From positions 1 to 64,000 of the forward strand of contig JAGATA010000018.1 in assembly GCA_017621475.1 (NCBI GenBank): a stretch of DNA of 64,000 bases, in the 5' to 3' direction. The DNA comes from Clostridia bacterium. Lineage in GTDB: Bacteria; Bacillota; Clostridia; Oscillospirales; CAG-272. Position numbers and translations under genes: made by a program. Positions 1-64,000 of this stretch are shown here, piece after piece. Each line of letters begins with the position of its first letter. The stretch's first letter is position 1. The notes under the pieces are model-generated. The model was given only the letters and a program-made list of their open reading frames with translations. It did not search any database and had not been told where the DNA came from.

Positions 1-71
1 GACAATATTCTTACCTCCGTGTAGTTGTTTGTTGTGGTGACTACATTTTACACCTTGGTGAGAATATTGTC
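1..71. repeat. Long inverted repeat at window edge
   Basis: The first 11 bases (GACAATATTCT) are repeated in reverse complement at 61-71. The flanking ACC/GGT also pairs, and inside lie a second pair (GTAGT at 21-25 with ACTAC at 40-44) and CACC/GGTG at 51-60. The whole could fold as one long branched hairpin. A short T-run follows at 76-81, so it may be a terminator or structured RNA belonging to something left of the window. No coding sense is apparent in either strand. Confidence 0.5.
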
Positions 72-168
72 TATACTTTTTTCGGGTGTTGCACTTATTA
101 TTATAATCTGCCGAGGTGGCACGGCTTGCCGTGACGGAAGGCTTGTTTTATCGTTCTTTTACACGAGC

Positions 169-281
169 ACAATCTCTCAGTCAGCTTCGCTGACAGCTCC
201 CTTTGCACAAGGGAGCCTCCGCTGCGGCGGGAACTGTGCAAAGCTAAAGCTTTTTGTAACCACCAGCACTGCTGGTGGTTT
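169..281. repeat. Multi-hairpin intergenic repeat
   Basis: Three tight palindromes in a row: GTCAGC-ttc-GCTGAC near 181-195, GCTCCCTT-tgcac-AAGGGAGC near 197-217, and CCACCAGCA-ct-GCTGGTGG near 261-279. The first two resemble intergenic repeat modules I recall from gut Clostridia, but that cannot be confirmed here. No open frame with a ribosome site was found in 1-353, so this stretch is non-coding. Confidence 0.55.
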
Positions 282-300
282 TTGTGAACAAAACAAAAAT

Positions 301-336
301 GCACTTTCGGCTTTAAAACCGAAAGTGCATTTTTTC
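301..336. terminator. Bidirectional intrinsic terminator
   Basis: A 10-base stem (GCACTTTCGG with CCGAAAGTGC) has T-runs on both strands. It sits just downstream of the minus-strand fucosidase gene, which it probably terminates. Confidence 0.85.
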
Positions 337-353
337 TGAAATTTTTAAAATTA

Positions 354-1661
354 TTACTGAACGAGGTCTCCTGCGCCGTTTACACCGTAGTGCATATGGG
401 GATAATAACTTACCCACTGATATTTTGCACTCTCGTCGAATTCAAGCTTAAAGACTGTTATACCCGCGTGCTTATCGGGAGCTTCTTTAGGCAGGTTTTT
501 GAGAATAAGTCTGTGTCCGTCGTGAACAAAATCTACCTTTTCACCCGTAGAAAGGCAGGTTATGCTCTTGGGCGTGCTTTTGTAGCCGCCAAGCTGTAGT
601 GTATCGCTGTCGGGCCAGATCATATTCCAAACGTAGACCGTTTTGTTATCGGGGGAGGCGCTTGCCAGATTGAGGTTGCATCCGGAGAAGGTTCTTCCCA
701 CTATAGATTTAAGTCCGTACGCCGCTTCGCCGTTTTCGGAAAGCCAACGGCCAAGCTTTGTAAGAGGTTCTATCGCTTCCGCGGGAACGGTACCGTCTTC
801 CATAGGACCTATATTAAGCAAAAGGTTGCCGCCGGAAGAGGCGCAAGTATTGAGCATTTTAATGATCTGTTGTACCGTGTATGAATAAGGAGCGGCTTTT
901 TCGGAATTAAGGTATCCCCAGGAAAATCCGTTGAATGTCATACAAGCTTCCCAATATGCGCCGTCCGCAGGGGAGATGCTTTCTTCGGGGGTAAGGAAGT
1001 CTTCCTGCATCTTGCTTCTATTATTGATAAGCATATCGGGCTGAAGCTTACGGAGTCTGTTGTTGCGATTAACGGAATCCCAACCTTCGGAGCTTGTCAT
1101 AGGGTAGGGCATATCGTACCAAAGAATGTCTATTTTGCCGTAGTTTGAAAGCAATTCTACGTTGAGCTCTTCTATATAATCAAGAAATCTTCTTCTTGCT
1201 TCGAGGTCGAAAGCACATTTCCATCCATCGGGGTGGTGCCAGTCCATAAGGGAAGAGTAAAGACCTATTTTAAGATCGTATTTGCGGCAAGCATCTGTAA
1301 ATTCCTTTACGATGTCGCGGCCGCACACATTATAGGAGTTATAGGGGTTTACTTTGGAATTCCAAAGTGAAAATCCTTCGTGGTGGCGTGTGGTAAGTAC
1401 GGCGTATTTAGCACCTGCTTTTTTTGCCAGAGCGCACCATTCTTCCGCGCATCCTTCTTTGGGATTGAATTTCTTTGCATATTCTTCGTATTCGGCTTTT
1501 GTGTAGTCTTGGAAACTCATACACCATTCACCGGTTTTAAACTGTGAAAAAACACCGTAATGAATGAACATACCGAAGCGTGCGTCCTTGAACCAAGCAA
1601 GTCGTCTTTCGCGTTCTTGGGCTGCCTGTTTGTGATAAATATTGGGAGCGATAAATTCCAT
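354..1661 (-). CDS. Alpha-L-fucosidase, GH29
   Basis: A 435-residue family GH29 glycosidase, which removes terminal alpha-L-fucose from glycans by a retaining mechanism. The N-terminal half shows the family pattern: RFGMFIHYG near the start, a Trp/His-rich LTTRHHEGFSLW block, then ILWYDMPYP, whose Asp is in the expected position of the catalytic nucleophile. The C-terminal 100 residues look like the usual beta-sandwich. No signal peptide is seen, so it is probably cytoplasmic and acts on imported fucosides. The start at 1661 is chosen over an upstream ATG at 1679 because AAGGA lies 8 bases before it. It is divergent from an MFS transporter, a plausible sugar-uptake partner. Confidence 0.93.
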   Translation of the reverse strand: MEFIAPNIYHKQAAQERERRLAWFKDARFGMFIHYGVFSQFKTGEWCMSFQDYTKAEYEEYAKKFNPKEGCAEEWCALAKKAGAKYAVLTTRHHEGFSLWNSKVNPYNSYNVCGRDIVKEFTDACRKYDLKIGLYSSLMDWHHPDGWKCAFDLEARRRFLDYIEELNVELLSNYGKIDILWYDMPYPMTSSEGWDSVNRNNRLRKLQPDMLINNRSKMQEDFLTPEESISPADGAYWEACMTFNGFSWGYLNSEKAAPYSYTVQQIIKMLNTCASSGGNLLLNIGPMEDGTVPAEAIEPLTKLGRWLSENGEAAYGLKSIVGRTFSGCNLNLASASPDNKTVYVWNMIWPDSDTLQLGGYKSTPKSITCLSTGEKVDFVHDGHRLILKNLPKEAPDKHAGITVFKLEFDESAKYQWVSYYPHMHYGVNGAGDLVQ

Positions 1662-1706
1662 AATAACAATCCTTTGCAATAGAAAATTCGGTTTAAAACC
1701 ACTTTC

Positions 1707-1735
1707 AGTATAACATCTTTTTTTATGGAATTCAA
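1707..1735 (-). promoter_or_regulatory. Promoter of fucosidase gene
   Basis: Read on the minus strand: TTGAAT, 17-base spacer, TATACT, 46 bases before the fucosidase start. Both hexamers are close to the vegetative consensus. Confidence 0.7.
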
Positions 1736-1737
1736 TG

Positions 1738-1766
1738 TTTACTTTTATAAATTTATGTGATACAAT
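1738..1766 (+). promoter_or_regulatory. Promoter of MFS gene
   Basis: TTTACT, 17-base spacer, TACAAT, 35 bases before the transporter start. It is back-to-back with the fucosidase promoter, so both genes share this 140-base control region. Confidence 0.55.
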
Positions 1767-1801
1767 TTTAAATTAAGAATAAAATTTTCAAGAGGTCAAA
1801 T

Positions 1802-2974
1802 ATGGCAACACTTATTCTTACAATAATTTTTATAGATTTTATTGGGCTGGGCATACCGGATTCACTTTTTGGACCCGCTTGGCCCGCGATATATGCGGAA
1901 TTTGGGCTTCCTGTGTCATTGGGCAGCTGTGTAAGCCTTTTGAATACTGCGGGAACTGTTATATCCAGCTTATGCAGCGCACGTTTGATAAAAAAATTCG
2001 GAACGGCGAGAGTAACCGCTTTCAGTACGGTTCTTACGGCTATCGCACTGCTGGGCTTTTCTTTCTCCGGGAATTTTATATTTTTGTGTTTGTTTTCGCT
2101 TCCTTTGGGACTTGGCGGAGGTGCTATAGATTCTGCACTCAATAATTATGTTGCACTTCATTACAAGGCTACGCATATGAATTTTCTTCATTGCTTTTAC
2201 GGCATCGGTGTAACGGTAAGCCCGTATTTTATGTCTCTCGCTCTTTCCCACAGCAACGATTGGCGCGGTGGATACAGACTTGCTTTCTTTGTGCAGATAG
2301 CCATTGCTTTTATAACTCTTATATCTATCCCACTTTGGAAAAAAGCTGATAGAAAATATGCTTCTGACGAGGAACAAACCGAACAAAAAACAATTTCGCT
2401 TATTTACCTTGTAAAAAGAAGAAAAGTTCGTTTAACGTGGGCAGCTTTTATATGTTCTTGCGCGATAGAATGTACTGCGGGAATATGGGGTAGCACTTTC
2501 CTTGTAGAATCTATGGGGATGAGCGAAGAAAATGCGGCAAAGACGATTATGTTTTACTATATGGGTATGGCTTTTGGAAGATTTCTTTCGGGCGTGCTCG
2601 CCTCAAATCTGTCTTCTTGGAAGATAATATACCTTGGATGCGGTGTGCTTGCGCTTTCACTCTTTATGCTGTTTTTGTCCCTCGGTCCCGTTATGACCGC
2701 CTTTGCTTTGTTTTTTGTTGGAGTTGGAAACGGACCTATCTTCCCAAATCTTACTCATCTTACACCTCAAAATTTCGGTAAAGATATATCTCAATCCGTT
2801 ATGGGCTCTCAGATGGCTGCAGCTTATATAGGTATTATGGTATTTCCTCCGTTCTACGGCATTGTTGCTCAAAATATAACGCCTGATGTTTTCCCGTATT
2901 ATATAAGCATATTTTTTGTAATTATGGCAATAAGCGTGGCGTTGCTGCGACGTGAAGTGAAAAGAAGTATGTGA
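1802..2974 (+). CDS. MFS transporter, sugar/FHS-like
   Basis: A 390-residue major facilitator superfamily permease with about 12 hydrophobic segments. The N-terminal half holds GLGIPDSLFGPAWPAIY and a LIKKFGTARV loop (the A-motif position between helices 2 and 3). An acidic-basic cytoplasmic loop at about 190-205 separates the two six-helix bundles. The overall pattern resembles fucose/glucose:H+ symporter (FHS)-type proteins. Lying opposite an alpha-fucosidase, import of fucose or a fucosylated sugar is a reasonable guess but is not shown by the sequence. AGAGG lies upstream of the ATG. Confidence 0.85.
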   Translation: MATLILTIIFIDFIGLGIPDSLFGPAWPAIYAEFGLPVSLGSCVSLLNTAGTVISSLCSARLIKKFGTARVTAFSTVLTAIALLGFSFSGNFIFLCLFSLPLGLGGGAIDSALNNYVALHYKATHMNFLHCFYGIGVTVSPYFMSLALSHSNDWRGGYRLAFFVQIAIAFITLISIPLWKKADRKYASDEEQTEQKTISLIYLVKRRKVRLTWAAFICSCAIECTAGIWGSTFLVESMGMSEENAAKTIMFYYMGMAFGRFLSGVLASNLSSWKIIYLGCGVLALSLFMLFLSLGPVMTAFALFFVGVGNGPIFPNLTHLTPQNFGKDISQSVMGSQMAAAYIGIMVFPPFYGIVAQNITPDVFPYYISIFFVIMAISVALLRREVKRSM

Positions 2975-2994
2975 TTCCCTTAACAATTTTTATA

Positions 2995-3023
2995 TTGATT
3001 TTGGAAAATTTTTATGATATAAT
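2995..3023 (+). promoter_or_regulatory. Promoter of XRE gene
   Basis: TTGATT, 17-base spacer, TATAAT, 36 bases before the ATG at 3060. Confidence 0.75.
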
Positions 3024-3059
3024 AAATATATGATTTTTTAGAAAAGGGGGAAGCTTGAA

Positions 3060-3653
3060 ATGGTTGATCTCAAATTGATTATTGCGAGCAATATTATAAA
3101 GCTTCGTACCGATGCGGGAATGACACAGAGCGATCTTGGTGAAAAGCTTAATTATTCCGATAAATCGATTTCAAAGTGGGAACGTGCAGAATCCCTGCCC
3201 GATGCCAATGTTCTTAAACAAATGGGCGAGATATTTGGCGTATCTATGGATTATCTTTTCAATTCTCACGATGAATGGGAACCTAAGCAGAATAAGAAAA
3301 AAGAAGATGATGATAAAAAACAATTCAACCTTAAAGCTGTTGAATGGATCGCTATCTGCGGAATTTGGACTTTTGCTTTTTTCCTTTTTATACTTTTTTG
3401 GATAATACTTGATTCTTTTTATTGGATAGTGTTCTTTTCTGCGTTTCCAATAGGGATGCTTACACGACTTGTACTCAATTCCGTTTGGAATAAAGGACGA
3501 AATAACCGACTGATAATTATTGTCTTTGTTTTTTCCGTTTTATTGCTTATATATGTTGCCCTTATAAAGTTTAACATATGGCAAATATTCCTTTTAATGC
3601 TTCCTGTTGCAATAATTTTGTATCTTACATCAAAAATCAGAAAAAAATCATAA
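3060..3653 (+). CDS. XRE-family regulator with membrane tail
   Basis: Residues 1-70 form a helix-turn-helix of the XRE/Cro type (MTQSDLGEKLNYSDKSISKWE is the recognition region), ending in the typical MDYLFN. A charged linker with many Lys and Asp follows at about 75-92. Then come three to four hydrophobic segments (about 95-195) ending in a basic tail. Such DNA-binding proteins tethered to the membrane are common in Clostridia; the ligand and targets are unknown. It is monocistronic, with its own promoter and terminator. Confidence 0.85.
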   Translation: MVDLKLIIASNIIKLRTDAGMTQSDLGEKLNYSDKSISKWERAESLPDANVLKQMGEIFGVSMDYLFNSHDEWEPKQNKKKEDDDKKQFNLKAVEWIAICGIWTFAFFLFILFWIILDSFYWIVFFSAFPIGMLTRLVLNSVWNKGRNNRLIIIVFVFSVLLLIYVALIKFNIWQIFLLMLPVAIILYLTSKIRKKS

Positions 3654-3681
3654 AATCAGCGTGAAAATATTCCGAAAAATA

Positions 3682-3711
3682 AGCACTCTACTGTTAGTAG
3701 AGTGCTTTTCT
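3682..3711 (+). terminator. Intrinsic terminator
   Basis: AGCACTCTACT-gtt-AGTAGAGTGCTTTT: an 11-base stem with a 3-base loop, 28 bases after the XRE gene. Confidence 0.85.
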
Positions 3712-3796
3712 CTTAAAAAGAGAGCCTTGCAGATGCTGTTCTATTTTTAGTTCGCAAAGATATAATGGCTTGCTTTTATAAAAATGAAATAAAGAT

Positions 3797-3825
3797 TTGA
3801 TTTTTAGCTATTTATGGTATATAAT
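3797..3825 (+). promoter_or_regulatory. Promoter of fakB-fakA operon
   Basis: TTGATT, 17-base spacer, TATAAT, 37 bases before the fakB-like ATG. Confidence 0.75.
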
Positions 3826-3862
3826 ATAAAAGTAAAAATATTTTCATACAAGGAGAAATATT

Positions 3863-4750
3863 ATGGCAAATTATATACTTAGCTGTTGCTCAACAGCGGA
3901 TCTTTCCAAGGAGCATCTCGAAGGAAGAAATATCTCATATATATGCTTCCATTATTTTATGGGCGGAAAAGAATATCTTGATGACCTTGGTCAGACAATG
4001 CCATTCGATAAATTTTATCAGGCAATGGTTGACGGTGTGGATACAAAGACATCACAGATCAACATTCAGGAATATTTTGAATATTTTGAATCTTTGATCA
4101 AAGAAGGCAAGGATGTTCTTCACATATCGCTCTCTTCCGGACTTTCCGGCACGGGCAAATCCGCAAGAGCTGCAGCAGATATAGTTGCAGAAAAATATCC
4201 CGAAAGAAAAATATTTGTTGTTGACTCTTTGGCCGCTTCTTCGGGCTACGGTCTTATGATGGACAAACTTGCGGATATGAGGGATGAGGGTGCTTCTATT
4301 GAAGAAGTTCGCGATTGGGCGGAAGGACATAGACTTGAAATGCACCATTGGTTTTTCTCTACAGACCTTACTTTCTACGTTAAGGGCGGAAGAGTTTCCA
4401 AGACCGCGGGATTTGTTGGCGGACTTCTTGGTATCTGTCCTCTTCTCAATATGGATTTTGAGGGACATCTTATTCCCAGAGCAAAGATTCGTTCAAAGAA
4501 AAAAGTTATACGCGAGATTGTTGAACGCATGAAAGAAAACGCAAAAGACGGACTTGAATACGCGGATAAATGCTATCTTTGCCATTCCGCTTGTTTGGAA
4601 GATGCACAGGCAGTTGCGTCTCTTGTAAAAGAAACTTTCCCCAATATAAAAGGCGAAATAATTATCAATGACATTGGCACAACTATCGGTAGCCATACAG
4701 GTCCCGGAACGGTGGCACTCTTCTTCTGGGGTAAAAAGAGGGAGGACTAA
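3863..4750 (+). CDS. fakB: DegV family fatty-acid-binding protein (FakB-like)
   Basis: A 295-residue DegV protein. In the Fak system FakB binds a fatty acid and presents its carboxylate to the kinase FakA, making acyl-phosphate for phospholipid synthesis. Family marks visible: SLSSGLSGTGKSA around residues 90-105 (phosphate/fatty-acid head-group loop), and KGGRVSKTAGFVGGLLGICPLL around 175-197. The gene ends 6 bases before the FakA gene, whose GGAGG ribosome site lies in its last codons, so translation is probably coupled. Which fatty acid it prefers cannot be read from sequence. Confidence 0.9.
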   Translation: MANYILSCCSTADLSKEHLEGRNISYICFHYFMGGKEYLDDLGQTMPFDKFYQAMVDGVDTKTSQINIQEYFEYFESLIKEGKDVLHISLSSGLSGTGKSARAAADIVAEKYPERKIFVVDSLAASSGYGLMMDKLADMRDEGASIEEVRDWAEGHRLEMHHWFFSTDLTFYVKGGRVSKTAGFVGGLLGICPLLNMDFEGHLIPRAKIRSKKKVIREIVERMKENAKDGLEYADKCYLCHSACLEDAQAVASLVKETFPNIKGEIIINDIGTTIGSHTGPGTVALFFWGKKRED

Positions 4751-4756
4751 TTTATA

Positions 4757-6409
4757 ATGGCACGTAAATTTTTAAACGGTAATCTTTTTGCAAAAATGTT
4801 CCGCGGCGGCGTAGCGTATCTCCGCGCACACGTTAAAGCGGTAAACGATATGAACGTATTTCCTGTTCCTGATGGAGATACGGGCGACAATATGATGATG
4901 ACTATGGAAGGCGGCGCTAAAGCTCTTTCTCGCATTGACGGAGAATCTCTCGATTCCGTTGCAAAATCTCTTATGGATGGTATGCTTCTCGGCGCACGCG
5001 GAAATTCCGGTGTTATCCTTTCACAGTTTTTTGCCGGCATCTCCAAAGAATTCGTAGGTCACGAAGAGGTGAGTGTTGAGGACGTTGGTCACGCGCTCAA
5101 AAAGGGTATTGAACAAGCGTATTCTTCGGTAAGCTCTCCGAAAGAGGGTACTATTCTTACCGTTGCAAGAGAATCCGTTGAGTATGCGGTGTCCCGTATC
5201 AATGATGAAAGTACTGTAGAATCTCTTTTCAAGGATCTTGTTACGGAAATGGATGCCTCCCTTAAACGCACTCCAGAAATACTTGCTGTTCTCAAAGAAG
5301 CCGGTGTTGTTGACAGCGGCGGTGCAGGTCTTAAATATATTGCTGAGGGATTCCTTAAAATACTTAACGGGGAAGACCTTGAAACACTTGAAGCGGAAGC
5401 TCCCCAAACAACCTCCTCTGCGGTTGCGGATATTGACTTTTCAAAATTCGGACCTGACAGCGTTATGGATTACGGTTATTGCACGGAACTCCTTGTTCAG
5501 CTTATGAATGCGAAAACAGATCCCCAAACATTTGACGTTGAAGAACTTAAAGCTTTTCTTGCGACTATAGGCGATTCCATTGTTGCTTATAAGACAGGAA
5601 CTATCGTAAAACTTCACGTCCATACAATGCAGCCGTATAAGGTTTTGGAATACTGCCATCAGTTTGGCGAATTCCTTACTTTGAAGATAGAAAATATGTC
5701 TGTTCAGCACAATGAAACTGTTGAAAAGCCCAAGGAAAAACCTCACAAGAGATACGGCGTCGTTGCTGTAGCAAATGGGGACGGAATCCGTGATCTTTAC
5801 ACCAAGCTTGGCGCAGATGAGATCGTAAGCGGCGGTCAAACAATGAACCCTTCTGCGCAGAACTTCCTTGAAGTATTTGAGGACCTTAACGTAGATCATA
5901 TCATCGTTTTCCCGAATAACAGCAATATTATCCTTGCAGCTCGTCAGGCGGCAAAGATTTACGAAAACGCTCAGGTTCACGTTATAGAAAGCAAAAATGT
6001 GGGCGATTGCTATGCCGCTCTTTCCACACTTGACCTTGAGAATGAAAATGTTGACGAAATAATTGAAGAAATAAACGCTTCTATGTCAGAAGTTGAAACA
6101 GGTTTTGTAACGTATGCTGTAAGAAACACGGAAATGAACGGCGTGAAGGTTCGCGAAGGCGATTACATTTCCTTCTGCGACAAACAGATGATGGCTTCCG
6201 AACCCGAGATACTTGATTCTGCAATGAAACTTCTCGAAGGTATGAACGCTTCCGAGTGTGACATTGTAAACATCTTCTACGGCAAATCTGTAACAGAAGA
6301 ACTTCTTGACGAATATGTTTCCAAAATAGAAGAAGCTTACCCCGATATCGAGGTACAGACTCTTGACGGCGGTCAGGACGTTTACCGTTTTATTGTTGTT
6401 ACAGAGTGA
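4757..6409 (+). CDS. fakA: Fatty acid kinase catalytic protein (DAK2/YloV, FakA-like)
   Basis: A 550-residue protein, the usual length for FakA/YloV. The N-terminal DAK2 kinase domain (about 1-210) carries PVPDGDTGDNM (Mg-ATP binding Asp cluster), GARGNSGVILSQ and DSGGAGL. A middle domain (about 220-325) and a C-terminal DegV-like-fold domain (about 335-550) follow. It phosphorylates FakB-bound fatty acid. The adjacent DegV gene is the expected partner, which supports the Fak reading over dihydroxyacetone kinase. Confidence 0.92.
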   Translation: MARKFLNGNLFAKMFRGGVAYLRAHVKAVNDMNVFPVPDGDTGDNMMMTMEGGAKALSRIDGESLDSVAKSLMDGMLLGARGNSGVILSQFFAGISKEFVGHEEVSVEDVGHALKKGIEQAYSSVSSPKEGTILTVARESVEYAVSRINDESTVESLFKDLVTEMDASLKRTPEILAVLKEAGVVDSGGAGLKYIAEGFLKILNGEDLETLEAEAPQTTSSAVADIDFSKFGPDSVMDYGYCTELLVQLMNAKTDPQTFDVEELKAFLATIGDSIVAYKTGTIVKLHVHTMQPYKVLEYCHQFGEFLTLKIENMSVQHNETVEKPKEKPHKRYGVVAVANGDGIRDLYTKLGADEIVSGGQTMNPSAQNFLEVFEDLNVDHIIVFPNNSNIILAARQAAKIYENAQVHVIESKNVGDCYAALSTLDLENENVDEIIEEINASMSEVETGFVTYAVRNTEMNGVKVREGDYISFCDKQMMASEPEILDSAMKLLEGMNASECDIVNIFYGKSVTEELLDEYVSKIEEAYPDIEVQTLDGGQDVYRFIVVTE

Positions 6410-6423
6410 TCTTGGAGAAAAAT

Positions 6424-6897
6424 ATGAGATTTTATATTAAACAACACGTTTTTACATTTGGTGATAAATTCAGCATTTATGACGAAAACGAAAATGAGCG
6501 TTTCTATGTCGAAGGTGAAGTTTTCACCTTCGGTAAAAAGCTGCATCTTTACTTCGCGAATGGCAACGAGGCAGCGTATATAGAACAAAAACTCTTTTCG
6601 TTTTTGCCCAAATATTACATAAGCGTTGGCGGAAATGATATTGCGGAAGTTGTAAAAGAATTTACGTTTTTCCGCAATGAATATAGCGTAAACGGTCTTG
6701 GATGGAAGGTAAGCGGTGATTTTATGGATCACGATTATTCCATTGTCAGCGAGGGCAGAACGATTGCGGTGGTTTCAAAACAATGGTTTTCTTGGGGCGA
6801 TGCCTATGAAATAAATATAGCCGATGGAATCGACCCTGCCATTGCTATTGCCGTAGTTTTGGTGATAGATGCGTGTCTTGAAGCTCAAGACAACTAA
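6424..6897 (+). CDS. LURP-one-related (YxjI-like) protein
   Basis: A 157-residue protein rich in short beta-strands with repeated F/Y-x-V patterns, matching the LURP-one/YxjI (tubby-like barrel) family: MRFYIKQHVFTFGDKFSIYD at the start and FSWGDAYEINI near the end. Function is unknown in bacteria; phospholipid binding has been suggested for tubby folds generally. The ATG at 6424 is chosen because GGAG precedes it by 6 bases; an in-frame GTG at 6406 overlaps the fakA stop and has no site. It is third in the fak operon. Confidence 0.8.
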   Translation: MRFYIKQHVFTFGDKFSIYDENENERFYVEGEVFTFGKKLHLYFANGNEAAYIEQKLFSFLPKYYISVGGNDIAEVVKEFTFFRNEYSVNGLGWKVSGDFMDHDYSIVSEGRTIAVVSKQWFSWGDAYEINIADGIDPAIAIAVVLVIDACLEAQDN

Positions 6898-6934
6898 ATA
6901 ATATACAAAAAACATATAAATTAAAAAAAAGCAA

Positions 6935-6972
6935 CCGGCAGTTGACAAATTGACTGCCGGCCTTTCTTGTTT
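6935..6972 (+). terminator. Intrinsic terminator of fak operon
   Basis: CCGGCAGT and ACTGCCGG form an 8-base stem, with further inner pairing, followed by CCTTTCTTGTTTTTT. Confidence 0.8.
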
Positions 6973-7025
6973 TTTTGCGATATTTGCGTTATAATTATAG
7001 CATAAAACATATCGAGGTGATATAT

Positions 7026-8033
7026 ATGACTTTGGCAGACAAAATAATTATGTTAAGAAAAAAACAGGGATGGTCGCAGGATGAGCTTGCTCAAAAGCTT
7101 GATGTTACGCGCCAATCCGTTTCTAAATGGGAAAGTGCTCAATCCGTTCCCGATGTATGTAAGATAGTTCAAATTTCGGAGCTTTTCGGAGTTACTACGG
7201 ACTATCTTTTGAAAGATAATGAAGAAGGTGAAGATGCGCTCAAAAACGAACAAACAGAACCCGTAAAAGAAAAGTACCCGGAGTCGGATGATAATTTGAA
7301 AAAGATCTCGAAAGAAGATGCTGATGAATATATTAGTTTACATAAAGAAAAACGCGGCAAAATGGCGTTGGCTTCACTATTGTGCGTATTATCTCCCATA
7401 TGCTTGTTTATAATGTTAGCATATGGTTCAGCTGTATCGTTAAGTGAGAGCACTATGGGGCTTGCGACTATGATAGGTATTGCTGGAATATTGATCTTTG
7501 TTGCGATTGCTGTGACGATGTTTATTTCTGCAGACGCCAAAACTAAAAAGTTTGAATATATTGAAAAAGATCCAATATCTCTTACAGATGAAGCAAGAAA
7601 GCTTGTCGAGACAGAGAAGACGGCTTTTACATCTATTTATACGAAGTATAATATTATAGGAACTTTGTGCTGTATTTTTGCGGCCATCCCTCTTCTTATT
7701 GGTTCAATTTACGGGGAAATGGTAGTGTTTTTGTGTTTATGCTGCCTGCTTGCTTGTGTTGCGATAGGTGTATATTTCTTTGTTTCCGCAGGAGTGCTTT
7801 GGGGTGCTATCCAGCGTCTTCTTGAAGAAGGTGAATACAGTAGAAAGGCAAAAGAGAATAATAAAAAGCTTGAGCCTGTTGCGGGAATTTATTGGCTTAT
7901 GGTTACAGCTATGTTCCTTTTATTGAGTTTTATTACTAACAGATGGGACACAACTTGGATGATATGGCCTGTTGCCGGAGTTATGTTCGGCGTGATCTGC
8001 ATCATTGCAGAGTGCATTGTAAAGAAAAAATAA
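7026..8033 (+). CDS. XRE-family regulator with membrane domain
   Basis: A 335-residue protein. The HTH spans residues 1-66 (MTLADKIIMLRKKQGWSQDE, then VTRQSVSKWESAQSVPD and TDYLLK). An acidic Glu/Lys linker at about 70-105 follows, then about five or six hydrophobic segments between 112 and 335, ending IVKKK. It is a second membrane-tethered XRE protein within 4 kb, though longer than the one at 3060. The start at 7026 follows GAGGTGAT; an in-frame upstream start at 6975 would lie in the terminator tail. A TATAAT at 6990-6995 with a weak TTGTTT 16 bases upstream may be its promoter. The signal sensed is unknown. Confidence 0.85.
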   Translation: MTLADKIIMLRKKQGWSQDELAQKLDVTRQSVSKWESAQSVPDVCKIVQISELFGVTTDYLLKDNEEGEDALKNEQTEPVKEKYPESDDNLKKISKEDADEYISLHKEKRGKMALASLLCVLSPICLFIMLAYGSAVSLSESTMGLATMIGIAGILIFVAIAVTMFISADAKTKKFEYIEKDPISLTDEARKLVETEKTAFTSIYTKYNIIGTLCCIFAAIPLLIGSIYGEMVVFLCLCCLLACVAIGVYFFVSAGVLWGAIQRLLEEGEYSRKAKENNKKLEPVAGIYWLMVTAMFLLLSFITNRWDTTWMIWPVAGVMFGVICIIAECIVKKK

Positions 8034-8046
8034 TATTAAAATATTA

Positions 8047-8093
8047 AAAATGCCCTTGTTTTGTATTATACAAGATAAAGGGTATTTTTGTGT
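8047..8093 (+). terminator. Probable terminator
   Basis: AAAAATGCCCTT (8047-8058) pairs imperfectly with AAGGGTATTTTT, followed by Gs and Ts. The stem is AT-rich and the loop long, so the call is moderate. Confidence 0.5.
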
Positions 8094-8120
8094 TATTTGA
8101 ATTATTTTTATACTAAATGG

Positions 8121-8150
8121 TTGACTTTATATATATAATTATGATATACT
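8121..8150 (+). promoter_or_regulatory. Promoter of DUF1538-PII operon
   Basis: TTGACT, 18-base spacer, TATACT, about 46 bases upstream of the first gene. Confidence 0.65.
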
Positions 8151-8196
8151 GAATTAAAATATATTCAGAAAAGTGGTGCGTTTTTTGAGAGCTATA

Positions 8197-9711
8197 ATGT
8201 TGAAAAAAATAAAGGAATCGCTTATTTCGGTGTTTCCTGTCGTTGCTATACTCTTGCTTCTTAATTTAACTCCGCTTGTGGATTTTTCGGGAAAAGAAGT
8301 TCTTGTTTTCGTAATTTCTGCGGTGTTTTTAATTTTGGGTATAGCGCTTTTTAACCTTGGCGCAGACCTTGCTATGACTCCTATGGGAGATCATATCGGC
8401 GCAGGTCTTTCTAAGACAAAAAAACTTTCCTTGCTTTTGAGCGTATGCTTTTTAATGGGATTGCTTATAACGGTTGCGGAACCTGATCTTACCGTGCTTG
8501 CTACACAGGTAAAAGACGTTATAAACGGCACCACTCTTATTATTGCGGTTGGTGTTGGTGTTGGTATATTCCTTTTGATCTCTGTGCTGAAAATCATTTT
8601 CAGAAAGCCGTTGTCTTCATTACTTATATTTTTCTATATGTTGCTTTTCGCATTTGCAGCCCTTGTTATATCTAACGGAAACATAAAGTTTTTAGCGCTT
8701 GCATTTGACTCCGGCGGTGTTACTACCGGTCCTATCACTGTTCCGTTTATAATGGCTCTGGGTGTTGGTATCGCGGCTACACTCGGCGGTAATAACGTGG
8801 GCGAAAACAGCTTCGGTCTTATTGCAATGTGTTCTGTAGGTCCGATACTTGCCGTTATGGCTCTCGGTGTTACCGTAAACGGAGATATACCTTATACGAT
8901 CCCGGATTACTCTGTGGATGCGTATCTTGGTGAAGCCCTTTTACATAAAATTTTTGACGTTATAAAAGAAGTTGGAATTGCTTTGGGGCTTATTGTGACG
9001 TTCTTTGCGGTGTTGCAGATATTTTGCTTGAAGCTTCCGTTAAGTCAACTCCGTCGTATTGCCTTCGGCATTGTCTATACTTACGCAGGTCTTGTTATAT
9101 TTTTAACAGCTGTTTCCGTTGGATTTATGCCTATCGGATATAAGCTTGGTGTTGAGCTTGCGAAGAATAACCCTTTGATAATAACCATATTCGCTTTCAT
9201 ACTTGGTATGGTGGTAGTTCTTGCAGAACCTGCGGTGCAGGTACTTAACAAACAGGTAGAGGATATCACGGATGGAATGGTAAGCAAAAAATCTATGATG
9301 ATTGCTCTTTCTGTTGGTGTTGGTATATCCATTTGCCTTTCTGTAATAAGAATAATTTTTGATTTTAACATTCTTTATTATCTTATACCCGGATATTTTG
9401 TTGCTCTCGGTCTTTCTTTCTTTGTTCCGGGTATTTATACGGCGATCGCGTTTGACTCCGGCGGTGTTGCCAGCGGCCCACTTACTTCGAGCTTTATTTT
9501 GCCGTTTGCTGTCGGTGCGTGCTACGTGCTCCAGGGCGAATCAAAGATAATGAGCGATGCTTTCGGTGTTGTGGCTATGGTTGCCATGACACCGCTTATA
9601 ACAATTCAAATTCTTGGTTTCAAAGCTATTATGACGAAGAAACTTCACGAAAATATAGCTATGAAGAGAATTCTCAACTCTGATGACGAACAGATAATTG
9701 ATTTTATGTAA
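8197..9711 (+). CDS. DUF1538 membrane protein (two tandem repeats)
   Basis: A 504-residue polytopic membrane protein made of two homologous halves. Each half contains an AEP-x5-QV motif (VAEPDLTVLATQV; LAEPAVQVLNKQV) and a Gly-rich re-entrant-like motif (AFDSGGVTTGPITVPF; AFDSGGVASGPLTSSF). This internal duplication is the hallmark of DUF1538, thought to be transporters of unknown substrate. The start at 8197 gives the family-like MLKKIKESLISVFPVV; a GTG at 8173 is possible. It lies in an operon with two PII-like proteins 10 and 12 bases apart, suggesting that transport is gated by nucleotide or metabolite status. Confidence 0.88.
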   Translation: MLKKIKESLISVFPVVAILLLLNLTPLVDFSGKEVLVFVISAVFLILGIALFNLGADLAMTPMGDHIGAGLSKTKKLSLLLSVCFLMGLLITVAEPDLTVLATQVKDVINGTTLIIAVGVGVGIFLLISVLKIIFRKPLSSLLIFFYMLLFAFAALVISNGNIKFLALAFDSGGVTTGPITVPFIMALGVGIAATLGGNNVGENSFGLIAMCSVGPILAVMALGVTVNGDIPYTIPDYSVDAYLGEALLHKIFDVIKEVGIALGLIVTFFAVLQIFCLKLPLSQLRRIAFGIVYTYAGLVIFLTAVSVGFMPIGYKLGVELAKNNPLIITIFAFILGMVVVLAEPAVQVLNKQVEDITDGMVSKKSMMIALSVGVGISICLSVIRIIFDFNILYYLIPGYFVALGLSFFVPGIYTAIAFDSGGVASGPLTSSFILPFAVGACYVLQGESKIMSDAFGVVAMVAMTPLITIQILGFKAIMTKKLHENIAMKRILNSDDEQIIDFM

Positions 9712-9721
9712 GGAGGATATT

Positions 9722-10129
9722 ATGCCGGGCGAAAATGAACTTGTAAAAGTATATACACCTAAAAAGAGAACAACACCTACCCCTAAAAAACCTATTCCTC
9801 CCAAGCTGAAATTATTGTTTACTATTGTCAACAGAGAGAAAGCCGATGTATTTACAGCGCTTCTTGAATCTTTTGATATAAATATGCAGCTTGTTGTGGC
9901 AGCACAGGGAACGGCTACAACCGAGATGTTGCGTTATCTTGGCTATTCGGATAATAAAAAAGCTGTTATTATCAGCGTTATCCGTGAAGACCGCGCAAAT
10001 GCGGCGCTTCAGTTCCTTGAAGAAAAATTTAAAACGATCAAAAATGGAAAAGGTATAGCTTATACCGTACCTATGACAAGCACAATAGGCGTGGCAATAT
10101 ATCAATTTTTGAGCAATACTCGCAGATAA
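9722..10129 (+). CDS. PII-like regulator 1 of DUF1538 operon
   Basis: A 135-residue protein. After a Pro/Thr/Lys-rich N-terminal extension (about 1-28), the remainder has the ferredoxin-like pattern of PII proteins (KLKLLFTIVNREKADVF, a short AAQGTATTEM turn in place of a long T-loop, then GKGIAYTVPMTS in the position where PII has its B/C-loop). The T-loop Tyr region of GlnB is absent, so it is a PII-like rather than a canonical GlnB/GlnK protein. GGAGG precedes the ATG. It probably binds and controls the upstream DUF1538 protein (inference). Confidence 0.75.
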   Translation: MPGENELVKVYTPKKRTTPTPKKPIPPKLKLLFTIVNREKADVFTALLESFDINMQLVVAAQGTATTEMLRYLGYSDNKKAVIISVIREDRANAALQFLEEKFKTIKNGKGIAYTVPMTSTIGVAIYQFLSNTRR

Positions 10130-10141
10130 GGAGGCGGAGAT

Positions 10142-10477
10142 ATGAAGCAGTTTAAACACGAAGTTATTTTTTGCGTTGTCAATTCCGGATTCAGTGAATC
10201 CGCTATGGAAGCTGCAAGAGAATACGGCGCACGTGGCGGTACGGTTTTCCGTGCACGCGGCACAGCTAACCTTGAGGCAGAAAAATTTTTGAATATTTTG
10301 ATCCAGCCTGAAAAGGAAATAGTAATGATACTTGTAGATTCTTCTATCAAGGATGATATCCTCCACGCGCTCTATCGCGCAGTTGGCCTCAATACACCGG
10401 GACAAGGAATTGCTTTTTCCTTGCCGGTAGATCAGGTTGTCGGTATATCTGCTCCCGAAGAAGAAAAATCTGAATAA
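10142..10477 (+). CDS. PII-like regulator 2 of DUF1538 operon
   Basis: A 111-residue PII-superfamily protein. FCVVNSGFSESAMEAAREYG matches the first beta-alpha unit, GGTVFRARGT the shortened T-loop region, and GQGIAFSLPVDQVVG the C-terminal strand and P-loop. It differs from its neighbour in sequence, so a heteromeric PII pair is possible. A strong AAGGAGG lies upstream, and an intrinsic terminator follows 8 bases after the stop. Confidence 0.8.
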   Translation: MKQFKHEVIFCVVNSGFSESAMEAAREYGARGGTVFRARGTANLEAEKFLNILIQPEKEIVMILVDSSIKDDILHALYRAVGLNTPGQGIAFSLPVDQVVGISAPEEEKSE

Positions 10478-10484
10478 TACGCAA

Positions 10485-10515
10485 AAAATCCGCCGATTAT
10501 TTCGGCGGATTTTCT
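10485..10515 (+). terminator. Intrinsic terminator
   Basis: AAAATCCGCCG-attattt-CGGCGGATTTTC, an 11-base perfect stem. Confidence 0.9.
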
Positions 10516-10523
10516 TTACGGGA

Positions 10524-10551
10524 TTGACAATAAACAAGAAAGTGATAAAAT
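10524..10551 (+). promoter_or_regulatory. Promoter of SGNH hydrolase gene
   Basis: TTGACA, 16-base spacer, TAAAAT, directly after the preceding terminator. Confidence 0.75.
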
Positions 10552-10583
10552 AATTATAAAAGAATAAAACAGAGGGTAAAAAA

Positions 10584-11240
10584 ATGGAACTTAAAGGTAT
10601 AAAAATGGCTGTACTTGGCGATAGCATTACAGAGGGAGCCGGCGTTTCAAATCGTGATAATATATATTTCAATCGTATTGCGCGCGAATGCGGAGTACGC
10701 GAACTTTACGTTGACGGTATTTCCGGAAGCCGTATTGCTCGTCAAAGCGTTCCCAGCGAAAAGGAGCGTCATGACAGGGACTTTATCTCCCGCGTGAACA
10801 ATATTGATGAAGATAGCGATCTTGTTATTGTCTTTGGCGGCACAAACGATTTTGGACACGGCGATGCTCCCATTGGTAAACCTGAGGATAATACACCTTA
10901 TACTTTTTGGGGTGCCTGCAATATCATTTGTGAGATGCTTCTTACCCGATTCCCAAAATCTCAGATAGTTTTTATGGGACCTCTTCACAGAAGTGTAGAG
11001 GATGATCCTTGCGGTAGTCATAAGACGACCCCTGTGGGAACACTTTACGAATATGTTGAGATAATGAAAACAGTAACCGGAAAATACTCCATTCCGTTCC
11101 TTGATCTTATGGCAGTTTCGGGAATCACACCTCGTGTTCCTGTTCTCAAAGAGCTTTATATGCCTGACGGACTTCATCCCAATGATGCAGGTCACGAAAA
11201 AATAGCGGCAAAGCTAAAAGGATTTTTGGAAACGCTTTAA
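10584..11240 (+). CDS. SGNH/GDSL hydrolase
   Basis: A 218-residue esterase/lipase of the SGNH fold. Block I is LGDSITEG with nucleophile Ser14, block III is GGTNDF, and block V is DGLHPNDAGH near residue 200, carrying the catalytic Asp/His. No signal peptide is present, so it is cytoplasmic. The substrate (acetylated sugar, phospholipid or thioester) cannot be told. It is monocistronic, with its own promoter. Confidence 0.9.
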   Translation: MELKGIKMAVLGDSITEGAGVSNRDNIYFNRIARECGVRELYVDGISGSRIARQSVPSEKERHDRDFISRVNNIDEDSDLVIVFGGTNDFGHGDAPIGKPEDNTPYTFWGACNIICEMLLTRFPKSQIVFMGPLHRSVEDDPCGSHKTTPVGTLYEYVEIMKTVTGKYSIPFLDLMAVSGITPRVPVLKELYMPDGLHPNDAGHEKIAAKLKGFLETL

Positions 11241-11364
11241 GTTTTTTAAATGGGATTGAATATATAATATTTAATTTTATGACAATAAAATCCTTTATCA
11301 TATTGAAAAATTACATATTTTCTGATAAAATATTTAAGTATTCTGATTTTAACGGTGAATTTAT

Positions 11365-12135
11365 ATGATAGGAATGAAAAGGCTTTTAAGCTATGCACGC
11401 CGCGCGTGCGACGATTATAATATGATAGAAGATGGGGACGTTGTTGCCGTCGGTGTTTCTGCGGGTAAGGATTCGCTTTCGCTTTTATATACTTTATCCG
11501 CGCTTTCTCGATTCTACCCCAAAAAATTTAAGCTTATTGCCATAACCGTTGATATGAAATTTGACGATCTCGGCGAAGGTAGGGCTCCTGCGGATTATTC
11601 TCCCATTGCAAAACTTTGCGAAGAACTTGGTGTAGAATATATCGTGGAAGAATCCAATATTGCCAAGATAGTTTTTGATATCCGCAAGGAAAAAAGCCCT
11701 TGTTCGCTATGTGCAAAGCTTCGCCGCGGTGCACTTAACGAGGCGGCAAAAAAATACGGTGCCAATAAGGTTGCTCTCGGTCATCATTTCGATGATGCGG
11801 TGGAAACTTTTATGCTCAATCTTTTCTACGAGGGAAGAATAGGCTGTTTTTCTCCTGTTACATACCTTGACAGAACAGATATAACCGTTATTAGACCTCT
11901 TGTTTACGCTCCCGAAAAGGATGTAGAGTATTTTGCAAGGCATACCGCGCTTCCGATTATTCCAAGCGCTTGTCCTGCTAATGAAAACACGGAGCGAGAG
12001 GAAATGAAAATTCTTCTTGCAAAGCTGGAAAGGGAAAACAAGGGGCTTCGCCACCGTATTTTCGGCGCTATGCAGCGCGGAGGTGTTTCCGGCTTTAAGG
12101 AAGTAAAGTTCAAGCATTACGATGACGAAGAGTGA
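11365..12135 (+). CDS. ttcA: TtcA-like tRNA 2-thiolation protein (PP-loop ATPase)
   Basis: A 256-residue PP-loop protein. SAGKDSLSLLY near residue 33 is the ATP-pyrophosphatase loop. The two cysteines of SPCSLCAKLRRG (about 111-121) match the Fe-S cluster CxxC of TtcA, and GHHFDDAVETF is the third family motif. TtcA makes 2-thiocytidine at tRNA position 32. The protein is shorter than E. coli TtcA (311 residues) and could be a related Clostridial TtcA/TtuA paralogue acting on another base. The start at 11365 has only a weak GGTGA; an alternative ATG is at 11374. Confidence 0.8.
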   Translation: MIGMKRLLSYARRACDDYNMIEDGDVVAVGVSAGKDSLSLLYTLSALSRFYPKKFKLIAITVDMKFDDLGEGRAPADYSPIAKLCEELGVEYIVEESNIAKIVFDIRKEKSPCSLCAKLRRGALNEAAKKYGANKVALGHHFDDAVETFMLNLFYEGRIGCFSPVTYLDRTDITVIRPLVYAPEKDVEYFARHTALPIIPSACPANENTEREEMKILLAKLERENKGLRHRIFGAMQRGGVSGFKEVKFKHYDDEE

Positions 12136-12142
12136 AATGTAT

Positions 12143-12189
12143 AATATTTTACCTCTTGCGAAAAATAATATAAAATATTATTTAAGAGG
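12143..12189 (+). promoter_or_regulatory. Possible switchable leader before small Cys-rich gene
   Basis: Two interleaved complementary pairs: AATATTTTA (12143-12151) with TAAAATATT (12171-12179), and CCTCTT (12152-12157) with AAGAGG (12184-12189). The second pair buries the ribosome site of the gene at 12195. Because the pairs interleave, they must be mutually exclusive hairpins or a pseudoknot. The pairs are AT-rich and short, so chance is possible. Confidence 0.3.
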
Positions 12190-12194
12190 GAAAT

Positions 12195-12392
12195 ATGCAA
12201 AATAACGGCGAACCCACAGAGCTTTCTCAAAAATATTGCGGAAGTCTGGCTTGTAACGTGACTTTACTCCATACAGGAACAGAAGTGAAGTGTTTATCCT
12301 CTCACTTATGCCATCCCGATGGGGCAAATGCCTGCGACCATCGTATGCGCGATGATTTGATGAACAAAAATTTTCCGCATTTATATAAATGA
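12195..12392 (+). CDS. Small Cys/His-rich protein, unknown
   Basis: A 65-residue frame with an AAGAGGG ribosome site. It holds five Cys (15, 20, 33, 39, 47) and several His (SSHLCH, CDHRM), a composition suggesting a small metal-binding (zinc-ribbon-like) protein. I do not recognise the family. It fills the gap between the ttcA-like gene and pgi, ending 26 bases before the pgi start. No predicted membrane segment. It could also be a non-functional frame, but the ribosome site and Cys pattern argue for a gene. Confidence 0.55.
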
Positions 12393-12418
12393 AAAATAAT
12401 TTACAGAGGTGTTTATAT

Positions 12419-13759
12419 ATGGCTTTCAAATTTTCCGACAAATACTTGAAGAACACAGTAACAACAGCAGATCTTGACGCTGTCAGCGCCGAGGTTGCGG
12501 CTGCTGCTAAGATGCTCGATGAAAAGAGCGGCGCAGGCGCGGATTTTCTCGGTTGGGTTGATCTTCCCGTAAATTACGACCGCGAAGAAGCGGCTCGTAT
12601 AGACGCTGCTGCCAAAAAGATATGCGATACTTGCGATGCACTTATCGTTATAGGTATCGGCGGTTCTTATCTCGGTGCGCGCGCAGCTATCGAATTTGTA
12701 AAGGGTAACTATTATAATGAGAAGAAAAAAGCTACCCCAAATATCTACTTTGTAGGTAATGATATCAGCTCCTCCCACCTTGCAGACATTCTTTCCATTT
12801 GCGAAGACAAGGATATTTGCGTAAACGTTATCTCCAAATCCGGCACAACAACGGAGCCCGCTATTGCTTTCCGCGTATTCCGTGATCTTCTTTACAAGAA
12901 GTACGGCGAAAATGCAAAAGATAGAATTTTTGTTACAACGGATAAAGCTCGCGGTGCGCTTCGCGGCGAAGCTGATGCACGCGGCTATGAAAGCTTTATC
13001 ATTCCCGATGATGTTGGTGGCAGATTCTCTGTTCTCACGGCCGTTGGTCTTCTTCCCATTGCTGTTGCAGGAATCAACATCACAGAGATGATGGAAGGTG
13101 CCGCTAAAGCGCGCGAAGATTTTGCGTGCGGCGACGTTCACACGAATGATTGCTATAAATACGTTGCAATACGCAACATACTCAACAGACGCGGTAAAAC
13201 CATCGAACTTCTTGCTGTAAACGATCCTGCTGTTACAATGACTTGTGAATGGTGGAAGCAGCTTTTCGGTGAGAGCGAAGGAAAAGATGGCAAAGGCCTT
13301 TACCCTGCATCCGTTACTTATACAACTGACCTCCATTCTATGGGTCAGTTTGTTCAGGAAGGCACACGCCTTATGTTTGAAACCGTTCTCAATATAGATA
13401 TCGAAGACGGTGTAAACATCCCTTACGATGCTGAAAACGCGGACGGGCTTAACTTCCTTGCAGGCAAATCTCTTAACTTTGTAAATCAGAAGGCACACCT
13501 TGGCACAGTCCTTGCTCATACAGACGGTGATGTTCCCAACCTTGCTATAACACTTACAAGCAAGAGCGCTTTTGATTTCGGTTACCTCGTTTACTTCTTT
13601 GAAAAGGCTGTTGCTGTTTCCGGTTATATGATTGGTGTTAACCCCTTCAACCAGCCCGGTGTAGAATCTTACAAAAAGAATATGTTCGCGCTTCTCGATA
13701 AACCCGGTTACGCAGAACATAAAGCAGAGCTTGATAAACGTCTTGCAGAGCTTGCATAA
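12419..13759 (+). CDS. pgi: Glucose-6-phosphate isomerase
   Basis: A 446-residue protein, the usual Firmicute length. It interconverts glucose-6-phosphate and fructose-6-phosphate in glycolysis. Seen: [13 protein letters not shown] (sugar-phosphate binding), [14 protein letters not shown], the PGI signature around [14 protein letters not shown], and the C-terminal [13 protein letters not shown] with the catalytic Lys region. The start at 12419 is preceded by AGAGGTG; an in-frame ATG at 12389 overlaps the upstream small gene. It ends in a strong terminator. Confidence 0.97.
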
Positions 13760-13772
13760 ACTTTAAAAAGTC

Positions 13773-13800
13773 AAAAAGGCAGACCCGGTCTGCCTTTTTG
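13773..13800 (+). terminator. Intrinsic terminator of pgi
   Basis: AAAAAGGCAGACC and GGTCTGCCTTTTTG form a long stem with a minimal loop. Confidence 0.9.
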
Positions 13801-13816
13801 CTTTATAGGGAATATA

Positions 13817-16087
13817 ATGAACAACTTTCAACACAGAAAATTATTTTTGCTCTTATTTTTATTTATTGCACTTTTTTCCGCATATGTCTTGGTTCCGCTT
13901 GCGCGGCCGTATATATTTCCAATCGGCATTGCCGCTTGTGTGCTTTGTCTGTTCCTGGGCGGGGTGCTCTTCCAAAAAATCAGCCCCGAAAGCGTGATTT
14001 TTATTCTTTTAGCTTTTGTGGTTGCTTTCTCATCTGTAATGCACGCTTGTTTCTATACACGTGCAAGTGAGTCTGCATTTGATTATATGAACGGCTCTGC
14101 TTTTGAGGTTAATGGCAAGATTACTGAGGTTTCTCATAGAGGGACATACTCATCCTCTTACATAATTGACGTTATACAAGTAGGCAGTGATGATGTTGAT
14201 TTTTCCGCTTCGCTTGAAATAGAGAAGATAACTTTCTTTGAATACGGAGATATAATTTCTTTCACGGCAATATTTGAAAAAACAGATGATGAAACATTAT
14301 ATCTTCGCGGTAAGAATATTTTTGTTTCTGCTGCAACGGATGATGCGGTCTTTTATCAAAAATCCGAAAAAGACTTGAAATATTATATTCATACGGCAAA
14401 CGAATATATGTGTGATCGTATGGTAGATATGCTTGGCAAAAATGCCGGAGGATTTTGCTCCGCGCTCATACTTGGAAACAGAACTTATGTAAGTTCGGGG
14501 ATGAGGCTCGATTTTGCGCGCATAGGTATTTCGCATTTACTTGCGTTAAGCGGTCTTCATCTTTCGATATTAGCTCAAACGATAGATTTTATTTTGCGCG
14601 GTTTTTTAAAGAAAAAATACAGAAATATAGTTCTTATCATTTCTTGCTTTGCATTTGCTGTTTTTACGGGACTTTCCGCATCGGTTATACGCGCCTCTAT
14701 AATGCTTGCTGTTTTCTTCGCGGCAGATATTATTGGGGAAGAAAATGATTCGCTGACATCGCTTTCGATAGCCGCATTTTTAATAATCCTTTTCGATCCT
14801 TCTTCTGTTTATGATATTGGTTTTTGGCTTTCCGTTTGTGCGACGCTTGGAATCGTGCTTATGCGTCCCGCTATGGATGAACTGTTTTATAAATGGCAAA
14901 AACCACGCAAAAATAAGCCTTTGCGATCGATATATAGTGTCTGCAAGTATTTCTACGGCATACTATCTATGAGCTTTGCGGCATTTTTGTTTACGCTCCC
15001 GGTATGTTATTTTGCATTTGGAGAGATTTCCCTTATAGGTATATTTTCGAACTTTATTTTTATACCGCTTGCAACGGTACTTTTGGTTCTTTGCGTATTA
15101 TTTATACCGTTTTCTTTTGTACCGTATCTGGATGAAGTAATTTCTTACCTTTGTGCAGAGCTTGCGGAGTTTATGATCGATGCGGCTCACGCCGTTTCCG
15201 ATATAAAAGGGGTGAACGCTTCACTTAATTATCCTTTTTCCAACGCGGTTTTTATATCTCTTGGCGTAATATTGCTTTTATTTATCTTTATAAAAAAGTT
15301 TTCTCTTGTGAAAATAGGAGCGGTGTTCTTTTCTTTTATATTTGTGTTTTTCGCTTGCTTGGGTACATATTCCGTTTTTACGAAAAATGATGTAAATTTA
15401 TCATTATCAAGCGCAAAATCGGGTGAATTCTTTAGCTTCAAAGCAGACGGAGAAAGCTATGTTATAGATATTTCTACCGGTAAATATTCTTATATGTATG
15501 AAGCTTTGATGAGTGTAAAGGAGTTTGCATGTACGGAAGTGGACAACCTTGTTATTACGCACTATCATTTGCATCATCAAAATTCGATATACAGACTTTC
15601 TGATAAGATAAAGATTAGAAACGTCATCTTGCCGTATCCGCAAAATGAAGCGGAAGAAGAAATTTTTACGGATATAAAGAAAATGCTCGAAAACTGCGGA
15701 ATCGACTATACGGTATATACGCGCGGCGGCGCATATATTTGCGGCTTGGTTAATATAGATTTTGCCCCTCTTTATAAATTGTCTCGTTCCGAAAAGCCGA
15801 TAGTTGCTTTAAAAATAAGCGTGAATGATGCATCTTTTTCTTATATTGAAAGCGCTGCTTTCGAGGGTACGCAGGAATATGGAAAATATTTTTCTGCGGA
15901 TGCGGTTTTTATAGGCTCTCACGGTCCTAACAGAAAATTCAAGTCTTCTGCAGAAGTTTTATCTTCTGCCCAATATGTTATATTCTCTGCCAGCAACGAA
16001 GAGTTCTTCAGGGACAAAGAAAAACTTTCTAATGTTTGGTATCTTGAAGAAAACAGTGAAGTTTTAAAGATATTGTTTGACAACTAA
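13817..16087 (+). CDS. comEC: ComEC/Rec2 DNA uptake channel protein
   Basis: A 756-residue polytopic protein. N-terminal hydrophobic segments are followed by an OB-like DUF4131 region (about 90-170). The Competence domain starts at AGGFCSALILGNRTYV, then GISHLLALSGLHLSI, with about eight transmembrane segments to residue 510. The C-terminal soluble part (about 525-756) is the metallo-beta-lactamase-like domain thought to degrade the non-transforming strand. Its metal motif reads H582-Y-H584-L-H586-H587, so the Asp of HxHxDH is His and the following Gly-Gly is missing. ComEC forms the inner-membrane channel for single-stranded DNA. No other competence gene is nearby. Confidence 0.9.
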   Translation: MNNFQHRKLFLLLFLFIALFSAYVLVPLARPYIFPIGIAACVLCLFLGGVLFQKISPESVIFILLAFVVAFSSVMHACFYTRASESAFDYMNGSAFEVNGKITEVSHRGTYSSSYIIDVIQVGSDDVDFSASLEIEKITFFEYGDIISFTAIFEKTDDETLYLRGKNIFVSAATDDAVFYQKSEKDLKYYIHTANEYMCDRMVDMLGKNAGGFCSALILGNRTYVSSGMRLDFARIGISHLLALSGLHLSILAQTIDFILRGFLKKKYRNIVLIISCFAFAVFTGLSASVIRASIMLAVFFAADIIGEENDSLTSLSIAAFLIILFDPSSVYDIGFWLSVCATLGIVLMRPAMDELFYKWQKPRKNKPLRSIYSVCKYFYGILSMSFAAFLFTLPVCYFAFGEISLIGIFSNFIFIPLATVLLVLCVLFIPFSFVPYLDEVISYLCAELAEFMIDAAHAVSDIKGVNASLNYPFSNAVFISLGVILLLFIFIKKFSLVKIGAVFFSFIFVFFACLGTYSVFTKNDVNLSLSSAKSGEFFSFKADGESYVIDISTGKYSYMYEALMSVKEFACTEVDNLVITHYHLHHQNSIYRLSDKIKIRNVILPYPQNEAEEEIFTDIKKMLENCGIDYTVYTRGGAYICGLVNIDFAPLYKLSRSEKPIVALKISVNDASFSYIESAAFEGTQEYGKYFSADAVFIGSHGPNRKFKSSAEVLSSAQYVIFSASNEEFFRDKEKLSNVWYLEENSEVLKILFDN

Positions 16088-16128
16088 AAAATCGCGGCAA
16101 CTAAGATTGCTGCGATTTTTATTTTTTT
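16086..16128 (+). terminator. Intrinsic terminator of comEC
   Basis: AAAAATCGC-g-GCA pairs with TGC-t-GCGATTTTT, followed by ATTTTTTT. It begins at the stop codon. Confidence 0.85.
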
Positions 16129-16190
16129 GCATATTTTTACCCTGTGAGGTAAATAATAGAATTAAAAATACTTTTGGGAAGTGCAACGTT

Positions 16191-19100
16191 ATGAAAGAAA
16201 TGATGCAAACAGTCAAAACAGATAATATAAAAAAGGAAGTTGGAAAAAGGGTTAGAAACTTTCAAATAAAATCGAAGCAAATACTGTCAAGCAATAGAGA
16301 GGATTCGGTTTATTATGCGGCATCTATTTGCAAAAATCTTTGTGCAAGAGCCCAAAATTCGGCCAAAAAGATCTCTTTATATAAAGAGCTGCCGAAAGGA
16401 GAGCAAAAGAGCATAGCGTGGGAAATAGCATCTGAGTTTATCGAAAATTCCGTAGAGATGACCGAATCGGCTCTTTGTGCATTTCTTTCTTCAAAAAGGA
16501 AAAAATACGACAGCATAACTTTATCTGTCTTGGCAGATATGATATTTATAGTTATCTTTGAAAAAATATCCTTTTTGGTATGTGCGGAACGCGAAGACGG
16601 TCTTTCATTTTTATTGCGCGCGGCAGACAGAATAAAATTTATTGATTTTTCGAGAATTTTCCTTTCTTTTTCTTCGACGGATGCTGTTTTTTCTTCCGAA
16701 AAAGCGGATGTTTACAGGCATTGCGACAGAAAAACAAAATTTGAATATATAGCAGAATTGATAATGCTTTGCAAAAAAGAAAAAAAGGCAGAAAATGAGA
16801 AAGCGTTGGAAATATTAAAAGAGGCAGACAGAAAAAATATCCATGTTGGTGAATTGATCTTGAAGAAAAATCCGCTTGTGGCGGGCATTTATTTGAGTTG
16901 TCTTTGCCTTATGACTATTATAATTTCTGTTTTATATCTTATTGCGTGCGATTTTTCCGTGATAAGTTTTTTTGTTTTTCCGGGGATTGTTATAAGCGTT
17001 TACAGCCTGGTAAAACAAATACTTTCGCTTTGTTTTAAAAATGCCGGAAATGATGGTTTGCCCCGATTATACGGAGATAAAGTAAAAAAAGAAAAAGCAG
17101 TTATTGCAATTATGAGCATATTATACGGTCGTGAAAGAGACGGCGAGCTTTTTGAAAGACTTGAAAATTTTTATCTTTCTGATGAAAATTCGAACAGATT
17201 TTATGCTTTGGTTTGCAATCTTCAGGACTCGGATAGAAAAAATGACCCTGCAGATAAGGAAATCATATCATTTGCACAGGGGAGAATAGCTTCTCTTAAT
17301 GCAAAATACGGTGAACATTTCGGAATATTTATAAGAGAACGAAGATATTCGCGCTCGGAAAGAAAATATATCGGTTGGGAACGCAAAAGAGGTGCTGTTC
17401 TTGAACTTTGCCGTTTTATGCGCGGCGAAAAAACGAGTATTACAAAATTTACTGCGGATAAAAATTTCCTTTCCGAAACTAAATATTTGATCACATTGGA
17501 CAGCGATACCAACTTGTATTCGGGAGCGGCAGACGAACTTATTGGCACGATGCTCCATCCGATGAATAAACCGAAGGTTGATTCGGGGCGCGTTATTTCG
17601 GGTCACGCCATAGTGCAGCCTCATATAGGAGCAGAGTTAAAAAGTGCCGCCGGAACTGAATTTTCTTCTATTACTGCAGGAAATGGCGGTATAGATTCGT
17701 ATGCAACCGCAAATTTCGATATATATGAAAATGTATTCGGAAACGGCTCTTTTTGCGGAAAAGGAATTTTGGATATTGACGTTTTTTTGGAAGTTTGTGA
17801 TGGATTTTTTCCAAGAGAAAGAATTTTAAGCCACGATCTGTTGGAAGGAAACCTTTTGGGATCGGCAATAGCAACTGATATTACACTTACAGATTCTTCG
17901 CCTCAAACTGCCATTTCCTACTATACAAGGCAACATAGATGGTTGAGAGGAGATTTGCAAACAATACCGTATCTCTTTCCAAAGGTAAAAAATTCTTATG
18001 GAAAATCTATAAAGAACCCTATGGATCTTCTTTCAAAATATAAGATTACAGAGAATCTTATAAACGCAATTTCGCCCTTCAGCAGCGTGATTGCGCTTAT
18101 TCTGGTCGGAATTTTTGCGCCTGAATATGCGCTTGTGACAACACTTTTTATCCTTTCTTATCTTGTTTTTCCGATAATCTATGCTTTAATTTCTTCAATG
18201 GTTTTGCGCGAATTTAAAACAGCGGTGCGACGCTTCCACTCCAGAGCAATGCCGCTTCTTACGGGTACTTTTTTGTATGCATTTTATAAGATAAGCGCTT
18301 TGGCATATGAAAGCTTTCTTTTTGTTGATGCAAGTTTAAGAACACTTTATAGATTCTTGATAAGCAAGAAAAACTTTTTAAATTGGAAGACCGCAGCAAG
18401 CGCGGACAGAGAAGAAAATGAGCTTAAAACTTATGTTTTGAGAATGTGGTTTTCCGAGGTTATCGGCGTTGTAGCTCTTATTTTACCGTCTTTAAGTTTG
18501 AAAATATTGGGGCTTCTTTGGTTTGTATTTCCGATACTTTCTTATACCATTTCTCAAAAAAATGCGGTTGGGAAGCGCGTTTTCAAGAAACATAAGGATG
18601 TAATTTATAAATACGCTTTGAGAATGTGGGGGTTTTTTCGCGAGTTTGTAAATGAGGAAACTAATTATTTACCTCCTGATAATTATGAGGTTTCGCCGAT
18701 TGAGCGTGTGGCTTACAGAACGTCTCCTACAAATATAGGCCTTTATCTTGCTTGCCTTGTAGGAGCGAGGGATATGGGATTTATAACAAGTACAGAGTTG
18801 GAGTTTTATGCGAGGAAAACGGCAAATACAATTGCAGGGTTGCCAAAATGGAAGGGAAACCTTTATAATTGGTATGATATTAAAACGCTTGAAATTTTGG
18901 GAGATCCGTTTATATCCACGGTTGATTCGGGAAATTTTGTTTGTGCCGTAAGTGCTTTTTGCGAAGGCTTGAAGGAGTATGCGGGGGAGTGTCCCAAAAT
19001 TTTGGATGTGCTTCGTTTTTATGAGAATATTCTAAAAAATACAGACCTGGAAGCACTTTTTGACAAAGGATCACGTTTGTTTTATATAGGCTATGATGCC

Positions 19101-22100
19101 AGAAATGAGAGCTATACCGAATCATATTACGATATTTTTATGAGCGAAGCAAGAATGACAAGCTTCTATGCCGTTGCAACCGGACAAGTTCCCAGAGAGC
19201 ATTTTTTTGCAACTGCAAGACCCATAGTTACACATAGGGGATACAGCGGCGTTGCCTCTTGGAGCGGTACGACATTTGAGTATTTTATGCCCGCACTGTT
19301 TATGCCTGTTGTTCCTAATTCTCTTTGCGATGAAGCTTTGCAATTCGCTTTTAAAATTGAAAAAAATCAAGCTCTGAAGCGGAATTTTGGCGGAAAATCT
19401 TATTCTGCTTTTGGCGTTTCGGAAAGCGGATATTGGCACTTTGATGCCGAACTTAACTATCAATATAAAGCTTTTGGCCTTGGAAAACTTTCTCTTGATC
19501 CCGAAGGGAAAAATGCAGAAGTCCTTTCTCCTTACTCAACTTTTTTAATGTTGAGATGCGGGGCAGAAGACTGCATAGAAAATTTGCGTACGCTGAAAAA
19601 AATGGGCGCATATGGTGAATACGGTTTTTTTGAAGCTATCGATTTTGATAGAACGAGGGTCGGTTCGGGGTATGGCATAGTAAAAAGTTTTATGGCACAT
19701 CACCTCGGAATGAGTTTCATTGCTTCGCTTAACTTTTTAAAGGATGACATTTTTGTAAAACGATTTATGCGCATTCCGAAGATGAGGGCATCCGCTGAAC
19801 TTTTATGCGAAAAAATCGCAGTTAATGCACCGGCTATCCCTTCGAAATCTAAAGACCGACGCCGTGAAAAGCCTGTTATGATCTATTCGGCAAAGAGCGA
19901 AAAAAATATTGCCACTGAGAATTACAAATGTAGTCTTATTGCTCCCCAATGCGCGATGCTTTCCAACAATAAATTCCGTGTGATTGCATCCTCGTCTGGA
20001 CATATCGCAATATATAACGGGAATAATGTCCTTTTTATGTCGGATTTTGAAATGTTTGCTCTTGGCTCGGGAATCCGATTTTATATTGTTGCCGATGGAA
20101 ATGTGTTGCCTCTTGTTCCTCTCGGACATCGTCTTAAGAAAGTAAATTCCAAGTTTGAATTCTATTGTGAAAATGGCAAAATCACTTACCGCGGAGAACA
20201 CGATAAAAATGGAAAAAAAGCAGTCACAGAGCTGAATATCAGAATTTCCGGAGATAAAGAAATGTGCGAATTTTCTTTGAGCTTGTCCGGCGATTTTTCT
20301 TCAGCATACGCTTTTGTCTATGGTGAACCTGTAATGGATGAAGAAAAGGTATTTTTATCCCACAAGAGCTTTTCAAATTTATTTTTGCAGAGCAAATATG
20401 AATCGGATGAAGATGTTTTAATATTTTCTCGACGCTCAAAAAGCGGGGGAGTTTCTCAGAAGTTTATGGGAATGAAAGCCTATCCTGATGGAGCAGGAGC
20501 TTCTTTCGACACGAAAAGGGACAAAATATTACCGCTTTTATACAGAGAACAAGAAATAGCCGAGCTTTCCAAAAAGGTTCTTTCCGAAAATGAAGGTGCT
20601 ATGATAGTGCCGGCACTGGCCATGAGGACTGCATCGGGTAAAATAAAACGTGATTTCAAATTTATTTTAGGGTTTGCGACCACGGAGGATGAAGTAAAAT
20701 ATCTTTTGTCTGAAAACCGAAAAATCCTTACGGGAAGCGCATTTTCAGAGGTAGAGAAACTGCAGAAAGGCGCTTCGGGGATACATCCGGAGGGATTAAA
20801 AATCGAACGGTTTTTGCTGCGATCATTTTTATTCGGCAATACACAGAATAAAAATGCGGTGCGCAATTTTGCTGACAAGGATATTTTTTGGAAGCGCGGA
20901 ATTTCAGGAGAAAATAAGATACTTCTTTTGATGGTTAAGGAGGGTGATGATAGCGAGATCTCACATCTTGCCTCTATCCTTTCTGTGTTCAAGTATATGT
21001 GTATCAGAGGATATAGATTTGATCTTTTGATAATTTACAGGGAAAAAGATTCGTATAATATGAGCATCAAAAAGCGAATTGAAAATTGTATTTTTCTATG
21101 CGGATGCAGGAATTTTTTGAATCGTGAAAATGGCATTTTCCCGCTTCGGGAGAGCGATTTTGCCGAAAACGAGCTTTCGGTTATCAGAGATATTTGCGAC
21201 GCAGAAATATCTCTTTCGCAAGGAATTTCCGCTTTTCCCGATATATCTTTCGGAGGTTTTGAAATATCCGAAAATACAGAAAAGGCTCTTTTGAAAAAAG
21301 CTGATGTTCGTATATCTCCTCTTGATTTTTCTGTAGCAGATACTATCGTAGAGCAAAATAAAACGGGATATTTTAGAGAAGACGGTTATGTTGTAAAAAA
21401 ACCGCACGGTTCAACACCATTTTCTTATGTAATGGCGAGCGAATTTTTTGGCACTGTATTAAGTGAAAATTCACTTGGTTTCACGTATTTTGAAAATTCA
21501 GCTCTCGGAAAACTTACTCCGCATACTGCGGATAATATGGTTGAGGATGGCTCGGAAAAAATATTGGCTCGTGTTTATACAAATGAAGGATATGAAGATT
21601 TTGACCTTGCAGCTTGTTCTGAAGAAGTAGCTTTTCATGATGGAAAAGCGGAGTATTTCGGAAAGGTTTCAAACTTGAAATACCGCTTGGAAGTAGAGAT
21701 TTTTGGTTTTTCTCCTATAAAAAAATACACATTAAACGTTGAAAATCCAAAGAATAAAAAGGTCAAAATAATTTTTATGGCAAAGCCTTGCCTTGGGGAT
21801 AAATCACTTAAAAAAAGTGAATATATTTTCGAATCGAATAAAGGCGATGTTATTGTGAATTCTATTTTTGAGAAAAAATTATCTCTGGTTGTATCCTCTT
21901 CATTTTTAAAGTATAATTATTGCTTTGATCTTGCTGCGATTGTTTCTGATGGTCTTGTCTTTTCGGGAGCTCAAGAGGTGGTTACTTTTTCGGGCTTTTG
22001 GGAGACAGAAACTAAGGAGATTTCCTTTTTTCTCGGTGCTTTGACAGAGGCTTTTTCATTGGATGATTTCCGCGAAAAAGTCGCTTCCGGAGAGGAAAAA

Positions 22101-23642
22101 CTCGAACTTTATCCCGTATTTGAAAAGTTGAAAATAAAAACATCTCAGCCGGTATTCGATCTTTCGGTGAATTTTTTGTTTCCATATCAAACGCTTTATT
22201 CAAGATTGTTTGCGCGTTCAGGCTTCTATCAAATAGGCGGTGCTTTTGGATATCGCGATCAACTTCAGGATACGCTTTCTTTCATTGAAACGGCACCGGA
22301 ACTATGTCTTGCCCAAATTAAAAAGTGTGCCTCTCATCAATATTTTGAAGGTGATGTAGCTCATTGGTGGCACAGATATTTGGGAAAAGAGACAGGTCTT
22401 CGTTCGCGCTACTCTGACGATCTTTTGTGGCTTCCTTATGCTTTGACAGAGTATATCGATAAGACGGGAGAAAGTTCTATACTTTATGATAATATCCCGT
22501 ATTTATCATCCGAAACTTTGGATAAGCGTGAAAAAGAACGATATGAAGAACTTAATATAAAGGGTGAAGGAACTCTTTACGAACACGCGGAAAAAGCTAT
22601 AAAATTGGCTCTGGAGCGAGGTTTTGGGACGCACGGACTATTGAAAATCGGCGGAGGAGATTGGAACGATGGTATGAATGCCGTAGGAATAGCAGGATAC
22701 GGAGAAAGCGTGTGGCTTACCGAATTTTGCGCGATTATTTGCTTTAAATTTTCTAAAATTGCCGTAATCGTAAAAGGAGAATCCGAAGAACACTTCTTCC
22801 TTGAAACCGCAAGAAAACTTTACGATGCCGTACAAGCTTCGTTTATTGAAGGATGGTACTTGCGTGGATATTATGATGATGGTGCGCCGCTTGGAAAGAA
22901 AGGAAACATGGAATGTGAGATAGATTCACTTTCTCAAAGCTTCGCTGTTTTTATGGAAATGGTGATCAACGGTGAGGTAGGAAAAAACTCAAAAGCCGCT
23001 ATAGAAGCCGCTTTTTCGCGACTTTATGATAAAAAAGCAGGTATAATGAAATTGCTTTCGCCGGCTTTTGATGAAGGCGATGAGCGCCCCGGATATATAA
23101 AAGGATATTTGCCGGGTATTAGAGAAAATGGCGGGCAATATACACACGCCGCGGTATGGGCCGCTATGGCGCTTTTGTTGAGCGGAAAAACAGATGAAGG
23201 TATTTTGGTTCTTGAAAGCATAAACCCGGCGTTGAAGAGCTTAAAAAAGGATGTCTGTGGACACTATCTTTTGGAACCGTATGCTATGGCGGGAGATGTA
23301 TATTCTCATCCTGAATGCGCGGGAAGAGGAGGATGGAGCTTTTATACAGGTGCTGCGGCTTGGTATAAAAAAGCAGTTCTGGAGTGCGTTTTTGGCTATA
23401 AATTATCTCCCGAAGGTTTTTCGCTTGATCCGCATATGAATGAAAAATTTGACGGCGCACAGCTTTCTGTTAATACAAGAGATACCTCTTACACGGTGAA
23501 ATATCTTTTTTCGGATAAATCCGGTGTTGTGCTTGATGGCAGGATAGTTGAAACCGACCCTAAAAAAATGAAAAACTTTGTTTTTATTTTTGATAAGGGA
23601 ACTCATACCGTGGATTATTGTATAAAAAAGAGGGAACAATAA
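16191..23642 (+). CDS. Giant GT84-GH94 protein, cyclic beta-1,2-glucan synthase-like
   Basis: A 2483-residue membrane protein. A helical N-terminal part (1-265) precedes two transmembrane helices (about 270-325). The glycosyltransferase domain carries D437-S-D439 (DxD) and Q581-H-R-W584 (QxxRW), as in GT84/GT2 processive enzymes. Several more helices lie at about 625-680 and 755-795. The glycoamylase-like region has SGTTFEYFMP and HHLGMSFIAS. The C-terminal GH94 phosphorylase part shows FGYRDQLQD, HWWH and GGGDWNDGM with the putative catalytic Asp2160. This order matches Cgs/NdvB proteins that build, trim and cyclise beta-1,2-glucans from UDP-glucose; those are about 2800 residues, so this one is somewhat short. 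The start at 16191 avoids the upstream terminator. Product identity is inference. Confidence 0.85.
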   Translation: MKEMMQTVKTDNIKKEVGKRVRNFQIKSKQILSSNREDSVYYAASICKNLCARAQNSAKKISLYKELPKGEQKSIAWEIASEFIENSVEMTESALCAFLSSKRKKYDSITLSVLADMIFIVIFEKISFLVCAEREDGLSFLLRAADRIKFIDFSRIFLSFSSTDAVFSSEKADVYRHCDRKTKFEYIAELIMLCKKEKKAENEKALEILKEADRKNIHVGELILKKNPLVAGIYLSCLCLMTIIISVLYLIACDFSVISFFVFPGIVISVYSLVKQILSLCFKNAGNDGLPRLYGDKVKKEKAVIAIMSILYGRERDGELFERLENFYLSDENSNRFYALVCNLQDSDRKNDPADKEIISFAQGRIASLNAKYGEHFGIFIRERRYSRSERKYIGWERKRGAVLELCRFMRGEKTSITKFTADKNFLSETKYLITLDSDTNLYSGAADELIGTMLHPMNKPKVDSGRVISGHAIVQPHIGAELKSAAGTEFSSITAGNGGIDSYATANFDIYENVFGNGSFCGKGILDIDVFLEVCDGFFPRERILSHDLLEGNLLGSAIATDITLTDSSPQTAISYYTRQHRWLRGDLQTIPYLFPKVKNSYGKSIKNPMDLLSKYKITENLINAISPFSSVIALILVGIFAPEYALVTTLFILSYLVFPIIYALISSMVLREFKTAVRRFHSRAMPLLTGTFLYAFYKISALAYESFLFVDASLRTLYRFLISKKNFLNWKTAASADREENELKTYVLRMWFSEVIGVVALILPSLSLKILGLLWFVFPILSYTISQKNAVGKRVFKKHKDVIYKYALRMWGFFREFVNEETNYLPPDNYEVSPIERVAYRTSPTNIGLYLACLVGARDMGFITSTELEFYARKTANTIAGLPKWKGNLYNWYDIKTLEILGDPFISTVDSGNFVCAVSAFCEGLKEYAGECPKILDVLRFYENILKNTDLEALFDKGSRLFYIGYDARNESYTESYYDIFMSEARMTSFYAVATGQVPREHFFATARPIVTHRGYSGVASWSGTTFEYFMPALFMPVVPNSLCDEALQFAFKIEKNQALKRNFGGKSYSAFGVSESGYWHFDAELNYQYKAFGLGKLSLDPEGKNAEVLSPYSTFLMLRCGAEDCIENLRTLKKMGAYGEYGFFEAIDFDRTRVGSGYGIVKSFMAHHLGMSFIASLNFLKDDIFVKRFMRIPKMRASAELLCEKIAVNAPAIPSKSKDRRREKPVMIYSAKSEKNIATENYKCSLIAPQCAMLSNNKFRVIASSSGHIAIYNGNNVLFMSDFEMFALGSGIRFYIVADGNVLPLVPLGHRLKKVNSKFEFYCENGKITYRGEHDKNGKKAVTELNIRISGDKEMCEFSLSLSGDFSSAYAFVYGEPVMDEEKVFLSHKSFSNLFLQSKYESDEDVLIFSRRSKSGGVSQKFMGMKAYPDGAGASFDTKRDKILPLLYREQEIAELSKKVLSENEGAMIVPALAMRTASGKIKRDFKFILGFATTEDEVKYLLSENRKILTGSAFSEVEKLQKGASGIHPEGLKIERFLLRSFLFGNTQNKNAVRNFADKDIFWKRGISGENKILLLMVKEGDDSEISHLASILSVFKYMCIRGYRFDLLIIYREKDSYNMSIKKRIENCIFLCGCRNFLNRENGIFPLRESDFAENELSVIRDICDAEISLSQGISAFPDISFGGFEISENTEKALLKKADVRISPLDFSVADTIVEQNKTGYFREDGYVVKKPHGSTPFSYVMASEFFGTVLSENSLGFTYFENSALGKLTPHTADNMVEDGSEKILARVYTNEGYEDFDLAACSEEVAFHDGKAEYFGKVSNLKYRLEVEIFGFSPIKKYTLNVENPKNKKVKIIFMAKPCLGDKSLKKSEYIFESNKGDVIVNSIFEKKLSLVVSSSFLKYNYCFDLAAIVSDGLVFSGAQEVVTFSGFWETETKEISFFLGALTEAFSLDDFREKVASGEEKLELYPVFEKLKIKTSQPVFDLSVNFLFPYQTLYSRLFARSGFYQIGGAFGYRDQLQDTLSFIETAPELCLAQIKKCASHQYFEGDVAHWWHRYLGKETGLRSRYSDDLLWLPYALTEYIDKTGESSILYDNIPYLSSETLDKREKERYEELNIKGEGTLYEHAEKAIKLALERGFGTHGLLKIGGGDWNDGMNAVGIAGYGESVWLTEFCAIICFKFSKIAVIVKGESEEHFFLETARKLYDAVQASFIEGWYLRGYYDDGAPLGKKGNMECEIDSLSQSFAVFMEMVINGEVGKNSKAAIEAAFSRLYDKKAGIMKLLSPAFDEGDERPGYIKGYLPGIRENGGQYTHAAVWAAMALLLSGKTDEGILVLESINPALKSLKKDVCGHYLLEPYAMAGDVYSHPECAGRGGWSFYTGAAAWYKKAVLECVFGYKLSPEGFSLDPHMNEKFDGAQLSVNTRDTSYTVKYLFSDKSGVVLDGRIVETDPKKMKNFVFIFDKGTHTVDYCIKKREQ

Positions 23643-23661
23643 AAGAAAAACGGAGATTTGT

Positions 23662-24012
23662 ATGGATATTCAAGCAATAATTTTCGGCGTTGATGCCGTA
23701 AACATAAAAAACGGAGTCCCTTCTATGTCCGAGAAAACCTTTTTTCAATTGCAAAAAAGGGGGTATAAGCTTGCTGCCGTTGAAACCGTAAAAAATGAAA
23801 AAATCAGCTCCCAAAGCGATATTTTGCTTGGTACTGCACGTACGTTGGGCGTTTCGGCTCATAAATGTGCCGTTGTGGAGAGTGCTCCTTTTGGTATCGA
23901 TGCTGCCAAGAGCAGCGGTATGACAGCAATAGGAATAGGAGGGGCGGGCAATTATATCTTTGCGGATATGTGCATCGGAAATATTTCGGAGCTCCTTGAT
24001 ATTTTCGCATAA
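23662..24012 (+). CDS. Mini-HAD protein, beta-phosphoglucomutase-like, catalytic Asp lost
   Basis: A 116-residue protein. The C-terminal two-thirds match the HAD core of beta-phosphoglucomutase: DILLGTARTLGVSAHKCAVV, then ESAPFGIDAAKSSGMTAIGIG. The N-terminus keeps the first strand (QAIIFGVDAV), but motif I FDxDGV reads FGVDAV, so the nucleophile Asp is Gly. The acidic motif IV pair (ED) reads ES. The cap domain (about 90 residues) is missing, yet the frame is intact with a CGGAG site, so it looks like a maintained pseudoenzyme rather than debris. It lies 19 bases after the GT84-GH94 gene and probably in its operon. Confidence 0.75.
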   Translation: MDIQAIIFGVDAVNIKNGVPSMSEKTFFQLQKRGYKLAAVETVKNEKISSQSDILLGTARTLGVSAHKCAVVESAPFGIDAAKSSGMTAIGIGGAGNYIFADMCIGNISELLDIFA

Positions 24013-24017
24013 GTGAA

Positions 24018-24066
24018 AAAATGCAAAAGAAAAGACCATCTTTCGGTCTTTTCTTTTGCATTTTTA
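24018..24066 (+). terminator. Very long-stem terminator
   Basis: A stem of about 20 bases (AAATGCAAAAGAAAAGACC with GGTCTTTTCTTTTGCATTT) and a 7-base loop end the GT84-GH94/mini-HAD operon. Confidence 0.92.
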
Positions 24067-24112
24067 CTGAATTTAAGCTGTTTTTTTTGAACGCTATTTT
24101 GCTATATAAAAA

Positions 24113-24141
24113 TTGACACTTTGAGCTCTTTGTGGTAAACT
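24113..24141 (+). promoter_or_regulatory. Promoter of malQ
   Basis: TTGACA, 17-base spacer, TAAACT, 54 bases before the malQ start. Confidence 0.7.
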
Positions 24142-24195
24142 TAATTTGTATGGTTTTTACTGTGCTTACTATTTGATTTTTCGGAGTTGATTTTT

Positions 24196-25692
24196 ATGAG
24201 AACAAGCGGAATCCTTTTGCATATATCATCGCTTCCTTCCGAATACGGTATAGGAACATTCGGAAAAGAGGCGTACCGTTTTGTGGATTTTCTTGAAAAG
24301 GCGGGGCAGACATATTGGCAGATCCTTCCCATAGGTATTACCGGATATGGCGATTCACCTTATCAATCCTTTTCCTCTTTTGCGGGCAATCCTTATTTTA
24401 TTGATCTTGATCTTCTTTCTAAGGACGGGCTTTTGGAAGAAGAAGATTATAAAGACATCGATTTCGGCAGAGATGTTGAAAAAACCGACTACGGCAAACT
24501 TTATGAAAAAAGATATCCTTTACTTCGTAAAGCTTATAAAAAATTTGTTGCTAAAAAGAATGCGGAGTATGAGGCATTTCTTAAAGAAAATCAAAGTTGG
24601 ATATTCGATTTTGCACTCTTCATGGCTCTTAAAGACGAGAACGGTGGAGCTTGCTGGCAAGCTTGGGAAACGCCTCTTAAAAAACGCGAAAAAGCCGCAC
24701 TGGAAGCGGCAAAATCGAGACTTGCCGATGATATTGGTTTTTACTGTGTTACACAATTTATTTTCTTTAAACAGTGGTTTGCATTGAAAGAATATGCAAA
24801 TAAAAAGGGCATAAAGATTATTGGGGATGTGCCGATATACGTAGCTCTTGACAGCGCAGATGTTTGGTCAAACCCGAAAAATTTTGAACTTGATTCTGCT
24901 CTTGCACCTGTAAATATTGCTGGATGCCCTCCGGATGCTTTTTCCGAGGATGGACAAAGATGGGGAAATCCTCTTTACAACTGGAAGAAGATGAAGCAGG
25001 ACGGCTTCTCTTGGTGGTGCGAACGTGTTGCTTTTTCTGCAAAGATATTTGATGTTCTTCGCATAGATCATTTCCGCGGCTTTGAAGCTTATTGGTCGAT
25101 TCCTGCAAAAGACGACACTGCAAAAAACGGAAAATGGGTTAAGGGTCCCGGAAATGCGCTTTTTTCAACGCTTGAAAAGAGACTTGGCAAATTGCCGATC
25201 ATCGCCGAAGACTTGGGCTTTTTGACCCCCGGAGTTAAAAGACTTTTGAAGAAGACCGGGTTCCCTGGAATGAAGGTGCTTGAATTCGCTTTTGACCCTT
25301 CGGGTAACAGCGAGTATCTGCCGCACAATATAAATAAAAACTCTGTTGCGTACATAGGCACTCACGATAACGAGCCGGCACTTCTTTGGTTTGAATCCGT
25401 TTCAGAGATGACGAGAAAATTTGCGAAAGAATATATGAGTCTTACCAAGGAAGAAGGTTACAACTGGGGATTTGTAAGAACACTTCTTGCTTGTCCTGCC
25501 GACACCGCGATAATGCAAATGCAAGATCTGCTTGGGCTTTCAAAAGGTGCGCGAATGAACACCCCTTCCGTGGTAAATGAAAACTGGACTTGGAGAATGC
25601 GCTCCGAATGTATTAACGATTGGCTTTCACGCATAATTCGCGAAAAGACGGATCTTTATCGCAGACTTCCGAATAAAAACGGTAATGTCTAA
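24196..25692 (+). CDS. malQ: 4-alpha-glucanotransferase (amylomaltase)
   Basis: A 498-residue GH77 enzyme that transfers maltosyl chains between alpha-1,4-glucans. Seen: RTSGILLHISSLPS at the N-terminus, GDVPIYVALDSADVW, VLRIDHFRGFEAYW (the Asp is the expected catalytic nucleophile), IAEDLG (acid/base Glu), and GTHDNEPALLWF (transition-state Asp). The start at 24196 has CGGAG upstream; a TTG at 24187 is less likely. It has its own promoter, but its position after the GT84-GH94 operon puts two glucan enzymes side by side. Confidence 0.96.
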   Translation: MRTSGILLHISSLPSEYGIGTFGKEAYRFVDFLEKAGQTYWQILPIGITGYGDSPYQSFSSFAGNPYFIDLDLLSKDGLLEEEDYKDIDFGRDVEKTDYGKLYEKRYPLLRKAYKKFVAKKNAEYEAFLKENQSWIFDFALFMALKDENGGACWQAWETPLKKREKAALEAAKSRLADDIGFYCVTQFIFFKQWFALKEYANKKGIKIIGDVPIYVALDSADVWSNPKNFELDSALAPVNIAGCPPDAFSEDGQRWGNPLYNWKKMKQDGFSWWCERVAFSAKIFDVLRIDHFRGFEAYWSIPAKDDTAKNGKWVKGPGNALFSTLEKRLGKLPIIAEDLGFLTPGVKRLLKKTGFPGMKVLEFAFDPSGNSEYLPHNINKNSVAYIGTHDNEPALLWFESVSEMTRKFAKEYMSLTKEEGYNWGFVRTLLACPADTAIMQMQDLLGLSKGARMNTPSVVNENWTWRMRSECINDWLSRIIREKTDLYRRLPNKNGNV

Positions 25693-25788
25693 ATAATTGT
25701 TTTATGTTTGTTAACATACGGTTAAAAATTTATTCCATTTGCGATTGTAAAATAAAAATAAATTAAAATTTTGAAAGGGTATTAAAAA

Positions 25789-27195
25789 ATGAAAAAAACT
25801 TTAAGCCGCGCAACGGCGCTTATATTATTGCTTGCTTTCGCGGTATGTTCCTTTGCATCCTGCGGAAAACAACTTTCCGAGATCGATGCGGTAAAATCTG
25901 AGAATTTCACAATTACGGCGGGAATGGTCTCGTATTCTCTTTATGACACTTATTACTATTACCTTAATTCTTATGGTGAAAGCGGACTTTCTTACTATTT
26001 TGGTATAGATACGAAAATCCCGCTTCGGGATCAGTATTATGACAAGGAACAGGGAATTACCTGGTTTGATGTTTTTCTCGATGATGCACTCAATAACGGC
26101 TTTGTAAACGCGCTCCCTTTGTGTGAAGCTGCCATTGCGGACGGTGTTGAACTTACTGAACTTGACAAGAAGTTCGTTGAAACCGAAATAAAAGAAGTTG
26201 CTGATTCTGCAGAGAAAGACGGAAAAACATTCGAAGAATATATTGAAGAAATTTACGGCAAAGGCGTTTCAAAGGAGGATATTCGTAAAACGTTGGAAAT
26301 CTATCGTTTGGCGAATAAAAAACTCTATAAAGATTATGAAACAGCCGAAGTTACACAAGAGGAGATTGAAGAATTTGCTGCAAAAGATCCTGATTCGTAT
26401 CTTTGCCGTGATGTTAAGTATTTTACGCTCACGTATTCTAATGAGACCGAAAAAAATCCTCTTATAAAGGAATATGCAGAAAAGCTCAAGGCTGTGGGCT
26501 CTGAAGAAGAATTTGAAGCCTTGGTTGCGGATTATAAAAATCAAGCGTTTTGTGTAGATAAATTCCCGGAAGATGGATCATCCGCCGTAAAATCCGCATT
26601 CTACCAAAACACAACGGAGGATTCCGAAAAGACAGATCTTGAAAAATGGATATTTGCTGCCGATACTGTAAAAGGCTCCACGTACTTTGAGGAAAGCACA
26701 ACGGGATGCACGATCTATATTGCTGTAAATGAAGCGGCTAAAAATACTTCTCAGACAAGAAATATGTATCATATTCTTTTCTCAGCAGATATTTACGATA
26801 CTTTGGATAATGCAAAACTTTTGGCAGACAATATTTATTCTTCGTGGAAAGAAGACGGCGCTACTCTTGAAAACTTCAAGGAGCTTGCTAATAAATACAC
26901 CGCCGATTATGCTACTTCCTATACGGGCGGCTATTACGCAAATGTTGCAAGCGGAGACCTTGTAACCGAACTTAATGATTGGCTGTTCGAGGACTCCCGT
27001 GTTATCGGAGATTCTGCTGTTATCGCAACGGAATACGGTATTCATATAATCTACTTTGCAGGAGAGGGCGAGCCTTACTGGAAAATATCCGTTATTCAGG
27101 CTTTAAAAGATGAAAAATCTGCTCATCTTATGGAAAGCTATGCAGAGCTTTACGGTGTTGAAGTACTTGAAAACAACTTAAAATATATTAAATAA
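25789..27195 (+). CDS. Foldase-type lipoprotein (PrsA/SurA-like, PpiC domain)
   Basis: A 468-residue lipoprotein: a signal peptide with lipobox FASC puts the lipidated Cys at position 25. The middle is helical and acidic (about 100-230), as in SurA/PrsA chaperone regions. The C-terminal part resembles a parvulin rotamase (MYHILFSADI, then GGYYANVASGDLV and EYGIHIIYFAGEGE). Expected role is folding of secreted proteins on the outer membrane-facing side of the wall. The rotamase core is divergent, so it may act only as a chaperone. Confidence 0.8.
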   Translation: MKKTLSRATALILLLAFAVCSFASCGKQLSEIDAVKSENFTITAGMVSYSLYDTYYYYLNSYGESGLSYYFGIDTKIPLRDQYYDKEQGITWFDVFLDDALNNGFVNALPLCEAAIADGVELTELDKKFVETEIKEVADSAEKDGKTFEEYIEEIYGKGVSKEDIRKTLEIYRLANKKLYKDYETAEVTQEEIEEFAAKDPDSYLCRDVKYFTLTYSNETEKNPLIKEYAEKLKAVGSEEEFEALVADYKNQAFCVDKFPEDGSSAVKSAFYQNTTEDSEKTDLEKWIFAADTVKGSTYFEESTTGCTIYIAVNEAAKNTSQTRNMYHILFSADIYDTLDNAKLLADNIYSSWKEDGATLENFKELANKYTADYATSYTGGYYANVASGDLVTELNDWLFEDSRVIGDSAVIATEYGIHIIYFAGEGEPYWKISVIQALKDEKSAHLMESYAELYGVEVLENNLKYIK

Positions 27196-27206
27196 AATAT
27201 TTTTCG

Positions 27207-27235
27207 AAAAAAGCGCTTAAAAAGCGCTTTTTTTC
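27207..27235 (+). terminator. Intrinsic terminator
   Basis: AAAAAAGCGCTT-aaa-AAGCGCTTTTTTTC. Confidence 0.9.
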
Positions 27236-27246
27236 TTTGTAATGTC

Positions 27247-27275
27247 TTGCTTTTTTTGCCGGGTGCTGTTAAAAT
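27247..27275 (+). promoter_or_regulatory. Promoter of queT
   Basis: TTGCTT, 17-base spacer, TAAAAT. Transcription would start about 27282, immediately before the riboswitch. Confidence 0.6.
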
Positions 27276-27284
27276 AATATGAAA

Positions 27285-27325
27285 GTGAGTTCGTAACCAT
27301 CCTCACTATAAACAAAACTAAGGAG
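27285..27325 (+). promoter_or_regulatory. preQ1-I riboswitch
   Basis: GTGAG (27285-27289) pairs with CTCAC (27302-27306) around the loop TTCGTAACCATC. The A-rich tail TATAAACAAAACTAAGGAG can then form the H-type pseudoknot. Loop and tail match the compact preQ1-I (type 2) consensus. The tail contains the AGGAG ribosome site (27321-27325) of queT, so ligand binding should block translation. The downstream gene is a queuosine-precursor transporter, exactly the expected target. Confidence 0.9.
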
Positions 27326-27334
27326 AAACAAAAA

Positions 27335-27817
27335 ATGAAAAACAAAAAAATCGCCTTTTTAACAACAGCCGCTATGATAGCGGCGCTGTACGTCCTGTTG
27401 ACATTCTTTTCAGGCCTTTTGGGACTGGATAAAGGAGCTGTTCAATTCCGAGTTTCGGAAATGCTTACTGTTCTCCCTTATTTTACTCCGGCAGCAATTC
27501 CGGGTCTTTTTGTGGGTTGCTTGCTGTCGAATATCCTGAACGGCTGCTTGCCTTGGGACGTTGTCTTGGGAAGTATCGCAACGCTTCTTGGCGCTGTAGG
27601 CACATATCTTTTTAGAAAGTGGAAATGGACAGCCCCGATTCCACCGATAATTGCGAATGTGCTTATCGTTCCACCGGTAATTATAATCGTGTACGGAACA
27701 GAGCTACCGTATATTTTGGTGCTTCTGGGCGTGCTTTTGGGAGAAGTGGTCTGCTGCGGTGTTCTCGGATATGCATTTTTAGGCATTTTGAAAAAATACG
27801 AAAAACAGCTTTTTTAA
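27335..27817 (+). CDS. queT: QueT family queuosine-precursor transporter (ECF S component)
   Basis: A 160-residue protein with about five to six hydrophobic segments. QFRVSEMLTVLPYFTPAAIPGLFVGC and LLSNILNGCLPWDVVLGS are the QueT family signatures. As an energy-coupling-factor S component it captures preQ1 or a related deazaguanine and docks on a shared EcfAT module, which is not in this window. Control by the preQ1 riboswitch directly upstream strongly supports the assignment. No que biosynthesis genes are seen nearby, consistent with salvage. Confidence 0.95.
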   Translation: MKNKKIAFLTTAAMIAALYVLLTFFSGLLGLDKGAVQFRVSEMLTVLPYFTPAAIPGLFVGCLLSNILNGCLPWDVVLGSIATLLGAVGTYLFRKWKWTAPIPPIIANVLIVPPVIIIVYGTELPYILVLLGVLLGEVVCCGVLGYAFLGILKKYEKQLF

Positions 27818-27862
27818 TATAGATATAATTTGGCTTACGCTCAAATTTATGGAGGAATATTG

Positions 27863-28591
27863 ATGCTTGAACTTAGAAATATTTCGTGGAACGTGCCGGG
27901 TGGCAAAGAGGTTTTGAAAGATATAAATCTTATAATACCCGATGGCAAGCTTGTGGTAATTACAGGCCCTAACGGAAGCGGAAAAACAACGCTTGCGAAA
28001 ATTATCGCCGGTATTGTTGAGCCTACTTCCGGAAGTATATTTTTGGATGGAGAGGATATTACAGGTCTCAATATAACGGAACGCGCAAAAAAAGGAATAA
28101 GCTTTGCTTTCCAACAGCCTGTGCGCTTTAAAGGTATAACGGTGCGTGATCTTTTGGAGCTTTCAGCAGGAAAAGAGCTCAACCAGGCGGAGCTTTGTGA
28201 TCTTCTCGGGAAAGTGGGTCTTTGCACGAGAGACTATATAGACAGAGAAGTGAACGCGGCGCTTTCCGGCGGTGAGATAAAGAGAATTGAAATTGCAACG
28301 GTGCTTGCGCGTGGTACATCTTATTCCGTTTTTGATGAGCCGGAAGCAGGTATAGACCTTTGGAGCTTTACGGGACTCATTAAAGTTTTCGAAGAACTTA
28401 AAAAGAAAAATCACGGAACACAGGTCATTATTTCTCATCAGGAGCGTATTATCAATATTGCGGATGAGGTTGTGGTTATTGCAGACGGTGTTGTTCGTAA
28501 CACCGGTGCAAAAGAAAAAATACTTCCCACTCTTTTGGCAAGCGACAAAACAGTTGGCGGTTGCCCTGTTGAAATGAGAGGTGCAAAATGA
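27863..28591 (+). CDS. sufC: SufC-like Fe-S assembly ATPase
   Basis: A 242-residue ABC ATPase. Walker A is GPNGSGKTTLAK, the signature is ALSGGEIKRIEIATVLAR, and Walker B is SVFDEPEAGIDLWSF, where DEPEAGID is typical of SufC. The D-loop/H-loop reads ISHQERI. It drives conformational change of the SufB-type scaffold during Fe-S cluster assembly in the cytoplasm. The start at 27863 has GGAGG 8 bases upstream. It overlaps the SufB-like gene by 4 bases (ATGA). No sufS, sufU or sufD is present, so this is the two-gene minimal type. Confidence 0.92.
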   Translation: MLELRNISWNVPGGKEVLKDINLIIPDGKLVVITGPNGSGKTTLAKIIAGIVEPTSGSIFLDGEDITGLNITERAKKGISFAFQQPVRFKGITVRDLLELSAGKELNQAELCDLLGKVGLCTRDYIDREVNAALSGGEIKRIEIATVLARGTSYSVFDEPEAGIDLWSFTGLIKVFEELKKKNHGTQVIISHQERIINIADEVVVIADGVVRNTGAKEKILPTLLASDKTVGGCPVEMRGAK

Positions 28592-29505
28592 ACGAAACGA
28601 CAAAAGAAATACTCAAAACAGTTGCAGATTTTGACGGAGAGTTTAAAGGTGCGTATAACATTCGTGTAAACGGTGCTTGTGCCAGCAGACAATCCACGGA
28701 ACATATAAAAATTGAAACGAAATCCGATGCGCCCGGTCTTGTGGTTACGATAGATGCGGATACAATCGGAGAAACTGTATATGTTCCTGCTTGTGTAACA
28801 GAAGGCGGCGTTGACGATCTCGTTTATAACGATTTCTATGTTGGAGAAAATGCTGACGTTACTATTGTTGCGGGATGCGGAGTTCATAGTGATGACGCCG
28901 CAGATGCAAAGCATAACGGTATCCATAGATTCTTTTTGGGCAAAGGCTCTAAGGTTCTCTACAAAGAAAAACATATCGGAACCGGTAAAGGTAAGGGCGC
29001 TAAACGTATAAACCCTGTAACGGATGCTTACCTTGAAAATGGTGCTGTTTTGACGATGGATACAATACAGCTTTCCGGTGTTGATACAACAGATAGAAAA
29101 ACAACTGCCAAGCTTGCAGAAAATGCAAAAATTGTAGTCAGAGAACGACTTCTCACCGATGGGGAAGAGTATGCAAAAACTGATTTTGACGTTATACTTG
29201 AGGGTGTAAATTCGGGTGCTGATATAGTTTCACGTTCCGTTGCCAAGGGCAACTCCAAACAAGAATATTTTTCCAGAATTATCGGCAAGGCTGCTTGCAC
29301 GGGGCATACTGAATGCGATGCCATTCTTGCAGGAAACGGAAAGGTTTATGCTACACCTGCGCTTTATGCAGAGAACGAGGACGCTTCTCTTATTCACGAA
29401 GCTGCCATCGGCAAAATAGCAGGTGAACAGCTTCTTAAACTTCGCACACTCGGACTTACCGAAGCCGAAGCAGAAGAAAAAATCATTATGGGATTCTTGA
29501 AGTAA
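28588..29505 (+). CDS. sufB: SufB/SufD-family scaffold (short form)
   Basis: A 305-residue protein with the beta-helix core of SufB/SufD. The C-terminal block has TGHTECDAIL, then DASLIHEAAIGKIAGEQL, with the acidic and His residues used for cluster and ATPase-partner binding. Full SufB is about 470 residues; the N-terminal domain is largely absent here, as in the archaeal/Clostridial SufBC-only (SmsB-type) systems. It probably homodimerises on two SufC subunits. Translation is coupled to sufC. Confidence 0.88.
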   Translation: MNETTKEILKTVADFDGEFKGAYNIRVNGACASRQSTEHIKIETKSDAPGLVVTIDADTIGETVYVPACVTEGGVDDLVYNDFYVGENADVTIVAGCGVHSDDAADAKHNGIHRFFLGKGSKVLYKEKHIGTGKGKGAKRINPVTDAYLENGAVLTMDTIQLSGVDTTDRKTTAKLAENAKIVVRERLLTDGEEYAKTDFDVILEGVNSGADIVSRSVAKGNSKQEYFSRIIGKAACTGHTECDAILAGNGKVYATPALYAENEDASLIHEAAIGKIAGEQLLKLRTLGLTEAEAEEKIIMGFLK

Positions 29506-29573
29506 TAAAACATAAAAATTTTGTTATAGGGAACACTACGAAACGTCATTAAAAATATTAAGGGAGGTTCATT

Positions 29574-29732
29574 ATGAACGGCGAAACCAAAGATATTCAG
29601 AAAAAACTTTGCATAAAAAGAAAACTTTTTATGACAGCGGGACTTTGCGCTATGTTCGCGGGTATCATATATTTTGCGGACCTTTTTCACGATGCTTTTA
29701 AGGTCGTTTTCGATGAAGAAGATGTTACGTAA
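29574..29732 (+). CDS. Small single-span membrane protein
   Basis: A 52-residue frame starting MNGETKDIQKKLCIKRKLFM, with GGGAGG 7 bases before the ATG. A basic stretch (CIKRK) precedes one hydrophobic helix (about 18-36), then an acidic tail FDEEDVT. No homologue is recognised. It stands between the Suf genes and a terminator and may be the last gene of the queT-suf transcript. Confidence 0.65.
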   Translation: MNGETKDIQKKLCIKRKLFMTAGLCAMFAGIIYFADLFHDAFKVVFDEEDVT

Positions 29733-29749
29733 CAAAAAACTGTAAATAT

Positions 29750-29786
29750 AAAACCGATGTTTTGCAAAAACATCGGTTTTGTATTT
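29750..29786 (+). terminator. Intrinsic terminator
   Basis: AAAACCGATGTTTT and AAAACATCGGTTTT flank a short loop, followed by GTATTT. Confidence 0.85.
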
Positions 29787-29795
29787 ATATAACTA

Positions 29796-29824
29796 TTGAA
29801 AAAATTTTATTATTGTGTTATTAT
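29796..29824 (+). promoter_or_regulatory. Promoter of proBAC
   Basis: TTGAAA, 17-base spacer, TATTAT, 43 bases before proB. Confidence 0.6.
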
Positions 29825-29867
29825 ATTATTCAATATTTAATTTTTATATTAAAGAAGGAAAATAACG

Positions 29868-30641
29868 ATGAGAATTGTAGTAAAAATCGGTACATCAACG
29901 CTGGCTTATCCTACATACAGACTAAACATACGTCTTGTGGAGAAACTTTGCAAAACGCTCAGCGATCTTAAAAACGCAGGCCACGAGATAGTTATTGTAT
30001 CTTCCGGTGCTATCGGTATGGGCACGGGTAAACTTATGCTTCCTTCCCGTCCAAAAGATACTCCTACAAAGCAGGCTGCTGCGGCTGTGGGTCAGTGCGA
30101 ACTTATGTACACCTACGATAAGCAGTTTTCAGAATATAACCACACGGTAGGGCAGATACTTCTTAATAATTCCGATGTTCAGAATGAAGAACGTCATACA
30201 AACTTCAACAATACTATTACGCGCATGCTTGAACTTGGAGTTATTCCGATCGTAAATGAAAACGATACCGTTTCTACGGCAGAAATCCTTATTGGCGATA
30301 ACGATACTCTTTCCGCCATCGTTGCATCAAGTATAAAAGCGGATCTCTTGGTGCTTCTTTCCGATATAGACGGACTTTATACTGCCGATCCACATAAAGA
30401 CCCAAATGCAAAACTTATACCCGTGGTTGAAGAAATAACGCCCAAAATCATAGCTCTTGCAACGGGAAGTGATTCCGATCTCGGTACAGGCGGTATGATA
30501 ACAAAGATAAACGCGGCGCAGATATGCAACGAAGTCGGCACGGATATGGTCATTACAAACGGAAAAGATCTTTCTGCACTTTATACTCTCGCGGAAGGCG
30601 GTTCTATTGGCACGCGCTTCCTCGGAAAGAAGGTAAAATAA
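29868..30641 (+). CDS. proB: Glutamate 5-kinase
   Basis: A 257-residue amino-acid kinase, first step of proline synthesis (glutamate + ATP). Seen: VVKIGTSTL at the N-terminus, VSSGAIGMG, ENDTVST, and LLSDIDGLYTADPHKDPNA, then GTGGMITKINAA. The C-terminal PUA domain found in E. coli ProB is absent, as in many Firmicutes. It is followed directly by proA (TAA then ATG, no gap). Confidence 0.96.
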   Translation: MRIVVKIGTSTLAYPTYRLNIRLVEKLCKTLSDLKNAGHEIVIVSSGAIGMGTGKLMLPSRPKDTPTKQAAAAVGQCELMYTYDKQFSEYNHTVGQILLNNSDVQNEERHTNFNNTITRMLELGVIPIVNENDTVSTAEILIGDNDTLSAIVASSIKADLLVLLSDIDGLYTADPHKDPNAKLIPVVEEITPKIIALATGSDSDLGTGGMITKINAAQICNEVGTDMVITNGKDLSALYTLAEGGSIGTRFLGKKVK

Positions 30642-31898
30642 ATGACAACTCACGAAATACTGCTTTCTGCGGCTTCTGTCCGCCCTAAACTTGCGCTTCT
30701 GACCGAAGCGGAGAAAAACAATGCTCTTGCAAAAATGGCAGATGCGCTTATAGCTCATACTGATGAGATTCTCTCTGAAAATGCTGTTGATATAGAAAAT
30801 GCAAGGGGGAAGATATCCGACGTTATGATAGACCGCCTTGCTCTTGACGAAAAGAGAATTGCCGGTATGGCAGACGGCATTCGCGCACTTATAGATCTGC
30901 CCGATCCTGTTGGCAAAATTCTTGATGAATATAAAACACCCGGCGGACTTACAATACGTAAAACATCTGTTCCTTTTGGAGTTATAGCGATAATTTACGA
31001 AAGCCGCCCGAATGTAACAAGCGATGCGGCGGCGCTTGCACTCAAAAGCTCAAATGCTTGTGTTCTTCGCTCCGGCAAGGAAGCTTTCCGTTCCGCAAAC
31101 GCTATTGTAAACGCATTGCGCGAAGGTCTTGCGGCGGCAGGTCTTCCCGAAAATATGATAAATCTTATCCAGGATACCACTCGCGCAAGCGCAAATGAGA
31201 TTATGACGGCAACGGGACTTGTTGATATGCTCATACCTCGCGGCGGTGCAGGGCTTATAAATGCTTGCGTGGAAAACGCAAAAGTTCCTTGCATTCAGAC
31301 GGGTACGGGTATCTGCCATATATATGTCGATGAAAGCGCAAATATTGATATGGCTCTTAACATTATCGAAAACGCAAAGACGAGCCGCCCCTCTGTTTGC
31401 AACGCGGAAGAAGTTCTTGTTGTAAACAGCAAGATAGCATCTGAATTTTTACCTAAACTTAAAGAGAGAATAGTTGATGCAAGAATTGCCGCAGGTAAGA
31501 CCCCTGTTGAACTTCGCCTTTGCGAAAAAGCGGCAAAGATAATTGACGGAAAACCAGCAACGGACGCGGATTTTGACACGGAATTCCTTGATTATATACT
31601 TGCTGTTAAGATAGTTGACAACGTTAATGAAGCTATTGCTCATATAGGCGCTCATTCTACAAAACACAGTGACGCCATCATTACTGAGAGCGCGGAAAAC
31701 GCCGATGTATTTATGAAATCCATAGATAGCGCGGCGGTTTACGTTAATGCTTCCACTCGTTTTACAGACGGCGGCGAATTCGGCTTGGGATGCGAAATGG
31801 GCATTTCCACACAGAAGCTTCACGCACGCGGTCCCATGGGCCTTATGGAGCTTACAACGTATAAATATATAATCCTCGGAAACGGTCAGACAAGATAA
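30642..31898 (+). CDS. proA: Gamma-glutamyl phosphate reductase
   Basis: A 418-residue NADPH-dependent aldehyde-dehydrogenase-fold enzyme, second step of proline synthesis. Seen: [27 protein letters not shown], the catalytic Cys in [13 protein letters not shown], and [23 protein letters not shown] near the end. It starts on the base after the proB stop, with GAAGG in the proB tail serving as ribosome site. Confidence 0.97.
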
Positions 31899-31911
31899 GG
31901 GGGAGGCTTTT

Positions 31912-32721
31912 ATGGAAAATATAAGAATTGGTTTTATCGGCGCTGGCAATATGGGCGGAGCGCTTGCTTCTGCCGTTTGCAAAGCCACAGATGCCCAAAA
32001 TGTTATGCTTGCAGATAAAAGCCGTGAAAAAGCATTTGAGCTTGCCAAAAAGCTTTGCTGCTCTTTTTCAGATAATACTTCTGTGGTTTCCTCCTGTGAT
32101 TTTATCTTTCTTGGAGTAAAGCCGCAGATGATGGGTGATATGCTTGCCGAGATCGCGCCTGTGCTTAAAGCCAGAAACAACGATTTTGTGCTTATCACTA
32201 TGGCGGCGGGAATGAAAATCGAAAAGATAACGGCACTTCTTGGATTTGATTGCCCCGTGATACGAATTATGCCCAATACAGCTGTTGAAGTTGGAGAGGG
32301 AATGGTTTTATATGCGGTGAACGAAAAAGTAAATGAAGACGCGGAAAACGCATTCCTCGCTTTTATGTCAAACGCGGGCAAACTTGATAAGATCCCCGAA
32401 ACCCTTATCGATGCCGGCTCTGCGGTTTCCGGATGCGGTCCCGCATTCGTATATATGTTTATCGAAGCACTTGCCGACGGCGGCGTGAAATGCGGTCTGC
32501 CCAGAAGCACGGCTCTTAAATATGCAGAGCAGACACTTATCGGTGCAGCAAAACTTGCAATGGAAACAGGCAGGCACCCCGAAGAACTCAAGGACGCGGT
32601 ATGCAGTCCTGCGGGAAGTACCATAGAGGGTTGCTTTGCTCTTGAAAAAGGCAGCTTCCGTGCGGCAACGGTTGATGCTGTAAGTGCGGCTTTTGAAAGA
32701 ACAAAAGAGCTTGGAAAATGA
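31912..32721 (+). CDS. proC: Pyrroline-5-carboxylate reductase
   Basis: A 269-residue enzyme, last step of proline synthesis. Seen: IGFIGAGNMGGALA Rossmann motif, MPNTAVEVGEGM, and SGCGPAFVYMFIEALADGGVK, with SPAGSTIEG near the C-terminus. A GGGGAGG site precedes it, 13 bases after proA. With proB and proA it completes the pathway from glutamate in one operon. Confidence 0.96.
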   Translation: MENIRIGFIGAGNMGGALASAVCKATDAQNVMLADKSREKAFELAKKLCCSFSDNTSVVSSCDFIFLGVKPQMMGDMLAEIAPVLKARNNDFVLITMAAGMKIEKITALLGFDCPVIRIMPNTAVEVGEGMVLYAVNEKVNEDAENAFLAFMSNAGKLDKIPETLIDAGSAVSGCGPAFVYMFIEALADGGVKCGLPRSTALKYAEQTLIGAAKLAMETGRHPEELKDAVCSPAGSTIEGCFALEKGSFRAATVDAVSAAFERTKELGK

Positions 32722-32731
32722 ATAGAACAAT

Positions 32732-32766
32732 AAAAAACTGCTATCTTACGAGATAGCAGTTTTTTG
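32732..32766. terminator. Bidirectional terminator
   Basis: AAAAAACTGCTATC and GATAGCAGTTTTTT form a stem between convergent proC and the DUF1667 gene, with T-runs on both strands. Confidence 0.9.
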
Positions 32767-32768
32767 GT

Positions 32769-33125
32769 TTAAATTTTTACGTTTCTTGTTGTAACTACGT
32801 TTGCGCCTGTTCCGAGGATATTTTCGATAACGATATCGCCAAGCTTTGCATCTTCGGAAACTCGAACTTGGTTAATGACCTTCATACAATCGAACATCAT
32901 TTCCTTCGGAACTGTTTTATCCGTTTTAACAGGAACAACACCGCCGCCGATAACAGCGGCTGTTGTTGTTATGGTTCTCATAGGTGCGGTACACTCCGTG
33001 TTTGCGTAAACTTCGCCGCGTTTACAGGTGTATCCTGTTACAGAAATAACCTTTTTGTTTTCGTCAAGCTCTACTTTAAGCTGACAGCCTTTGGGGCAAA
33101 TGATACAAGTTAATTCACGAATCAT
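32769..33125 (-). CDS. DUF1667 Cys-cluster protein
   Basis: A 118-residue protein whose N-terminus holds a Cys set (Cys7, Cys10, Cys14, then Cys34 and Cys45; CIICPKGC and GYTCKRGEVY), suggesting an Fe-S cluster. DUF1667 genes usually accompany GlpA-like flavoproteins, as here, where it is the third gene of the operon. A likely role is electron acceptor or small subunit of the dehydrogenase complex, analogous to but unrelated in size to GlpC. AAGGAAAGG lies upstream. Confidence 0.88.
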   Translation of the reverse strand: MIRELTCIICPKGCQLKVELDENKKVISVTGYTCKRGEVYANTECTAPMRTITTTAAVIGGGVVPVKTDKTVPKEMMFDCMKVINQVRVSEDAKLGDIVIENILGTGANVVTTRNVKI

Positions 33126-33146
33126 AGTTAAATACCGTGCCTTTCC

Positions 33147-34400
33147 TTAGTTTATGCCTTCAATTCCGAAGGAGAGCGAGCCGGATGTAATGCCGTTTAT
33201 CATAGCGGAGGTGAGCGTTACCGTTTCCATCTCACCGGGAGCAACTTTTTGCTTCTTTTTGTTGATAATAACATTTTCACCGTCTTTTACGACTATTCTT
33301 ACGTCACGGTAAACGTCTGCAACACGGAAGTAAACGGTAACGTTTTCTTCGGATGTTATGCGTTGGGGAACTGTGTATCTTATTTTTCCGTCTGTTTTAA
33401 GCTCGATAGCTACGGCTTTTTCGTGTTTGCCGTTCATAATGTAAGCGGCAGCGGCTTTACCTGCTATTTCGGATTCCTCGGAAACATAGTCAACAAGGTC
33501 GTGAACATGAAGCACGTTTCCGCAGGCGAATACGCCTTCTATATCGGTCTGTCTGTTCTGGTCAACAAACGCACCGTTTGTTACACGGTCTATGGAAATA
33601 CCTGCGCCGCGTGTAAGTTCGTTTTCGGGGATAAGACCGCAGGAGAGAAGGAGTGTGTCACATTCGATATACTGCTTTGTTTCAGGAATAGGCTTGCGGC
33701 GTTCATCCACCTTGGCAATGGTTACGCCGGTAACGCGCTCTTTTCCGTGGATCTCAACTACCGTATGGCTGAGCATAAGAGGAATATTGAAGTCGTTAAG
33801 ACATTGCTCTATATTTCTTGCAAGGCCGCCGGAATATGGCATAAGTTCGCAAACAGCTTCGACCTTTGCACCTTCGAGAGTCATTCTTCTTGCCATAATA
33901 AGACCTATATCGCCGGAACCGAGGATAACGACTTTTTTGCCGGGCATATATCCGTCCATATTGACGAATTTCTGTGCCGTACCCGCTGTGAAAATACCTG
34001 CGGGGCGAGAACCTGCGATGTTGAGCGCACCCTTGGGGCGTTCGCGGCAACCCATAGCAAGGATAATGGCGCCCGCTTCTATAGTGAACATGCCGTCTTC
34101 ACTGTTCATAGCGGTTATTACTTTATCGGGGGAAACGTTAAGAACCATTGTATTAAGCTTAAAGGGAATATTACGTTCTCTTACCTGTAGCTCATAACGG
34201 TAAGCATATTCGGGACCTGTCAGCTCTTCCTTGAATCTGTGAAGACCGAAACCGTTATGTATGCATTGGCGAAGGATACCGCCAAGGCTCGTGTCACGTT
34301 CAAGAATAAGAATATTGCGAAGTCCTGCATCGTAAGCGGCAACAGCAGCGCTCATACCTGCGGGGCCGCCGCCGATAATTACGAGATCTACCTTAGACAT
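33147..34400 (-). CDS. FAD/NAD(P)-dependent oxidoreductase
   Basis: A 417-residue flavoprotein. GGGPAGMSAA at residues 8-18 binds FAD, a second Rossmann motif VILGSGDIGLIMARRM (about 155-170) binds NAD(P), and GVFACGNVLHVHDLVDYV is the C-terminal FAD motif. About 70 extra C-terminal residues (YRDVRIVVKDGENVI and beyond) form an added beta-rich domain. It is the middle gene of the GlpA-like/DUF1667 operon and probably passes electrons from the dehydrogenase to NAD(P). Confidence 0.87.
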   Translation of the reverse strand: MSKVDLVIIGGGPAGMSAAVAAYDAGLRNILILERDTSLGGILRQCIHNGFGLHRFKEELTGPEYAYRYELQVRERNIPFKLNTMVLNVSPDKVITAMNSEDGMFTIEAGAIILAMGCRERPKGALNIAGSRPAGIFTAGTAQKFVNMDGYMPGKKVVILGSGDIGLIMARRMTLEGAKVEAVCELMPYSGGLARNIEQCLNDFNIPLMLSHTVVEIHGKERVTGVTIAKVDERRKPIPETKQYIECDTLLLSCGLIPENELTRGAGISIDRVTNGAFVDQNRQTDIEGVFACGNVLHVHDLVDYVSEESEIAGKAAAAYIMNGKHEKAVAIELKTDGKIRYTVPQRITSEENVTVYFRVADVYRDVRIVVKDGENVIINKKKQKVAPGEMETVTLTSAMINGITSGSLSFGIEGIN

Positions 34401-34401
34401 A

Positions 34402-35832
34402 TTACATATCCCCCTTTGTTTTATTATAGTTGAGAACAGAGCCTTTGCCGAATTTTGTTATATCATCAATATGGCGTTCAAGCTCTCTTGCAAGAATTTC
34501 AACAACTATCGGAGAACAGAAACCGCCCTGGCATCTTCCCATACCGCCTCTTGTTCTGCGTTTAACGCCGTCAACGTCGGATGCGGGAGGGTTTTGATGT
34601 ATTGCTTCCACTATCTCACCTTCTGTAACGCCTTCGCAACGGCAAACGATACGACCGTATCTGTTATCTTTTTTGATAATTTCGTTCTTTTCGGCAAGAC
34701 TCATTTCGCGGAAAGCGTGTGCGGGTTTTCTTGTGGGAATAAAATCTGTTTTGAGAGAAGCGTTCATTCCCGCTTCCTTGAGAAGCTCTTCAACATATTC
34801 TGCAATCGCAGGGGCAGAAGAAAGACCGGGACTTTCAATTCCTGCGAGAGTAATAACGTTGTTTCTGGATTTGATGATGAAGTCTCCTGTACTTCCGACA
34901 GCGCGAAGTCCGCAGAAAGACGTGATAACTTTATTGAAGGGAATACCATTAGCATTATCTGTAGAGCGATCGATGATCGTGTTAAAGCCTTCGGATGTTG
35001 TAGATGTATCGTCTTTATCTTCCATATCAACGGCTGTGGGACCGAGGAGAAGGTTGCCGTCAACCGTGGGGGAAACAAGAATGCCTTTACCCATTTTTGT
35101 GGGAGTATGGAAGATCGTTCTTTGAGTAAATTTGCCACATTCTTTATCGAGGAGCATATATTCGCCGCGTCTGGGATGAACGTTAAAATCTGCATCGCCA
35201 GTCATAGCAGCAATTTTATCGGAATATACTCCTGCGCTGTTGATAACGTATTTAGCTTCTACTGTTCTTCCGTCTGCGGCAGTGATAACATAAACCTCAC
35301 CGTTTTTCTCTATATTTACAACTTCAAAATCAAGTTTAAGATCTGCACCGTTATCCATAGCATTGCCCACGGCAGCTATGCAAAGCTCATAGGGGCAAAC
35401 TATTGCACCTGTTTTTGCAAGGAGTGCACAGGAAAGGTCAGGGTTGAGATTGGGTTCAAGCGCAAAAAGTTCGTCCTTTTCAATGATGCTAAGCCCCTTA
35501 ACACCGTTGCGAAGCCCTCTTTCATAAATAGCTTCAATCTCTGCGCGTTCATTTTCAAAAGCAACGACAAGGGATTCGTTTCTTTTATATTTAACACCAA
35601 GCTCTGCTGCAACCTGTTCCATCATTTCAGAGCCGCGAACATTAAATTTTGCTTTGAGAGAGCCTTCTTTTGCGTCAAAGCCGGCGTGAACGATGGCGCT
35701 GTTAGCTTTAGTTGCACCCATTGCAACATCGTTTTCTTTTTCAAGAATGCACAAGTTAATATCGTATTTTGCAAGAGTTCTTGCAATCATACCACCTACA
35801 ACACCTGCGCCGATAATTACTATATCGTACAT
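34402..35832 (-). CDS. GlpA-like FAD dehydrogenase with [2Fe-2S] BFD domain
   Basis: A 476-residue protein. The N-terminal DAO-fold FAD domain (VIIGAGVVGGMIARTL; then GATKANSAIVHAG, as in GlpA/GlpD) ends near 370. The C-terminal BFD-like domain has VCRCEGVTEGEI, then GGMGRCQGGFCSP, giving four Cys for a [2Fe-2S] cluster. Most likely an anaerobic glycerol-3-phosphate dehydrogenase or a related 2-hydroxyacid oxidase. It is first in its operon (AAGGAAGG site). No glpK or glpF is close, so the substrate is uncertain. Confidence 0.88.
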   Translation of the reverse strand: MYDIVIIGAGVVGGMIARTLAKYDINLCILEKENDVAMGATKANSAIVHAGFDAKEGSLKAKFNVRGSEMMEQVAAELGVKYKRNESLVVAFENERAEIEAIYERGLRNGVKGLSIIEKDELFALEPNLNPDLSCALLAKTGAIVCPYELCIAAVGNAMDNGADLKLDFEVVNIEKNGEVYVITAADGRTVEAKYVINSAGVYSDKIAAMTGDADFNVHPRRGEYMLLDKECGKFTQRTIFHTPTKMGKGILVSPTVDGNLLLGPTAVDMEDKDDTSTTSEGFNTIIDRSTDNANGIPFNKVITSFCGLRAVGSTGDFIIKSRNNVITLAGIESPGLSSAPAIAEYVEELLKEAGMNASLKTDFIPTRKPAHAFREMSLAEKNEIIKKDNRYGRIVCRCEGVTEGEIVEAIHQNPPASDVDGVKRRTRGGMGRCQGGFCSPIVVEILARELERHIDDITKFGKGSVLNYNKTKGDM

Positions 35833-35954
35833 AAATTTTGCCTTCCTTATTTTTATTTTTGCAGAAAAAAGCGCGGAAAACTATCTTGCTATGAAAATCT
35901 CCGCACATTACATATTATATATTATATCATTCTGAGCTTTTGTTTGTCAATGAG

Positions 35955-35998
35955 AAAAAAGGAGTTTGCGTATGGAAATACGTGCAAACTCCTTTGTA
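35955..35998 (-). terminator. Terminator of DUF3267 gene
   Basis: On the minus strand AAAGGAGTTTGC pairs with GCAAACTCCTTT around an inner ATAC/GTAT stem, followed by TTTTT. It sits 4 bases past the stop at 36002. Confidence 0.8.
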
Positions 35999-36001
35999 AA
36001 G

Positions 36002-36748
36002 CTATTTTATATTGAATTGTTCTTCGAATTCGCCGCGAAGTCTGAGCGTAGCGTTGGTTTCTTTAACGGTTTCTGTTTCAGATAATTTACCGTTTGAATA
36101 TTCAAATTGACGGTGATATATTTTATCAAGCTCCAGCGTTACGAATATTTGGTGAATTATCAAAGGTTCGTTTTTGTTTTTAATTGTCAATGAAAAATTT
36201 ATAAAATTGAGCATATCCGAAGGGAGCTTTAGAAGCCCTATTATGTCAGTAATATCAATAGAAGACGATGACAGGTTCAATAAAGATATAAACACCAGTG
36301 GGGTCTTGAGCTCCGGAAAAAAGAATGCAAGCACTGTCGGCAAAGCCGTAAGCAGGATGAGTGGAAATGCGTAAAACAAAACGGCTCGTGTTTTATTCCA
36401 TATTCCAAACGATGGAGCTACATAAGCCCCTATCCAAGAAAAAGTCTTTGTATATGGGAAAAAGCAGATCCTGTCAACTTTTCTATGGGAGAGCAAGCAA
36501 AAAAGCGCGTGGCAAAGCTCGTGCAGCGGCAATAAAAATATCAATGCCGCTATAACAAACCAATAATCAGAGAGCATTTGTCTGGAAAAGACTATCGAAA
36601 AAATCAGCAGAGGGAGCGTTGTAGCCAATAAGACGTATTTGTGAAATTTTTTTCTGTTGTTTTCGTCGCTTACTTTTTCGGCGTTTTCCCAAACATAAGA
36701 TATTCTCGGATAAAAATGCTCTTCGTTTTTGAAAAAAGTAATTTTCAT
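36002..36748 (-). CDS. DUF3267 putative membrane metalloprotease
   Basis: A 248-residue membrane protein with the zincin-type motif H76-E-L-C-H80 inside the second hydrophobic segment (LLPLHELCHALF), typical of DUF3267. Hydrophobic segments lie at about 38-55, 62-90, 120-150. The C-terminal 60 residues are soluble and charged. Substrate is unknown; site-2-protease-like intramembrane proteolysis is possible. Own CGGAG site; the gene ends in its own terminator. Confidence 0.8.
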   Translation of the reverse strand: MKITFFKNEEHFYPRISYVWENAEKVSDENNRKKFHKYVLLATTLPLLIFSIVFSRQMLSDYWFVIAALIFLLPLHELCHALFCLLSHRKVDRICFFPYTKTFSWIGAYVAPSFGIWNKTRAVLFYAFPLILLTALPTVLAFFFPELKTPLVFISLLNLSSSSIDITDIIGLLKLPSDMLNFINFSLTIKNKNEPLIIHQIFVTLELDKIYHRQFEYSNGKLSETETVKETNATLRLRGEFEEQFNIK

Positions 36749-36781
36749 TCTGTCGTTCTCCGATGTGAAGTGCTTTCGTGC

Positions 36782-37333
36782 TTATTTCTTTTCGATAAGG
36801 AAAAAGAAAGGTGAAGTAGGGGAGTTCACTATCTTGAATTTCGTGGCGCAAATCTGTCTTCTATCGAGCTTTGAAAGCATCTCTTCAATAAGCTCGCCTT
36901 CAAGAGAACCTTCTGCGTGTCCGGGATAAACGGCGCAAAGTATAGCGCCGTCGGGGGCGAGAAGATCGATTCCCGCAGAAATCGCAAGCAAGCTCGTTTC
37001 GTGGAGCGTTGTTATGGTCTTATCTCCGCCGGGGAGGTAACCAAGGTTGAAAAGCCCGGCACAAATAGGCTCTTTTACGTAATTTTTTACATTATGGTGT
37101 GAATCGAGAATGAGAGTGTAATTTTTATCCGCATTTTCTTTTTCAAGGAGTGCCGCCGTGGAATCAAGTGCCGCCTGCTGAATATCGAAGGCATAAACTT
37201 TGCCGTCTTTGCCTACAGCACGAGAAAGCCAAAGGGTATCGTGACCGTTGCCCATTGTAAAGTCAACAACTGTTACGCCCTCTTTTATGTGTGCGGAAAT
37301 AAACTGTTTTTCTGTTTTCAAAAGATCTATCAT
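36782..37333 (-). CDS. mnmM: tRNA methyltransferase MnmM (YtqB family)
   Basis: A 183-residue Rossmann-fold SAM methyltransferase. VVDFTMGNGHDTLWLS is motif I, FDIQQAALDST motif II, and FNLGYLPGGDK is the YtqB signature. The family methylates nm5(s2)U34 in tRNA to mnm5(s2)U, replacing the MnmC domain in Firmicutes. AAAGG lies before the ATG. It lies 33 bases upstream of the DUF3267 gene on the same strand and may share its transcript. Confidence 0.87.
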   Translation of the reverse strand: MIDLLKTEKQFISAHIKEGVTVVDFTMGNGHDTLWLSRAVGKDGKVYAFDIQQAALDSTAALLEKENADKNYTLILDSHHNVKNYVKEPICAGLFNLGYLPGGDKTITTLHETSLLAISAGIDLLAPDGAILCAVYPGHAEGSLEGELIEEMLSKLDRRQICATKFKIVNSPTSPFFFLIEKK

Positions 37334-37348
37334 ATTGTTTTCCTTTGC

Positions 37349-37520
37349 TTATAATTTTAATATTTCTTCGGCTGTTTCGGAAGAAATTTATTGTCGGTAT
37401 TGATCTTTACCGTACTGAGATTTTCGTATAAATGCAGTCCGGAAGCGAGTTTTTTAGCTTTTGACATACTGTAGTCTTGCCCACTCCCATAGTTCCGCCA
37501 ATAATATAAAGTTTTTTCAT
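37349..37520 (-). pseudogene. Decayed P-loop nucleotide kinase
   Basis: A 37-codon frame (37407-37520) begins MKKLYIIGGTMGVGKTTVCQ, an intact Walker A of an AAA_33-type kinase, and stops early. In the +1 frame from about 37435 the same strand reads GLHLYENLSTVKINTDNKF, and after another shift SETAEEILKL then stop: a plausible C-terminus of the same kind of kinase. The middle (well over 100 residues in intact relatives) is gone. So this is an internal deletion plus at least two frameshifts. Confidence 0.75.
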
Positions 37521-37521
37521 A

Positions 37522-37668
37522 TCAACTCTTTTTGTTAAGAAGGAATGCAAGAAACACAAGTACAACAGCGCCGGAAGCGAATGCAAACGCCAACCAACCT
37601 TTGAAATAAAAACTTAAAAATATAAGCAATACGATAATAACTATTAAAATATCGATAAGTTTTTTCAT
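37522..37668 (-). CDS. Small two-helix membrane protein
   Basis: A 48-residue frame, MKKLIDILIVIIVLLIFLSF at the start, with two hydrophobic segments (about 4-20 and 24-44) around a KGW turn, ending LNKKS. It begins 1 base after the stop of the ACT-domain gene, so translation may be coupled. It ends 1 base before the start of the decayed kinase. No known family. The ribosome site is weak. Confidence 0.5.
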   Translation of the reverse strand: MKKLIDILIVIIVLLIFLSFYFKGWLAFAFASGAVVLVFLAFLLNKKS

Positions 37669-37669
37669 T

Positions 37670-38107
37670 TTAATCCACTGCGACAAGCTTTGCGCTGTTT
37701 GCTCCTTTGATTTCTGAAATTTTACGAACTATATCTTCAACACGGTTTTTTGTATTCGTAAGATCTAATGATATTACAACGTGCGCTTTCCCGTTTACCG
37801 GCAGATTTTGAGAGATGGTTAAAATACTTGCATCGAAAGATGATATTATGTTAAGAACCTCAACAAGTTTGCCTGCTTCGTGGATAAGGCTAAGCGAGAT
37901 TATTGCTTTTCTGCACATAGAAAAATCATTTGGTACAAATACAAAATCTTTATATTTATAGTATGTACTGCGGGAGATACCAACAGCTTTAACCGCTTCG
38001 CTTACATCTTTGCAAATACCTTCTGCAAGATAAGCACGTGCGGTAATAACTTTTTCGTAATAATCGGGAAGAATGCTTTTGTCGACGATGAAATAATTGT
38101 TTTTCAT
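37670..38107 (-). CDS. ACT domain protein (PheB/UPF0735)
   Basis: A 145-residue protein. Residues 15-60 hold an HTH-like segment (EAVKAVGISRSTYYKYKD) and residues 70-145 an ACT fold (ISLSLIHEAGKLVEVLNIIS). The family is often annotated PheB or as an ACT regulatory protein and commonly accompanies hom/thrB. A role as amino-acid-sensing regulator of threonine/homoserine metabolism fits its place downstream of thrC-thrB. TAGGA site. Confidence 0.88.
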   Translation of the reverse strand: MKNNYFIVDKSILPDYYEKVITARAYLAEGICKDVSEAVKAVGISRSTYYKYKDFVFVPNDFSMCRKAIISLSLIHEAGKLVEVLNIISSFDASILTISQNLPVNGKAHVVISLDLTNTKNRVEDIVRKISEIKGANSAKLVAVD

Positions 38108-38127
38108 AAAAAATTCCTAGAATATTA

Positions 38128-39003
38128 TTATATTATCATTGCCCCGTATTTATCTACGGTAAGAGGATAGACCTTCCAGCTGTTCGGGAGTTCTTTGAAA
38201 TTTTTTTCAAGCTCTTCCGATATGTCTTTGTCTGAAATACACATACAAGTTGAACCTGAACCGCTTATAAAGAACACAGGAGCTCCGGCACGTTTGGCTG
38301 CGCATTGTGCTTCGGCATAACCGTGTATAAGATCTGTGCGGTAGGGTTGATGTATTTTGTCTGTAAGCGCAGGGATGAGGGTATTCATATTTCCTGTTTC
38401 CAAAGCTTTTATAAGAAATGCAACGTGAGAAATATTATAAACTACATCTGCTCTTGAATAAGCTTTGGGCAGGACAGAACGTGCAACGCTTGTTTTGACC
38501 TCAAAATCCGGTATGAGAGCGAAAAATTTCAGCTTTTCGGAAACAGGGTAGCTTAAAGTATAAAGATGCCCTTCGTGCATCATAGAAGCTGTGAATCCAC
38601 CAAATATTGCGGGAGTAATATTGTCTGCATGGCCTTCTATCGGGGTGCATATCTTGGCAAGCTCAAACTTTGAAAAGCCACACCCCAGTATCTTGTTTGC
38701 AGCTACCGCGCCCGCAGCGATAAGTGTTGCGGAAGAACCAAGTCCTCTTGCAACGGGAATATCACAGGAAAATGCTATGTGAACGCCGCCGATATTTTTA
38801 CCTGCTGATTCAGCTACTTTTTTGTAGGCAACATAACAAAGATTGTACTCGTTCTGATATTTTTTATCGCAACCGGAAAAGGAAATGCCGCTTTCCATAT
38901 ATGTAAATTCAAATGTATTATAAAGCGAAAAAGCGATGCCGAGAGAATCGAATCCCGGACCAATATTTGCGCTTGTTGCAGGAACACGAACAGTGACTTT
39001 CAT
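38128..39003 (-). CDS. thrB: Homoserine kinase
   Basis: A 291-residue GHMP kinase phosphorylating homoserine. Seen: VRVPATSANIGPGFDSLGIA, the ATP loop PVARGLGSSATLIAAG near 88-103, and the C-terminal FFISGSGSTCMC motif. The start overlaps the thrC stop by one base (TAATG), indicating translational coupling. Confidence 0.96.
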   Translation of the reverse strand: MKVTVRVPATSANIGPGFDSLGIAFSLYNTFEFTYMESGISFSGCDKKYQNEYNLCYVAYKKVAESAGKNIGGVHIAFSCDIPVARGLGSSATLIAAGAVAANKILGCGFSKFELAKICTPIEGHADNITPAIFGGFTASMMHEGHLYTLSYPVSEKLKFFALIPDFEVKTSVARSVLPKAYSRADVVYNISHVAFLIKALETGNMNTLIPALTDKIHQPYRTDLIHGYAEAQCAAKRAGAPVFFISGSGSTCMCISDKDISEELEKNFKELPNSWKVYPLTVDKYGAMII

Positions 39004-40457
39004 TATTTTGCCTCCGCGCGTGAAAGAACATAATCTTGCATATCTTCTTTTGCAATCTTGTCATTGTGAAGGTTTTCTGCTTTATCAAGATCTGCCAGAG
39101 ATTCGGGAATTGGGGCTTCTGTCAGCTCGTGAAGGGTTTTTATCATTTCAAATTCGTTTCCCGAAACGGCTTTTCCGAGAGCTTTGAGAACGCTGCCAGA
39201 GAATTTATAGGGGGATGCTGTAGAGAGAATAACCGTTTTATTCTCTGTGGAAGCGAGTTTTTCGCTCACATTCCAAGCAACAGCAGTGTGTGTGTCCATA
39301 AGATAATTATGTTCGCGGAATACTTTGCCGATGGTATCAAGGGTTTGTTCATCGTTGCAACAACCTGCGGCAAATTTATCGGTGAGTGCGCTAAGTTCGT
39401 TTTCGGGAATTGTATATTCGCCTTTTTCGAAAAGTGTTTTCATATATTCGGCGTTTTTATCCGTACCGTAGGTAAGGCTTATAAGTCTTTCGAGATTGCT
39501 GGAAATAAGGATGTCCATAGAAGGTGAGCGTGTTATTTTAAACTTGCGAAGTTTGTTGTAGCGTCCGGTTTCAAAAAATTCTGTAAGAACTTTATTTTCG
39601 TTCGAAGCACAAACAAGTTTTCCAACGGGCAGACCTATCTTTTCAGCAAAATATCCTGCAAGTATATCACCGAAATTACCCGTGGGAACTACGAAATCGA
39701 CTTTATCGTAAAGTTTGATTTCTCCCGCTTTAACAAGATCTCGGTAAGCGGTAAAGTAATAAGCTATCTGAGGAACAAGTCTGCCGATATTTATGGAGTT
39801 TGCGCTGGAAAGAGCGGTTCCTTCAGGCATTTTGCATTCTGCGAAGATCTTTTTTACACCGCTTTGTGCGTCATCAAAGTTACCGTCAACGGATGAAACA
39901 AAAACATTTTTTCCGGGGCAGGCTGTCATTTGTTTTTCCTGTACTGCGCTTGTGCCGTGCGCAGGATAGAAAACGATTATCTTAGTTCCCGGAACGTCGG
40001 AAAATCCATGTGCGGCGGCACTTCCTGTGTCTCCGCTTGTGGCGGTCAAAATAACTGTTTCTTCCGTAATACCTTTTTTCTTTTTGGCGGCAGTTATAAG
40101 TCGTGGAAGAACGGAAAGCGCTACGTCTTTGAAAGCGCAGGTGGGACCGTGGTAAAGTTCAAGAACAAATTTATCGCCTACTTTAGACAGAGGTGCAAGA
40201 TCTTGAGCTTTAAAAGTTCCGTTATAAGCGGAATTGACAATATCTTTTATTTCATCATAAGAAAAATCCGTAAAAAATTTAGAGAGTATTTCTGCTGAAA
40301 TTTCATTTGAAGTCATTTCGATGATCTTTTCAAGACAAACCTTGGCTTCATCAAAATTTTCCGGTAAATAGAGCCCGCCGTCGGGTGCGATTCCGCGAAG
40401 TATCGCGTCAGAGGAGGAGGTTTTGATATTTTTGTTGCGAGAACTGTAGTAAAACAT
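39003..40457 (-). CDS. thrC: Threonine synthase
   Basis: A 484-residue PLP enzyme converting O-phosphohomoserine to threonine. Seen: YYSSRNKNIKTSSSDAI, GPTCAFKDVALSVLPRL with the PLP-binding Lys of FKD, TATSGDTGSAAAHGF, and the PLP-phosphate site VPTGNFGDILAGY. This is the longer type II form without an N-terminal regulatory domain. It heads the thrC-thrB-ACT operon and is divergent from hom. Confidence 0.96.
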   Translation of the reverse strand: MFYYSSRNKNIKTSSSDAILRGIAPDGGLYLPENFDEAKVCLEKIIEMTSNEISAEILSKFFTDFSYDEIKDIVNSAYNGTFKAQDLAPLSKVGDKFVLELYHGPTCAFKDVALSVLPRLITAAKKKKGITEETVILTATSGDTGSAAAHGFSDVPGTKIIVFYPAHGTSAVQEKQMTACPGKNVFVSSVDGNFDDAQSGVKKIFAECKMPEGTALSSANSINIGRLVPQIAYYFTAYRDLVKAGEIKLYDKVDFVVPTGNFGDILAGYFAEKIGLPVGKLVCASNENKVLTEFFETGRYNKLRKFKITRSPSMDILISSNLERLISLTYGTDKNAEYMKTLFEKGEYTIPENELSALTDKFAAGCCNDEQTLDTIGKVFREHNYLMDTHTAVAWNVSEKLASTENKTVILSTASPYKFSGSVLKALGKAVSGNEFEMIKTLHELTEAPIPESLADLDKAENLHNDKIAKEDMQDYVLSRAEAK

Positions 40458-40500
40458 TGTAAAAATCCTTTTGAAATTTAAAAATTTGCTGCTTGAGCTA

Positions 40501-40529
40501 TTGCTTTTTTGCTGATATTATGATACACT
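40501..40529 (+). promoter_or_regulatory. Promoter of hom
   Basis: TTGCTT, 17-base spacer, TACACT, 61 bases before hom, in the 132-base divergent region shared with thrC. Confidence 0.6.
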
Positions 40530-40589
40530 ATTCGCGTTAGAAAAACAAGTGTTTTTGAAATAAAGACACAAAAGAAAGGCAAAAAAATT

Positions 40590-41753
40590 ATGAAAGCTGC
40601 AATTTTGGGCTTCGGCGTTGTTGGAAGCGGTACTTATGAAGTACTTTCCAAAAGTCCTGTAAAGGTAGATGTGAAGCGAATTCTCGACATCAGACACGAT
40701 CCGTTGGTCGCTGATAAACTCACCACAGATATTAACGATATATTGAATGATCCGGAGATAGAACTCGTTGCGGAAACTATGGGTGGTCTTCACCCTGCTT
40801 ATGAATACGTTACGGCTGCGATGAAAGCGGGCAAAAATGTTGTCACATCAAATAAAAAGCTTGTTGCGACATATTATGCGGAGCTTATTTCTCTTGCGGA
40901 AGAAAAGGGTGTATCTTTCCGTTTTACTCCTTCCGCCGGCGGTGGTATTCCTTGGCTTTCCAACATAGTGCACAGAGCATGCACGGAGAAAATATTAAAA
41001 GTTCAGGGAATCATAAACGGCACAACAAACTTTATCCTCGACTCCATGCAGTCCAGGGGTGCGGATTTTTCCGAAGTTCTTGCAGAGGCTCAAGATCTTG
41101 GTTATGCTGAACGTGACCCTTCTTCTGATATAGACGGCGAGGATGTAAAGTTCAAATGTGCGCTTTCTGCATCCTGTGCTTTCGGTGTTCAGGTGAGTGA
41201 ATCCGATATTCCTACTTTCTCTTTGCGCAATATCAAAAAAGATGATATGGCATATGCGTCTAAGATGGGAATGAACGTTAAATATATGGCATTCGCCGCA
41301 AACAAAGGTGAGGGTGCTTTTTCTGCATATGTAGAACCCGTATTTGTTCCTAATAACTGCCTTGAGGCTTCGGTTCATCTAAATAATAACTTTGTAAGCC
41401 TATTCGGTGAATATTCCGGAAGACTTTCTTTCTTCGGTCAGGGTGCAGGTAAATATCCCACAGGTGCTTCTGTTGCTACCGATATGATAGCTATTTTCAA
41501 AGGAAAGAATTTCCCGGTTATTTGCAAAGGTAACGGGATTGTAAAGAACGGGGAAGAATTCCACAGATACTACATTCGAACCACGGAAAAACTTGCTGCT
41601 CTTTGCGGCTTGGTTGAAACCTGCGAAGAGAAAAACGGTGTATTTTATATAGTGACTCGCGAAATTTCCGTTGAGAGTATGCACAAGTTTGCAGATGAAA
41701 TAAGAAAGAGAGATGCCGATGTATTTTTTGCCGGTATCCATCCCGAAGTTTAA
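40590..41753 (+). CDS. hom: Homoserine dehydrogenase
   Basis: A 387-residue NAD(P)-dependent enzyme. LGFGVVGSGTYEVL binds the cofactor, VTSNKKLVATYY follows, INGTTNFIL and GYAERDPSSDIDGEDVKFK are the catalytic signature (Lys/Asp/Glu), and GAGKYPTGASVATD is conserved. The C-terminal ACT-like portion is short compared with the about 430-residue Bacillus enzyme, so feedback control by threonine may be weaker. It is divergent from thrC and upstream of asd. Confidence 0.95.
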   Translation: MKAAILGFGVVGSGTYEVLSKSPVKVDVKRILDIRHDPLVADKLTTDINDILNDPEIELVAETMGGLHPAYEYVTAAMKAGKNVVTSNKKLVATYYAELISLAEEKGVSFRFTPSAGGGIPWLSNIVHRACTEKILKVQGIINGTTNFILDSMQSRGADFSEVLAEAQDLGYAERDPSSDIDGEDVKFKCALSASCAFGVQVSESDIPTFSLRNIKKDDMAYASKMGMNVKYMAFAANKGEGAFSAYVEPVFVPNNCLEASVHLNNNFVSLFGEYSGRLSFFGQGAGKYPTGASVATDMIAIFKGKNFPVICKGNGIVKNGEEFHRYYIRTTEKLAALCGLVETCEEKNGVFYIVTREISVESMHKFADEIRKRDADVFFAGIHPEV

Positions 41754-41826
41754 TAACTTAGCGAGTTAACTATCTTTTTGAATTACATTTTTCAGCTTTT
41801 TTAATATACTATATAATAAAAAAGTA

Positions 41827-41855
41827 TTGCACTTTTTTTGTTACTGTAGTATAAT
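41827..41855 (+). promoter_or_regulatory. Promoter of asd
   Basis: TTGCAC, 17-base spacer, TATAAT, 40 bases before asd. Confidence 0.75.
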
Positions 41856-41894
41856 TATAAAACATATTTTTATTTTTTCTTTAGGAGACCCACA

Positions 41895-42896
41895 ATGAAA
41901 ACTTATAATGTTGCTATTCTCGGTGCTACCGGCGCGGTAGGCCGTGAAATGCTTAAAGTTTTAGAGGAAAGAAATTTCCCTGTAAACGAGCTTCGTCTTC
42001 TTGCAAGCGCAAGAAGCGTTGGTAAAAAGATCGCTTTCCGCGGCAATGAGATCGCTGTTCAGGAAGCTACTGAAAATGCTTTTGAAGGTATGGACATCGT
42101 TCTTGGTGCGGCATCCAACGAACTTGCAAAGCAGATGGCTCCCGCTATAAAAGCGTCAGGTGCTGTATTTATAGATAACTCCAGCGCTTTCCGTATGGAT
42201 CCCACAGTTCCGCTCGTTGTTCCCGAAATCAATCCCGAAGATGCTATGAAACATAACGGCATAGTTTCTAACCCTAATTGCTCAACGATCATTACACTCG
42301 TTGCAGTTAATGCTATCAATAAGCTTTCTCCCATTAAAAGTATGATCGCTTCCACATATCAGGCTGTAAGCGGTGCAGGTATCGGCGGCATATATGAGCT
42401 TGAAGCACAGGAAAAGGCTATTGTAGAAGGCGGCGATATCGAAAAAGATACTTTCCCTTATCAGATCGCTCGTAATCTTATCCCTCAAATAGGTGGTTTT
42501 GGTGAAAACCTTTATACATCCGAAGAAATGAAGATGCAGAACGAAGGCAGAAAGATACTCCACCTTCCCAACCTCAACGTAACTTGTACTTGCGTGAGAG
42601 TTCCGATCATTCGTTCCCACTCTATTTCTGCGGTTGTATTCACAGAAGATAAGCTTTCTGTTGAAGCTGTAAAAGAAGCTATTGCAAATGCGAAGGGGTG
42701 CAAACTTACAGATGAACCCGAAGCAAAGGTTTATCCGATGCCTCTTGATACAAGCGACCAGGATCTCGTTTTTGTTGGACGTATAAGAGAAGATCTTACG
42801 GCTGACAATGGTATTGCGCTTTTCTGTTGCGGTGACCAGGTGAGAAAAGGTGCTGCTACGAACGCGGTACAGATAGCAGAACTTTTTGTAAAATAA
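41895..42896 (+). CDS. asd: Aspartate-semialdehyde dehydrogenase
   Basis: A 333-residue enzyme reducing aspartyl phosphate to the semialdehyde, the branch point for lysine/DAP and threonine. Seen: AILGATGAVGREML, DIVLGAASNELAKQMAP, the catalytic Cys in SNPNCSTIITL, QAVSGAG, and RVPIIRSHS with the active-site His. AGGAG lies upstream. With hom, thrB and thrC it places most of the aspartate-to-threonine route in 5 kb; aspartokinase is not in the window. Confidence 0.97.
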   Translation: MKTYNVAILGATGAVGREMLKVLEERNFPVNELRLLASARSVGKKIAFRGNEIAVQEATENAFEGMDIVLGAASNELAKQMAPAIKASGAVFIDNSSAFRMDPTVPLVVPEINPEDAMKHNGIVSNPNCSTIITLVAVNAINKLSPIKSMIASTYQAVSGAGIGGIYELEAQEKAIVEGGDIEKDTFPYQIARNLIPQIGGFGENLYTSEEMKMQNEGRKILHLPNLNVTCTCVRVPIIRSHSISAVVFTEDKLSVEAVKEAIANAKGCKLTDEPEAKVYPMPLDTSDQDLVFVGRIREDLTADNGIALFCCGDQVRKGAATNAVQIAELFVK

Positions 42897-42908
42897 TTGA
42901 AATAGAAT

Positions 42909-42941
42909 AAAAAAACCGTCTTTACAAAAGGCGGTTTTTTT
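42909..42941 (+). terminator. Intrinsic terminator of asd
   Basis: AAAAAACCG-tc and gg-CGGTTTTTTT. The loop and 3' arm contain the -35 and spacer of the ppa promoter. Confidence 0.8.
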
Positions 42942-42949
42942 GATATAAT
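42921..42949 (+). promoter_or_regulatory. Promoter of ppa inside terminator
   Basis: TTTACA, 17-base spacer, TATAAT. The -35 lies in the loop of the asd terminator. Confidence 0.65.
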
Positions 42950-42987
42950 AAAATATGTAATTCAATATCTCAAGGGAGGATTTTATT

Positions 42988-43527
42988 ATGAGCAACATTT
43001 GGCACGATATCGACGTTGAAAGAATAACCCCTAAGGATTTTTTCGCTGTTGTTGAAATTAAAAAGGGAAGCAAAAATAAGTATGAGCTTGATAAAAAAAC
43101 GGGACTTTTGCGCCTTGACAGAATACTTTATACCTCTACCCACTATCCTGCGAATTACGGCTTTATTCCCAGAACTTACGCAAACGATAACGACCCTCTT
43201 GACGTACTTATCCTTTCAAGTGAAGAGATTGATCCGCTCGTTCTCGTTCAGTGCTATCCTATCGGCGTTATCCAGATGGAAGATAATGAACATCTTGACG
43301 AAAAGATAATAGCCATTCCTTTTTCCGATCCTATGTATAATACATATAAAGATATTTCGGAGCTTCCGGCACATGTTTCCGAAGAAATGCACCATTTCTT
43401 TACTGTCTATAAAGCTCTTGAAAATATGTCCACTGCGGTAAAAGAAGTAAAAGACCATACTGAAGCGGAAAAAATAATTGCTGATGCTATGGACAATTAC
43501 AAAAAACAGTTTTATTATATAAAATAA
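42988..43527 (+). CDS. ppa: Inorganic pyrophosphatase (family I)
   Basis: A 179-residue soluble PPase. Seen: KKGSKNKYELDKKTG (substrate Lys), STHYPANYGFIPRTY, and the signature NDNDPLDVLIL with metal-binding Asp residues. It hydrolyses PPi from biosynthetic reactions. Monocistronic, GGGAGG site, strong terminator after it. Confidence 0.96.
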   Translation: MSNIWHDIDVERITPKDFFAVVEIKKGSKNKYELDKKTGLLRLDRILYTSTHYPANYGFIPRTYANDNDPLDVLILSSEEIDPLVLVQCYPIGVIQMEDNEHLDEKIIAIPFSDPMYNTYKDISELPAHVSEEMHHFFTVYKALENMSTAVKEVKDHTEAEKIIADAMDNYKKQFYYIK

Positions 43528-43538
43528 TGATGAAAGCC

Positions 43539-43575
43539 AAAGCTCCGAAATTCGAACTTCGGAGCTTTAAATTTA
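43539..43575 (+). terminator. Intrinsic terminator of ppa
   Basis: AAAGCTCCGAA-attcgaac-TTCGGAGCTTT. Confidence 0.88.
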
Positions 43576-43580
43576 AATAA

Positions 43581-43598
43581 AGTTAGCATTTGCTTAAC
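43581..43598. promoter_or_regulatory. Operator box A (AGTTAG-N6-CTTAAC)
   Basis: AGTTAG, six bases, CTTAAC, 6 bases upstream of the -35 of the DtxR-like gene promoter. It differs from the perfect palindrome by an inserted-looking T. It belongs to a set of four (boxes A-D) at the two ends of the iron-related region. Confidence 0.65.
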
Positions 43599-43604
43599 TT
43601 TTCG

Positions 43605-43633
43605 TTGACATCAAACGATAAATGTGATATACT
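43605..43633 (+). promoter_or_regulatory. Promoter of DtxR-like/ABC operon
   Basis: TTGACA, 17-base spacer, TATACT: near-perfect. A leader hairpin (43650-43674, AGCG with CGCT) follows. Confidence 0.85.
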
Positions 43634-43691
43634 ACATAAAAATAATTTTAGCGATGTGGTTGTGATACACCGCTTTATTATTTTGTAAACG

Positions 43692-43709
43692 AGTTAGTTA
43701 AAGCTAACT
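43692..43709. promoter_or_regulatory. Operator box B (AGTTAG-N6-CTAACT)
   Basis: A perfect 6+6 palindrome AGTTAG-ttaaag-CTAACT in the 5' leader, ending 5 bases before the AAGGAGG ribosome site of the regulator gene. Probable autoregulatory site. Confidence 0.75.
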
Positions 43710-43727
43710 GCAACAAGGAGGAAATTG

Positions 43728-44120
43728 ATGACATCTGCTGAACTCAGATATTTGATAGCTGCGGATGAGCTTTATGACGGAGTAAACGGAGTAAAGCTTA
43801 TCGAAATAGCAAATAAGGTAGGCGTATCCAAAGTTAGTGTTTACAGAGCAGTGGAGCGCTTGGAAAAAAATTATTACATCCAAAGAAACGAAAAAAATAA
43901 AGTTGTTTTGACTGAATACGGAAAAAAACAACTTGCGGATTACAGGGAAATAATGGACTTTATTCAAAGCCATTTGGAAAAGCAGTGTGGCACACCGAGC
44001 GAAGTTGCATATAACGATGCTTTGGGCGCTGCGTGTGCTTTCAGCGACATAAGCAGAGCAAAAATAGCCATCATATTGAAATCCGGTAAATGCTTGTATC
44101 AAGAAGAAAAGGAGAACTGA
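43728..44120 (+). CDS. DtxR-like winged-helix regulator, metal site altered
   Basis: A 130-residue protein. The winged helix (VKLIEIANKVGVSKVSVYRAV, then LTEYGKKQL) matches the DNA-binding domain of DtxR/MntR metal repressors, and the remaining part resembles a shortened dimerisation domain. The usual ligands are changed: the region around Cys103 reads AACAFSD where DtxR has C-x2-E-H, and the two-His/Glu set is not obvious. Candidate ligands are His82, Cys87, Cys103 and Cys122. No SH3 domain. The start at 43728 follows AAGGAGG by 6 bases. It heads an operon with two ABC half-transporters and is flanked by boxes A and B, its likely operators. It could sense iron, manganese or another ligand such as heme. 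Confidence 0.75.
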   Translation: MTSAELRYLIAADELYDGVNGVKLIEIANKVGVSKVSVYRAVERLEKNYYIQRNEKNKVVLTEYGKKQLADYREIMDFIQSHLEKQCGTPSEVAYNDALGAACAFSDISRAKIAIILKSGKCLYQEEKEN

Positions 44121-44124
44121 AAAA

Positions 44125-45852
44125 ATGATAGATAAAGAGCTGTTTCGTCTTATAGGCGGAAATAAGAAATATATCTATATGGCAGTTTCCGTGATGGTGC
44201 TCGGGCTTATTGCCAATATCGGCGTTACCGCGTGCATTTGTTTTGCAATATATATGCTTACGAAAAACGCAGAATGGACTGAATACATCGCACCTTTTGG
44301 CGTGGCGCTTGTTTGCATGGTTTTGCGATATATTGCCACAAGAATTGCGGGAAATATAAAGGATATTCTCGGTAGAAAAGTGAAGAAAGATCTTCGTGAA
44401 AAAACTTATAATAAGATTATAAAGCTAGGTGTTCGTTCTACGGACGGTATGAGTATGGCCGGCCTTACGCAGGTATCTATGGAAGGCGTTGAACAGCTTG
44501 ACCTCTATTATTCATCGTATATACCTCAGTTTTTCTATGCGATGATAGCTCCGTTTATACTTTTCTTTATTTGCCTTCCCATACATCCTCCCGTAGCTAT
44601 CGTACTTATTGCTTGCGTACCTCTTATACCTGTTTCCATAGTTGCCGTATCTAAGTATGCTAAAAAGATATTTGCAAAATATTGGGGTAAATATACATCT
44701 ATGGGCGACAGCTTCCTTGATAGTGTACAGGGATTGAAAGAACTGAAGATATTCAAAGCGGATGGCGCACAGCACGAAAAAATGAATGAAAATGCGGAAG
44801 AATTCCGTAAGATCACAATGAAAGTACTTGTTATGCAGCTTGCCAGCACGACCATTATGGACCTTGTTGCATATGGCGGTGCGGGAATTGGTATTGCTTT
44901 TGCTGTTTCGGCTGTTTTTGAAAAAACTCTCTCTCCCATTGCGGCGCTTTTCCTGATCCTTGTTGCGGTAGAATTCTTCCTTCCTCTTCGTGCGTTTGGA
45001 AGCGCATTTCACGTTGCGATGAATGGCGCCAGTGCGGGCAAAAAAATAATTTCGCTTCTTGATACGCCCGATCCTGTGTGGGGAGAAGGAGAAGTTACGG
45101 GAACTGAAATACGCCTTGAAAATACAACGTTTTCTTATGATGGAACACGCGATGTTCTTAAAAACGTAAGCGCTGTTTTTCCTGAAAAGGGGATGACGTC
45201 TATCGTAGGCGAAAGCGGATGCGGCAAATCTACTATTGTAAATATGATCGTCGGTGCATACAGACCAAAAAGCGGAACTGTTACTGTAGGCGGCAAAAAA
45301 TGTGAAGATATAAACAGGGAATCGTACTATTCACACCTTGCAGTTGTAAGCTACAATACTTTTATTTTTAATCAGACTGTAAGGGAGAATTTTTATCTTG
45401 CAAATGCGAATGTTTCCGACGAACAGATCTATGACGCTCTTGAAAAGGTGAATCTTGTTTCCTTTATACGCGAAAACGGCGGGCTTGATAAAGTGATAAG
45501 CGAGGACGCAAGCAATATCTCCGGCGGTCAGAAACAGCGTTTGGCTCTTGCGATAAGTCTTGTTGCAGCTAAAGATATTTATGTTTTTGATGAAGCTACA
45601 AGTAATATCGATATAGAGAGCGAAGCCATTATTATGAAAAATATAAAAGCTCTTTCCAAAGAAAAATCTGTTATAGTTATTTCGCATCGACTTGCAAATG
45701 TAGTTGCTTCCGATAACATTTATTATATGGAAGGCGGCGAAATAAAGGAGAGCGGTACACACAGTGCTCTGATGTCCAAAAAAGGTGGATATGAAAAGCT
45801 CTTTTCCGCACAGAAAGCTCTTGAAGAAGGTTACGCGGAGGTGTTGATATGA
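44125..45852 (+). CDS. ABC half-transporter, CydD/exporter fold
   Basis: A 575-residue fusion of a six-helix type IV membrane domain (about 1-310) and an ATPase (about 335-575). VEQLDLYYSSYIPQFFYAM is the CydD-like region. ATPase: Walker A GESGCGKST, signature NISGGQKQRLALAIS, Walker B IYVFDEATSNID, H-loop ISHRLA. It pairs with the next gene (ATGA overlap). Relatives include CydDC (heme/thiol transport) and the exporter-fold siderophore importers YbtPQ/IrtAB. The adjoining DtxR-like gene favours a metal or tetrapyrrole cargo. Direction cannot be told from sequence. Confidence 0.85.
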   Translation: MIDKELFRLIGGNKKYIYMAVSVMVLGLIANIGVTACICFAIYMLTKNAEWTEYIAPFGVALVCMVLRYIATRIAGNIKDILGRKVKKDLREKTYNKIIKLGVRSTDGMSMAGLTQVSMEGVEQLDLYYSSYIPQFFYAMIAPFILFFICLPIHPPVAIVLIACVPLIPVSIVAVSKYAKKIFAKYWGKYTSMGDSFLDSVQGLKELKIFKADGAQHEKMNENAEEFRKITMKVLVMQLASTTIMDLVAYGGAGIGIAFAVSAVFEKTLSPIAALFLILVAVEFFLPLRAFGSAFHVAMNGASAGKKIISLLDTPDPVWGEGEVTGTEIRLENTTFSYDGTRDVLKNVSAVFPEKGMTSIVGESGCGKSTIVNMIVGAYRPKSGTVTVGGKKCEDINRESYYSHLAVVSYNTFIFNQTVRENFYLANANVSDEQIYDALEKVNLVSFIRENGGLDKVISEDASNISGGQKQRLALAISLVAAKDIYVFDEATSNIDIESEAIIMKNIKALSKEKSVIVISHRLANVVASDNIYYMEGGEIKESGTHSALMSKKGGYEKLFSAQKALEEGYAEVLI

Positions 45853-47537
45853 AAAACAAGAAAAAATTAAGAAGAAGCGGGGCTAAAATTATGGCAAGCC
45901 TCGTGCTACTTCTCGGCAGTCTTGCTTATATTATGCTTTTAGCGGTTATAAACGGCACTCTCGGATTTATTTCCGCTATGGGCGTATCCCTCTTCGGTGC
46001 TATAGGAATTGCAAAGTTTCTTGGTGAAAGTATTGCGGTTTCATATTGGGTGCTGATTGCTCTTGCGGTGGGATGTGGTGTTCTTCGCGGACTTTTGCGC
46101 TATTTTGAGCAATACAGCAACCATTATATAGCTTTCCGCCTGTTGGCTACTTTGCGTGATAAGATATTTGCTTCGCTTCGTGAGCTTTGTCCCGCAAAGC
46201 TTGAAAGCAAGCAAAAGGGAAGTATTATTGCTATGATAACATCCGACATTGAAACACTTGAAGTTTTCTATGCGCATACAATCTCCCCTATATGCATAGC
46301 AGTTATATTCTCTTTGATAATAACCATATTCGTTGCTATTGTGTCAGGCCCTTGGCTTGCCTTGGTTGCGGTTTGCGCATATCTTTTTATAGGAATTGCA
46401 GTTCCTATGATATCTTCGGGTATGCTTAAAGAATCCGGTGTTAATTACAGATGTGAATTTTCCTCTTTTAACGCCTACTTCCTCGATAGCATCAAAGGTG
46501 TTAAGGATATAGTTCTCAATAATGCGGGAGAAAAAAGAGAGAAAGAAGTAAATGCTCGTTCCGATGTTTTGCTTCGTGAAACGAAAAAGATGAAGCATAA
46601 TACCACGGCTGCGGCTGCTTTTACAGAACTTTCTGTATCTTTTGCAATACTCATTACGCTTATTGTTGGTATAGTTCTTGTCAGCGCTAACGCAATAAGC
46701 CTTGGCAGAATGATAATAGGTGTTGTTGCGGTATTTTCAAGCTTTGGTCCTGTTATCGCTATTTCCGCATTGCCCGGAAATCTTACACAAACTTTTGCAA
46801 GCGGAGACAGAGTTCTTGACCTTTTGGAGGAAAAACCTGTTGTAAATGCTGTTAAAGACGGAGAAAAAATCGAATACAACAACCTTAAAGTTGAAAACCT
46901 TTCGTTCTCTTATGATTCACAAACACAGGTTTTGAATGATATCTGTATGCACGCTCAAAAGGGAGAAATCGTTGGTATCGTCGGTGAAAGCGGATGCGGT
47001 AAATCAACATTTCTCAAACTTTTGCTTCGTTTTTGGCAAAAGACAGGAGGTAGTATTTGCTACAACGGAATAGATATTGATAATATAAACAGCGACAATT
47101 TGCTTGACAATGTTACAATGGTAAGCCAGGTGACATATCTTTTTGATGAAAGTATAGAGGATAACCTTCGTATTGCCAAAGCAAATGCAACGGATGAGGA
47201 ACTTGAACATGCTTGCCGTTTGGCTTCCGTACACGATTTTATAATGACGCTTCCGGAAGGATACAAAACAAGAGTGGGCGCTTTGGGTGATAATCTTTCC
47301 GCAGGCGAAAAGCAGAGGATAGGCCTTGCGAGAGCTTTCCTTTCGGGAAGCGAACTTATCCTCCTCGATGAACCTACAAGCAATGTTGATAGCATCAATG
47401 AAGGTATTATACTAAAAGCACTTAAAGAGCAAAAGAATAAAAAAAGTATAATTCTTGTTTCACATAGAGAATCCACTATGGCAATAGCTGATAGAATATA
47501 CCGTGTTGAAGCGGGAAAAATGACAGCTCTTAAATAA
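45849..47537 (+). CDS. ABC half-transporter, CydC/exporter fold
   Basis: A 562-residue partner of the previous protein. The membrane domain spans about 10-320 with QKGSIIAMITSDIETLEVFYAHTISP, as in CydC-like proteins. ATPase: Walker A GESGCGKST, a degenerate signature LSAGEKQRIGLARA (LSAGE for LSGGQ), Walker B LILLDEPTSNVD. The asymmetry of the two signatures suggests a heterodimer with one weak ATP site. It ends in a strong terminator. Confidence 0.85.
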   Translation: MKNKKKLRRSGAKIMASLVLLLGSLAYIMLLAVINGTLGFISAMGVSLFGAIGIAKFLGESIAVSYWVLIALAVGCGVLRGLLRYFEQYSNHYIAFRLLATLRDKIFASLRELCPAKLESKQKGSIIAMITSDIETLEVFYAHTISPICIAVIFSLIITIFVAIVSGPWLALVAVCAYLFIGIAVPMISSGMLKESGVNYRCEFSSFNAYFLDSIKGVKDIVLNNAGEKREKEVNARSDVLLRETKKMKHNTTAAAAFTELSVSFAILITLIVGIVLVSANAISLGRMIIGVVAVFSSFGPVIAISALPGNLTQTFASGDRVLDLLEEKPVVNAVKDGEKIEYNNLKVENLSFSYDSQTQVLNDICMHAQKGEIVGIVGESGCGKSTFLKLLLRFWQKTGGSICYNGIDIDNINSDNLLDNVTMVSQVTYLFDESIEDNLRIAKANATDEELEHACRLASVHDFIMTLPEGYKTRVGALGDNLSAGEKQRIGLARAFLSGSELILLDEPTSNVDSINEGIILKALKEQKNKKSIILVSHRESTMAIADRIYRVEAGKMTALK

Positions 47538-47578
47538 CAAGTAGCCTCCGAAATTTTTTCGGAGGCTACTTGTTTTTA
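47537..47578 (+). terminator. Intrinsic terminator of ABC operon
   Basis: AAGTAGCCTCCGAA and TTCGGAGGCTACTT then GTTTTT; a 14-base stem. In 47579-47771 I see no gene. Confidence 0.93.
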
Positions 47579-47771
47579 TTACTTCTTCATAATGTAAAAT
47601 CAATGTCTCTTGTTTGTTGTTTGATGTTCCGTCGGCTTTATCCCACATATATTTATGCATAATTCATATATTCTAATGGATATTATTTAAATATAGGGCG
47701 ACTTTTGGGAAGTGTATGCTTTGTTTGAATATGCAAAATTGCAATGCTTCGTGTGAATTTTTCTATTATAC

Positions 47772-47817
47772 AAAAAAGAGAGCACGGCAATAAAAATTGC
47801 CGTGCTCTCTTTTTTTG
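47772..47817. terminator. Bidirectional terminator
   Basis: AAAGAGAGCACGGCAA and TTGCCGTGCTCTCTTT form a 16-base or longer stem with T-runs on both strands, 4 bases past the rubredoxin stop. Confidence 0.92.
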
Positions 47818-47820
47818 AGA

Positions 47821-47979
47821 TTATTCAGACTTAGAGAACATATCCTTGCCTACTCCGCAAAGGGGGCAAGCAAAATCTTCAGGAAGATCCTCAAATTTTG
47901 TGCCGGGAGCAATTCCGTTATCGGGATCGCCGACGCTTTCGTCGTATTCCCAGCCACAAGCATCGCATTTGTATTTCAT
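47821..47979 (-). CDS. Rubredoxin
   Basis: A 52-residue one-iron electron carrier. Two Cys pairs ([14 protein letters not shown] and [12 protein letters not shown]) bind Fe, and the length is exactly that of the classical family. It is last in a minus-strand operon after desulfoferrodoxin and ferritin; rubredoxin is the known electron donor to desulfoferrodoxin, so the three form an oxygen/iron defence unit. Confidence 0.96.
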
Positions 47980-48003
47980 ATCGTGTTTTCCTTTCTTTTA
48001 AAA

Positions 48004-48513
48004 TTACAGAGTCAACGATGGAGCAGTATATACTCTTGCAGCAAGCTCCTGGTTGAGCATATAAAGACTCTTTGGATCCGAGCCGAAAAGTTCCATCTTC
48101 GTGATCATATCGTTGGCGTTGGTTTCTTCCTCGCCCTGTTCCTTCACAAACCAGTCAAGGAACTGCATCGTGCGGAAATCTTTTACCTCATATGCTGCCG
48201 CGTAGATATCGTTTATCAGCGAGGTGACGTACTCTTCGTGCTCAAGACCTGCTTTAAGCACATCTATATGGCAAGCAAACTCCTTATCTGGCTTCGGGAT
48301 GGCTTCTAGAGTTACCTTTTGGTTTTCATTTTGGAGGTACTGATAGAACAGCATTGCATGGTCGCGCTCCTCCTGCGCCTGAATCTTGTACCAGTTTGCA
48401 AATCCGTCAAGTCCCGCATCCTCAAAGTAATTTGAGAAATCAAGATACAGATATGCGGAGTAAAACTCCTTATTGATCTGTTGATTTAACAGCTCGTGTA
48501 CTTTTGCATTCAT
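48004..48513 (-). CDS. ftnA: Ferritin (non-heme, FtnA type)
   Basis: A 169-residue iron-storage protein with the four-helix ferritin pattern. INKEFYSAYLYLDFSNYF and AQEERDHAMLFYQYLQ supply ferroxidase Glu/His residues, and a later helix has FVKEQGEEETNANDM. No heme-ligand Met as in bacterioferritin is evident. The start at 48513 follows GGGAGGACG. It is in one operon with desulfoferrodoxin (19 bases upstream) and rubredoxin. Codon choice here (more CTG/CTC, GAG) looks a little different from the neighbouring genes, hinting at lateral origin. Confidence 0.95.
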   Translation of the reverse strand: MNAKVHELLNQQINKEFYSAYLYLDFSNYFEDAGLDGFANWYKIQAQEERDHAMLFYQYLQNENQKVTLEAIPKPDKEFACHIDVLKAGLEHEEYVTSLINDIYAAAYEVKDFRTMQFLDWFVKEQGEEETNANDMITKMELFGSDPKSLYMLNQELAARVYTAPSLTL

Positions 48514-48532
48514 CGTTATTTCGTCCTCCCTA

Positions 48533-48916
48533 TCAAATCTCTTTCTTCCACAGCCCGTGTAGGTTGCAGTATGCATATGCGGCAACAGGAGTCTCATCTG
48601 CCAAGGCAAAGGTTACGGTAGGCGCTTTGCCTACTTCAAGGCACTTGCGCTGACCGCCTTTGTCAGTCTGAAGATATACCCAAAGAATGCTATGCTCCTC
48701 TACCATAGGGTGCTCTACAGCACCGATAGTTACTGTTACGGTGTTACCATCAACAGAGACTACGGGAATGTGCTTTTCGTGGCTTGCCTCAACGGTGCCG
48801 GGCTCAAGCTTGGTCATTTTCTGTCCGCAGCACATCATAGGAACACCTGCATCATTAATCATACCAATCAGGTTGCCGCAGTGCTCGCAAATATAAAACT
48901 TGTTATTGTCACACAT
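48533..48916 (-). CDS. dfx: Desulfoferrodoxin (2Fe superoxide reductase)
   Basis: A 127-residue class I superoxide reductase. The N-terminal desulforedoxin centre uses Cys10, Cys13, Cys29 and Cys30. The C-terminal catalytic Fe(His4Cys) site uses His of SHEKHIP, EHPMVEEHSI and CNLHGLW (Cys117, His120). It reduces superoxide to peroxide with electrons from rubredoxin, typical for anaerobes. CGGAGG site; first gene of its operon. Confidence 0.96.
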   Translation of the reverse strand: MCDNNKFYICEHCGNLIGMINDAGVPMMCCGQKMTKLEPGTVEASHEKHIPVVSVDGNTVTVTIGAVEHPMVEEHSILWVYLQTDKGGQRKCLEVGKAPTVTFALADETPVAAYAYCNLHGLWKKEI

Positions 48917-48960
48917 AGAAAAATCCTCCGTTTTTCTTTATTATTTAAATTTATATAAAT

Positions 48961-48989
48961 ATTATACCACAAATTTATGAATATTTCAA
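48961..48989 (-). promoter_or_regulatory. Promoter of dfx-ftnA-rubredoxin operon
   Basis: On the minus strand TTGAAA, 17-base spacer, TATAAT, 45 bases before dfx. A lone GTTAG half-site lies just upstream (48992-48996) without a clear second half. Confidence 0.8.
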
Positions 48990-49097
48990 GCGGTTAGAAT
49001 AATTATCGATTCCGATTTTTCTGTGTATGTTATAACAATGTGTATTCAATGCTTTAAGTCATTTTTTTGTTTTAAAAATATATCGATAATATTAAAA

Positions 49098-49115
49098 AGT
49101 TAGCCATGGCTACCA
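49098..49115. promoter_or_regulatory. Operator box C (AGTTAG-N6-CTACCA)
   Basis: AGTTAG-ccatgg-CTACCA, containing the perfect 12-base palindrome TAGCCATGGCTA, 1 base upstream of the -35 of the nine-gene operon. Same arrangement as box A relative to its promoter. Confidence 0.65.
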
Positions 49116-49116
49116 C

Positions 49117-49146
49117 TTGACTCAGCTTTGTAAAATATGATAGAAT
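49117..49146 (+). promoter_or_regulatory. Promoter of nine-gene uptake operon
   Basis: TTGACT, 18-base spacer, TAGAAT. An 8-base perfect hairpin (AGAGAGTA-tgg-TACTCTCT, 49156-49174) starts at about the expected first transcribed bases and may protect the 5' end. Confidence 0.65.
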
Positions 49147-49189
49147 ACACAAGATAGAGAGTATGGTACTCTCTTGTTTAAAATAAATA

Positions 49190-49207
49190 AGTTAGTGGAT
49201 GCTAACC
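49190..49207. promoter_or_regulatory. Operator box D (AGTTAG-N6-CTAACC)
   Basis: AGTTAG-tggatg-CTAACC in the 5' leader, ending 9 bases before the AGGAGG region of the first gene. It mirrors box B in sequence and position. Confidence 0.72.
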
Positions 49208-49231
49208 GAATAAAAATAGGAGGATAAACTT

Positions 49232-50029
49232 ATGAAAAAAATTATAGCACTTCTTCTTGCTATAATTATTGCTTGCACAGCCTTGGTGGCTTGCGGCGGC
49301 AACAACGAAGAAACGAAATTGAGTGTGGCTCGTTCTTTTATTGCCGGTTATACAAAGAGCGTTTCTATGGGTGAAACGGCTATGGAAATGAACGGCAGAG
49401 TTCTTATGAACCTTATGAACGACGGCACTCTTGAGCTTTATGTAGCTCTTGATGCAATGGGATCTCTCCAAACTGCAAAATACACAGGTACATATACTCT
49501 TGGGGAGAATGAAGAATTTGATGAAACGATAACATTTACTTATCAGTATGGGGAAACTGCCGAAGACAGTGTAACTGTTACGGATGCGGTAATTCTCGAT
49601 GGAATTTTCTCTACACCTTTCCATATGATAACAACAATGACATCTGCGGATATTGACTTCTACGAAACAGCTCCTACCGATGTTGAAGGAGATGTTTATG
49701 TTGGTTTCATGCAGAAAGAAGGCGGTATGGGTAAGATGACATACTCTTACGCTCTTGCTATGAAGGAAGATGGCACTTTTTCCGTAAGCATTATGCAGAT
49801 GGCACCTGCTATGGGTATGCACGCTTGGGGTGCTACAAATGGCACATATGTTGTTGATGGTGAAAATGTTACTTTCACATATAATGTTGTTTCCGAAGAA
49901 GGCGAAGTTGTTGCAGAAAACTTTGTTTCCGAAGGTACCGGGTATTCCGAAAAAGGCCTTTCCGTTGGATTCAATATTGCTCAGGCAAGCGCAAAAGCTT
50001 CCCCCGCGCCTTTTATCAAAGTAAAATAA
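49232..50029 (+). CDS. Met-rich lipoprotein, first gene of uptake operon
   Basis: A 265-residue lipoprotein: signal peptide with lipobox LVAC, lipidated Cys21, then GGNNEE. The mature part is beta-rich with short repeats, and unusually rich in Met (GETAMEMNGRVLMNLMN; GFMQKEGGMGKMTY; SIMQMAPAMGMHAW). Its C-terminal half (KEDGTFSVS, then NGTYVVDGENVTFT) is clearly related to the lipoprotein at 57465 (ADGTFAYS, then NGTYVVDGSRFIFT), so the two bracket the operon. No named family is recognised. A surface binder of heme, metal or metallophore is inferred from position and the operators, not from a known domain. Confidence 0.75.
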   Translation: MKKIIALLLAIIIACTALVACGGNNEETKLSVARSFIAGYTKSVSMGETAMEMNGRVLMNLMNDGTLELYVALDAMGSLQTAKYTGTYTLGENEEFDETITFTYQYGETAEDSVTVTDAVILDGIFSTPFHMITTMTSADIDFYETAPTDVEGDVYVGFMQKEGGMGKMTYSYALAMKEDGTFSVSIMQMAPAMGMHAWGATNGTYVVDGENVTFTYNVVSEEGEVVAENFVSEGTGYSEKGLSVGFNIAQASAKASPAPFIKVK

Positions 50030-50064
50030 TTAAAAATATTTATATATCAAAGGAGATTTTTATT

Positions 50065-50751
50065 ATGGATAGAGCACGTACAGAAACAGGCGAACTCAAC
50101 AGATTTTTTAATTGGGCATACAGAACACGCGGCAATACGGTAAAAGCACTTGCTGAAGGTAAAATGATGTCCCCTGAAAAGATGTTTCTTTCTTTTACTT
50201 CTCACGATCCCGTTTTTATCAGCAACGGTCCCGAAGGACTCAATGGTTCCGTAAAAGGCATTGGATTTATTCCTAAAGATGAATATCTTGAAGAAGCTCT
50301 TGCTGCTTACGTTGAACATATCAAGAGTTATGACCCCGAAGACAAAACATACAGCGACAGAGGTCTTAAACTTCTTATGAAATGGCTTTACTCTGAAGAG
50401 GCTGAAAAAACAATAGATTTTGAACACATCTACAGCGTTGAAATGGCATTCAAACACAGTTACGCAAACTATAAGGCAAATCCCGAAGCAACACTTCTTT
50501 TCTATCAGCCCCCGATGCTTTCTTTTGAAGTTCGCGGCAAGATGGAAATAATCGGCGAACACCACGAGATCGGAACTGCCGATCCTTTCTCTCTGCCTCT
50601 TATTCAGCAGTTTATAAACGCTCAGCACGATGTATATCATCTGCCAAATATTGAACGTTGGGTATCTCGTCTCGCATATAAATTTACCGTTGAAGAGATC
50701 TTTGATAATTCTGCAAATAAAATCGGCTTCGGCACAAGAATTCCTTTTTAA
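50065..50751 (+). CDS. Unknown cytoplasmic protein of uptake operon
   Basis: A 228-residue protein without signal peptide or membrane span. I do not recognise a family. It begins MDRARTETGELNRFFNWAYR; the middle is helical with LLMKWLYSEEAEKTIDFEH; the last third has LLFYQPPMLSFEVRGKMEI, then GEHHEIG and NAQHDVYHLPNIERW, a cluster of His residues. The strand pattern there faintly recalls FMN-binding split barrels (HugZ-like), but this is not firm. AAAGGAG site. Its place between a lipoprotein and an ABC importer suggests it processes or binds the imported cargo. Confidence 0.6.
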   Translation: MDRARTETGELNRFFNWAYRTRGNTVKALAEGKMMSPEKMFLSFTSHDPVFISNGPEGLNGSVKGIGFIPKDEYLEEALAAYVEHIKSYDPEDKTYSDRGLKLLMKWLYSEEAEKTIDFEHIYSVEMAFKHSYANYKANPEATLLFYQPPMLSFEVRGKMEIIGEHHEIGTADPFSLPLIQQFINAQHDVYHLPNIERWVSRLAYKFTVEEIFDNSANKIGFGTRIPF

Positions 50752-50761
50752 TGAGTGAACT

Positions 50762-52654
50762 ATGAAGAAGATAATTTCTGTTTTACTTTTTATCTCTTTG
50801 CTTATCTTGATGGTTCCTTCCTGTGGAAGACAGGACAAGTATGCAGAGTCTTTACGTGTCGGAACAACAGAACTTCCGAAAAACCTCAACCCTTATTCCT
50901 CTACGGCAAGTTCCTCTACTTTTTTTGTGGGACTTTTCTATAATACGGCTTTGAGCAGCAACTCTGTTCCCGTAGGATATGAAACCGGTAAAACATTTAC
51001 TTTTCCGGACGGAAGCGTTTATACTCCCTCCGACCCAAAAATAAATCCTCTTGCCTTTGAGGATGGACTTCTTGAAGCAGAAGGTGCTTTCCCAAAACAG
51101 GATGGAAGCGTTTACGGTTATGAATACTTCGATCCCACCGAAGAGCAGTGGAAAGCACAGTGCGAAAAAGAATCTGTAATTTTCGGTTTTGACGAAAGCG
51201 GCAACGCTATCAATGAAACAGAAGAAGAATTTATGGAACGTGCGCTTATTACAGTTCCTAACAAAAACTGGATGCGCTTCCGCTTCAAAGTAGTTGATGG
51301 TCATAGCTGGAATGACGGAACACCCTTTACTGCAGAGGATATAAAATTCACATTCGACTATATAGTTAAACATGCGGGCTCTCTCGGCAGCCAAGCATAC
51401 TTCCTTACTGATTACCATTCCAGTGAGGTAGTTGATGGAGATTTTGTATTTATTCTTTCAAGTAACAATTATACGGCTATGAAGTCAATATGTAACTCCA
51501 TAGTTATTATTCCGAAGCATATATGGCAGACAGTACGTAATCCTTCTAAGGAAAAAAATCTTAATCCTGTCGGTACAGGTGCGTACTATATCAAAGAAGG
51601 CGATTATATCGAAGGCAGCACGATCACGGCTTCATTCCGTGAGGATTACGATGAAAAGCTTACAAAAGAAATGTTTGCATATGAGCCTATCAAGAATATT
51701 TCCGTTATTCTTATGAGCAACGAAGACGTTCTTATAAATGCTTTGCGCGAGGGAAGTATAGACCTTATGATGGATACTGTAAATTCTTCTAAAGCTTATG
51801 CTGTGAAAAATAACAGTACTTATGATAACATTCAAATCTCATCTGTATATAACTCCTTTGTTTCCACGCTTCTTTTCAATGTAGGACCTTATGGTGCGTT
51901 TAAAGAAGGAAGTTTCAACGGCTATTCTAAAGAAATAAGACAGGCTATTTCTCTTTGCATAGATCAGCAGGTTCTTATCGACGAGGTGCTTCACGGCATG
52001 GGCGTTAAAGTTGGCGATGGTCTTGTTCAAGACTATTATAACCACGCTTATGTTGATGAAAACGGAAATTACGTTTATCACCGTACTAACGTAGAAGAAG
52101 CAAACGCTCTTCTTGATAAAACATCCTATAAGATGGATGAAAACGGAAGCCGCGGTATTACGCTTACTGTTTTTGCAAGCCCGGATAAAGAAGTTACTGT
52201 TAAGGCCCTTGCAACTCAGCTTAAGCAAATAGGCATTACCCTCGAATATGATCAGGCAACATCTACATATTCAGAGGATATAAAGCAATATAATCACGCG
52301 GATTTCGATATGATAATAAACAGCGTTTCGTTCACTCCCGAACAAATGCTTATGTTCGATGCGAGATATGGTGTTTATCCTTCCGGAAGTCCCAGAGTGT
52401 TTAATTATTCCGGTGTGATCGATAATGATCTTGTCGCTATGATGAAAACTATGGAACAGACTGCTAATACTGAAGAACAGTATAAGCTTTGCCGCGAGAT
52501 ACAGAAGTATATTGCGGATATGGCAATAGAGATACCTCTTTTCTCTGAAAATACAATAACCTTCTATTCTGAAAATCGTTATACAGGCTGGACAGAAGCT
52601 GAAGGCTCTTCGATATGGAATTCCTATTCCATTCGCTATTTGCACACAAAATAA
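50762..52654 (+). CDS. ABC substrate-binding lipoprotein, Opp/Dpp family
   Basis: A 630-residue SBP_bac_5 lipoprotein: lipobox VPSC with Cys21. Seen: LRVGTTELPKNLNPYSS at the mature N-terminus, WNDGTPFTAEDIKFTFDYI, NPVGTGAYYIKEGDYIEGS, and IRQAISLCIDQQVLIDEVL. A roughly 100-residue insertion (about 70-170, GSVYTPSDPKINP onwards) lengthens it relative to DppA (about 510 mature residues). It delivers peptides, nickel, heme or chelates to the permease encoded next. Weak ribosome site, 10 bases after the previous gene. Confidence 0.92.
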   Translation: MKKIISVLLFISLLILMVPSCGRQDKYAESLRVGTTELPKNLNPYSSTASSSTFFVGLFYNTALSSNSVPVGYETGKTFTFPDGSVYTPSDPKINPLAFEDGLLEAEGAFPKQDGSVYGYEYFDPTEEQWKAQCEKESVIFGFDESGNAINETEEEFMERALITVPNKNWMRFRFKVVDGHSWNDGTPFTAEDIKFTFDYIVKHAGSLGSQAYFLTDYHSSEVVDGDFVFILSSNNYTAMKSICNSIVIIPKHIWQTVRNPSKEKNLNPVGTGAYYIKEGDYIEGSTITASFREDYDEKLTKEMFAYEPIKNISVILMSNEDVLINALREGSIDLMMDTVNSSKAYAVKNNSTYDNIQISSVYNSFVSTLLFNVGPYGAFKEGSFNGYSKEIRQAISLCIDQQVLIDEVLHGMGVKVGDGLVQDYYNHAYVDENGNYVYHRTNVEEANALLDKTSYKMDENGSRGITLTVFASPDKEVTVKALATQLKQIGITLEYDQATSTYSEDIKQYNHADFDMIINSVSFTPEQMLMFDARYGVYPSGSPRVFNYSGVIDNDLVAMMKTMEQTANTEEQYKLCREIQKYIADMAIEIPLFSENTITFYSENRYTGWTEAEGSSIWNSYSIRYLHTK

Positions 52655-52674
52655 AAATCTCTTGGAGGCAATAA

Positions 52675-53781
52675 ATGAAGGGTTATTATTTCAAGAAAAT
52701 ACTCAGCTCCATATTCGTGCTGTTTATTATAATATCGCTTAATTTCTTTTTGCCGAGAATGATTTTCCAAGACCCCGCACAACCTTATTACGCAGGCGTA
52801 CCGGAAGACGCGTACGCCTTGCGTGAGCAGATAAGGGAAGAATACGGTTTTAATGATCCGCTTATAGTTCAATATTTTGATTATCTGGGAAGAGTATTTA
52901 CTCTCGATTTTGGTGAATCTCACTACTATAAGGAATCCGTTTGGACTGTAATGTTCAGCCGCATACCGTGGTCAATGGTTCTTACCATTTCATCAACTGT
53001 GATTTCCATAACTCTCGGTATAATTTATGGTGCTATTGCAGGAAAAAGACGCGAACATACGGCAGATAAAGCGCTTTTGTGGCTTTCGGGCGTTACAACG
53101 GCGATACCGTCATTTTGGCTGGCGCTCGTTTCCGTTATGCTTTTCGCATTTACCATAAAGTTATTCCCGTACAGAGGCGCTATGACGGCGGGATACACTC
53201 TTACGTTCAATATGCCGCTGTTCCTTATTGCATTTGCGTTGTGTGTAATACTTGCAATTGCATTGCGTACAATAACGAAAAAATCGTTGTTCGTTTTTGC
53301 CGGTATCCCTGTTTCTCTTCTTGCAGGCATAATTGTTGCCGTTCCTCCTGCGGATATATTCGACGTGGCTTATCACGCGGCTCTTCCTGTTATGATCTCT
53401 GTATTTTCCGGTACTATATCTTATGCGCTTCTTGTGCGAAACAGTATGATAGCTGTTACTAACGAGGATTACATACTTACAGCCCGTGCAAAAGGTTTGC
53501 CTTCTTCTGTGGTTCTTTACAAGCATACTTTCAGAAATGCACTCCTTCCGCTTATAACTAATGTTGGTATGTCTATGGCTGGTCTTCTTGGTGGTAGCGT
53601 TCTTATGGAAAAAATCTTCTCGTGGCCCGGTATGGGTCAGCTTTTGCTTGATGCTTGCAATAACGGTGACTATTTGCTCTCTCAAGCGATATTGCTTCTT
53701 TTTGCTGTGATAACGGTTGTTTGTAACTTTATCACAGACCTTGTATATCACAAATTTGACCCCAGAGTAAAGGAGGTATGA
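52675..53781 (+). CDS. ABC permease, DppB/OppB type
   Basis: A 368-residue type I importer permease. The N-terminal helix FVLFIIISLNFFLPRMIFQDP is followed by TDFGES-like FTLDFGESHYYKESVW, and the EAA loop reads EDYILTARAKGLPSSVVLYKHTFRNALLPLITNV. An extra hydrophobic pair (about 175-225) is inserted before the EAA region. It ends inside the start region of the next gene. Confidence 0.93.
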   Translation: MKGYYFKKILSSIFVLFIIISLNFFLPRMIFQDPAQPYYAGVPEDAYALREQIREEYGFNDPLIVQYFDYLGRVFTLDFGESHYYKESVWTVMFSRIPWSMVLTISSTVISITLGIIYGAIAGKRREHTADKALLWLSGVTTAIPSFWLALVSVMLFAFTIKLFPYRGAMTAGYTLTFNMPLFLIAFALCVILAIALRTITKKSLFVFAGIPVSLLAGIIVAVPPADIFDVAYHAALPVMISVFSGTISYALLVRNSMIAVTNEDYILTARAKGLPSSVVLYKHTFRNALLPLITNVGMSMAGLLGGSVLMEKIFSWPGMGQLLLDACNNGDYLLSQAILLLFAVITVVCNFITDLVYHKFDPRVKEV

Positions 53782-53786
53782 TTTTT

Positions 53787-54797
53787 ATGAAAAAGTTTTT
53801 TGAAAGATACATACTTTCTTCTTTAAAGGGAGTAGGAAAATTCCTTTTGGCGGTCGTGAAAAACCCGAAGGGCAGAAGAGGCGTGATACTGGTTGGTATA
53901 GTCGTTCTTGCTGCAATATTTGCACCTTATCTCACGCCATACGAGCTTGATGACTATAACATAGCAAATGGTCTTGCCAAGCCTTCGCTTGAGCATCTTC
54001 TTGGCACGGATAAGAACGGCATAGATATATTGACACAGCTTCTTTACGGTGCTCGTATATCTCTTATTATTGGTGTTACAACAGGTCTTTGTGTAACGTT
54101 TCTTGGCGCAACGCTGGGCGTTGTTTCCGCATATTTCGGAAAAGTGAGCGCCGCAGTTATTTTGAATATTATAAATGTGCTCCTCGTTATCCCCACAACT
54201 CCTCTTATGATGATAATGAGTAACCTTTCATCCAGTTATATTATGATGATTGCGATATTTACTCTCGTGGGATGGTGCGGTACGGCAAGAATGGTGCGCG
54301 CGCAGGTGCTTTCTATAACGAATATGAACTATATTCGTGCGGCAGAGCTTGCAGGCGGCTCCAAAACTTATATTATGTTTAAACATATTTTGCCTTCTGT
54401 TGCGCATTTGCTTATTATGAACTGCGCGCTTTCTTGCGCCGGTTTTATGATAGCAGAAGCAGGTCTCAGTTTTATTGGTCTCGGCGATCCTTCTGTTATG
54501 AGCTGGGGTAAGATCCTTGTAGCGGCAGAGGCAAGTGCGTTTACTTCAGGTCTTTGGGCGTGGGTTATTGCACCGGGTGTTGCTATATTTATAACAGTAT
54601 TCGGCTTTATGCAGATTGGCTATGCTCTTGAAGAAATTCTCAATCCTAAGATGAAACGCAAAAAAGATAAGAAAAAAGACGGACTTTCTCCCGAAGCTGC
54701 GGCAAAAGCTGTGTTTAAGGAGATCGTGGAGACCGGCGAAGAAGAAGCTGAAAAATTGAAAAAAGAATTTTTAATGTCGGAGGATAAAAATGGCTGA
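53787..54797 (+). CDS. ABC permease, DppC/OppC type
   Basis: A 336-residue permease partner. LGTDKNGIDILTQLLYGARISLIIG and the EAA loop TNMNYIRAAELAGGSKTYIMFKHILP are typical of DppC. A highly charged C-terminal tail (about 290-336, many Lys/Glu) is unusual. The ATG at 53787 is chosen over the one at 53778 because AGGAGG lies 10 bases upstream of it and only 1 from the other. Confidence 0.92.
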   Translation: MKKFFERYILSSLKGVGKFLLAVVKNPKGRRGVILVGIVVLAAIFAPYLTPYELDDYNIANGLAKPSLEHLLGTDKNGIDILTQLLYGARISLIIGVTTGLCVTFLGATLGVVSAYFGKVSAAVILNIINVLLVIPTTPLMMIMSNLSSSYIMMIAIFTLVGWCGTARMVRAQVLSITNMNYIRAAELAGGSKTYIMFKHILPSVAHLLIMNCALSCAGFMIAEAGLSFIGLGDPSVMSWGKILVAAEASAFTSGLWAWVIAPGVAIFITVFGFMQIGYALEEILNPKMKRKKDKKKDGLSPEAAAKAVFKEIVETGEEEAEKLKKEFLMSEDKNG

Positions 54798-55788
54798 TGT
54801 TCTTAATATCAAAAATTTAAAAGTTATCTTCCGTACAGGTGAAACTTTTGTCCGTGCGGTTGAAGGTGTCGATATTCGCATTGGCGAAGGCGAACGCGTT
54901 GCCATCGTGGGTGAGAGTGGATGTGGAAAAAGCGTAACGAGTCTTGCTTGTATGCGCCTTCTCACAACGCCTCCCGCATATATTGCGGCAGATGAATTTA
55001 CTTTTACATCTTCTGATGGTACGGTACACAATTTGCTTGAAAAAAGCGAAAGCGAAATGCTTGCTCTGCGCGCAGAAGAAATGGCGATGATCTTCCAGGA
55101 TCCCTCCACTTTCCTTAACCCCGTTATGACAATAGGAGAGCAACTGGACGAGGTATTTGTTTATCACTTGCATATGAAGCCCAAAGAAGCCCGTAGGCAC
55201 AGCATTGAAATGATGAAGAAAGTTGGTATTCCCGACCCTGAAATGCGCGCGGAACAATATCCGCACGAACTTTCCGGCGGATTAAAGCAGAGAATACTTA
55301 TTGCTATGGCAACATCACTTTCTCCAAGACTTCTAATCGCAGATGAGCCGACAACAGCGCTCGATGTAACTATTCAAGCGCAGATACTTGCTCTTATTTC
55401 TGAAAGATGCGAAAAGGAGAAAATGTCGCTCCTTATGATTACACACGACCTTGGCGTTGTGCGTGAAATGGCAGATAGGGTTTATGTTATGTATTGCGGC
55501 AAGATAGTTGAGGAAGGAACCGTGGATGAGATTCTCGATCATCCGCTTCATCCTTATACAAAAGCCCTAATTGATACCGTACCGGGTGTCGAGGAAAAAG
55601 TGGAGCGCTTTGTGCAGATACCCCACAATGTACCGCACCCCTCCAATAAACCCCAGGGATGTTATTTTTCAAACCGTTGCGCATATTGTACCGAACTTTG
55701 CAAAAAGAAACAGCCTCCGCTTGTTTCTAAGGAATCGGGCAGATATGTTCGCTGTTATTACGGAACGGAGGAACTATGGGAGAAATAA
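54790..55788 (+). CDS. ABC ATPase, DppD/OppD type
   Basis: A 332-residue ATPase. Walker A GESGCGKSVT, signature ELSGGLKQRILIAMA (LSGGL for LSGGM), Walker B LLIADEPTTALD, and a C-terminal oligopeptide-transporter extension with a Cys set (CYFSNRCAYCTELC), the Fe-S-like motif of this subfamily. It overlaps its neighbours by 8 and 13 bases. Confidence 0.95.
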   Translation: MADVLNIKNLKVIFRTGETFVRAVEGVDIRIGEGERVAIVGESGCGKSVTSLACMRLLTTPPAYIAADEFTFTSSDGTVHNLLEKSESEMLALRAEEMAMIFQDPSTFLNPVMTIGEQLDEVFVYHLHMKPKEARRHSIEMMKKVGIPDPEMRAEQYPHELSGGLKQRILIAMATSLSPRLLIADEPTTALDVTIQAQILALISERCEKEKMSLLMITHDLGVVREMADRVYVMYCGKIVEEGTVDEILDHPLHPYTKALIDTVPGVEEKVERFVQIPHNVPHPSNKPQGCYFSNRCAYCTELCKKKQPPLVSKESGRYVRCYYGTEELWEK

Positions 55789-56774
55789 TTCTTAAAACAA
55801 ATAATTTGACGGTCGATTTCAAAGTTAAGAAAAACATATTTGGAAAGCCGGATCGTCTTTCTGCCGTTCAGAACGCGAATATAGAAATCCGCAAGGGTGA
55901 GATATACGGTCTTGTGGGAGAAAGCGGTTGTGGAAAAACAACTCTTGCTAACGCCATTCTCAGTTTTGTTCCGATCACTTCGGGCTCTTTTGAATTTTTT
56001 GGTCATACCATCGATTCAAAAACAAAACCGTCCGAATGGAAAGAAGTTCGCAAACATATGCAGACCGTTTTCCAAGATCCGTATTCCTCTCTTAATACGC
56101 GCTTTACCGTTTGGCAGCTTATTTCTGAGCCTCTCTACATTGCGGGTGAACGTGATGAGAGAGTCCTTCGCGAACGCGCAGCGGCTTTTGTTGAAAAAGT
56201 AGGTCTTTCTCTTCAGGACCTTGACAGATACGTATTTGAGTTTTCCGGCGGTCAGCGCCAACGTATTGCCATAGCACGTGCGCTTATTACAGGTTCGGAG
56301 TTTATTATTTGCGATGAACCTACATCAGCGCTTGACGTTTCCGTTCACTCTCAAATATGTAATCTTCTTCTCGATCTTCGCGAGGAGATGGGACTTACAT
56401 ATCTCTTTATTTCACACAATCTTTCGCTTATTAAGCACATAACGGAGCATATGTCCGTTATGTATTTGGGTGAGATTATGGAAAGCGGTGCAACGGAAGA
56501 TATCTTCCAAAATCCTGCTTGTCCTTATACAGAAGCGCTTATGTCTGCTATACTTGACATAAGACCAAAGTCCGGCAAAGAGAGAATCATTCTTTCGGGA
56601 GAGGCGAGAAGCCCCATAAATCCACCGGATATATGCAGATTTGCAGGACGTTGCCCTAAGGCTTGCCAAATTTGCAAAGAACAGCCGTTACCTTCCCCTA
56701 CCTTCGTAGGAAATGATCATATGGCAAGATGCCATAGAATAGGAAATGAGGATAAGAAATATGGAAAACAATGA
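55776..56774 (+). CDS. ABC ATPase, DppF/OppF type
   Basis: A 332-residue ATPase partner. Walker A GESGCGKTT, signature EFSGGQRQRIAIARAL, Walker B FIICDEPTSALDVS, C-terminal Cys motif CRFAGRCPKACQIC. It completes a five-gene Opp/Dpp importer. The next gene starts 14 bases before its stop. Confidence 0.95.
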   Translation: MGEIILKTNNLTVDFKVKKNIFGKPDRLSAVQNANIEIRKGEIYGLVGESGCGKTTLANAILSFVPITSGSFEFFGHTIDSKTKPSEWKEVRKHMQTVFQDPYSSLNTRFTVWQLISEPLYIAGERDERVLRERAAAFVEKVGLSLQDLDRYVFEFSGGQRQRIAIARALITGSEFIICDEPTSALDVSVHSQICNLLLDLREEMGLTYLFISHNLSLIKHITEHMSVMYLGEIMESGATEDIFQNPACPYTEALMSAILDIRPKSGKERIILSGEARSPINPPDICRFAGRCPKACQICKEQPLPSPTFVGNDHMARCHRIGNEDKKYGKQ

Positions 56775-57441
56775 AAAGAATTTTTGCCCTTGCAATCCCA
56801 AATGTCCCAACTTCGGGAATTGCCGTGATTGCATCGCTGCTCACGCAAAATTTTATACAGTTCCAAAGTGTATAAAAATGATGCAGGAAGAAATGAAGGA
56901 AAACCATATCCATCCATCTAATCCTCATATACAGAAAACGCTTTCCCAGAGAATTGATGAATTTTATGCGGAAAATCCAGGGGCTCACCTTCGCAGTGTA
57001 GCGGAAAGCTTAAAGATCACTGAATGGCAGTTGCTCGATGCAATGAAGGATGCGATTTCTGTTCCTAAAGAAGACTTTGATTCGATTTATTCCGAACTTA
57101 CAAAGCTTGATGCCGTTATGTTTCACGCTGATACAGGAAGTGTTGTTCTTCAACTTACAACACATATTCCTGATGCTATGGATATGAATGGTATAAAAAT
57201 CGTAAAAACCCAAAGCGGAGAAATGTCGCTTACATCTCTTTTAATGAAAAAAGATTTTTATGATATCTTTCTCGTTCGTGAAACTCTTTACGGAGGAAAA
57301 GAGAGTCTCAGCTTTGCTATTGTAGGCGAAGACGAAAAAATAGCTCTTTCGATTTATATGCGTCGATCCGATGCTAATACGATAGAAATAAAATCAAAAG
57401 AACTTTTTGAAAAACTTTGGACAAAATATTTTAAACTTTAA
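56761..57441 (+). CDS. ChuX/HutX-like protein with Cys-rich N-terminus
   Basis: A 226-residue protein of two parts. Residues 1-40 hold Cys9, 11, 15, 21, 24, 37 and His28 (CPCNPKCPNFGNCRDC), like small Clostridial Cys-rich proteins and probably a metal or Fe-S site. Residues about 65-226 follow the ChuX/HutX heme-utilisation pattern: helix LRSVAESLKITEWQLLDAM, strands VMFHADTGSVVLQL, NGIKIVKTQSGEMSLT, then DIFLVRETLYGGKESLSFAI and ALSIYMRRSD. HutX-type proteins bind heme after import. The start at 56761 follows GAGG by 9 bases. The similarity is by eye and should be tested; if right, it makes heme or another tetrapyrrole the likely cargo of this operon. Confidence 0.65.
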   Translation: MENNEKNFCPCNPKCPNFGNCRDCIAAHAKFYTVPKCIKMMQEEMKENHIHPSNPHIQKTLSQRIDEFYAENPGAHLRSVAESLKITEWQLLDAMKDAISVPKEDFDSIYSELTKLDAVMFHADTGSVVLQLTTHIPDAMDMNGIKIVKTQSGEMSLTSLLMKKDFYDIFLVRETLYGGKESLSFAIVGEDEKIALSIYMRRSDANTIEIKSKELFEKLWTKYFKL

Positions 57442-57464
57442 AGAAAAATTGGAGATATTACATT

Positions 57465-58304
57465 ATGAAAAAGTTACTTGCTCTTTTTGTGATGATTGCA
57501 ATGTTGGTTTCTATGGTTGCTTGCAGTGGCAACAATGAGACAACTACAGAAGCAACAACTACAACGGAAGCTACAACGGCTGTTATTGCTCCCGGCGTAA
57601 ATGAAGGTACATTCAAGTCCGGCGTATATACCGGAACATCCTCTTACGCTACCGAAGGAATGAATATGACTTGGAACTTTGTTCTTACTCTCAAGAATGA
57701 TGGTACATTTACAATTTCCGATGGTACAACGGAAAAGGGTGCAGGTACATATGCACTTACAAATGATTGCTACACTCTCACATATTCTGACGAAAGAACA
57801 TCTACATTCGTTGTTCAGAAGGATGGCACTCTCAGAATGACAAAGGATCTTCCTTACGGTATTGCAACGATTCAGCTTGCTCTTGTTGGAGAAATCGTTT
57901 TTACTTACCGGAGTGATGTTCCCACAGATAGTGGCAATGGTGATAACACAGGCAACGATAACACAGGCGATACAAGTGTTTATACAATCGCAGCAGGTAC
58001 ATATTCCGCAGAATATGAAAAAGTAAGCGCAATGGCGGGCACTGTTCTTTACAAATATACAGCAACAGTAGGTGCAGACGGCACATTCGCTTATTCAGTT
58101 AAATTTGCAATGGGAGAAAATGAAATGGACGGTTCTTCCGCAAACGGAACATACGTTGTTGACGGAAGTAGATTCATTTTTACAGACAGCGAAGGCAATG
58201 TTGTAGAAGGCACTTTGACAGCTGAAAACACACTTAAAATTTCCCTTAAAGCAAGCCCCATGGCAAGCACGCCCTATGAAGTAACATTCGTTGTTGCTAA
58301 ATAA
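57465..58304 (+). CDS. Two-module lipoprotein related to the one at 49232
   Basis: A 279-residue lipoprotein: lipobox MVAC, Cys20, followed by a Thr/Glu-rich wall linker (about 24-42). Two beta-rich modules (about 50-150 and 172-279) are separated by a Gly/Asn/Asp/Thr linker (about 153-170). Both show Y-x4-DGTF and GTY patterns; the second (NGTYVVDGSRFIFT) matches the C-terminal half of the operon's first lipoprotein. Low Cys, moderate Met. Likely a surface-exposed binding protein closing the operon. GGAGA site; strong terminator after it. Confidence 0.75.
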   Translation: MKKLLALFVMIAMLVSMVACSGNNETTTEATTTTEATTAVIAPGVNEGTFKSGVYTGTSSYATEGMNMTWNFVLTLKNDGTFTISDGTTEKGAGTYALTNDCYTLTYSDERTSTFVVQKDGTLRMTKDLPYGIATIQLALVGEIVFTYRSDVPTDSGNGDNTGNDNTGDTSVYTIAAGTYSAEYEKVSAMAGTVLYKYTATVGADGTFAYSVKFAMGENEMDGSSANGTYVVDGSRFIFTDSEGNVVEGTLTAENTLKISLKASPMASTPYEVTFVVAK

Positions 58305-58309
58305 GATCT

Positions 58310-58346
58310 GAGAGACCGATTTTTTTAATGTCGGTCTCTTTTTTTG
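58310..58346 (+). terminator. Intrinsic terminator of uptake operon
   Basis: GAGACCGA and TCGGTCTC flank a T-rich loop, followed by TTTTTTT. Confidence 0.88.
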
Positions 58347-58410
58347 CTTATATATACCAATTAAATGAACAAATTCTTGAATTAATGTGAAAATAAATTT
58401 ATCCTAACTC

Positions 58411-58439
58411 TTGAAAAACCATCTTTTTAGCTGTATAAT
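58411..58439 (+). promoter_or_regulatory. Promoter of sigma/anti-sigma operon
   Basis: TTGAAA, 17-base spacer, TATAAT: 101 bases before the sigma gene, leaving a long leader. Confidence 0.8.
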
Positions 58440-58473
58440 AGCACTAGTTTAAATGCTGATATTATGGTAAATG

Positions 58474-58500
58474 AAAAGTCGAGAGGAATCTCGGCTTTTT
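58474..58500 (+). terminator. Leader terminator (attenuator) before sigma gene
   Basis: AAAAGTCGAGA-ggaa-TCTCGGCTTTTT: an 11-base stem with one G-U pair, GGAA loop and U-run, lying between the promoter and the ATG at 58540. It would stop most transcripts unless overridden. Confidence 0.7.
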
Positions 58501-58539
58501 CAAGTTGCACGATGTTTTTAAGACTATAGGAGAAATTTT

Positions 58540-59094
58540 ATGTTAAGCTTTTTGTTATCGATTGCTGATGCAAGCAATCACGGGAAGATTACATATTTGT
58601 ACAATAATTATCACGATGATATGATGAGGCTTGCTAAAGATCGATTAAAAAATCACGGATGTGACAATTATGAGATTGATGCAGAAGACGTTGTTCAAGG
58701 TTCCTTTTTGAATATTTTGAAGTATATAGACTCGGTAAATTTCGACTTGCCCAAAAAAGAGCTGCGATCGTACGTATTGACTATTGTGCTGAATGAAAGC
58801 GGAAAACTGGCAAAAGAATACGAAAAATTTGATTTTACCGAAGGTCCTGAAACAAACTGTTCGGATGAAGATTTTTTCGAAAAGTTAGAGATCAAGGAAA
58901 AATATCTACTGGTTATGTCTCTGATAAAGCGTATGGATGAAAAATACGGCATAACGCTGCTGTATTATTACCACGAAGATATGAGCGTGAAAAATATTTC
59001 TAAGATTATGGGGATATCTTCAAAAACAGTTTATAAAAGACTCGAAAGAGGAAAATTGATGTTGCTTGAAATGTTGGAAGGGAGAGTGGAATAA
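58540..59094 (+). CDS. ECF-like sigma factor
   Basis: A 184-residue sigma-70 family protein. Region 2 lies at about 18-85 (YNNYHDDMMRLAKDRL; DAEDVVQGSFLNILKYID) and region 4 at the C-terminus (KNISKIMGISSKTVYKRLERGK). The linker is acidic. AGGAG site. It overlaps the next gene by one base (TAATG), the usual sigma/anti-sigma coupling. Confidence 0.9.
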   Translation: MLSFLLSIADASNHGKITYLYNNYHDDMMRLAKDRLKNHGCDNYEIDAEDVVQGSFLNILKYIDSVNFDLPKKELRSYVLTIVLNESGKLAKEYEKFDFTEGPETNCSDEDFFEKLEIKEKYLLVMSLIKRMDEKYGITLLYYYHEDMSVKNISKIMGISSKTVYKRLERGKLMLLEMLEGRVE

Positions 59095-59765
59095 TGGATA
59101 AGGAAGCCAGAGAATTATTTGGGAAAGCTTTAGCGGAAGCATTTGCGGAGAAACTCGATGAAGAATTGGCGGCGTGCGAGGAAACTGCAGCTTGCTCACA
59201 GGAGCACTATGACAAAATGCAAGAAATTATAAATAGCAGCCGAAGTGCACCTAAACGAAAATTTTCGCGAAAATCGTTGATAGCTATAATAATAGCGGCG
59301 GCTTTGCTCCTTACGGGATGCGCTGCGTATATTTGCAGAAATGAGATACGAGATTTCGTTGAAGAGGTGTATGAAAAATTCGTAAGGCTGACTTACAATG
59401 AAAGCGATAAAATATCATCGGCAGAAATCAATGAAATTTATGAACTTACATATGTACCTGATGGATATGAGTTGGTGCAAGAAATCGTAAATCCTGTAAA
59501 TATATTTTATAAATTTGAAAATGATAATGGTAATTTTTTAATATTTCAACAGGGTATTATAGATAATACTAAATCTGGATTAGACATAGAGCAAGGTAAT
59601 ACTTTGTTCTATGAGTCGAGTCAATACAAGGTGTATTGTCGTGAATTGGACACAAGTTTACATTATATGTGGAATGACGGAAAGTATTCTTTGCGCTTAA
59701 CATCATCTGTTGTGCTTGATGAAGCTGAACTTAAGAAAATAGTGTTGGGCGTTTCGAAAACTTAA
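59094..59765 (+). CDS. Membrane anti-sigma factor (DUF4367-like)
   Basis: A 223-residue single-span protein. The cytoplasmic part (1-60) is acidic then basic, one transmembrane helix lies at about 62-83 (SLIAIIIAAALLLTGCAAYI), and the outer domain (about 90-223) contains YELTYVPDGYELV and a C-terminal strand pattern of DUF4367. It likely sequesters the sigma factor until an envelope signal is received. It ends in a strong terminator, so downstream genes are separate. Confidence 0.82.
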   Translation: MDKEARELFGKALAEAFAEKLDEELAACEETAACSQEHYDKMQEIINSSRSAPKRKFSRKSLIAIIIAAALLLTGCAAYICRNEIRDFVEEVYEKFVRLTYNESDKISSAEINEIYELTYVPDGYELVQEIVNPVNIFYKFENDNGNFLIFQQGIIDNTKSGLDIEQGNTLFYESSQYKVYCRELDTSLHYMWNDGKYSLRLTSSVVLDEAELKKIVLGVSKT

Positions 59766-59774
59766 TAAAAATAT

Positions 59775-59813
59775 AAAAAATGCGAATTTTTAAAAAAGTT
59801 CGCATTTTTTTTG
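59775..59813 (+). terminator. Intrinsic terminator
   Basis: AAAAATGCGAA and TTCGCATTTTTTTT around an A/T loop. Confidence 0.85.
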
Positions 59814-59916
59814 CTTTTTTTGTCGAATTTTTTCGAGAAAATGACTATTAATATATAGAAGGGTAAATAAGCGAGAGATTTATCTTTTAAAAACAAAATA
59901 TTTGGAGGCAAAATTT

Positions 59917-60351
59917 ATGAAGAAAAAAATTATGACTGTTATTTCATTGGTGTTGGTTATGGCAATGATGTGTTGTAACGTAAGCGTTCTTGCAGCATCT
60001 GTAACGCCACGTTGGTCTAATTGCAATCAGTACACATTTTCCTTTTCGATAACAGATGATGGTATGGCTCATGTTCATGTAGACTATACAGGTGATGGAA
60101 ATAATTTTTCAGAGGCGAGATTGGCAGTACAGCTTGAAAAGCGTTTCTTGCTTGTGTTCTGGAATACGGTGGATATTGGCTATGCCGATAACACATGGAC
60201 AGAAACTTCCACGGAACTGATAGATGTATTCTACAACGGATTTCAACTCAGCGATACAGGAAAATATCGCGCAGTTATGACATTGGAAATCGTAGGTATT
60301 GACGGAAGTGTGGATGTTATTGAAGACAAAATCGAATACGATTACGAGTAA
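59917..60351 (+). CDS. Small secreted beta-rich protein
   Basis: A 144-residue protein with a clear signal peptide (MKKKIMTVISLVLVMAMMCC, cleavage probably after VLA near residue 26). The mature 118 residues begin SVTPRW and look like a single immunoglobulin-like domain with alternating strands (YTFSFSITDDGMAHVHVDY; TGKYRAVMTLEIVG). No family is recognised. The start at 59917 follows TTGGAGG by 9 bases. It lies 21 bases before the giant secreted protein and probably in the same transcript. Confidence 0.75.
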   Translation: MKKKIMTVISLVLVMAMMCCNVSVLAASVTPRWSNCNQYTFSFSITDDGMAHVHVDYTGDGNNFSEARLAVQLEKRFLLVFWNTVDIGYADNTWTETSTELIDVFYNGFQLSDTGKYRAVMTLEIVGIDGSVDVIEDKIEYDYE

Positions 60352-60372
60352 AACGGTGTAAAGGAGTAAACT

Positions 60373-63300
60373 ATGATAAAAAGAAAAAGCATAAAGTTTT
60401 TATCCGTTCTCCTTTCCGTTTTGATGCTCGCATCGGTGATGCCCTCGTCCGTGTATGCAATCGCTGCAGAGGATATTGCCGACAGTCTGAGAACAGATGA
60501 AATCGTTTCAACCACCGTTTCTTCTGAAGAGGTAAGAGAAGCTTCTTCCGATGTGTACGCCCTCGGTGAAGACGTTTCAAAACGAACGGAAAACGCAAAA
60601 TACATACGAATGTCCGATGGATCATATTACGTTGCTATGTATAACAGCGCCGTGCATTATCTTGACGGCGATGTATGGGAAGAAATTGATAACACTCTCG
60701 CATCTTCTTCTGCATCCGATTCCGATGATATTGCAGGTGTTGCCACAAGCAAGGGTAAGCATATCATAAAATTTGCAAACAACAGCAATTCCTCGAAGCT
60801 TGTTGCCATAAAGCAGGGCAATTACAAGATAAGCTTTAATCTTGTTGGAGCAAACAAGAGCAAAGGAATAACTGTTACAAATCCCGAAGCTCACAGCGAG
60901 GATGCGACGGAGCTTGAGCGCTTGACCGTTGTCAAAAAATCGGTTTCAAGTGTTATGTACGAGGATATTCTCGATGGTGTTGACCTTGAATACATTGTAA
61001 ATGGTAATAACCTTAAAGAAAATATCATCGTTAAATCAAAAGCCGATGAGTATGTTTATCAGTTCGATATAAAGCTCGATAAGCTCACGGCAGAACAGCT
61101 TGACGACGGTAAGATCGTTCTTGTGGACGAAAAAACAGGCGAAATTGTTTACACGATAACCACTCCGTATATGGTCGATGCGAACGGCAAATATTCCGAC
61201 AAAGTCACTTACTCCTTGGAGCGGGTGAAAAACAAGGAATACCGCATCACCGTTACTGCTGACAGCGAGTGGATGAATGATGAGAACAGAGCGTTCCCCG
61301 TAACAATAGACCCGCCGATAAAAACAGAAACAGACGATATAGAAGATGCTTATATTATGGAAAACGTACCTGATGTTAACACAGGTAATGGGGCTATTCA
61401 TGATGTTAGTATTATAGAGGGATCTAATACATATACCCTTTGGAAGACCAATGTGCTTCCCGTAATTCCGAGCGGTAGCATTGTAACTAATGCAAGCTTG
61501 ACGTTGTGTCAATATTCAAGCGAAGCAAACGTAGGTCTTTCTTCGGTAGTGGTGACGGCACACGAGGTTTCCAAGTCTTGGAGCGAAAGCACGGTAACAT
61601 GGAATACCTTTATTAACCCGATAAGATCCGGAACTATAGATTTCCAAAACATCGGACGTGACTATACTCAACTTAACTATTCGGATTATATAACGTGGAA
61701 TATAACAAGAGTAGTAAAAAATTGGTATCTTGGCGCAGATAATAACGGCATCGCTTTAAAAGTTTTAGAAGGAAGCACGGATGATGCTTACGTGTCTCTT
61801 ATTTCAAATGATTACGTAACGACCGATGATATAAGACCTGTTTTAACGGTTTCTTACCGAAGTATGGTGGGTCTTGAGGATTATTATACTTATCAAACTC
61901 AATCCATCGGCAGAGCGGGAGTTGGATATATAAGTGATTATACTTCCGATTTAACATTGGTCAATACGATTCTGCATTCCGATAGTGCAACACAGCCTTT
62001 TGCAATCAGTAATGTGTATAATGATGCGTACTCAGACAGAATTATCAGCGGTGATTTAAGCGGAAATGATCCGTTAAACACATCCACTTATTCTGCAATG
62101 CAGATAGGACTTGGCTGGAAATTGAATATACAGGAAAGCCTTATTCCCATACTCATAAACGGCGTACAGCATTACGTATATATGGATGCTGACGGTACGG
62201 AGCATTTCTTTGTAAACAAAGGAACAGAGTATGTGGATGAAGATGGACTCGGTCTTACGATGACTGTGTTCTTGGATAATTCCACGTTCAGCTATACCTG
62301 CACAATGACGGATAAGCAAGGCAACCAAAAGCTTTTTAAAAACGGAAAACTTTTTAAGATCATCGATGCCGACGGCAACACGGTACAGCTTATATATAAT
62401 ACTTCTGACGGCAGCGCGGATTACGGTGCTTATCATGTAAGCAAAGTCATACGATATAATGCCGGCAATACAGAAGCCAATGCGGAAACGATAGCTACGC
62501 TTTCATATTCCGGTCAATATCTCTCTGCAATATATGATGCTTATGGACGAGCAACGACCTATACTTATATTGATGGGCGTTTAACTCAAATAACGTATCC
62601 TGACGGAGCGACGGCGGTATATACGTATGATGAGAATTCTGTTTTAACTTCAGCTTTTGATTCAGAGGCGAATTACGGAATAAGCTATAGCACGGCGGTA
62701 AATACCACCTTGGGATATGTTTGGCATAAAGAAAGAGCTATTCAAGAATACTATATTGATAACGGCACAAAGAACTACGGAAAGGCGCTGTATTCATATA
62801 ATACGCTTGGCGAGAAGACGTTCTATACGGATGTTGCTCTCGGTATTTTGACAAATCAAATAATTTCAACATATTCTTTTGATAATAGAGGAAGAAGTGT
62901 AAATGTTTATACATCCGATCTAAACAGTAAGATCTATGGAGCAAGTACGGCCGTTTACACAGAAACTTCTAATGAAAAAATGAATAATCACATAGAAAGT
63001 ATCGGTTCTGTTGGTACGGTCTCGGATAATCTGTTCGATAACGGAAGTGCTGAAAGGGATTCTTCTTGGACTTTTGTAAGCGGTGCATCGTATTCAAGCA
63101 CAAAAGCCCATACAGGCCATCGTTCTATACTTATGGGGTCAACGTCTGCTTCGGTTCAAGCAAGCTTTTATCAAATATACAAAGCAGATAATTCCTGCAA
63201 ATATACGGCGTCGGCATACGTGGATGTAAGCGGACTTACTTTCGCTTCCGGCGGCGGAATATATCTGAAAGCGGTTTCAACAGACGGTACGGTTATCGGA

Positions 63301-64000
63301 GATAAGCTTAATGTAAATCTTACACAAAGCACGGGCGATAACTGGCAAAGAATATACATTACTTTTGATGCCGTTGAAACACACGAATATACGATATATA
63401 TTTGTATGGACGGTGTTACGGGCAACGCATACGTTGATGATATCCAGCTTGAGGAAAACAGCGCACCGTCATCATATAATCTTGTTGAAGATTTTGATTT
63501 GTGGAATTATTACGGTGTAACAAGGTATGAAGCCGTTCCCAATACGCAGATATTCAGAAGCTGTATAGGCTTGGCCTCCACGAATGCGATAGGAAGCAGG
63601 CTTTCTGCATCTTACATTATCCCTATAAACAAGAGCGCAAATACTACTTTCCATCTCTCGGGATGGGCGTATGCAACGTCAACACCGCGCGCATATTCCA
63701 GAACTCTCGGGCTTGCCGCAACGATATATTATACGAATGGCGAGAGTGAGACAATGCTCGTTCCGTTCAACGAGGACCTTTGGAACCAGCCGCAGTTTGC
63801 GCAAGGTGTTATAGCTCCAACAAAAACGGAACTTACAATATCCTATATAAAGGTAGCGATAGTTTATGAAAACCATCTTTGTGCGGCGTATGTCTATGAC
63901 GTAGTGCTTGTGGAAGATGATGCTGCCACGTATTCTTATGACGATGAGGGAAATCTTGTTGCCGTGAATCAAACGGATACGAGCACTATAAGCTCTGTTT
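60373..64000 (+). CDS. Giant secreted DNRLRE/YD-repeat (WapA/RHS-like) protein, partial
   Basis: Open from the ATG at 60373 (AAGGAG upstream) to the window end: 1209 codons and no stop. A signal peptide (about 1-30, ending SSVYAIA) is followed by a propeptide-like region. A DNRLRE domain lies at about 325-497 (ending PVLTVSYR). RHS core follows with YD repeats near 725-765 (YDAYGRATTYTYIDGRLTQI) and more after 800. A jelly-roll carbohydrate-binding-like domain spans about 886-1028 (NLFDNGSAERDSSW; NAYVDDIQLEEN), a second such domain follows, and YD repeats resume at the edge (YSYDDEGNLVAV). WapA-like proteins deliver a C-terminal toxin; that end and any immunity gene lie outside the window. 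Confidence 0.88.
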   Translation, partial: MIKRKSIKFLSVLLSVLMLASVMPSSVYAIAAEDIADSLRTDEIVSTTVSSEEVREASSDVYALGEDVSKRTENAKYIRMSDGSYYVAMYNSAVHYLDGDVWEEIDNTLASSSASDSDDIAGVATSKGKHIIKFANNSNSSKLVAIKQGNYKISFNLVGANKSKGITVTNPEAHSEDATELERLTVVKKSVSSVMYEDILDGVDLEYIVNGNNLKENIIVKSKADEYVYQFDIKLDKLTAEQLDDGKIVLVDEKTGEIVYTITTPYMVDANGKYSDKVTYSLERVKNKEYRITVTADSEWMNDENRAFPVTIDPPIKTETDDIEDAYIMENVPDVNTGNGAIHDVSIIEGSNTYTLWKTNVLPVIPSGSIVTNASLTLCQYSSEANVGLSSVVVTAHEVSKSWSESTVTWNTFINPIRSGTIDFQNIGRDYTQLNYSDYITWNITRVVKNWYLGADNNGIALKVLEGSTDDAYVSLISNDYVTTDDIRPVLTVSYRSMVGLEDYYTYQTQSIGRAGVGYISDYTSDLTLVNTILHSDSATQPFAISNVYNDAYSDRIISGDLSGNDPLNTSTYSAMQIGLGWKLNIQESLIPILINGVQHYVYMDADGTEHFFVNKGTEYVDEDGLGLTMTVFLDNSTFSYTCTMTDKQGNQKLFKNGKLFKIIDADGNTVQLIYNTSDGSADYGAYHVSKVIRYNAGNTEANAETIATLSYSGQYLSAIYDAYGRATTYTYIDGRLTQITYPDGATAVYTYDENSVLTSAFDSEANYGISYSTAVNTTLGYVWHKERAIQEYYIDNGTKNYGKALYSYNTLGEKTFYTDVALGILTNQIISTYSFDNRGRSVNVYTSDLNSKIYGASTAVYTETSNEKMNNHIESIGSVGTVSDNLFDNGSAERDSSWTFVSGASYSSTKAHTGHRSILMGSTSASVQASFYQIYKADNSCKYTASAYVDVSGLTFASGGGIYLKAVSTDGTVIGDKLNVNLTQSTGDNWQRIYITFDAVETHEYTIYICMDGVTGNAYVDDIQLEENSAPSSYNLVEDFDLWNYYGVTRYEAVPNTQIFRSCIGLASTNAIGSRLSASYIIPINKSANTTFHLSGWAYATSTPRAYSRTLGLAATIYYTNGESETMLVPFNEDLWNQPQFAQGVIAPTKTELTISYIKVAIVYENHLCAAYVYDVVLVEDDAATYSYDDEGNLVAVNQTDTSTISSV

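Follow-up and report, generated by a model that had tools for sequence, protein, structure and literature searches.

Methionine-rich lipoproteins with predicted lipocalin-like modules at both ends of an Opp/Dpp-type transporter operon in Clostridia

In a 64,000-nucleotide stretch of a Clostridia bacterium genome (the window), a lipoprotein gene with conspicuous methionine clusters, here called A, opens a transporter operon that ends with a related gene, B. This raises the question of what the two proteins are built from, and what they might bind. The analysis below indicates that A is a real and conserved protein, more than a methionine-rich oddity, and that its module comes from a known fold class.

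A repeated barrel module with conserved methionines

The coding features of A and B are as follows.

49232..50029, + strand: A, Met-rich lipoprotein of 265 aa, with lipobox LVAC-G and ribosome-binding site AGGAGG
49325..49669, + strand: barrel module 1 of A, residues 32-146, from DSSP of the AlphaFold2 model and profile similarity to other modules
49691..50026, + strand: barrel module 2 of A, residues 154-265, from AlphaFold2, profile comparison and structural alignment
49793..49822, + strand: Met/His cluster MQMAPAMGMH of A, residues 188-197, around the C-D turn, conserved as MQ(M/L)A..MH.W
57465..58304, + strand: B, paralogous lipoprotein with two modules of A's family, from BLASTP, profile-profile and module comparison

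Read by eye, the lipobox of A lies at residues 18-21 and that of B is MVAC; all A orthologues have a Cys near this place, within LFGC in locus L065. A contains 17 Met, 16 of them in the mature part, and its Met fraction of 6.1% (start excluded) ranks first among the window's 58 open reading frames of 150 aa or more, a set that includes non-genic frames. This agrees with the initial annotation, which had singled out A for its methionine content; the Met cluster it described is present, although its residue numbers (189-198) were one off.

To that annotation, A and the protein at 57465 came from one module family through a shared repeat, and the comparison bears this out. DGTF and NGTYVVDG occur at residues 180 and 203 of A, and B has DGTF at 79 and 205 and NGTYVVDG at 227. 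Full-length A and B match by BLASTP with E 1.4e-17 (composition adjustment off) and by profile-profile comparison with a probability of 97.8% and E 1.2e-12. The C-terminal modules of A and B score 50.5 against each other, where 20 column-shuffled controls reach at most 18.8, and the six pairs among the A and B halves score 24.1 to 50.5, each above the maximum of its own 20 shuffled controls (15.8 to 19.9). Because all six pairs exceed their controls, A and B each have two copies of a module of about 110 residues, where a single repeat had been described. Judged by these comparisons, the paralogy of A and B is beyond chance. In L062 (18244-19413) and L064 (17850-19022), B has three modules rather than two.

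The AlphaFold2 model of A (pLDDT 81.5, pTM 0.79) contains two barrels formed by two sets of eight strands, and so displays the eight-strand up-and-down arrangement of lipocalin-like folds. VIA-align matched this model to a domain of 1jju (Z 9.8), the putative lipoprotein 3lhn (Z 8.5) and NlpE (Z 7.9), values in a middling range that is common according to the tool's own warning; several heme-binding nitrophorins matched more weakly (Z about 5.5-6.6). Foldseek returned no PDB match for the model at E 0.001, and the best PDB sequence matches were at E 0.42 for A and E 0.62 for the module profile. The window copy of A matched no Pfam family at E 1, and its best NCBIfam match, TIGR03066 (E 5e-4), scored 20.1 bits where the cut-off is 93.25. 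Among B members, four of six matched PF13648 (Lipocalin_4) at E 0.01, the best at 2.8e-10. Against the gathering cut-off of 22.4 bits (whole-protein score), the B copies scored 41.4 (L064), 22.3 (L065) and 22.2 (L062), and the L064 copy of A fell just under it at 21.3. B of the window also matched NlpE weakly by sequence (E 0.0044).

The module is thus, on the predicted model, a lipocalin-like small up-and-down barrel, and the earlier statement that it matches no named domain is not supported, since orthologous copies match Lipocalin_4 and the predicted fold resembles lipocalin and NlpE barrels. A and B share with Lipocalin_4 and NlpE-type barrels the predicted small up-and-down barrel and the DGTF...GTY pattern; B of L064 passes the Lipocalin_4 cut-off, B of L065 and L062 lie at its edge and A itself stays below it. 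Unlike those barrels, A and B have tandem modules, conserved Met in the turns and a link to an Opp/Dpp-type operon.

Across six orthologues of A, residues M136, M166, M188, M196, H197 and W199 are invariant and MQ(M/L)A..MH.W is always present, the window copy having two more residues within the cluster than the other five; M68, M190 and M216 are invariant in all six B orthologues. The 20 modules that we aligned were 14 C-terminal-type A/B copies, both N-terminal modules of the window and four from a distant protein, the N-terminal modules of the other five loci being set aside. In this alignment, 17 of 20 modules have Met at the A-B turn column, 15 at the C-D turn and nine at the G-H turn, counts that are not independent because many rows are orthologues. 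The initial annotation had allowed that the module might prove to be a named lipocalin-like domain with non-conserved Met: the first half is what we find, but the second fails against the invariant cluster and the A-B and C-D turn columns. As several Met are conserved, the clusters belong to the family as a feature.

By topology, the A-B, C-D and G-H turns would share one open barrel end. Half of the Met of A (8/16) fall at that end (permutation P 0.096), as do 7 of its 11 conserved Met (P 0.028, post hoc), making the clustering only suggestive. By simple count, Met does not clearly surpass other residues in conservation: positions conserved in at least five of six orthologues include 11/16 Met versus 113/227 others in A, and 5/7 versus 119/229 in B.

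The operon and its distribution

Between A and B lie seven further genes, in the order given here, with a terminator-like element after B.

50065..50751, + strand: conserved protein with weak resemblance to PNPOx_N split barrels, from profile searches
50762..52654, + strand: family-5 substrate-binding lipoprotein, from domain profile searches
52675..53781, + strand: Opp/Dpp/Nik-type permease 1, NCBIfam profile match
53778..54797, + strand: Opp/Dpp/Nik-type permease 2, NCBIfam profile match
54790..55788, + strand: DppD/OppD-type ATPase, NCBIfam profile match
55776..56774, + strand: DppF/OppF-type ATPase, NCBIfam profile match
56746..57441, + strand: HutX/ChuX-like protein with an N-terminal Cys cluster, from Pfam, NCBIfam and PDB matches
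58310..58346, + strand: strong terminator-like hairpin and T run (z -4.84)

All of these genes share a strand and either overlap slightly or are separated by short gaps, and the nine from A to B are probably co-transcribed. The permeases and ATPases are nearest to oligopeptide, dipeptide and nickel models, and the substrate-binding lipoprotein matches NikA and CntA models among others. The PNPOx-like protein matches PNPOx_N below the cut-off (E 0.022 to 0.0011) and its profile finds nothing in the PDB at E 5; its AlphaFold2 model has a pLDDT of 37.6, and no structural claim rests on it. The HutX-like protein scores 33.5 bits against PF06228 (cut-off 25), falls short of TIGR04108 (E 9e-13, 48.3 bits, cut-off 110) and matches ChuX in the PDB at E 1e-7. 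PF06228 is found in only 1/295 genomes of the order. The N-terminal Cys cluster of this protein, CPC.P.CPN.G.CR.CI.AH, is kept in three aligned copies, and the gene (56746-57441) also matches DUF6485 weakly (E 0.52).

Divergent from A and upstream of it (48004-48916, - strand) are ferritin-like and desulfoferrodoxin genes, which we did not find in the L061-L065 stretches; with its listed TTG start the ferritin frame would run into desulfoferrodoxin, and it more likely begins at an internal ATG. Downstream of the operon (58540-59765) are a sigma-factor-like frame and one with a single apparent transmembrane stretch by eye.

Full-length A occurs in 4/146 same-family genomes, its own included, and so does the PNPOx-like protein. 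Weaker matches to A (E 2e-4 to 8e-4) in 7 of 11 same-family genomes were not counted as orthologues, the query spanning residue 1 to at most 150, and are treated as shared signal peptides or partial matches. A scan of genome contigs for A gave five further loci, L061-L065, three of which we take to be the same records as same-family genome matches, and four of the five come from deer rectum or colon (hindgut). The operon order is kept in all five, which are MAGs, except that HutX is missing in L063 (G026) and B is cut by the contig end in L061; counting the window, 5/6 A-bearing operons have the HutX-like gene.

A module profile search of the class added one genome among 245 (G600), in which a four-module Met-rich lipoprotein stands beside a divergent operon of the PNPOx-like gene (62% identity) and transporter, with no HutX in the system. 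The four-module protein lies at 8396-9886 of L070, and a ZIP-family gene is nearby. Searching the phylum with the PNPOx-like profile yielded four more genomes among 319. In three (L079-L081), genes of the PNPOx-like, substrate-binding, permease and ATPase types follow one another as they do in the window, and the fourth has the PNPOx-like gene alone within the stretch read; none of the frames in these loci finds its best window match in A, B or HutX. Upstream of the L079 operon (4556-9351) are a CopA-like P-type ATPase and two unmatched frames. Given this distribution in G600 and the phylum, the transporter and PNPOx-like protein look like an older core, which the Met-rich lipoproteins and HutX may have joined later. 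We found no description of this operon in the literature searched, which is not proof of absence.

Conservation within the operon is uneven. Identity across orthologues is 52-61% for A and 47-65% for B, compared with 79-89% for the PNPOx-like protein and 73-77% for the substrate-binding protein. This faster divergence of A and B, and the variation of B between two and three modules, might be expected if A and B served as structural or assembly lipoproteins, stabilising the transporter or envelope and holding no ligand. We consider this very improbable, as paralogous modules carry Met at the same turns and the MH.W motif is invariant, both of which point to a site.

A shared palindrome and an MntR-like regulator

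A second gene cluster in the window is joined to the operon by a common operator-like palindrome.

43693..43708, + strand: the palindrome GTTAG-N6-CTAAC before the MntR-like regulator gene
43725..44120, + strand: MntR-like winged-helix regulator, from HMMER alignment
44125..45852, + strand: CydD-like ABC half-transporter, best match TIGR02857, below cut-off
45849..47537, + strand: CydC-like ABC half-transporter, best match TIGR02868, below cut-off
49099..49114, + strand: one-mismatch palindrome copy GTTAGCCATGGCTACC next to the -35 hexamer
49117..49146, + strand: promoter-like TTGACT-18-TAGAAT with TG before the -10, from consensus match only
49156..49174, + strand: hairpin with an 8-bp stem in the A leader
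49191..49206, + strand: the same palindrome as at 43693, GTTAGTGGATGCTAAC, before the A start

Exact GTTAG-N6-CTAAC occurs twice in the window against 0.08 expected, with two sites in none of 100 shuffles, for a pattern that was picked after the sites had been seen; with one mismatch allowed there are four sites against 1.31 expected, a number reached by 7/100 shuffles. Among the other loci, L062, L063 and L065 have the exact form ahead of A, and L062-L065 have it ahead of the regulator; a variant, TTAGCNATGGCTA, lies ahead of A in L062, L063 and L064, while L061 has neither. Iron sensors of the DtxR family bind TTAGGTTAGSCTAACCTAA (PMC10317159), with TTAG/CTAA ends in common with the palindrome here.

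Nearly the whole of the regulator aligns with MntR (E 2e-6). Read by eye in the alignment, the residues that we take to be the Mn ligands of MntR (D8, E11, H77, E99, E102 and H103) are not kept: E11 becomes I, H77 V or similar, E99 L or I, E102 A or V and H103 C, and D8, just outside the alignment, is R or K by extension. H83 and C104 of the regulator (43725-44120) are invariant in 5/5 copies.

The half-transporters score 373.8 bits (CydD-like, equivalog cut-off 435) and 317.6 bits (CydC-like, cut-off 329.05), both below their thresholds. A role for the pair in cytochrome bd assembly was set aside, PF01654 being found in 0/5 genomes with 10/14 controls positive.

Candidate ligands and a possible capture route

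We tentatively propose that A and B are extracytoplasmic capture lipoproteins feeding the Opp/Dpp-type importer, most likely with heme or another tetrapyrrole. The HutX-like homology, the CydDC-like neighbours and the use of heme by Dpp systems make heme or a tetrapyrrole the best single guess at the ligand. Heme or metal binding by the Met clusters, as the initial annotation had suggested, is a putative property read from the operon context. Dpp transporters carry heme (PMC6751184, PMC2738685), and CydDC is discussed as a heme transporter in PMC11472508. One bacterial lipocalin binds heme (PMC8177097). Against this reading, HutX is absent from L063 and the G600 system, and a CopA-like gene lies near one distant operon. 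The L079-L081 operons, the Met conservation by simple count, the only suggestive clustering of Met and the sub-threshold PNPOx match also weigh against it.

In the proposed route, A and B would be anchored to the cytoplasmic membrane on its outer side, each as two lipocalin-like barrels, and the Met conserved in their A-B and C-D turns (plus G-H in B) would form a thioether-rich mouth. They would catch an iron-tetrapyrrole, with heme the likeliest, and hand it on to the importer's family-5 substrate-binding lipoprotein. Once in the cytoplasm, it would be received by the HutX-like protein and processed by the PNPOx-like protein. Co-transcription, ligand capture, heme as the ligand, the order of transfer, the role of the PNPOx-like protein and the placement of Met in space are the parts of this route that we infer; gene order and its conservation, module homology, the fold prediction, Met conservation, HutX-like homology and the common palindrome come from the analyses above.

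Lipocalin-like domains bind many hydrophobic ligands, and the nearest models of the permeases and ATPases include oligopeptide and dipeptide ones. The transporter could hence import peptides, with A and B binding peptides or hydrophobic small molecules and the heme genes as mere neighbours, as the occasional loss of HutX would allow. We think this unlikely: HutX, rare in the order, is nevertheless embedded in the operon, the palindrome is common to the operon and the CydDC-like pair, and the Met/His/Trp cluster of A is conserved.

Methionine-rich loops suit Cu(I), and the NlpE lipoprotein barrel is linked to copper. The barrels might therefore bind Cu(I) or another soft metal via thioethers, for capture or buffering with a Nik/Cnt-type metal or metallophore importer. 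The Met-rich loops of A, the NikA and CntA matches, the resemblance of both proteins to NlpE, the MntR-like regulator, the CopA-like gene about 2.5 kb from the L079 operon and the ZIP transporter in L070 would fit. But the HutX-like gene is present in most A-bearing operons, CopA adjoins only one of three distant operons, and no copper gene is visible in the window operon, which leaves a metal ligand quite unlikely.

Returning to heme, the proposed system resembles known ones in part. DppABCDF heme/peptide transporters and HbpA have the same family-5 binding protein, two permeases and two ATPases, to which the operon here adds Met-rich lipoproteins and HutX-like and PNPOx-like genes. It shares with hutWXZ operons the HutX-like protein and a possible split-barrel partner, but we see no HutW, the PNPOx-like protein is only weakly related to split barrels, and the HutX-like protein has an extra Cys-rich N-terminus. 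The hemophore-like HmuY family of Bacteroidota, like A and B, consists of extracytoplasmic beta-rich lipoproteins of anaerobes, encoded in a heme operon as A and B may be, and PMC12106395 and PMC6200708 describe members with two Met as heme ligands, under reducing conditions in the former. The operon partners of A and B differ, the likeness drawn here is one of type and context, and heme binding by A and B is putative.

A bolder and improbable version is that, in this Gram-positive gut lineage, tandem lipocalin-like lipoproteins evolved that, under reducing conditions, hold heme or a related tetrapyrrole via Met or Met/His for delivery to an Opp-type importer, and that an MntR-derived regulator, its metal ligands lost and a His and a Cys invariant, may sense the tetrapyrrole. 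If true, Met-liganded capture by lipocalin-like proteins would add a route of heme or tetrapyrrole uptake in uncultured herbivore-gut Clostridia, in parallel to the Met-type HmuY of Bacteroidota, and the regulator would be a testable example of an MntR fold without metal ligands.
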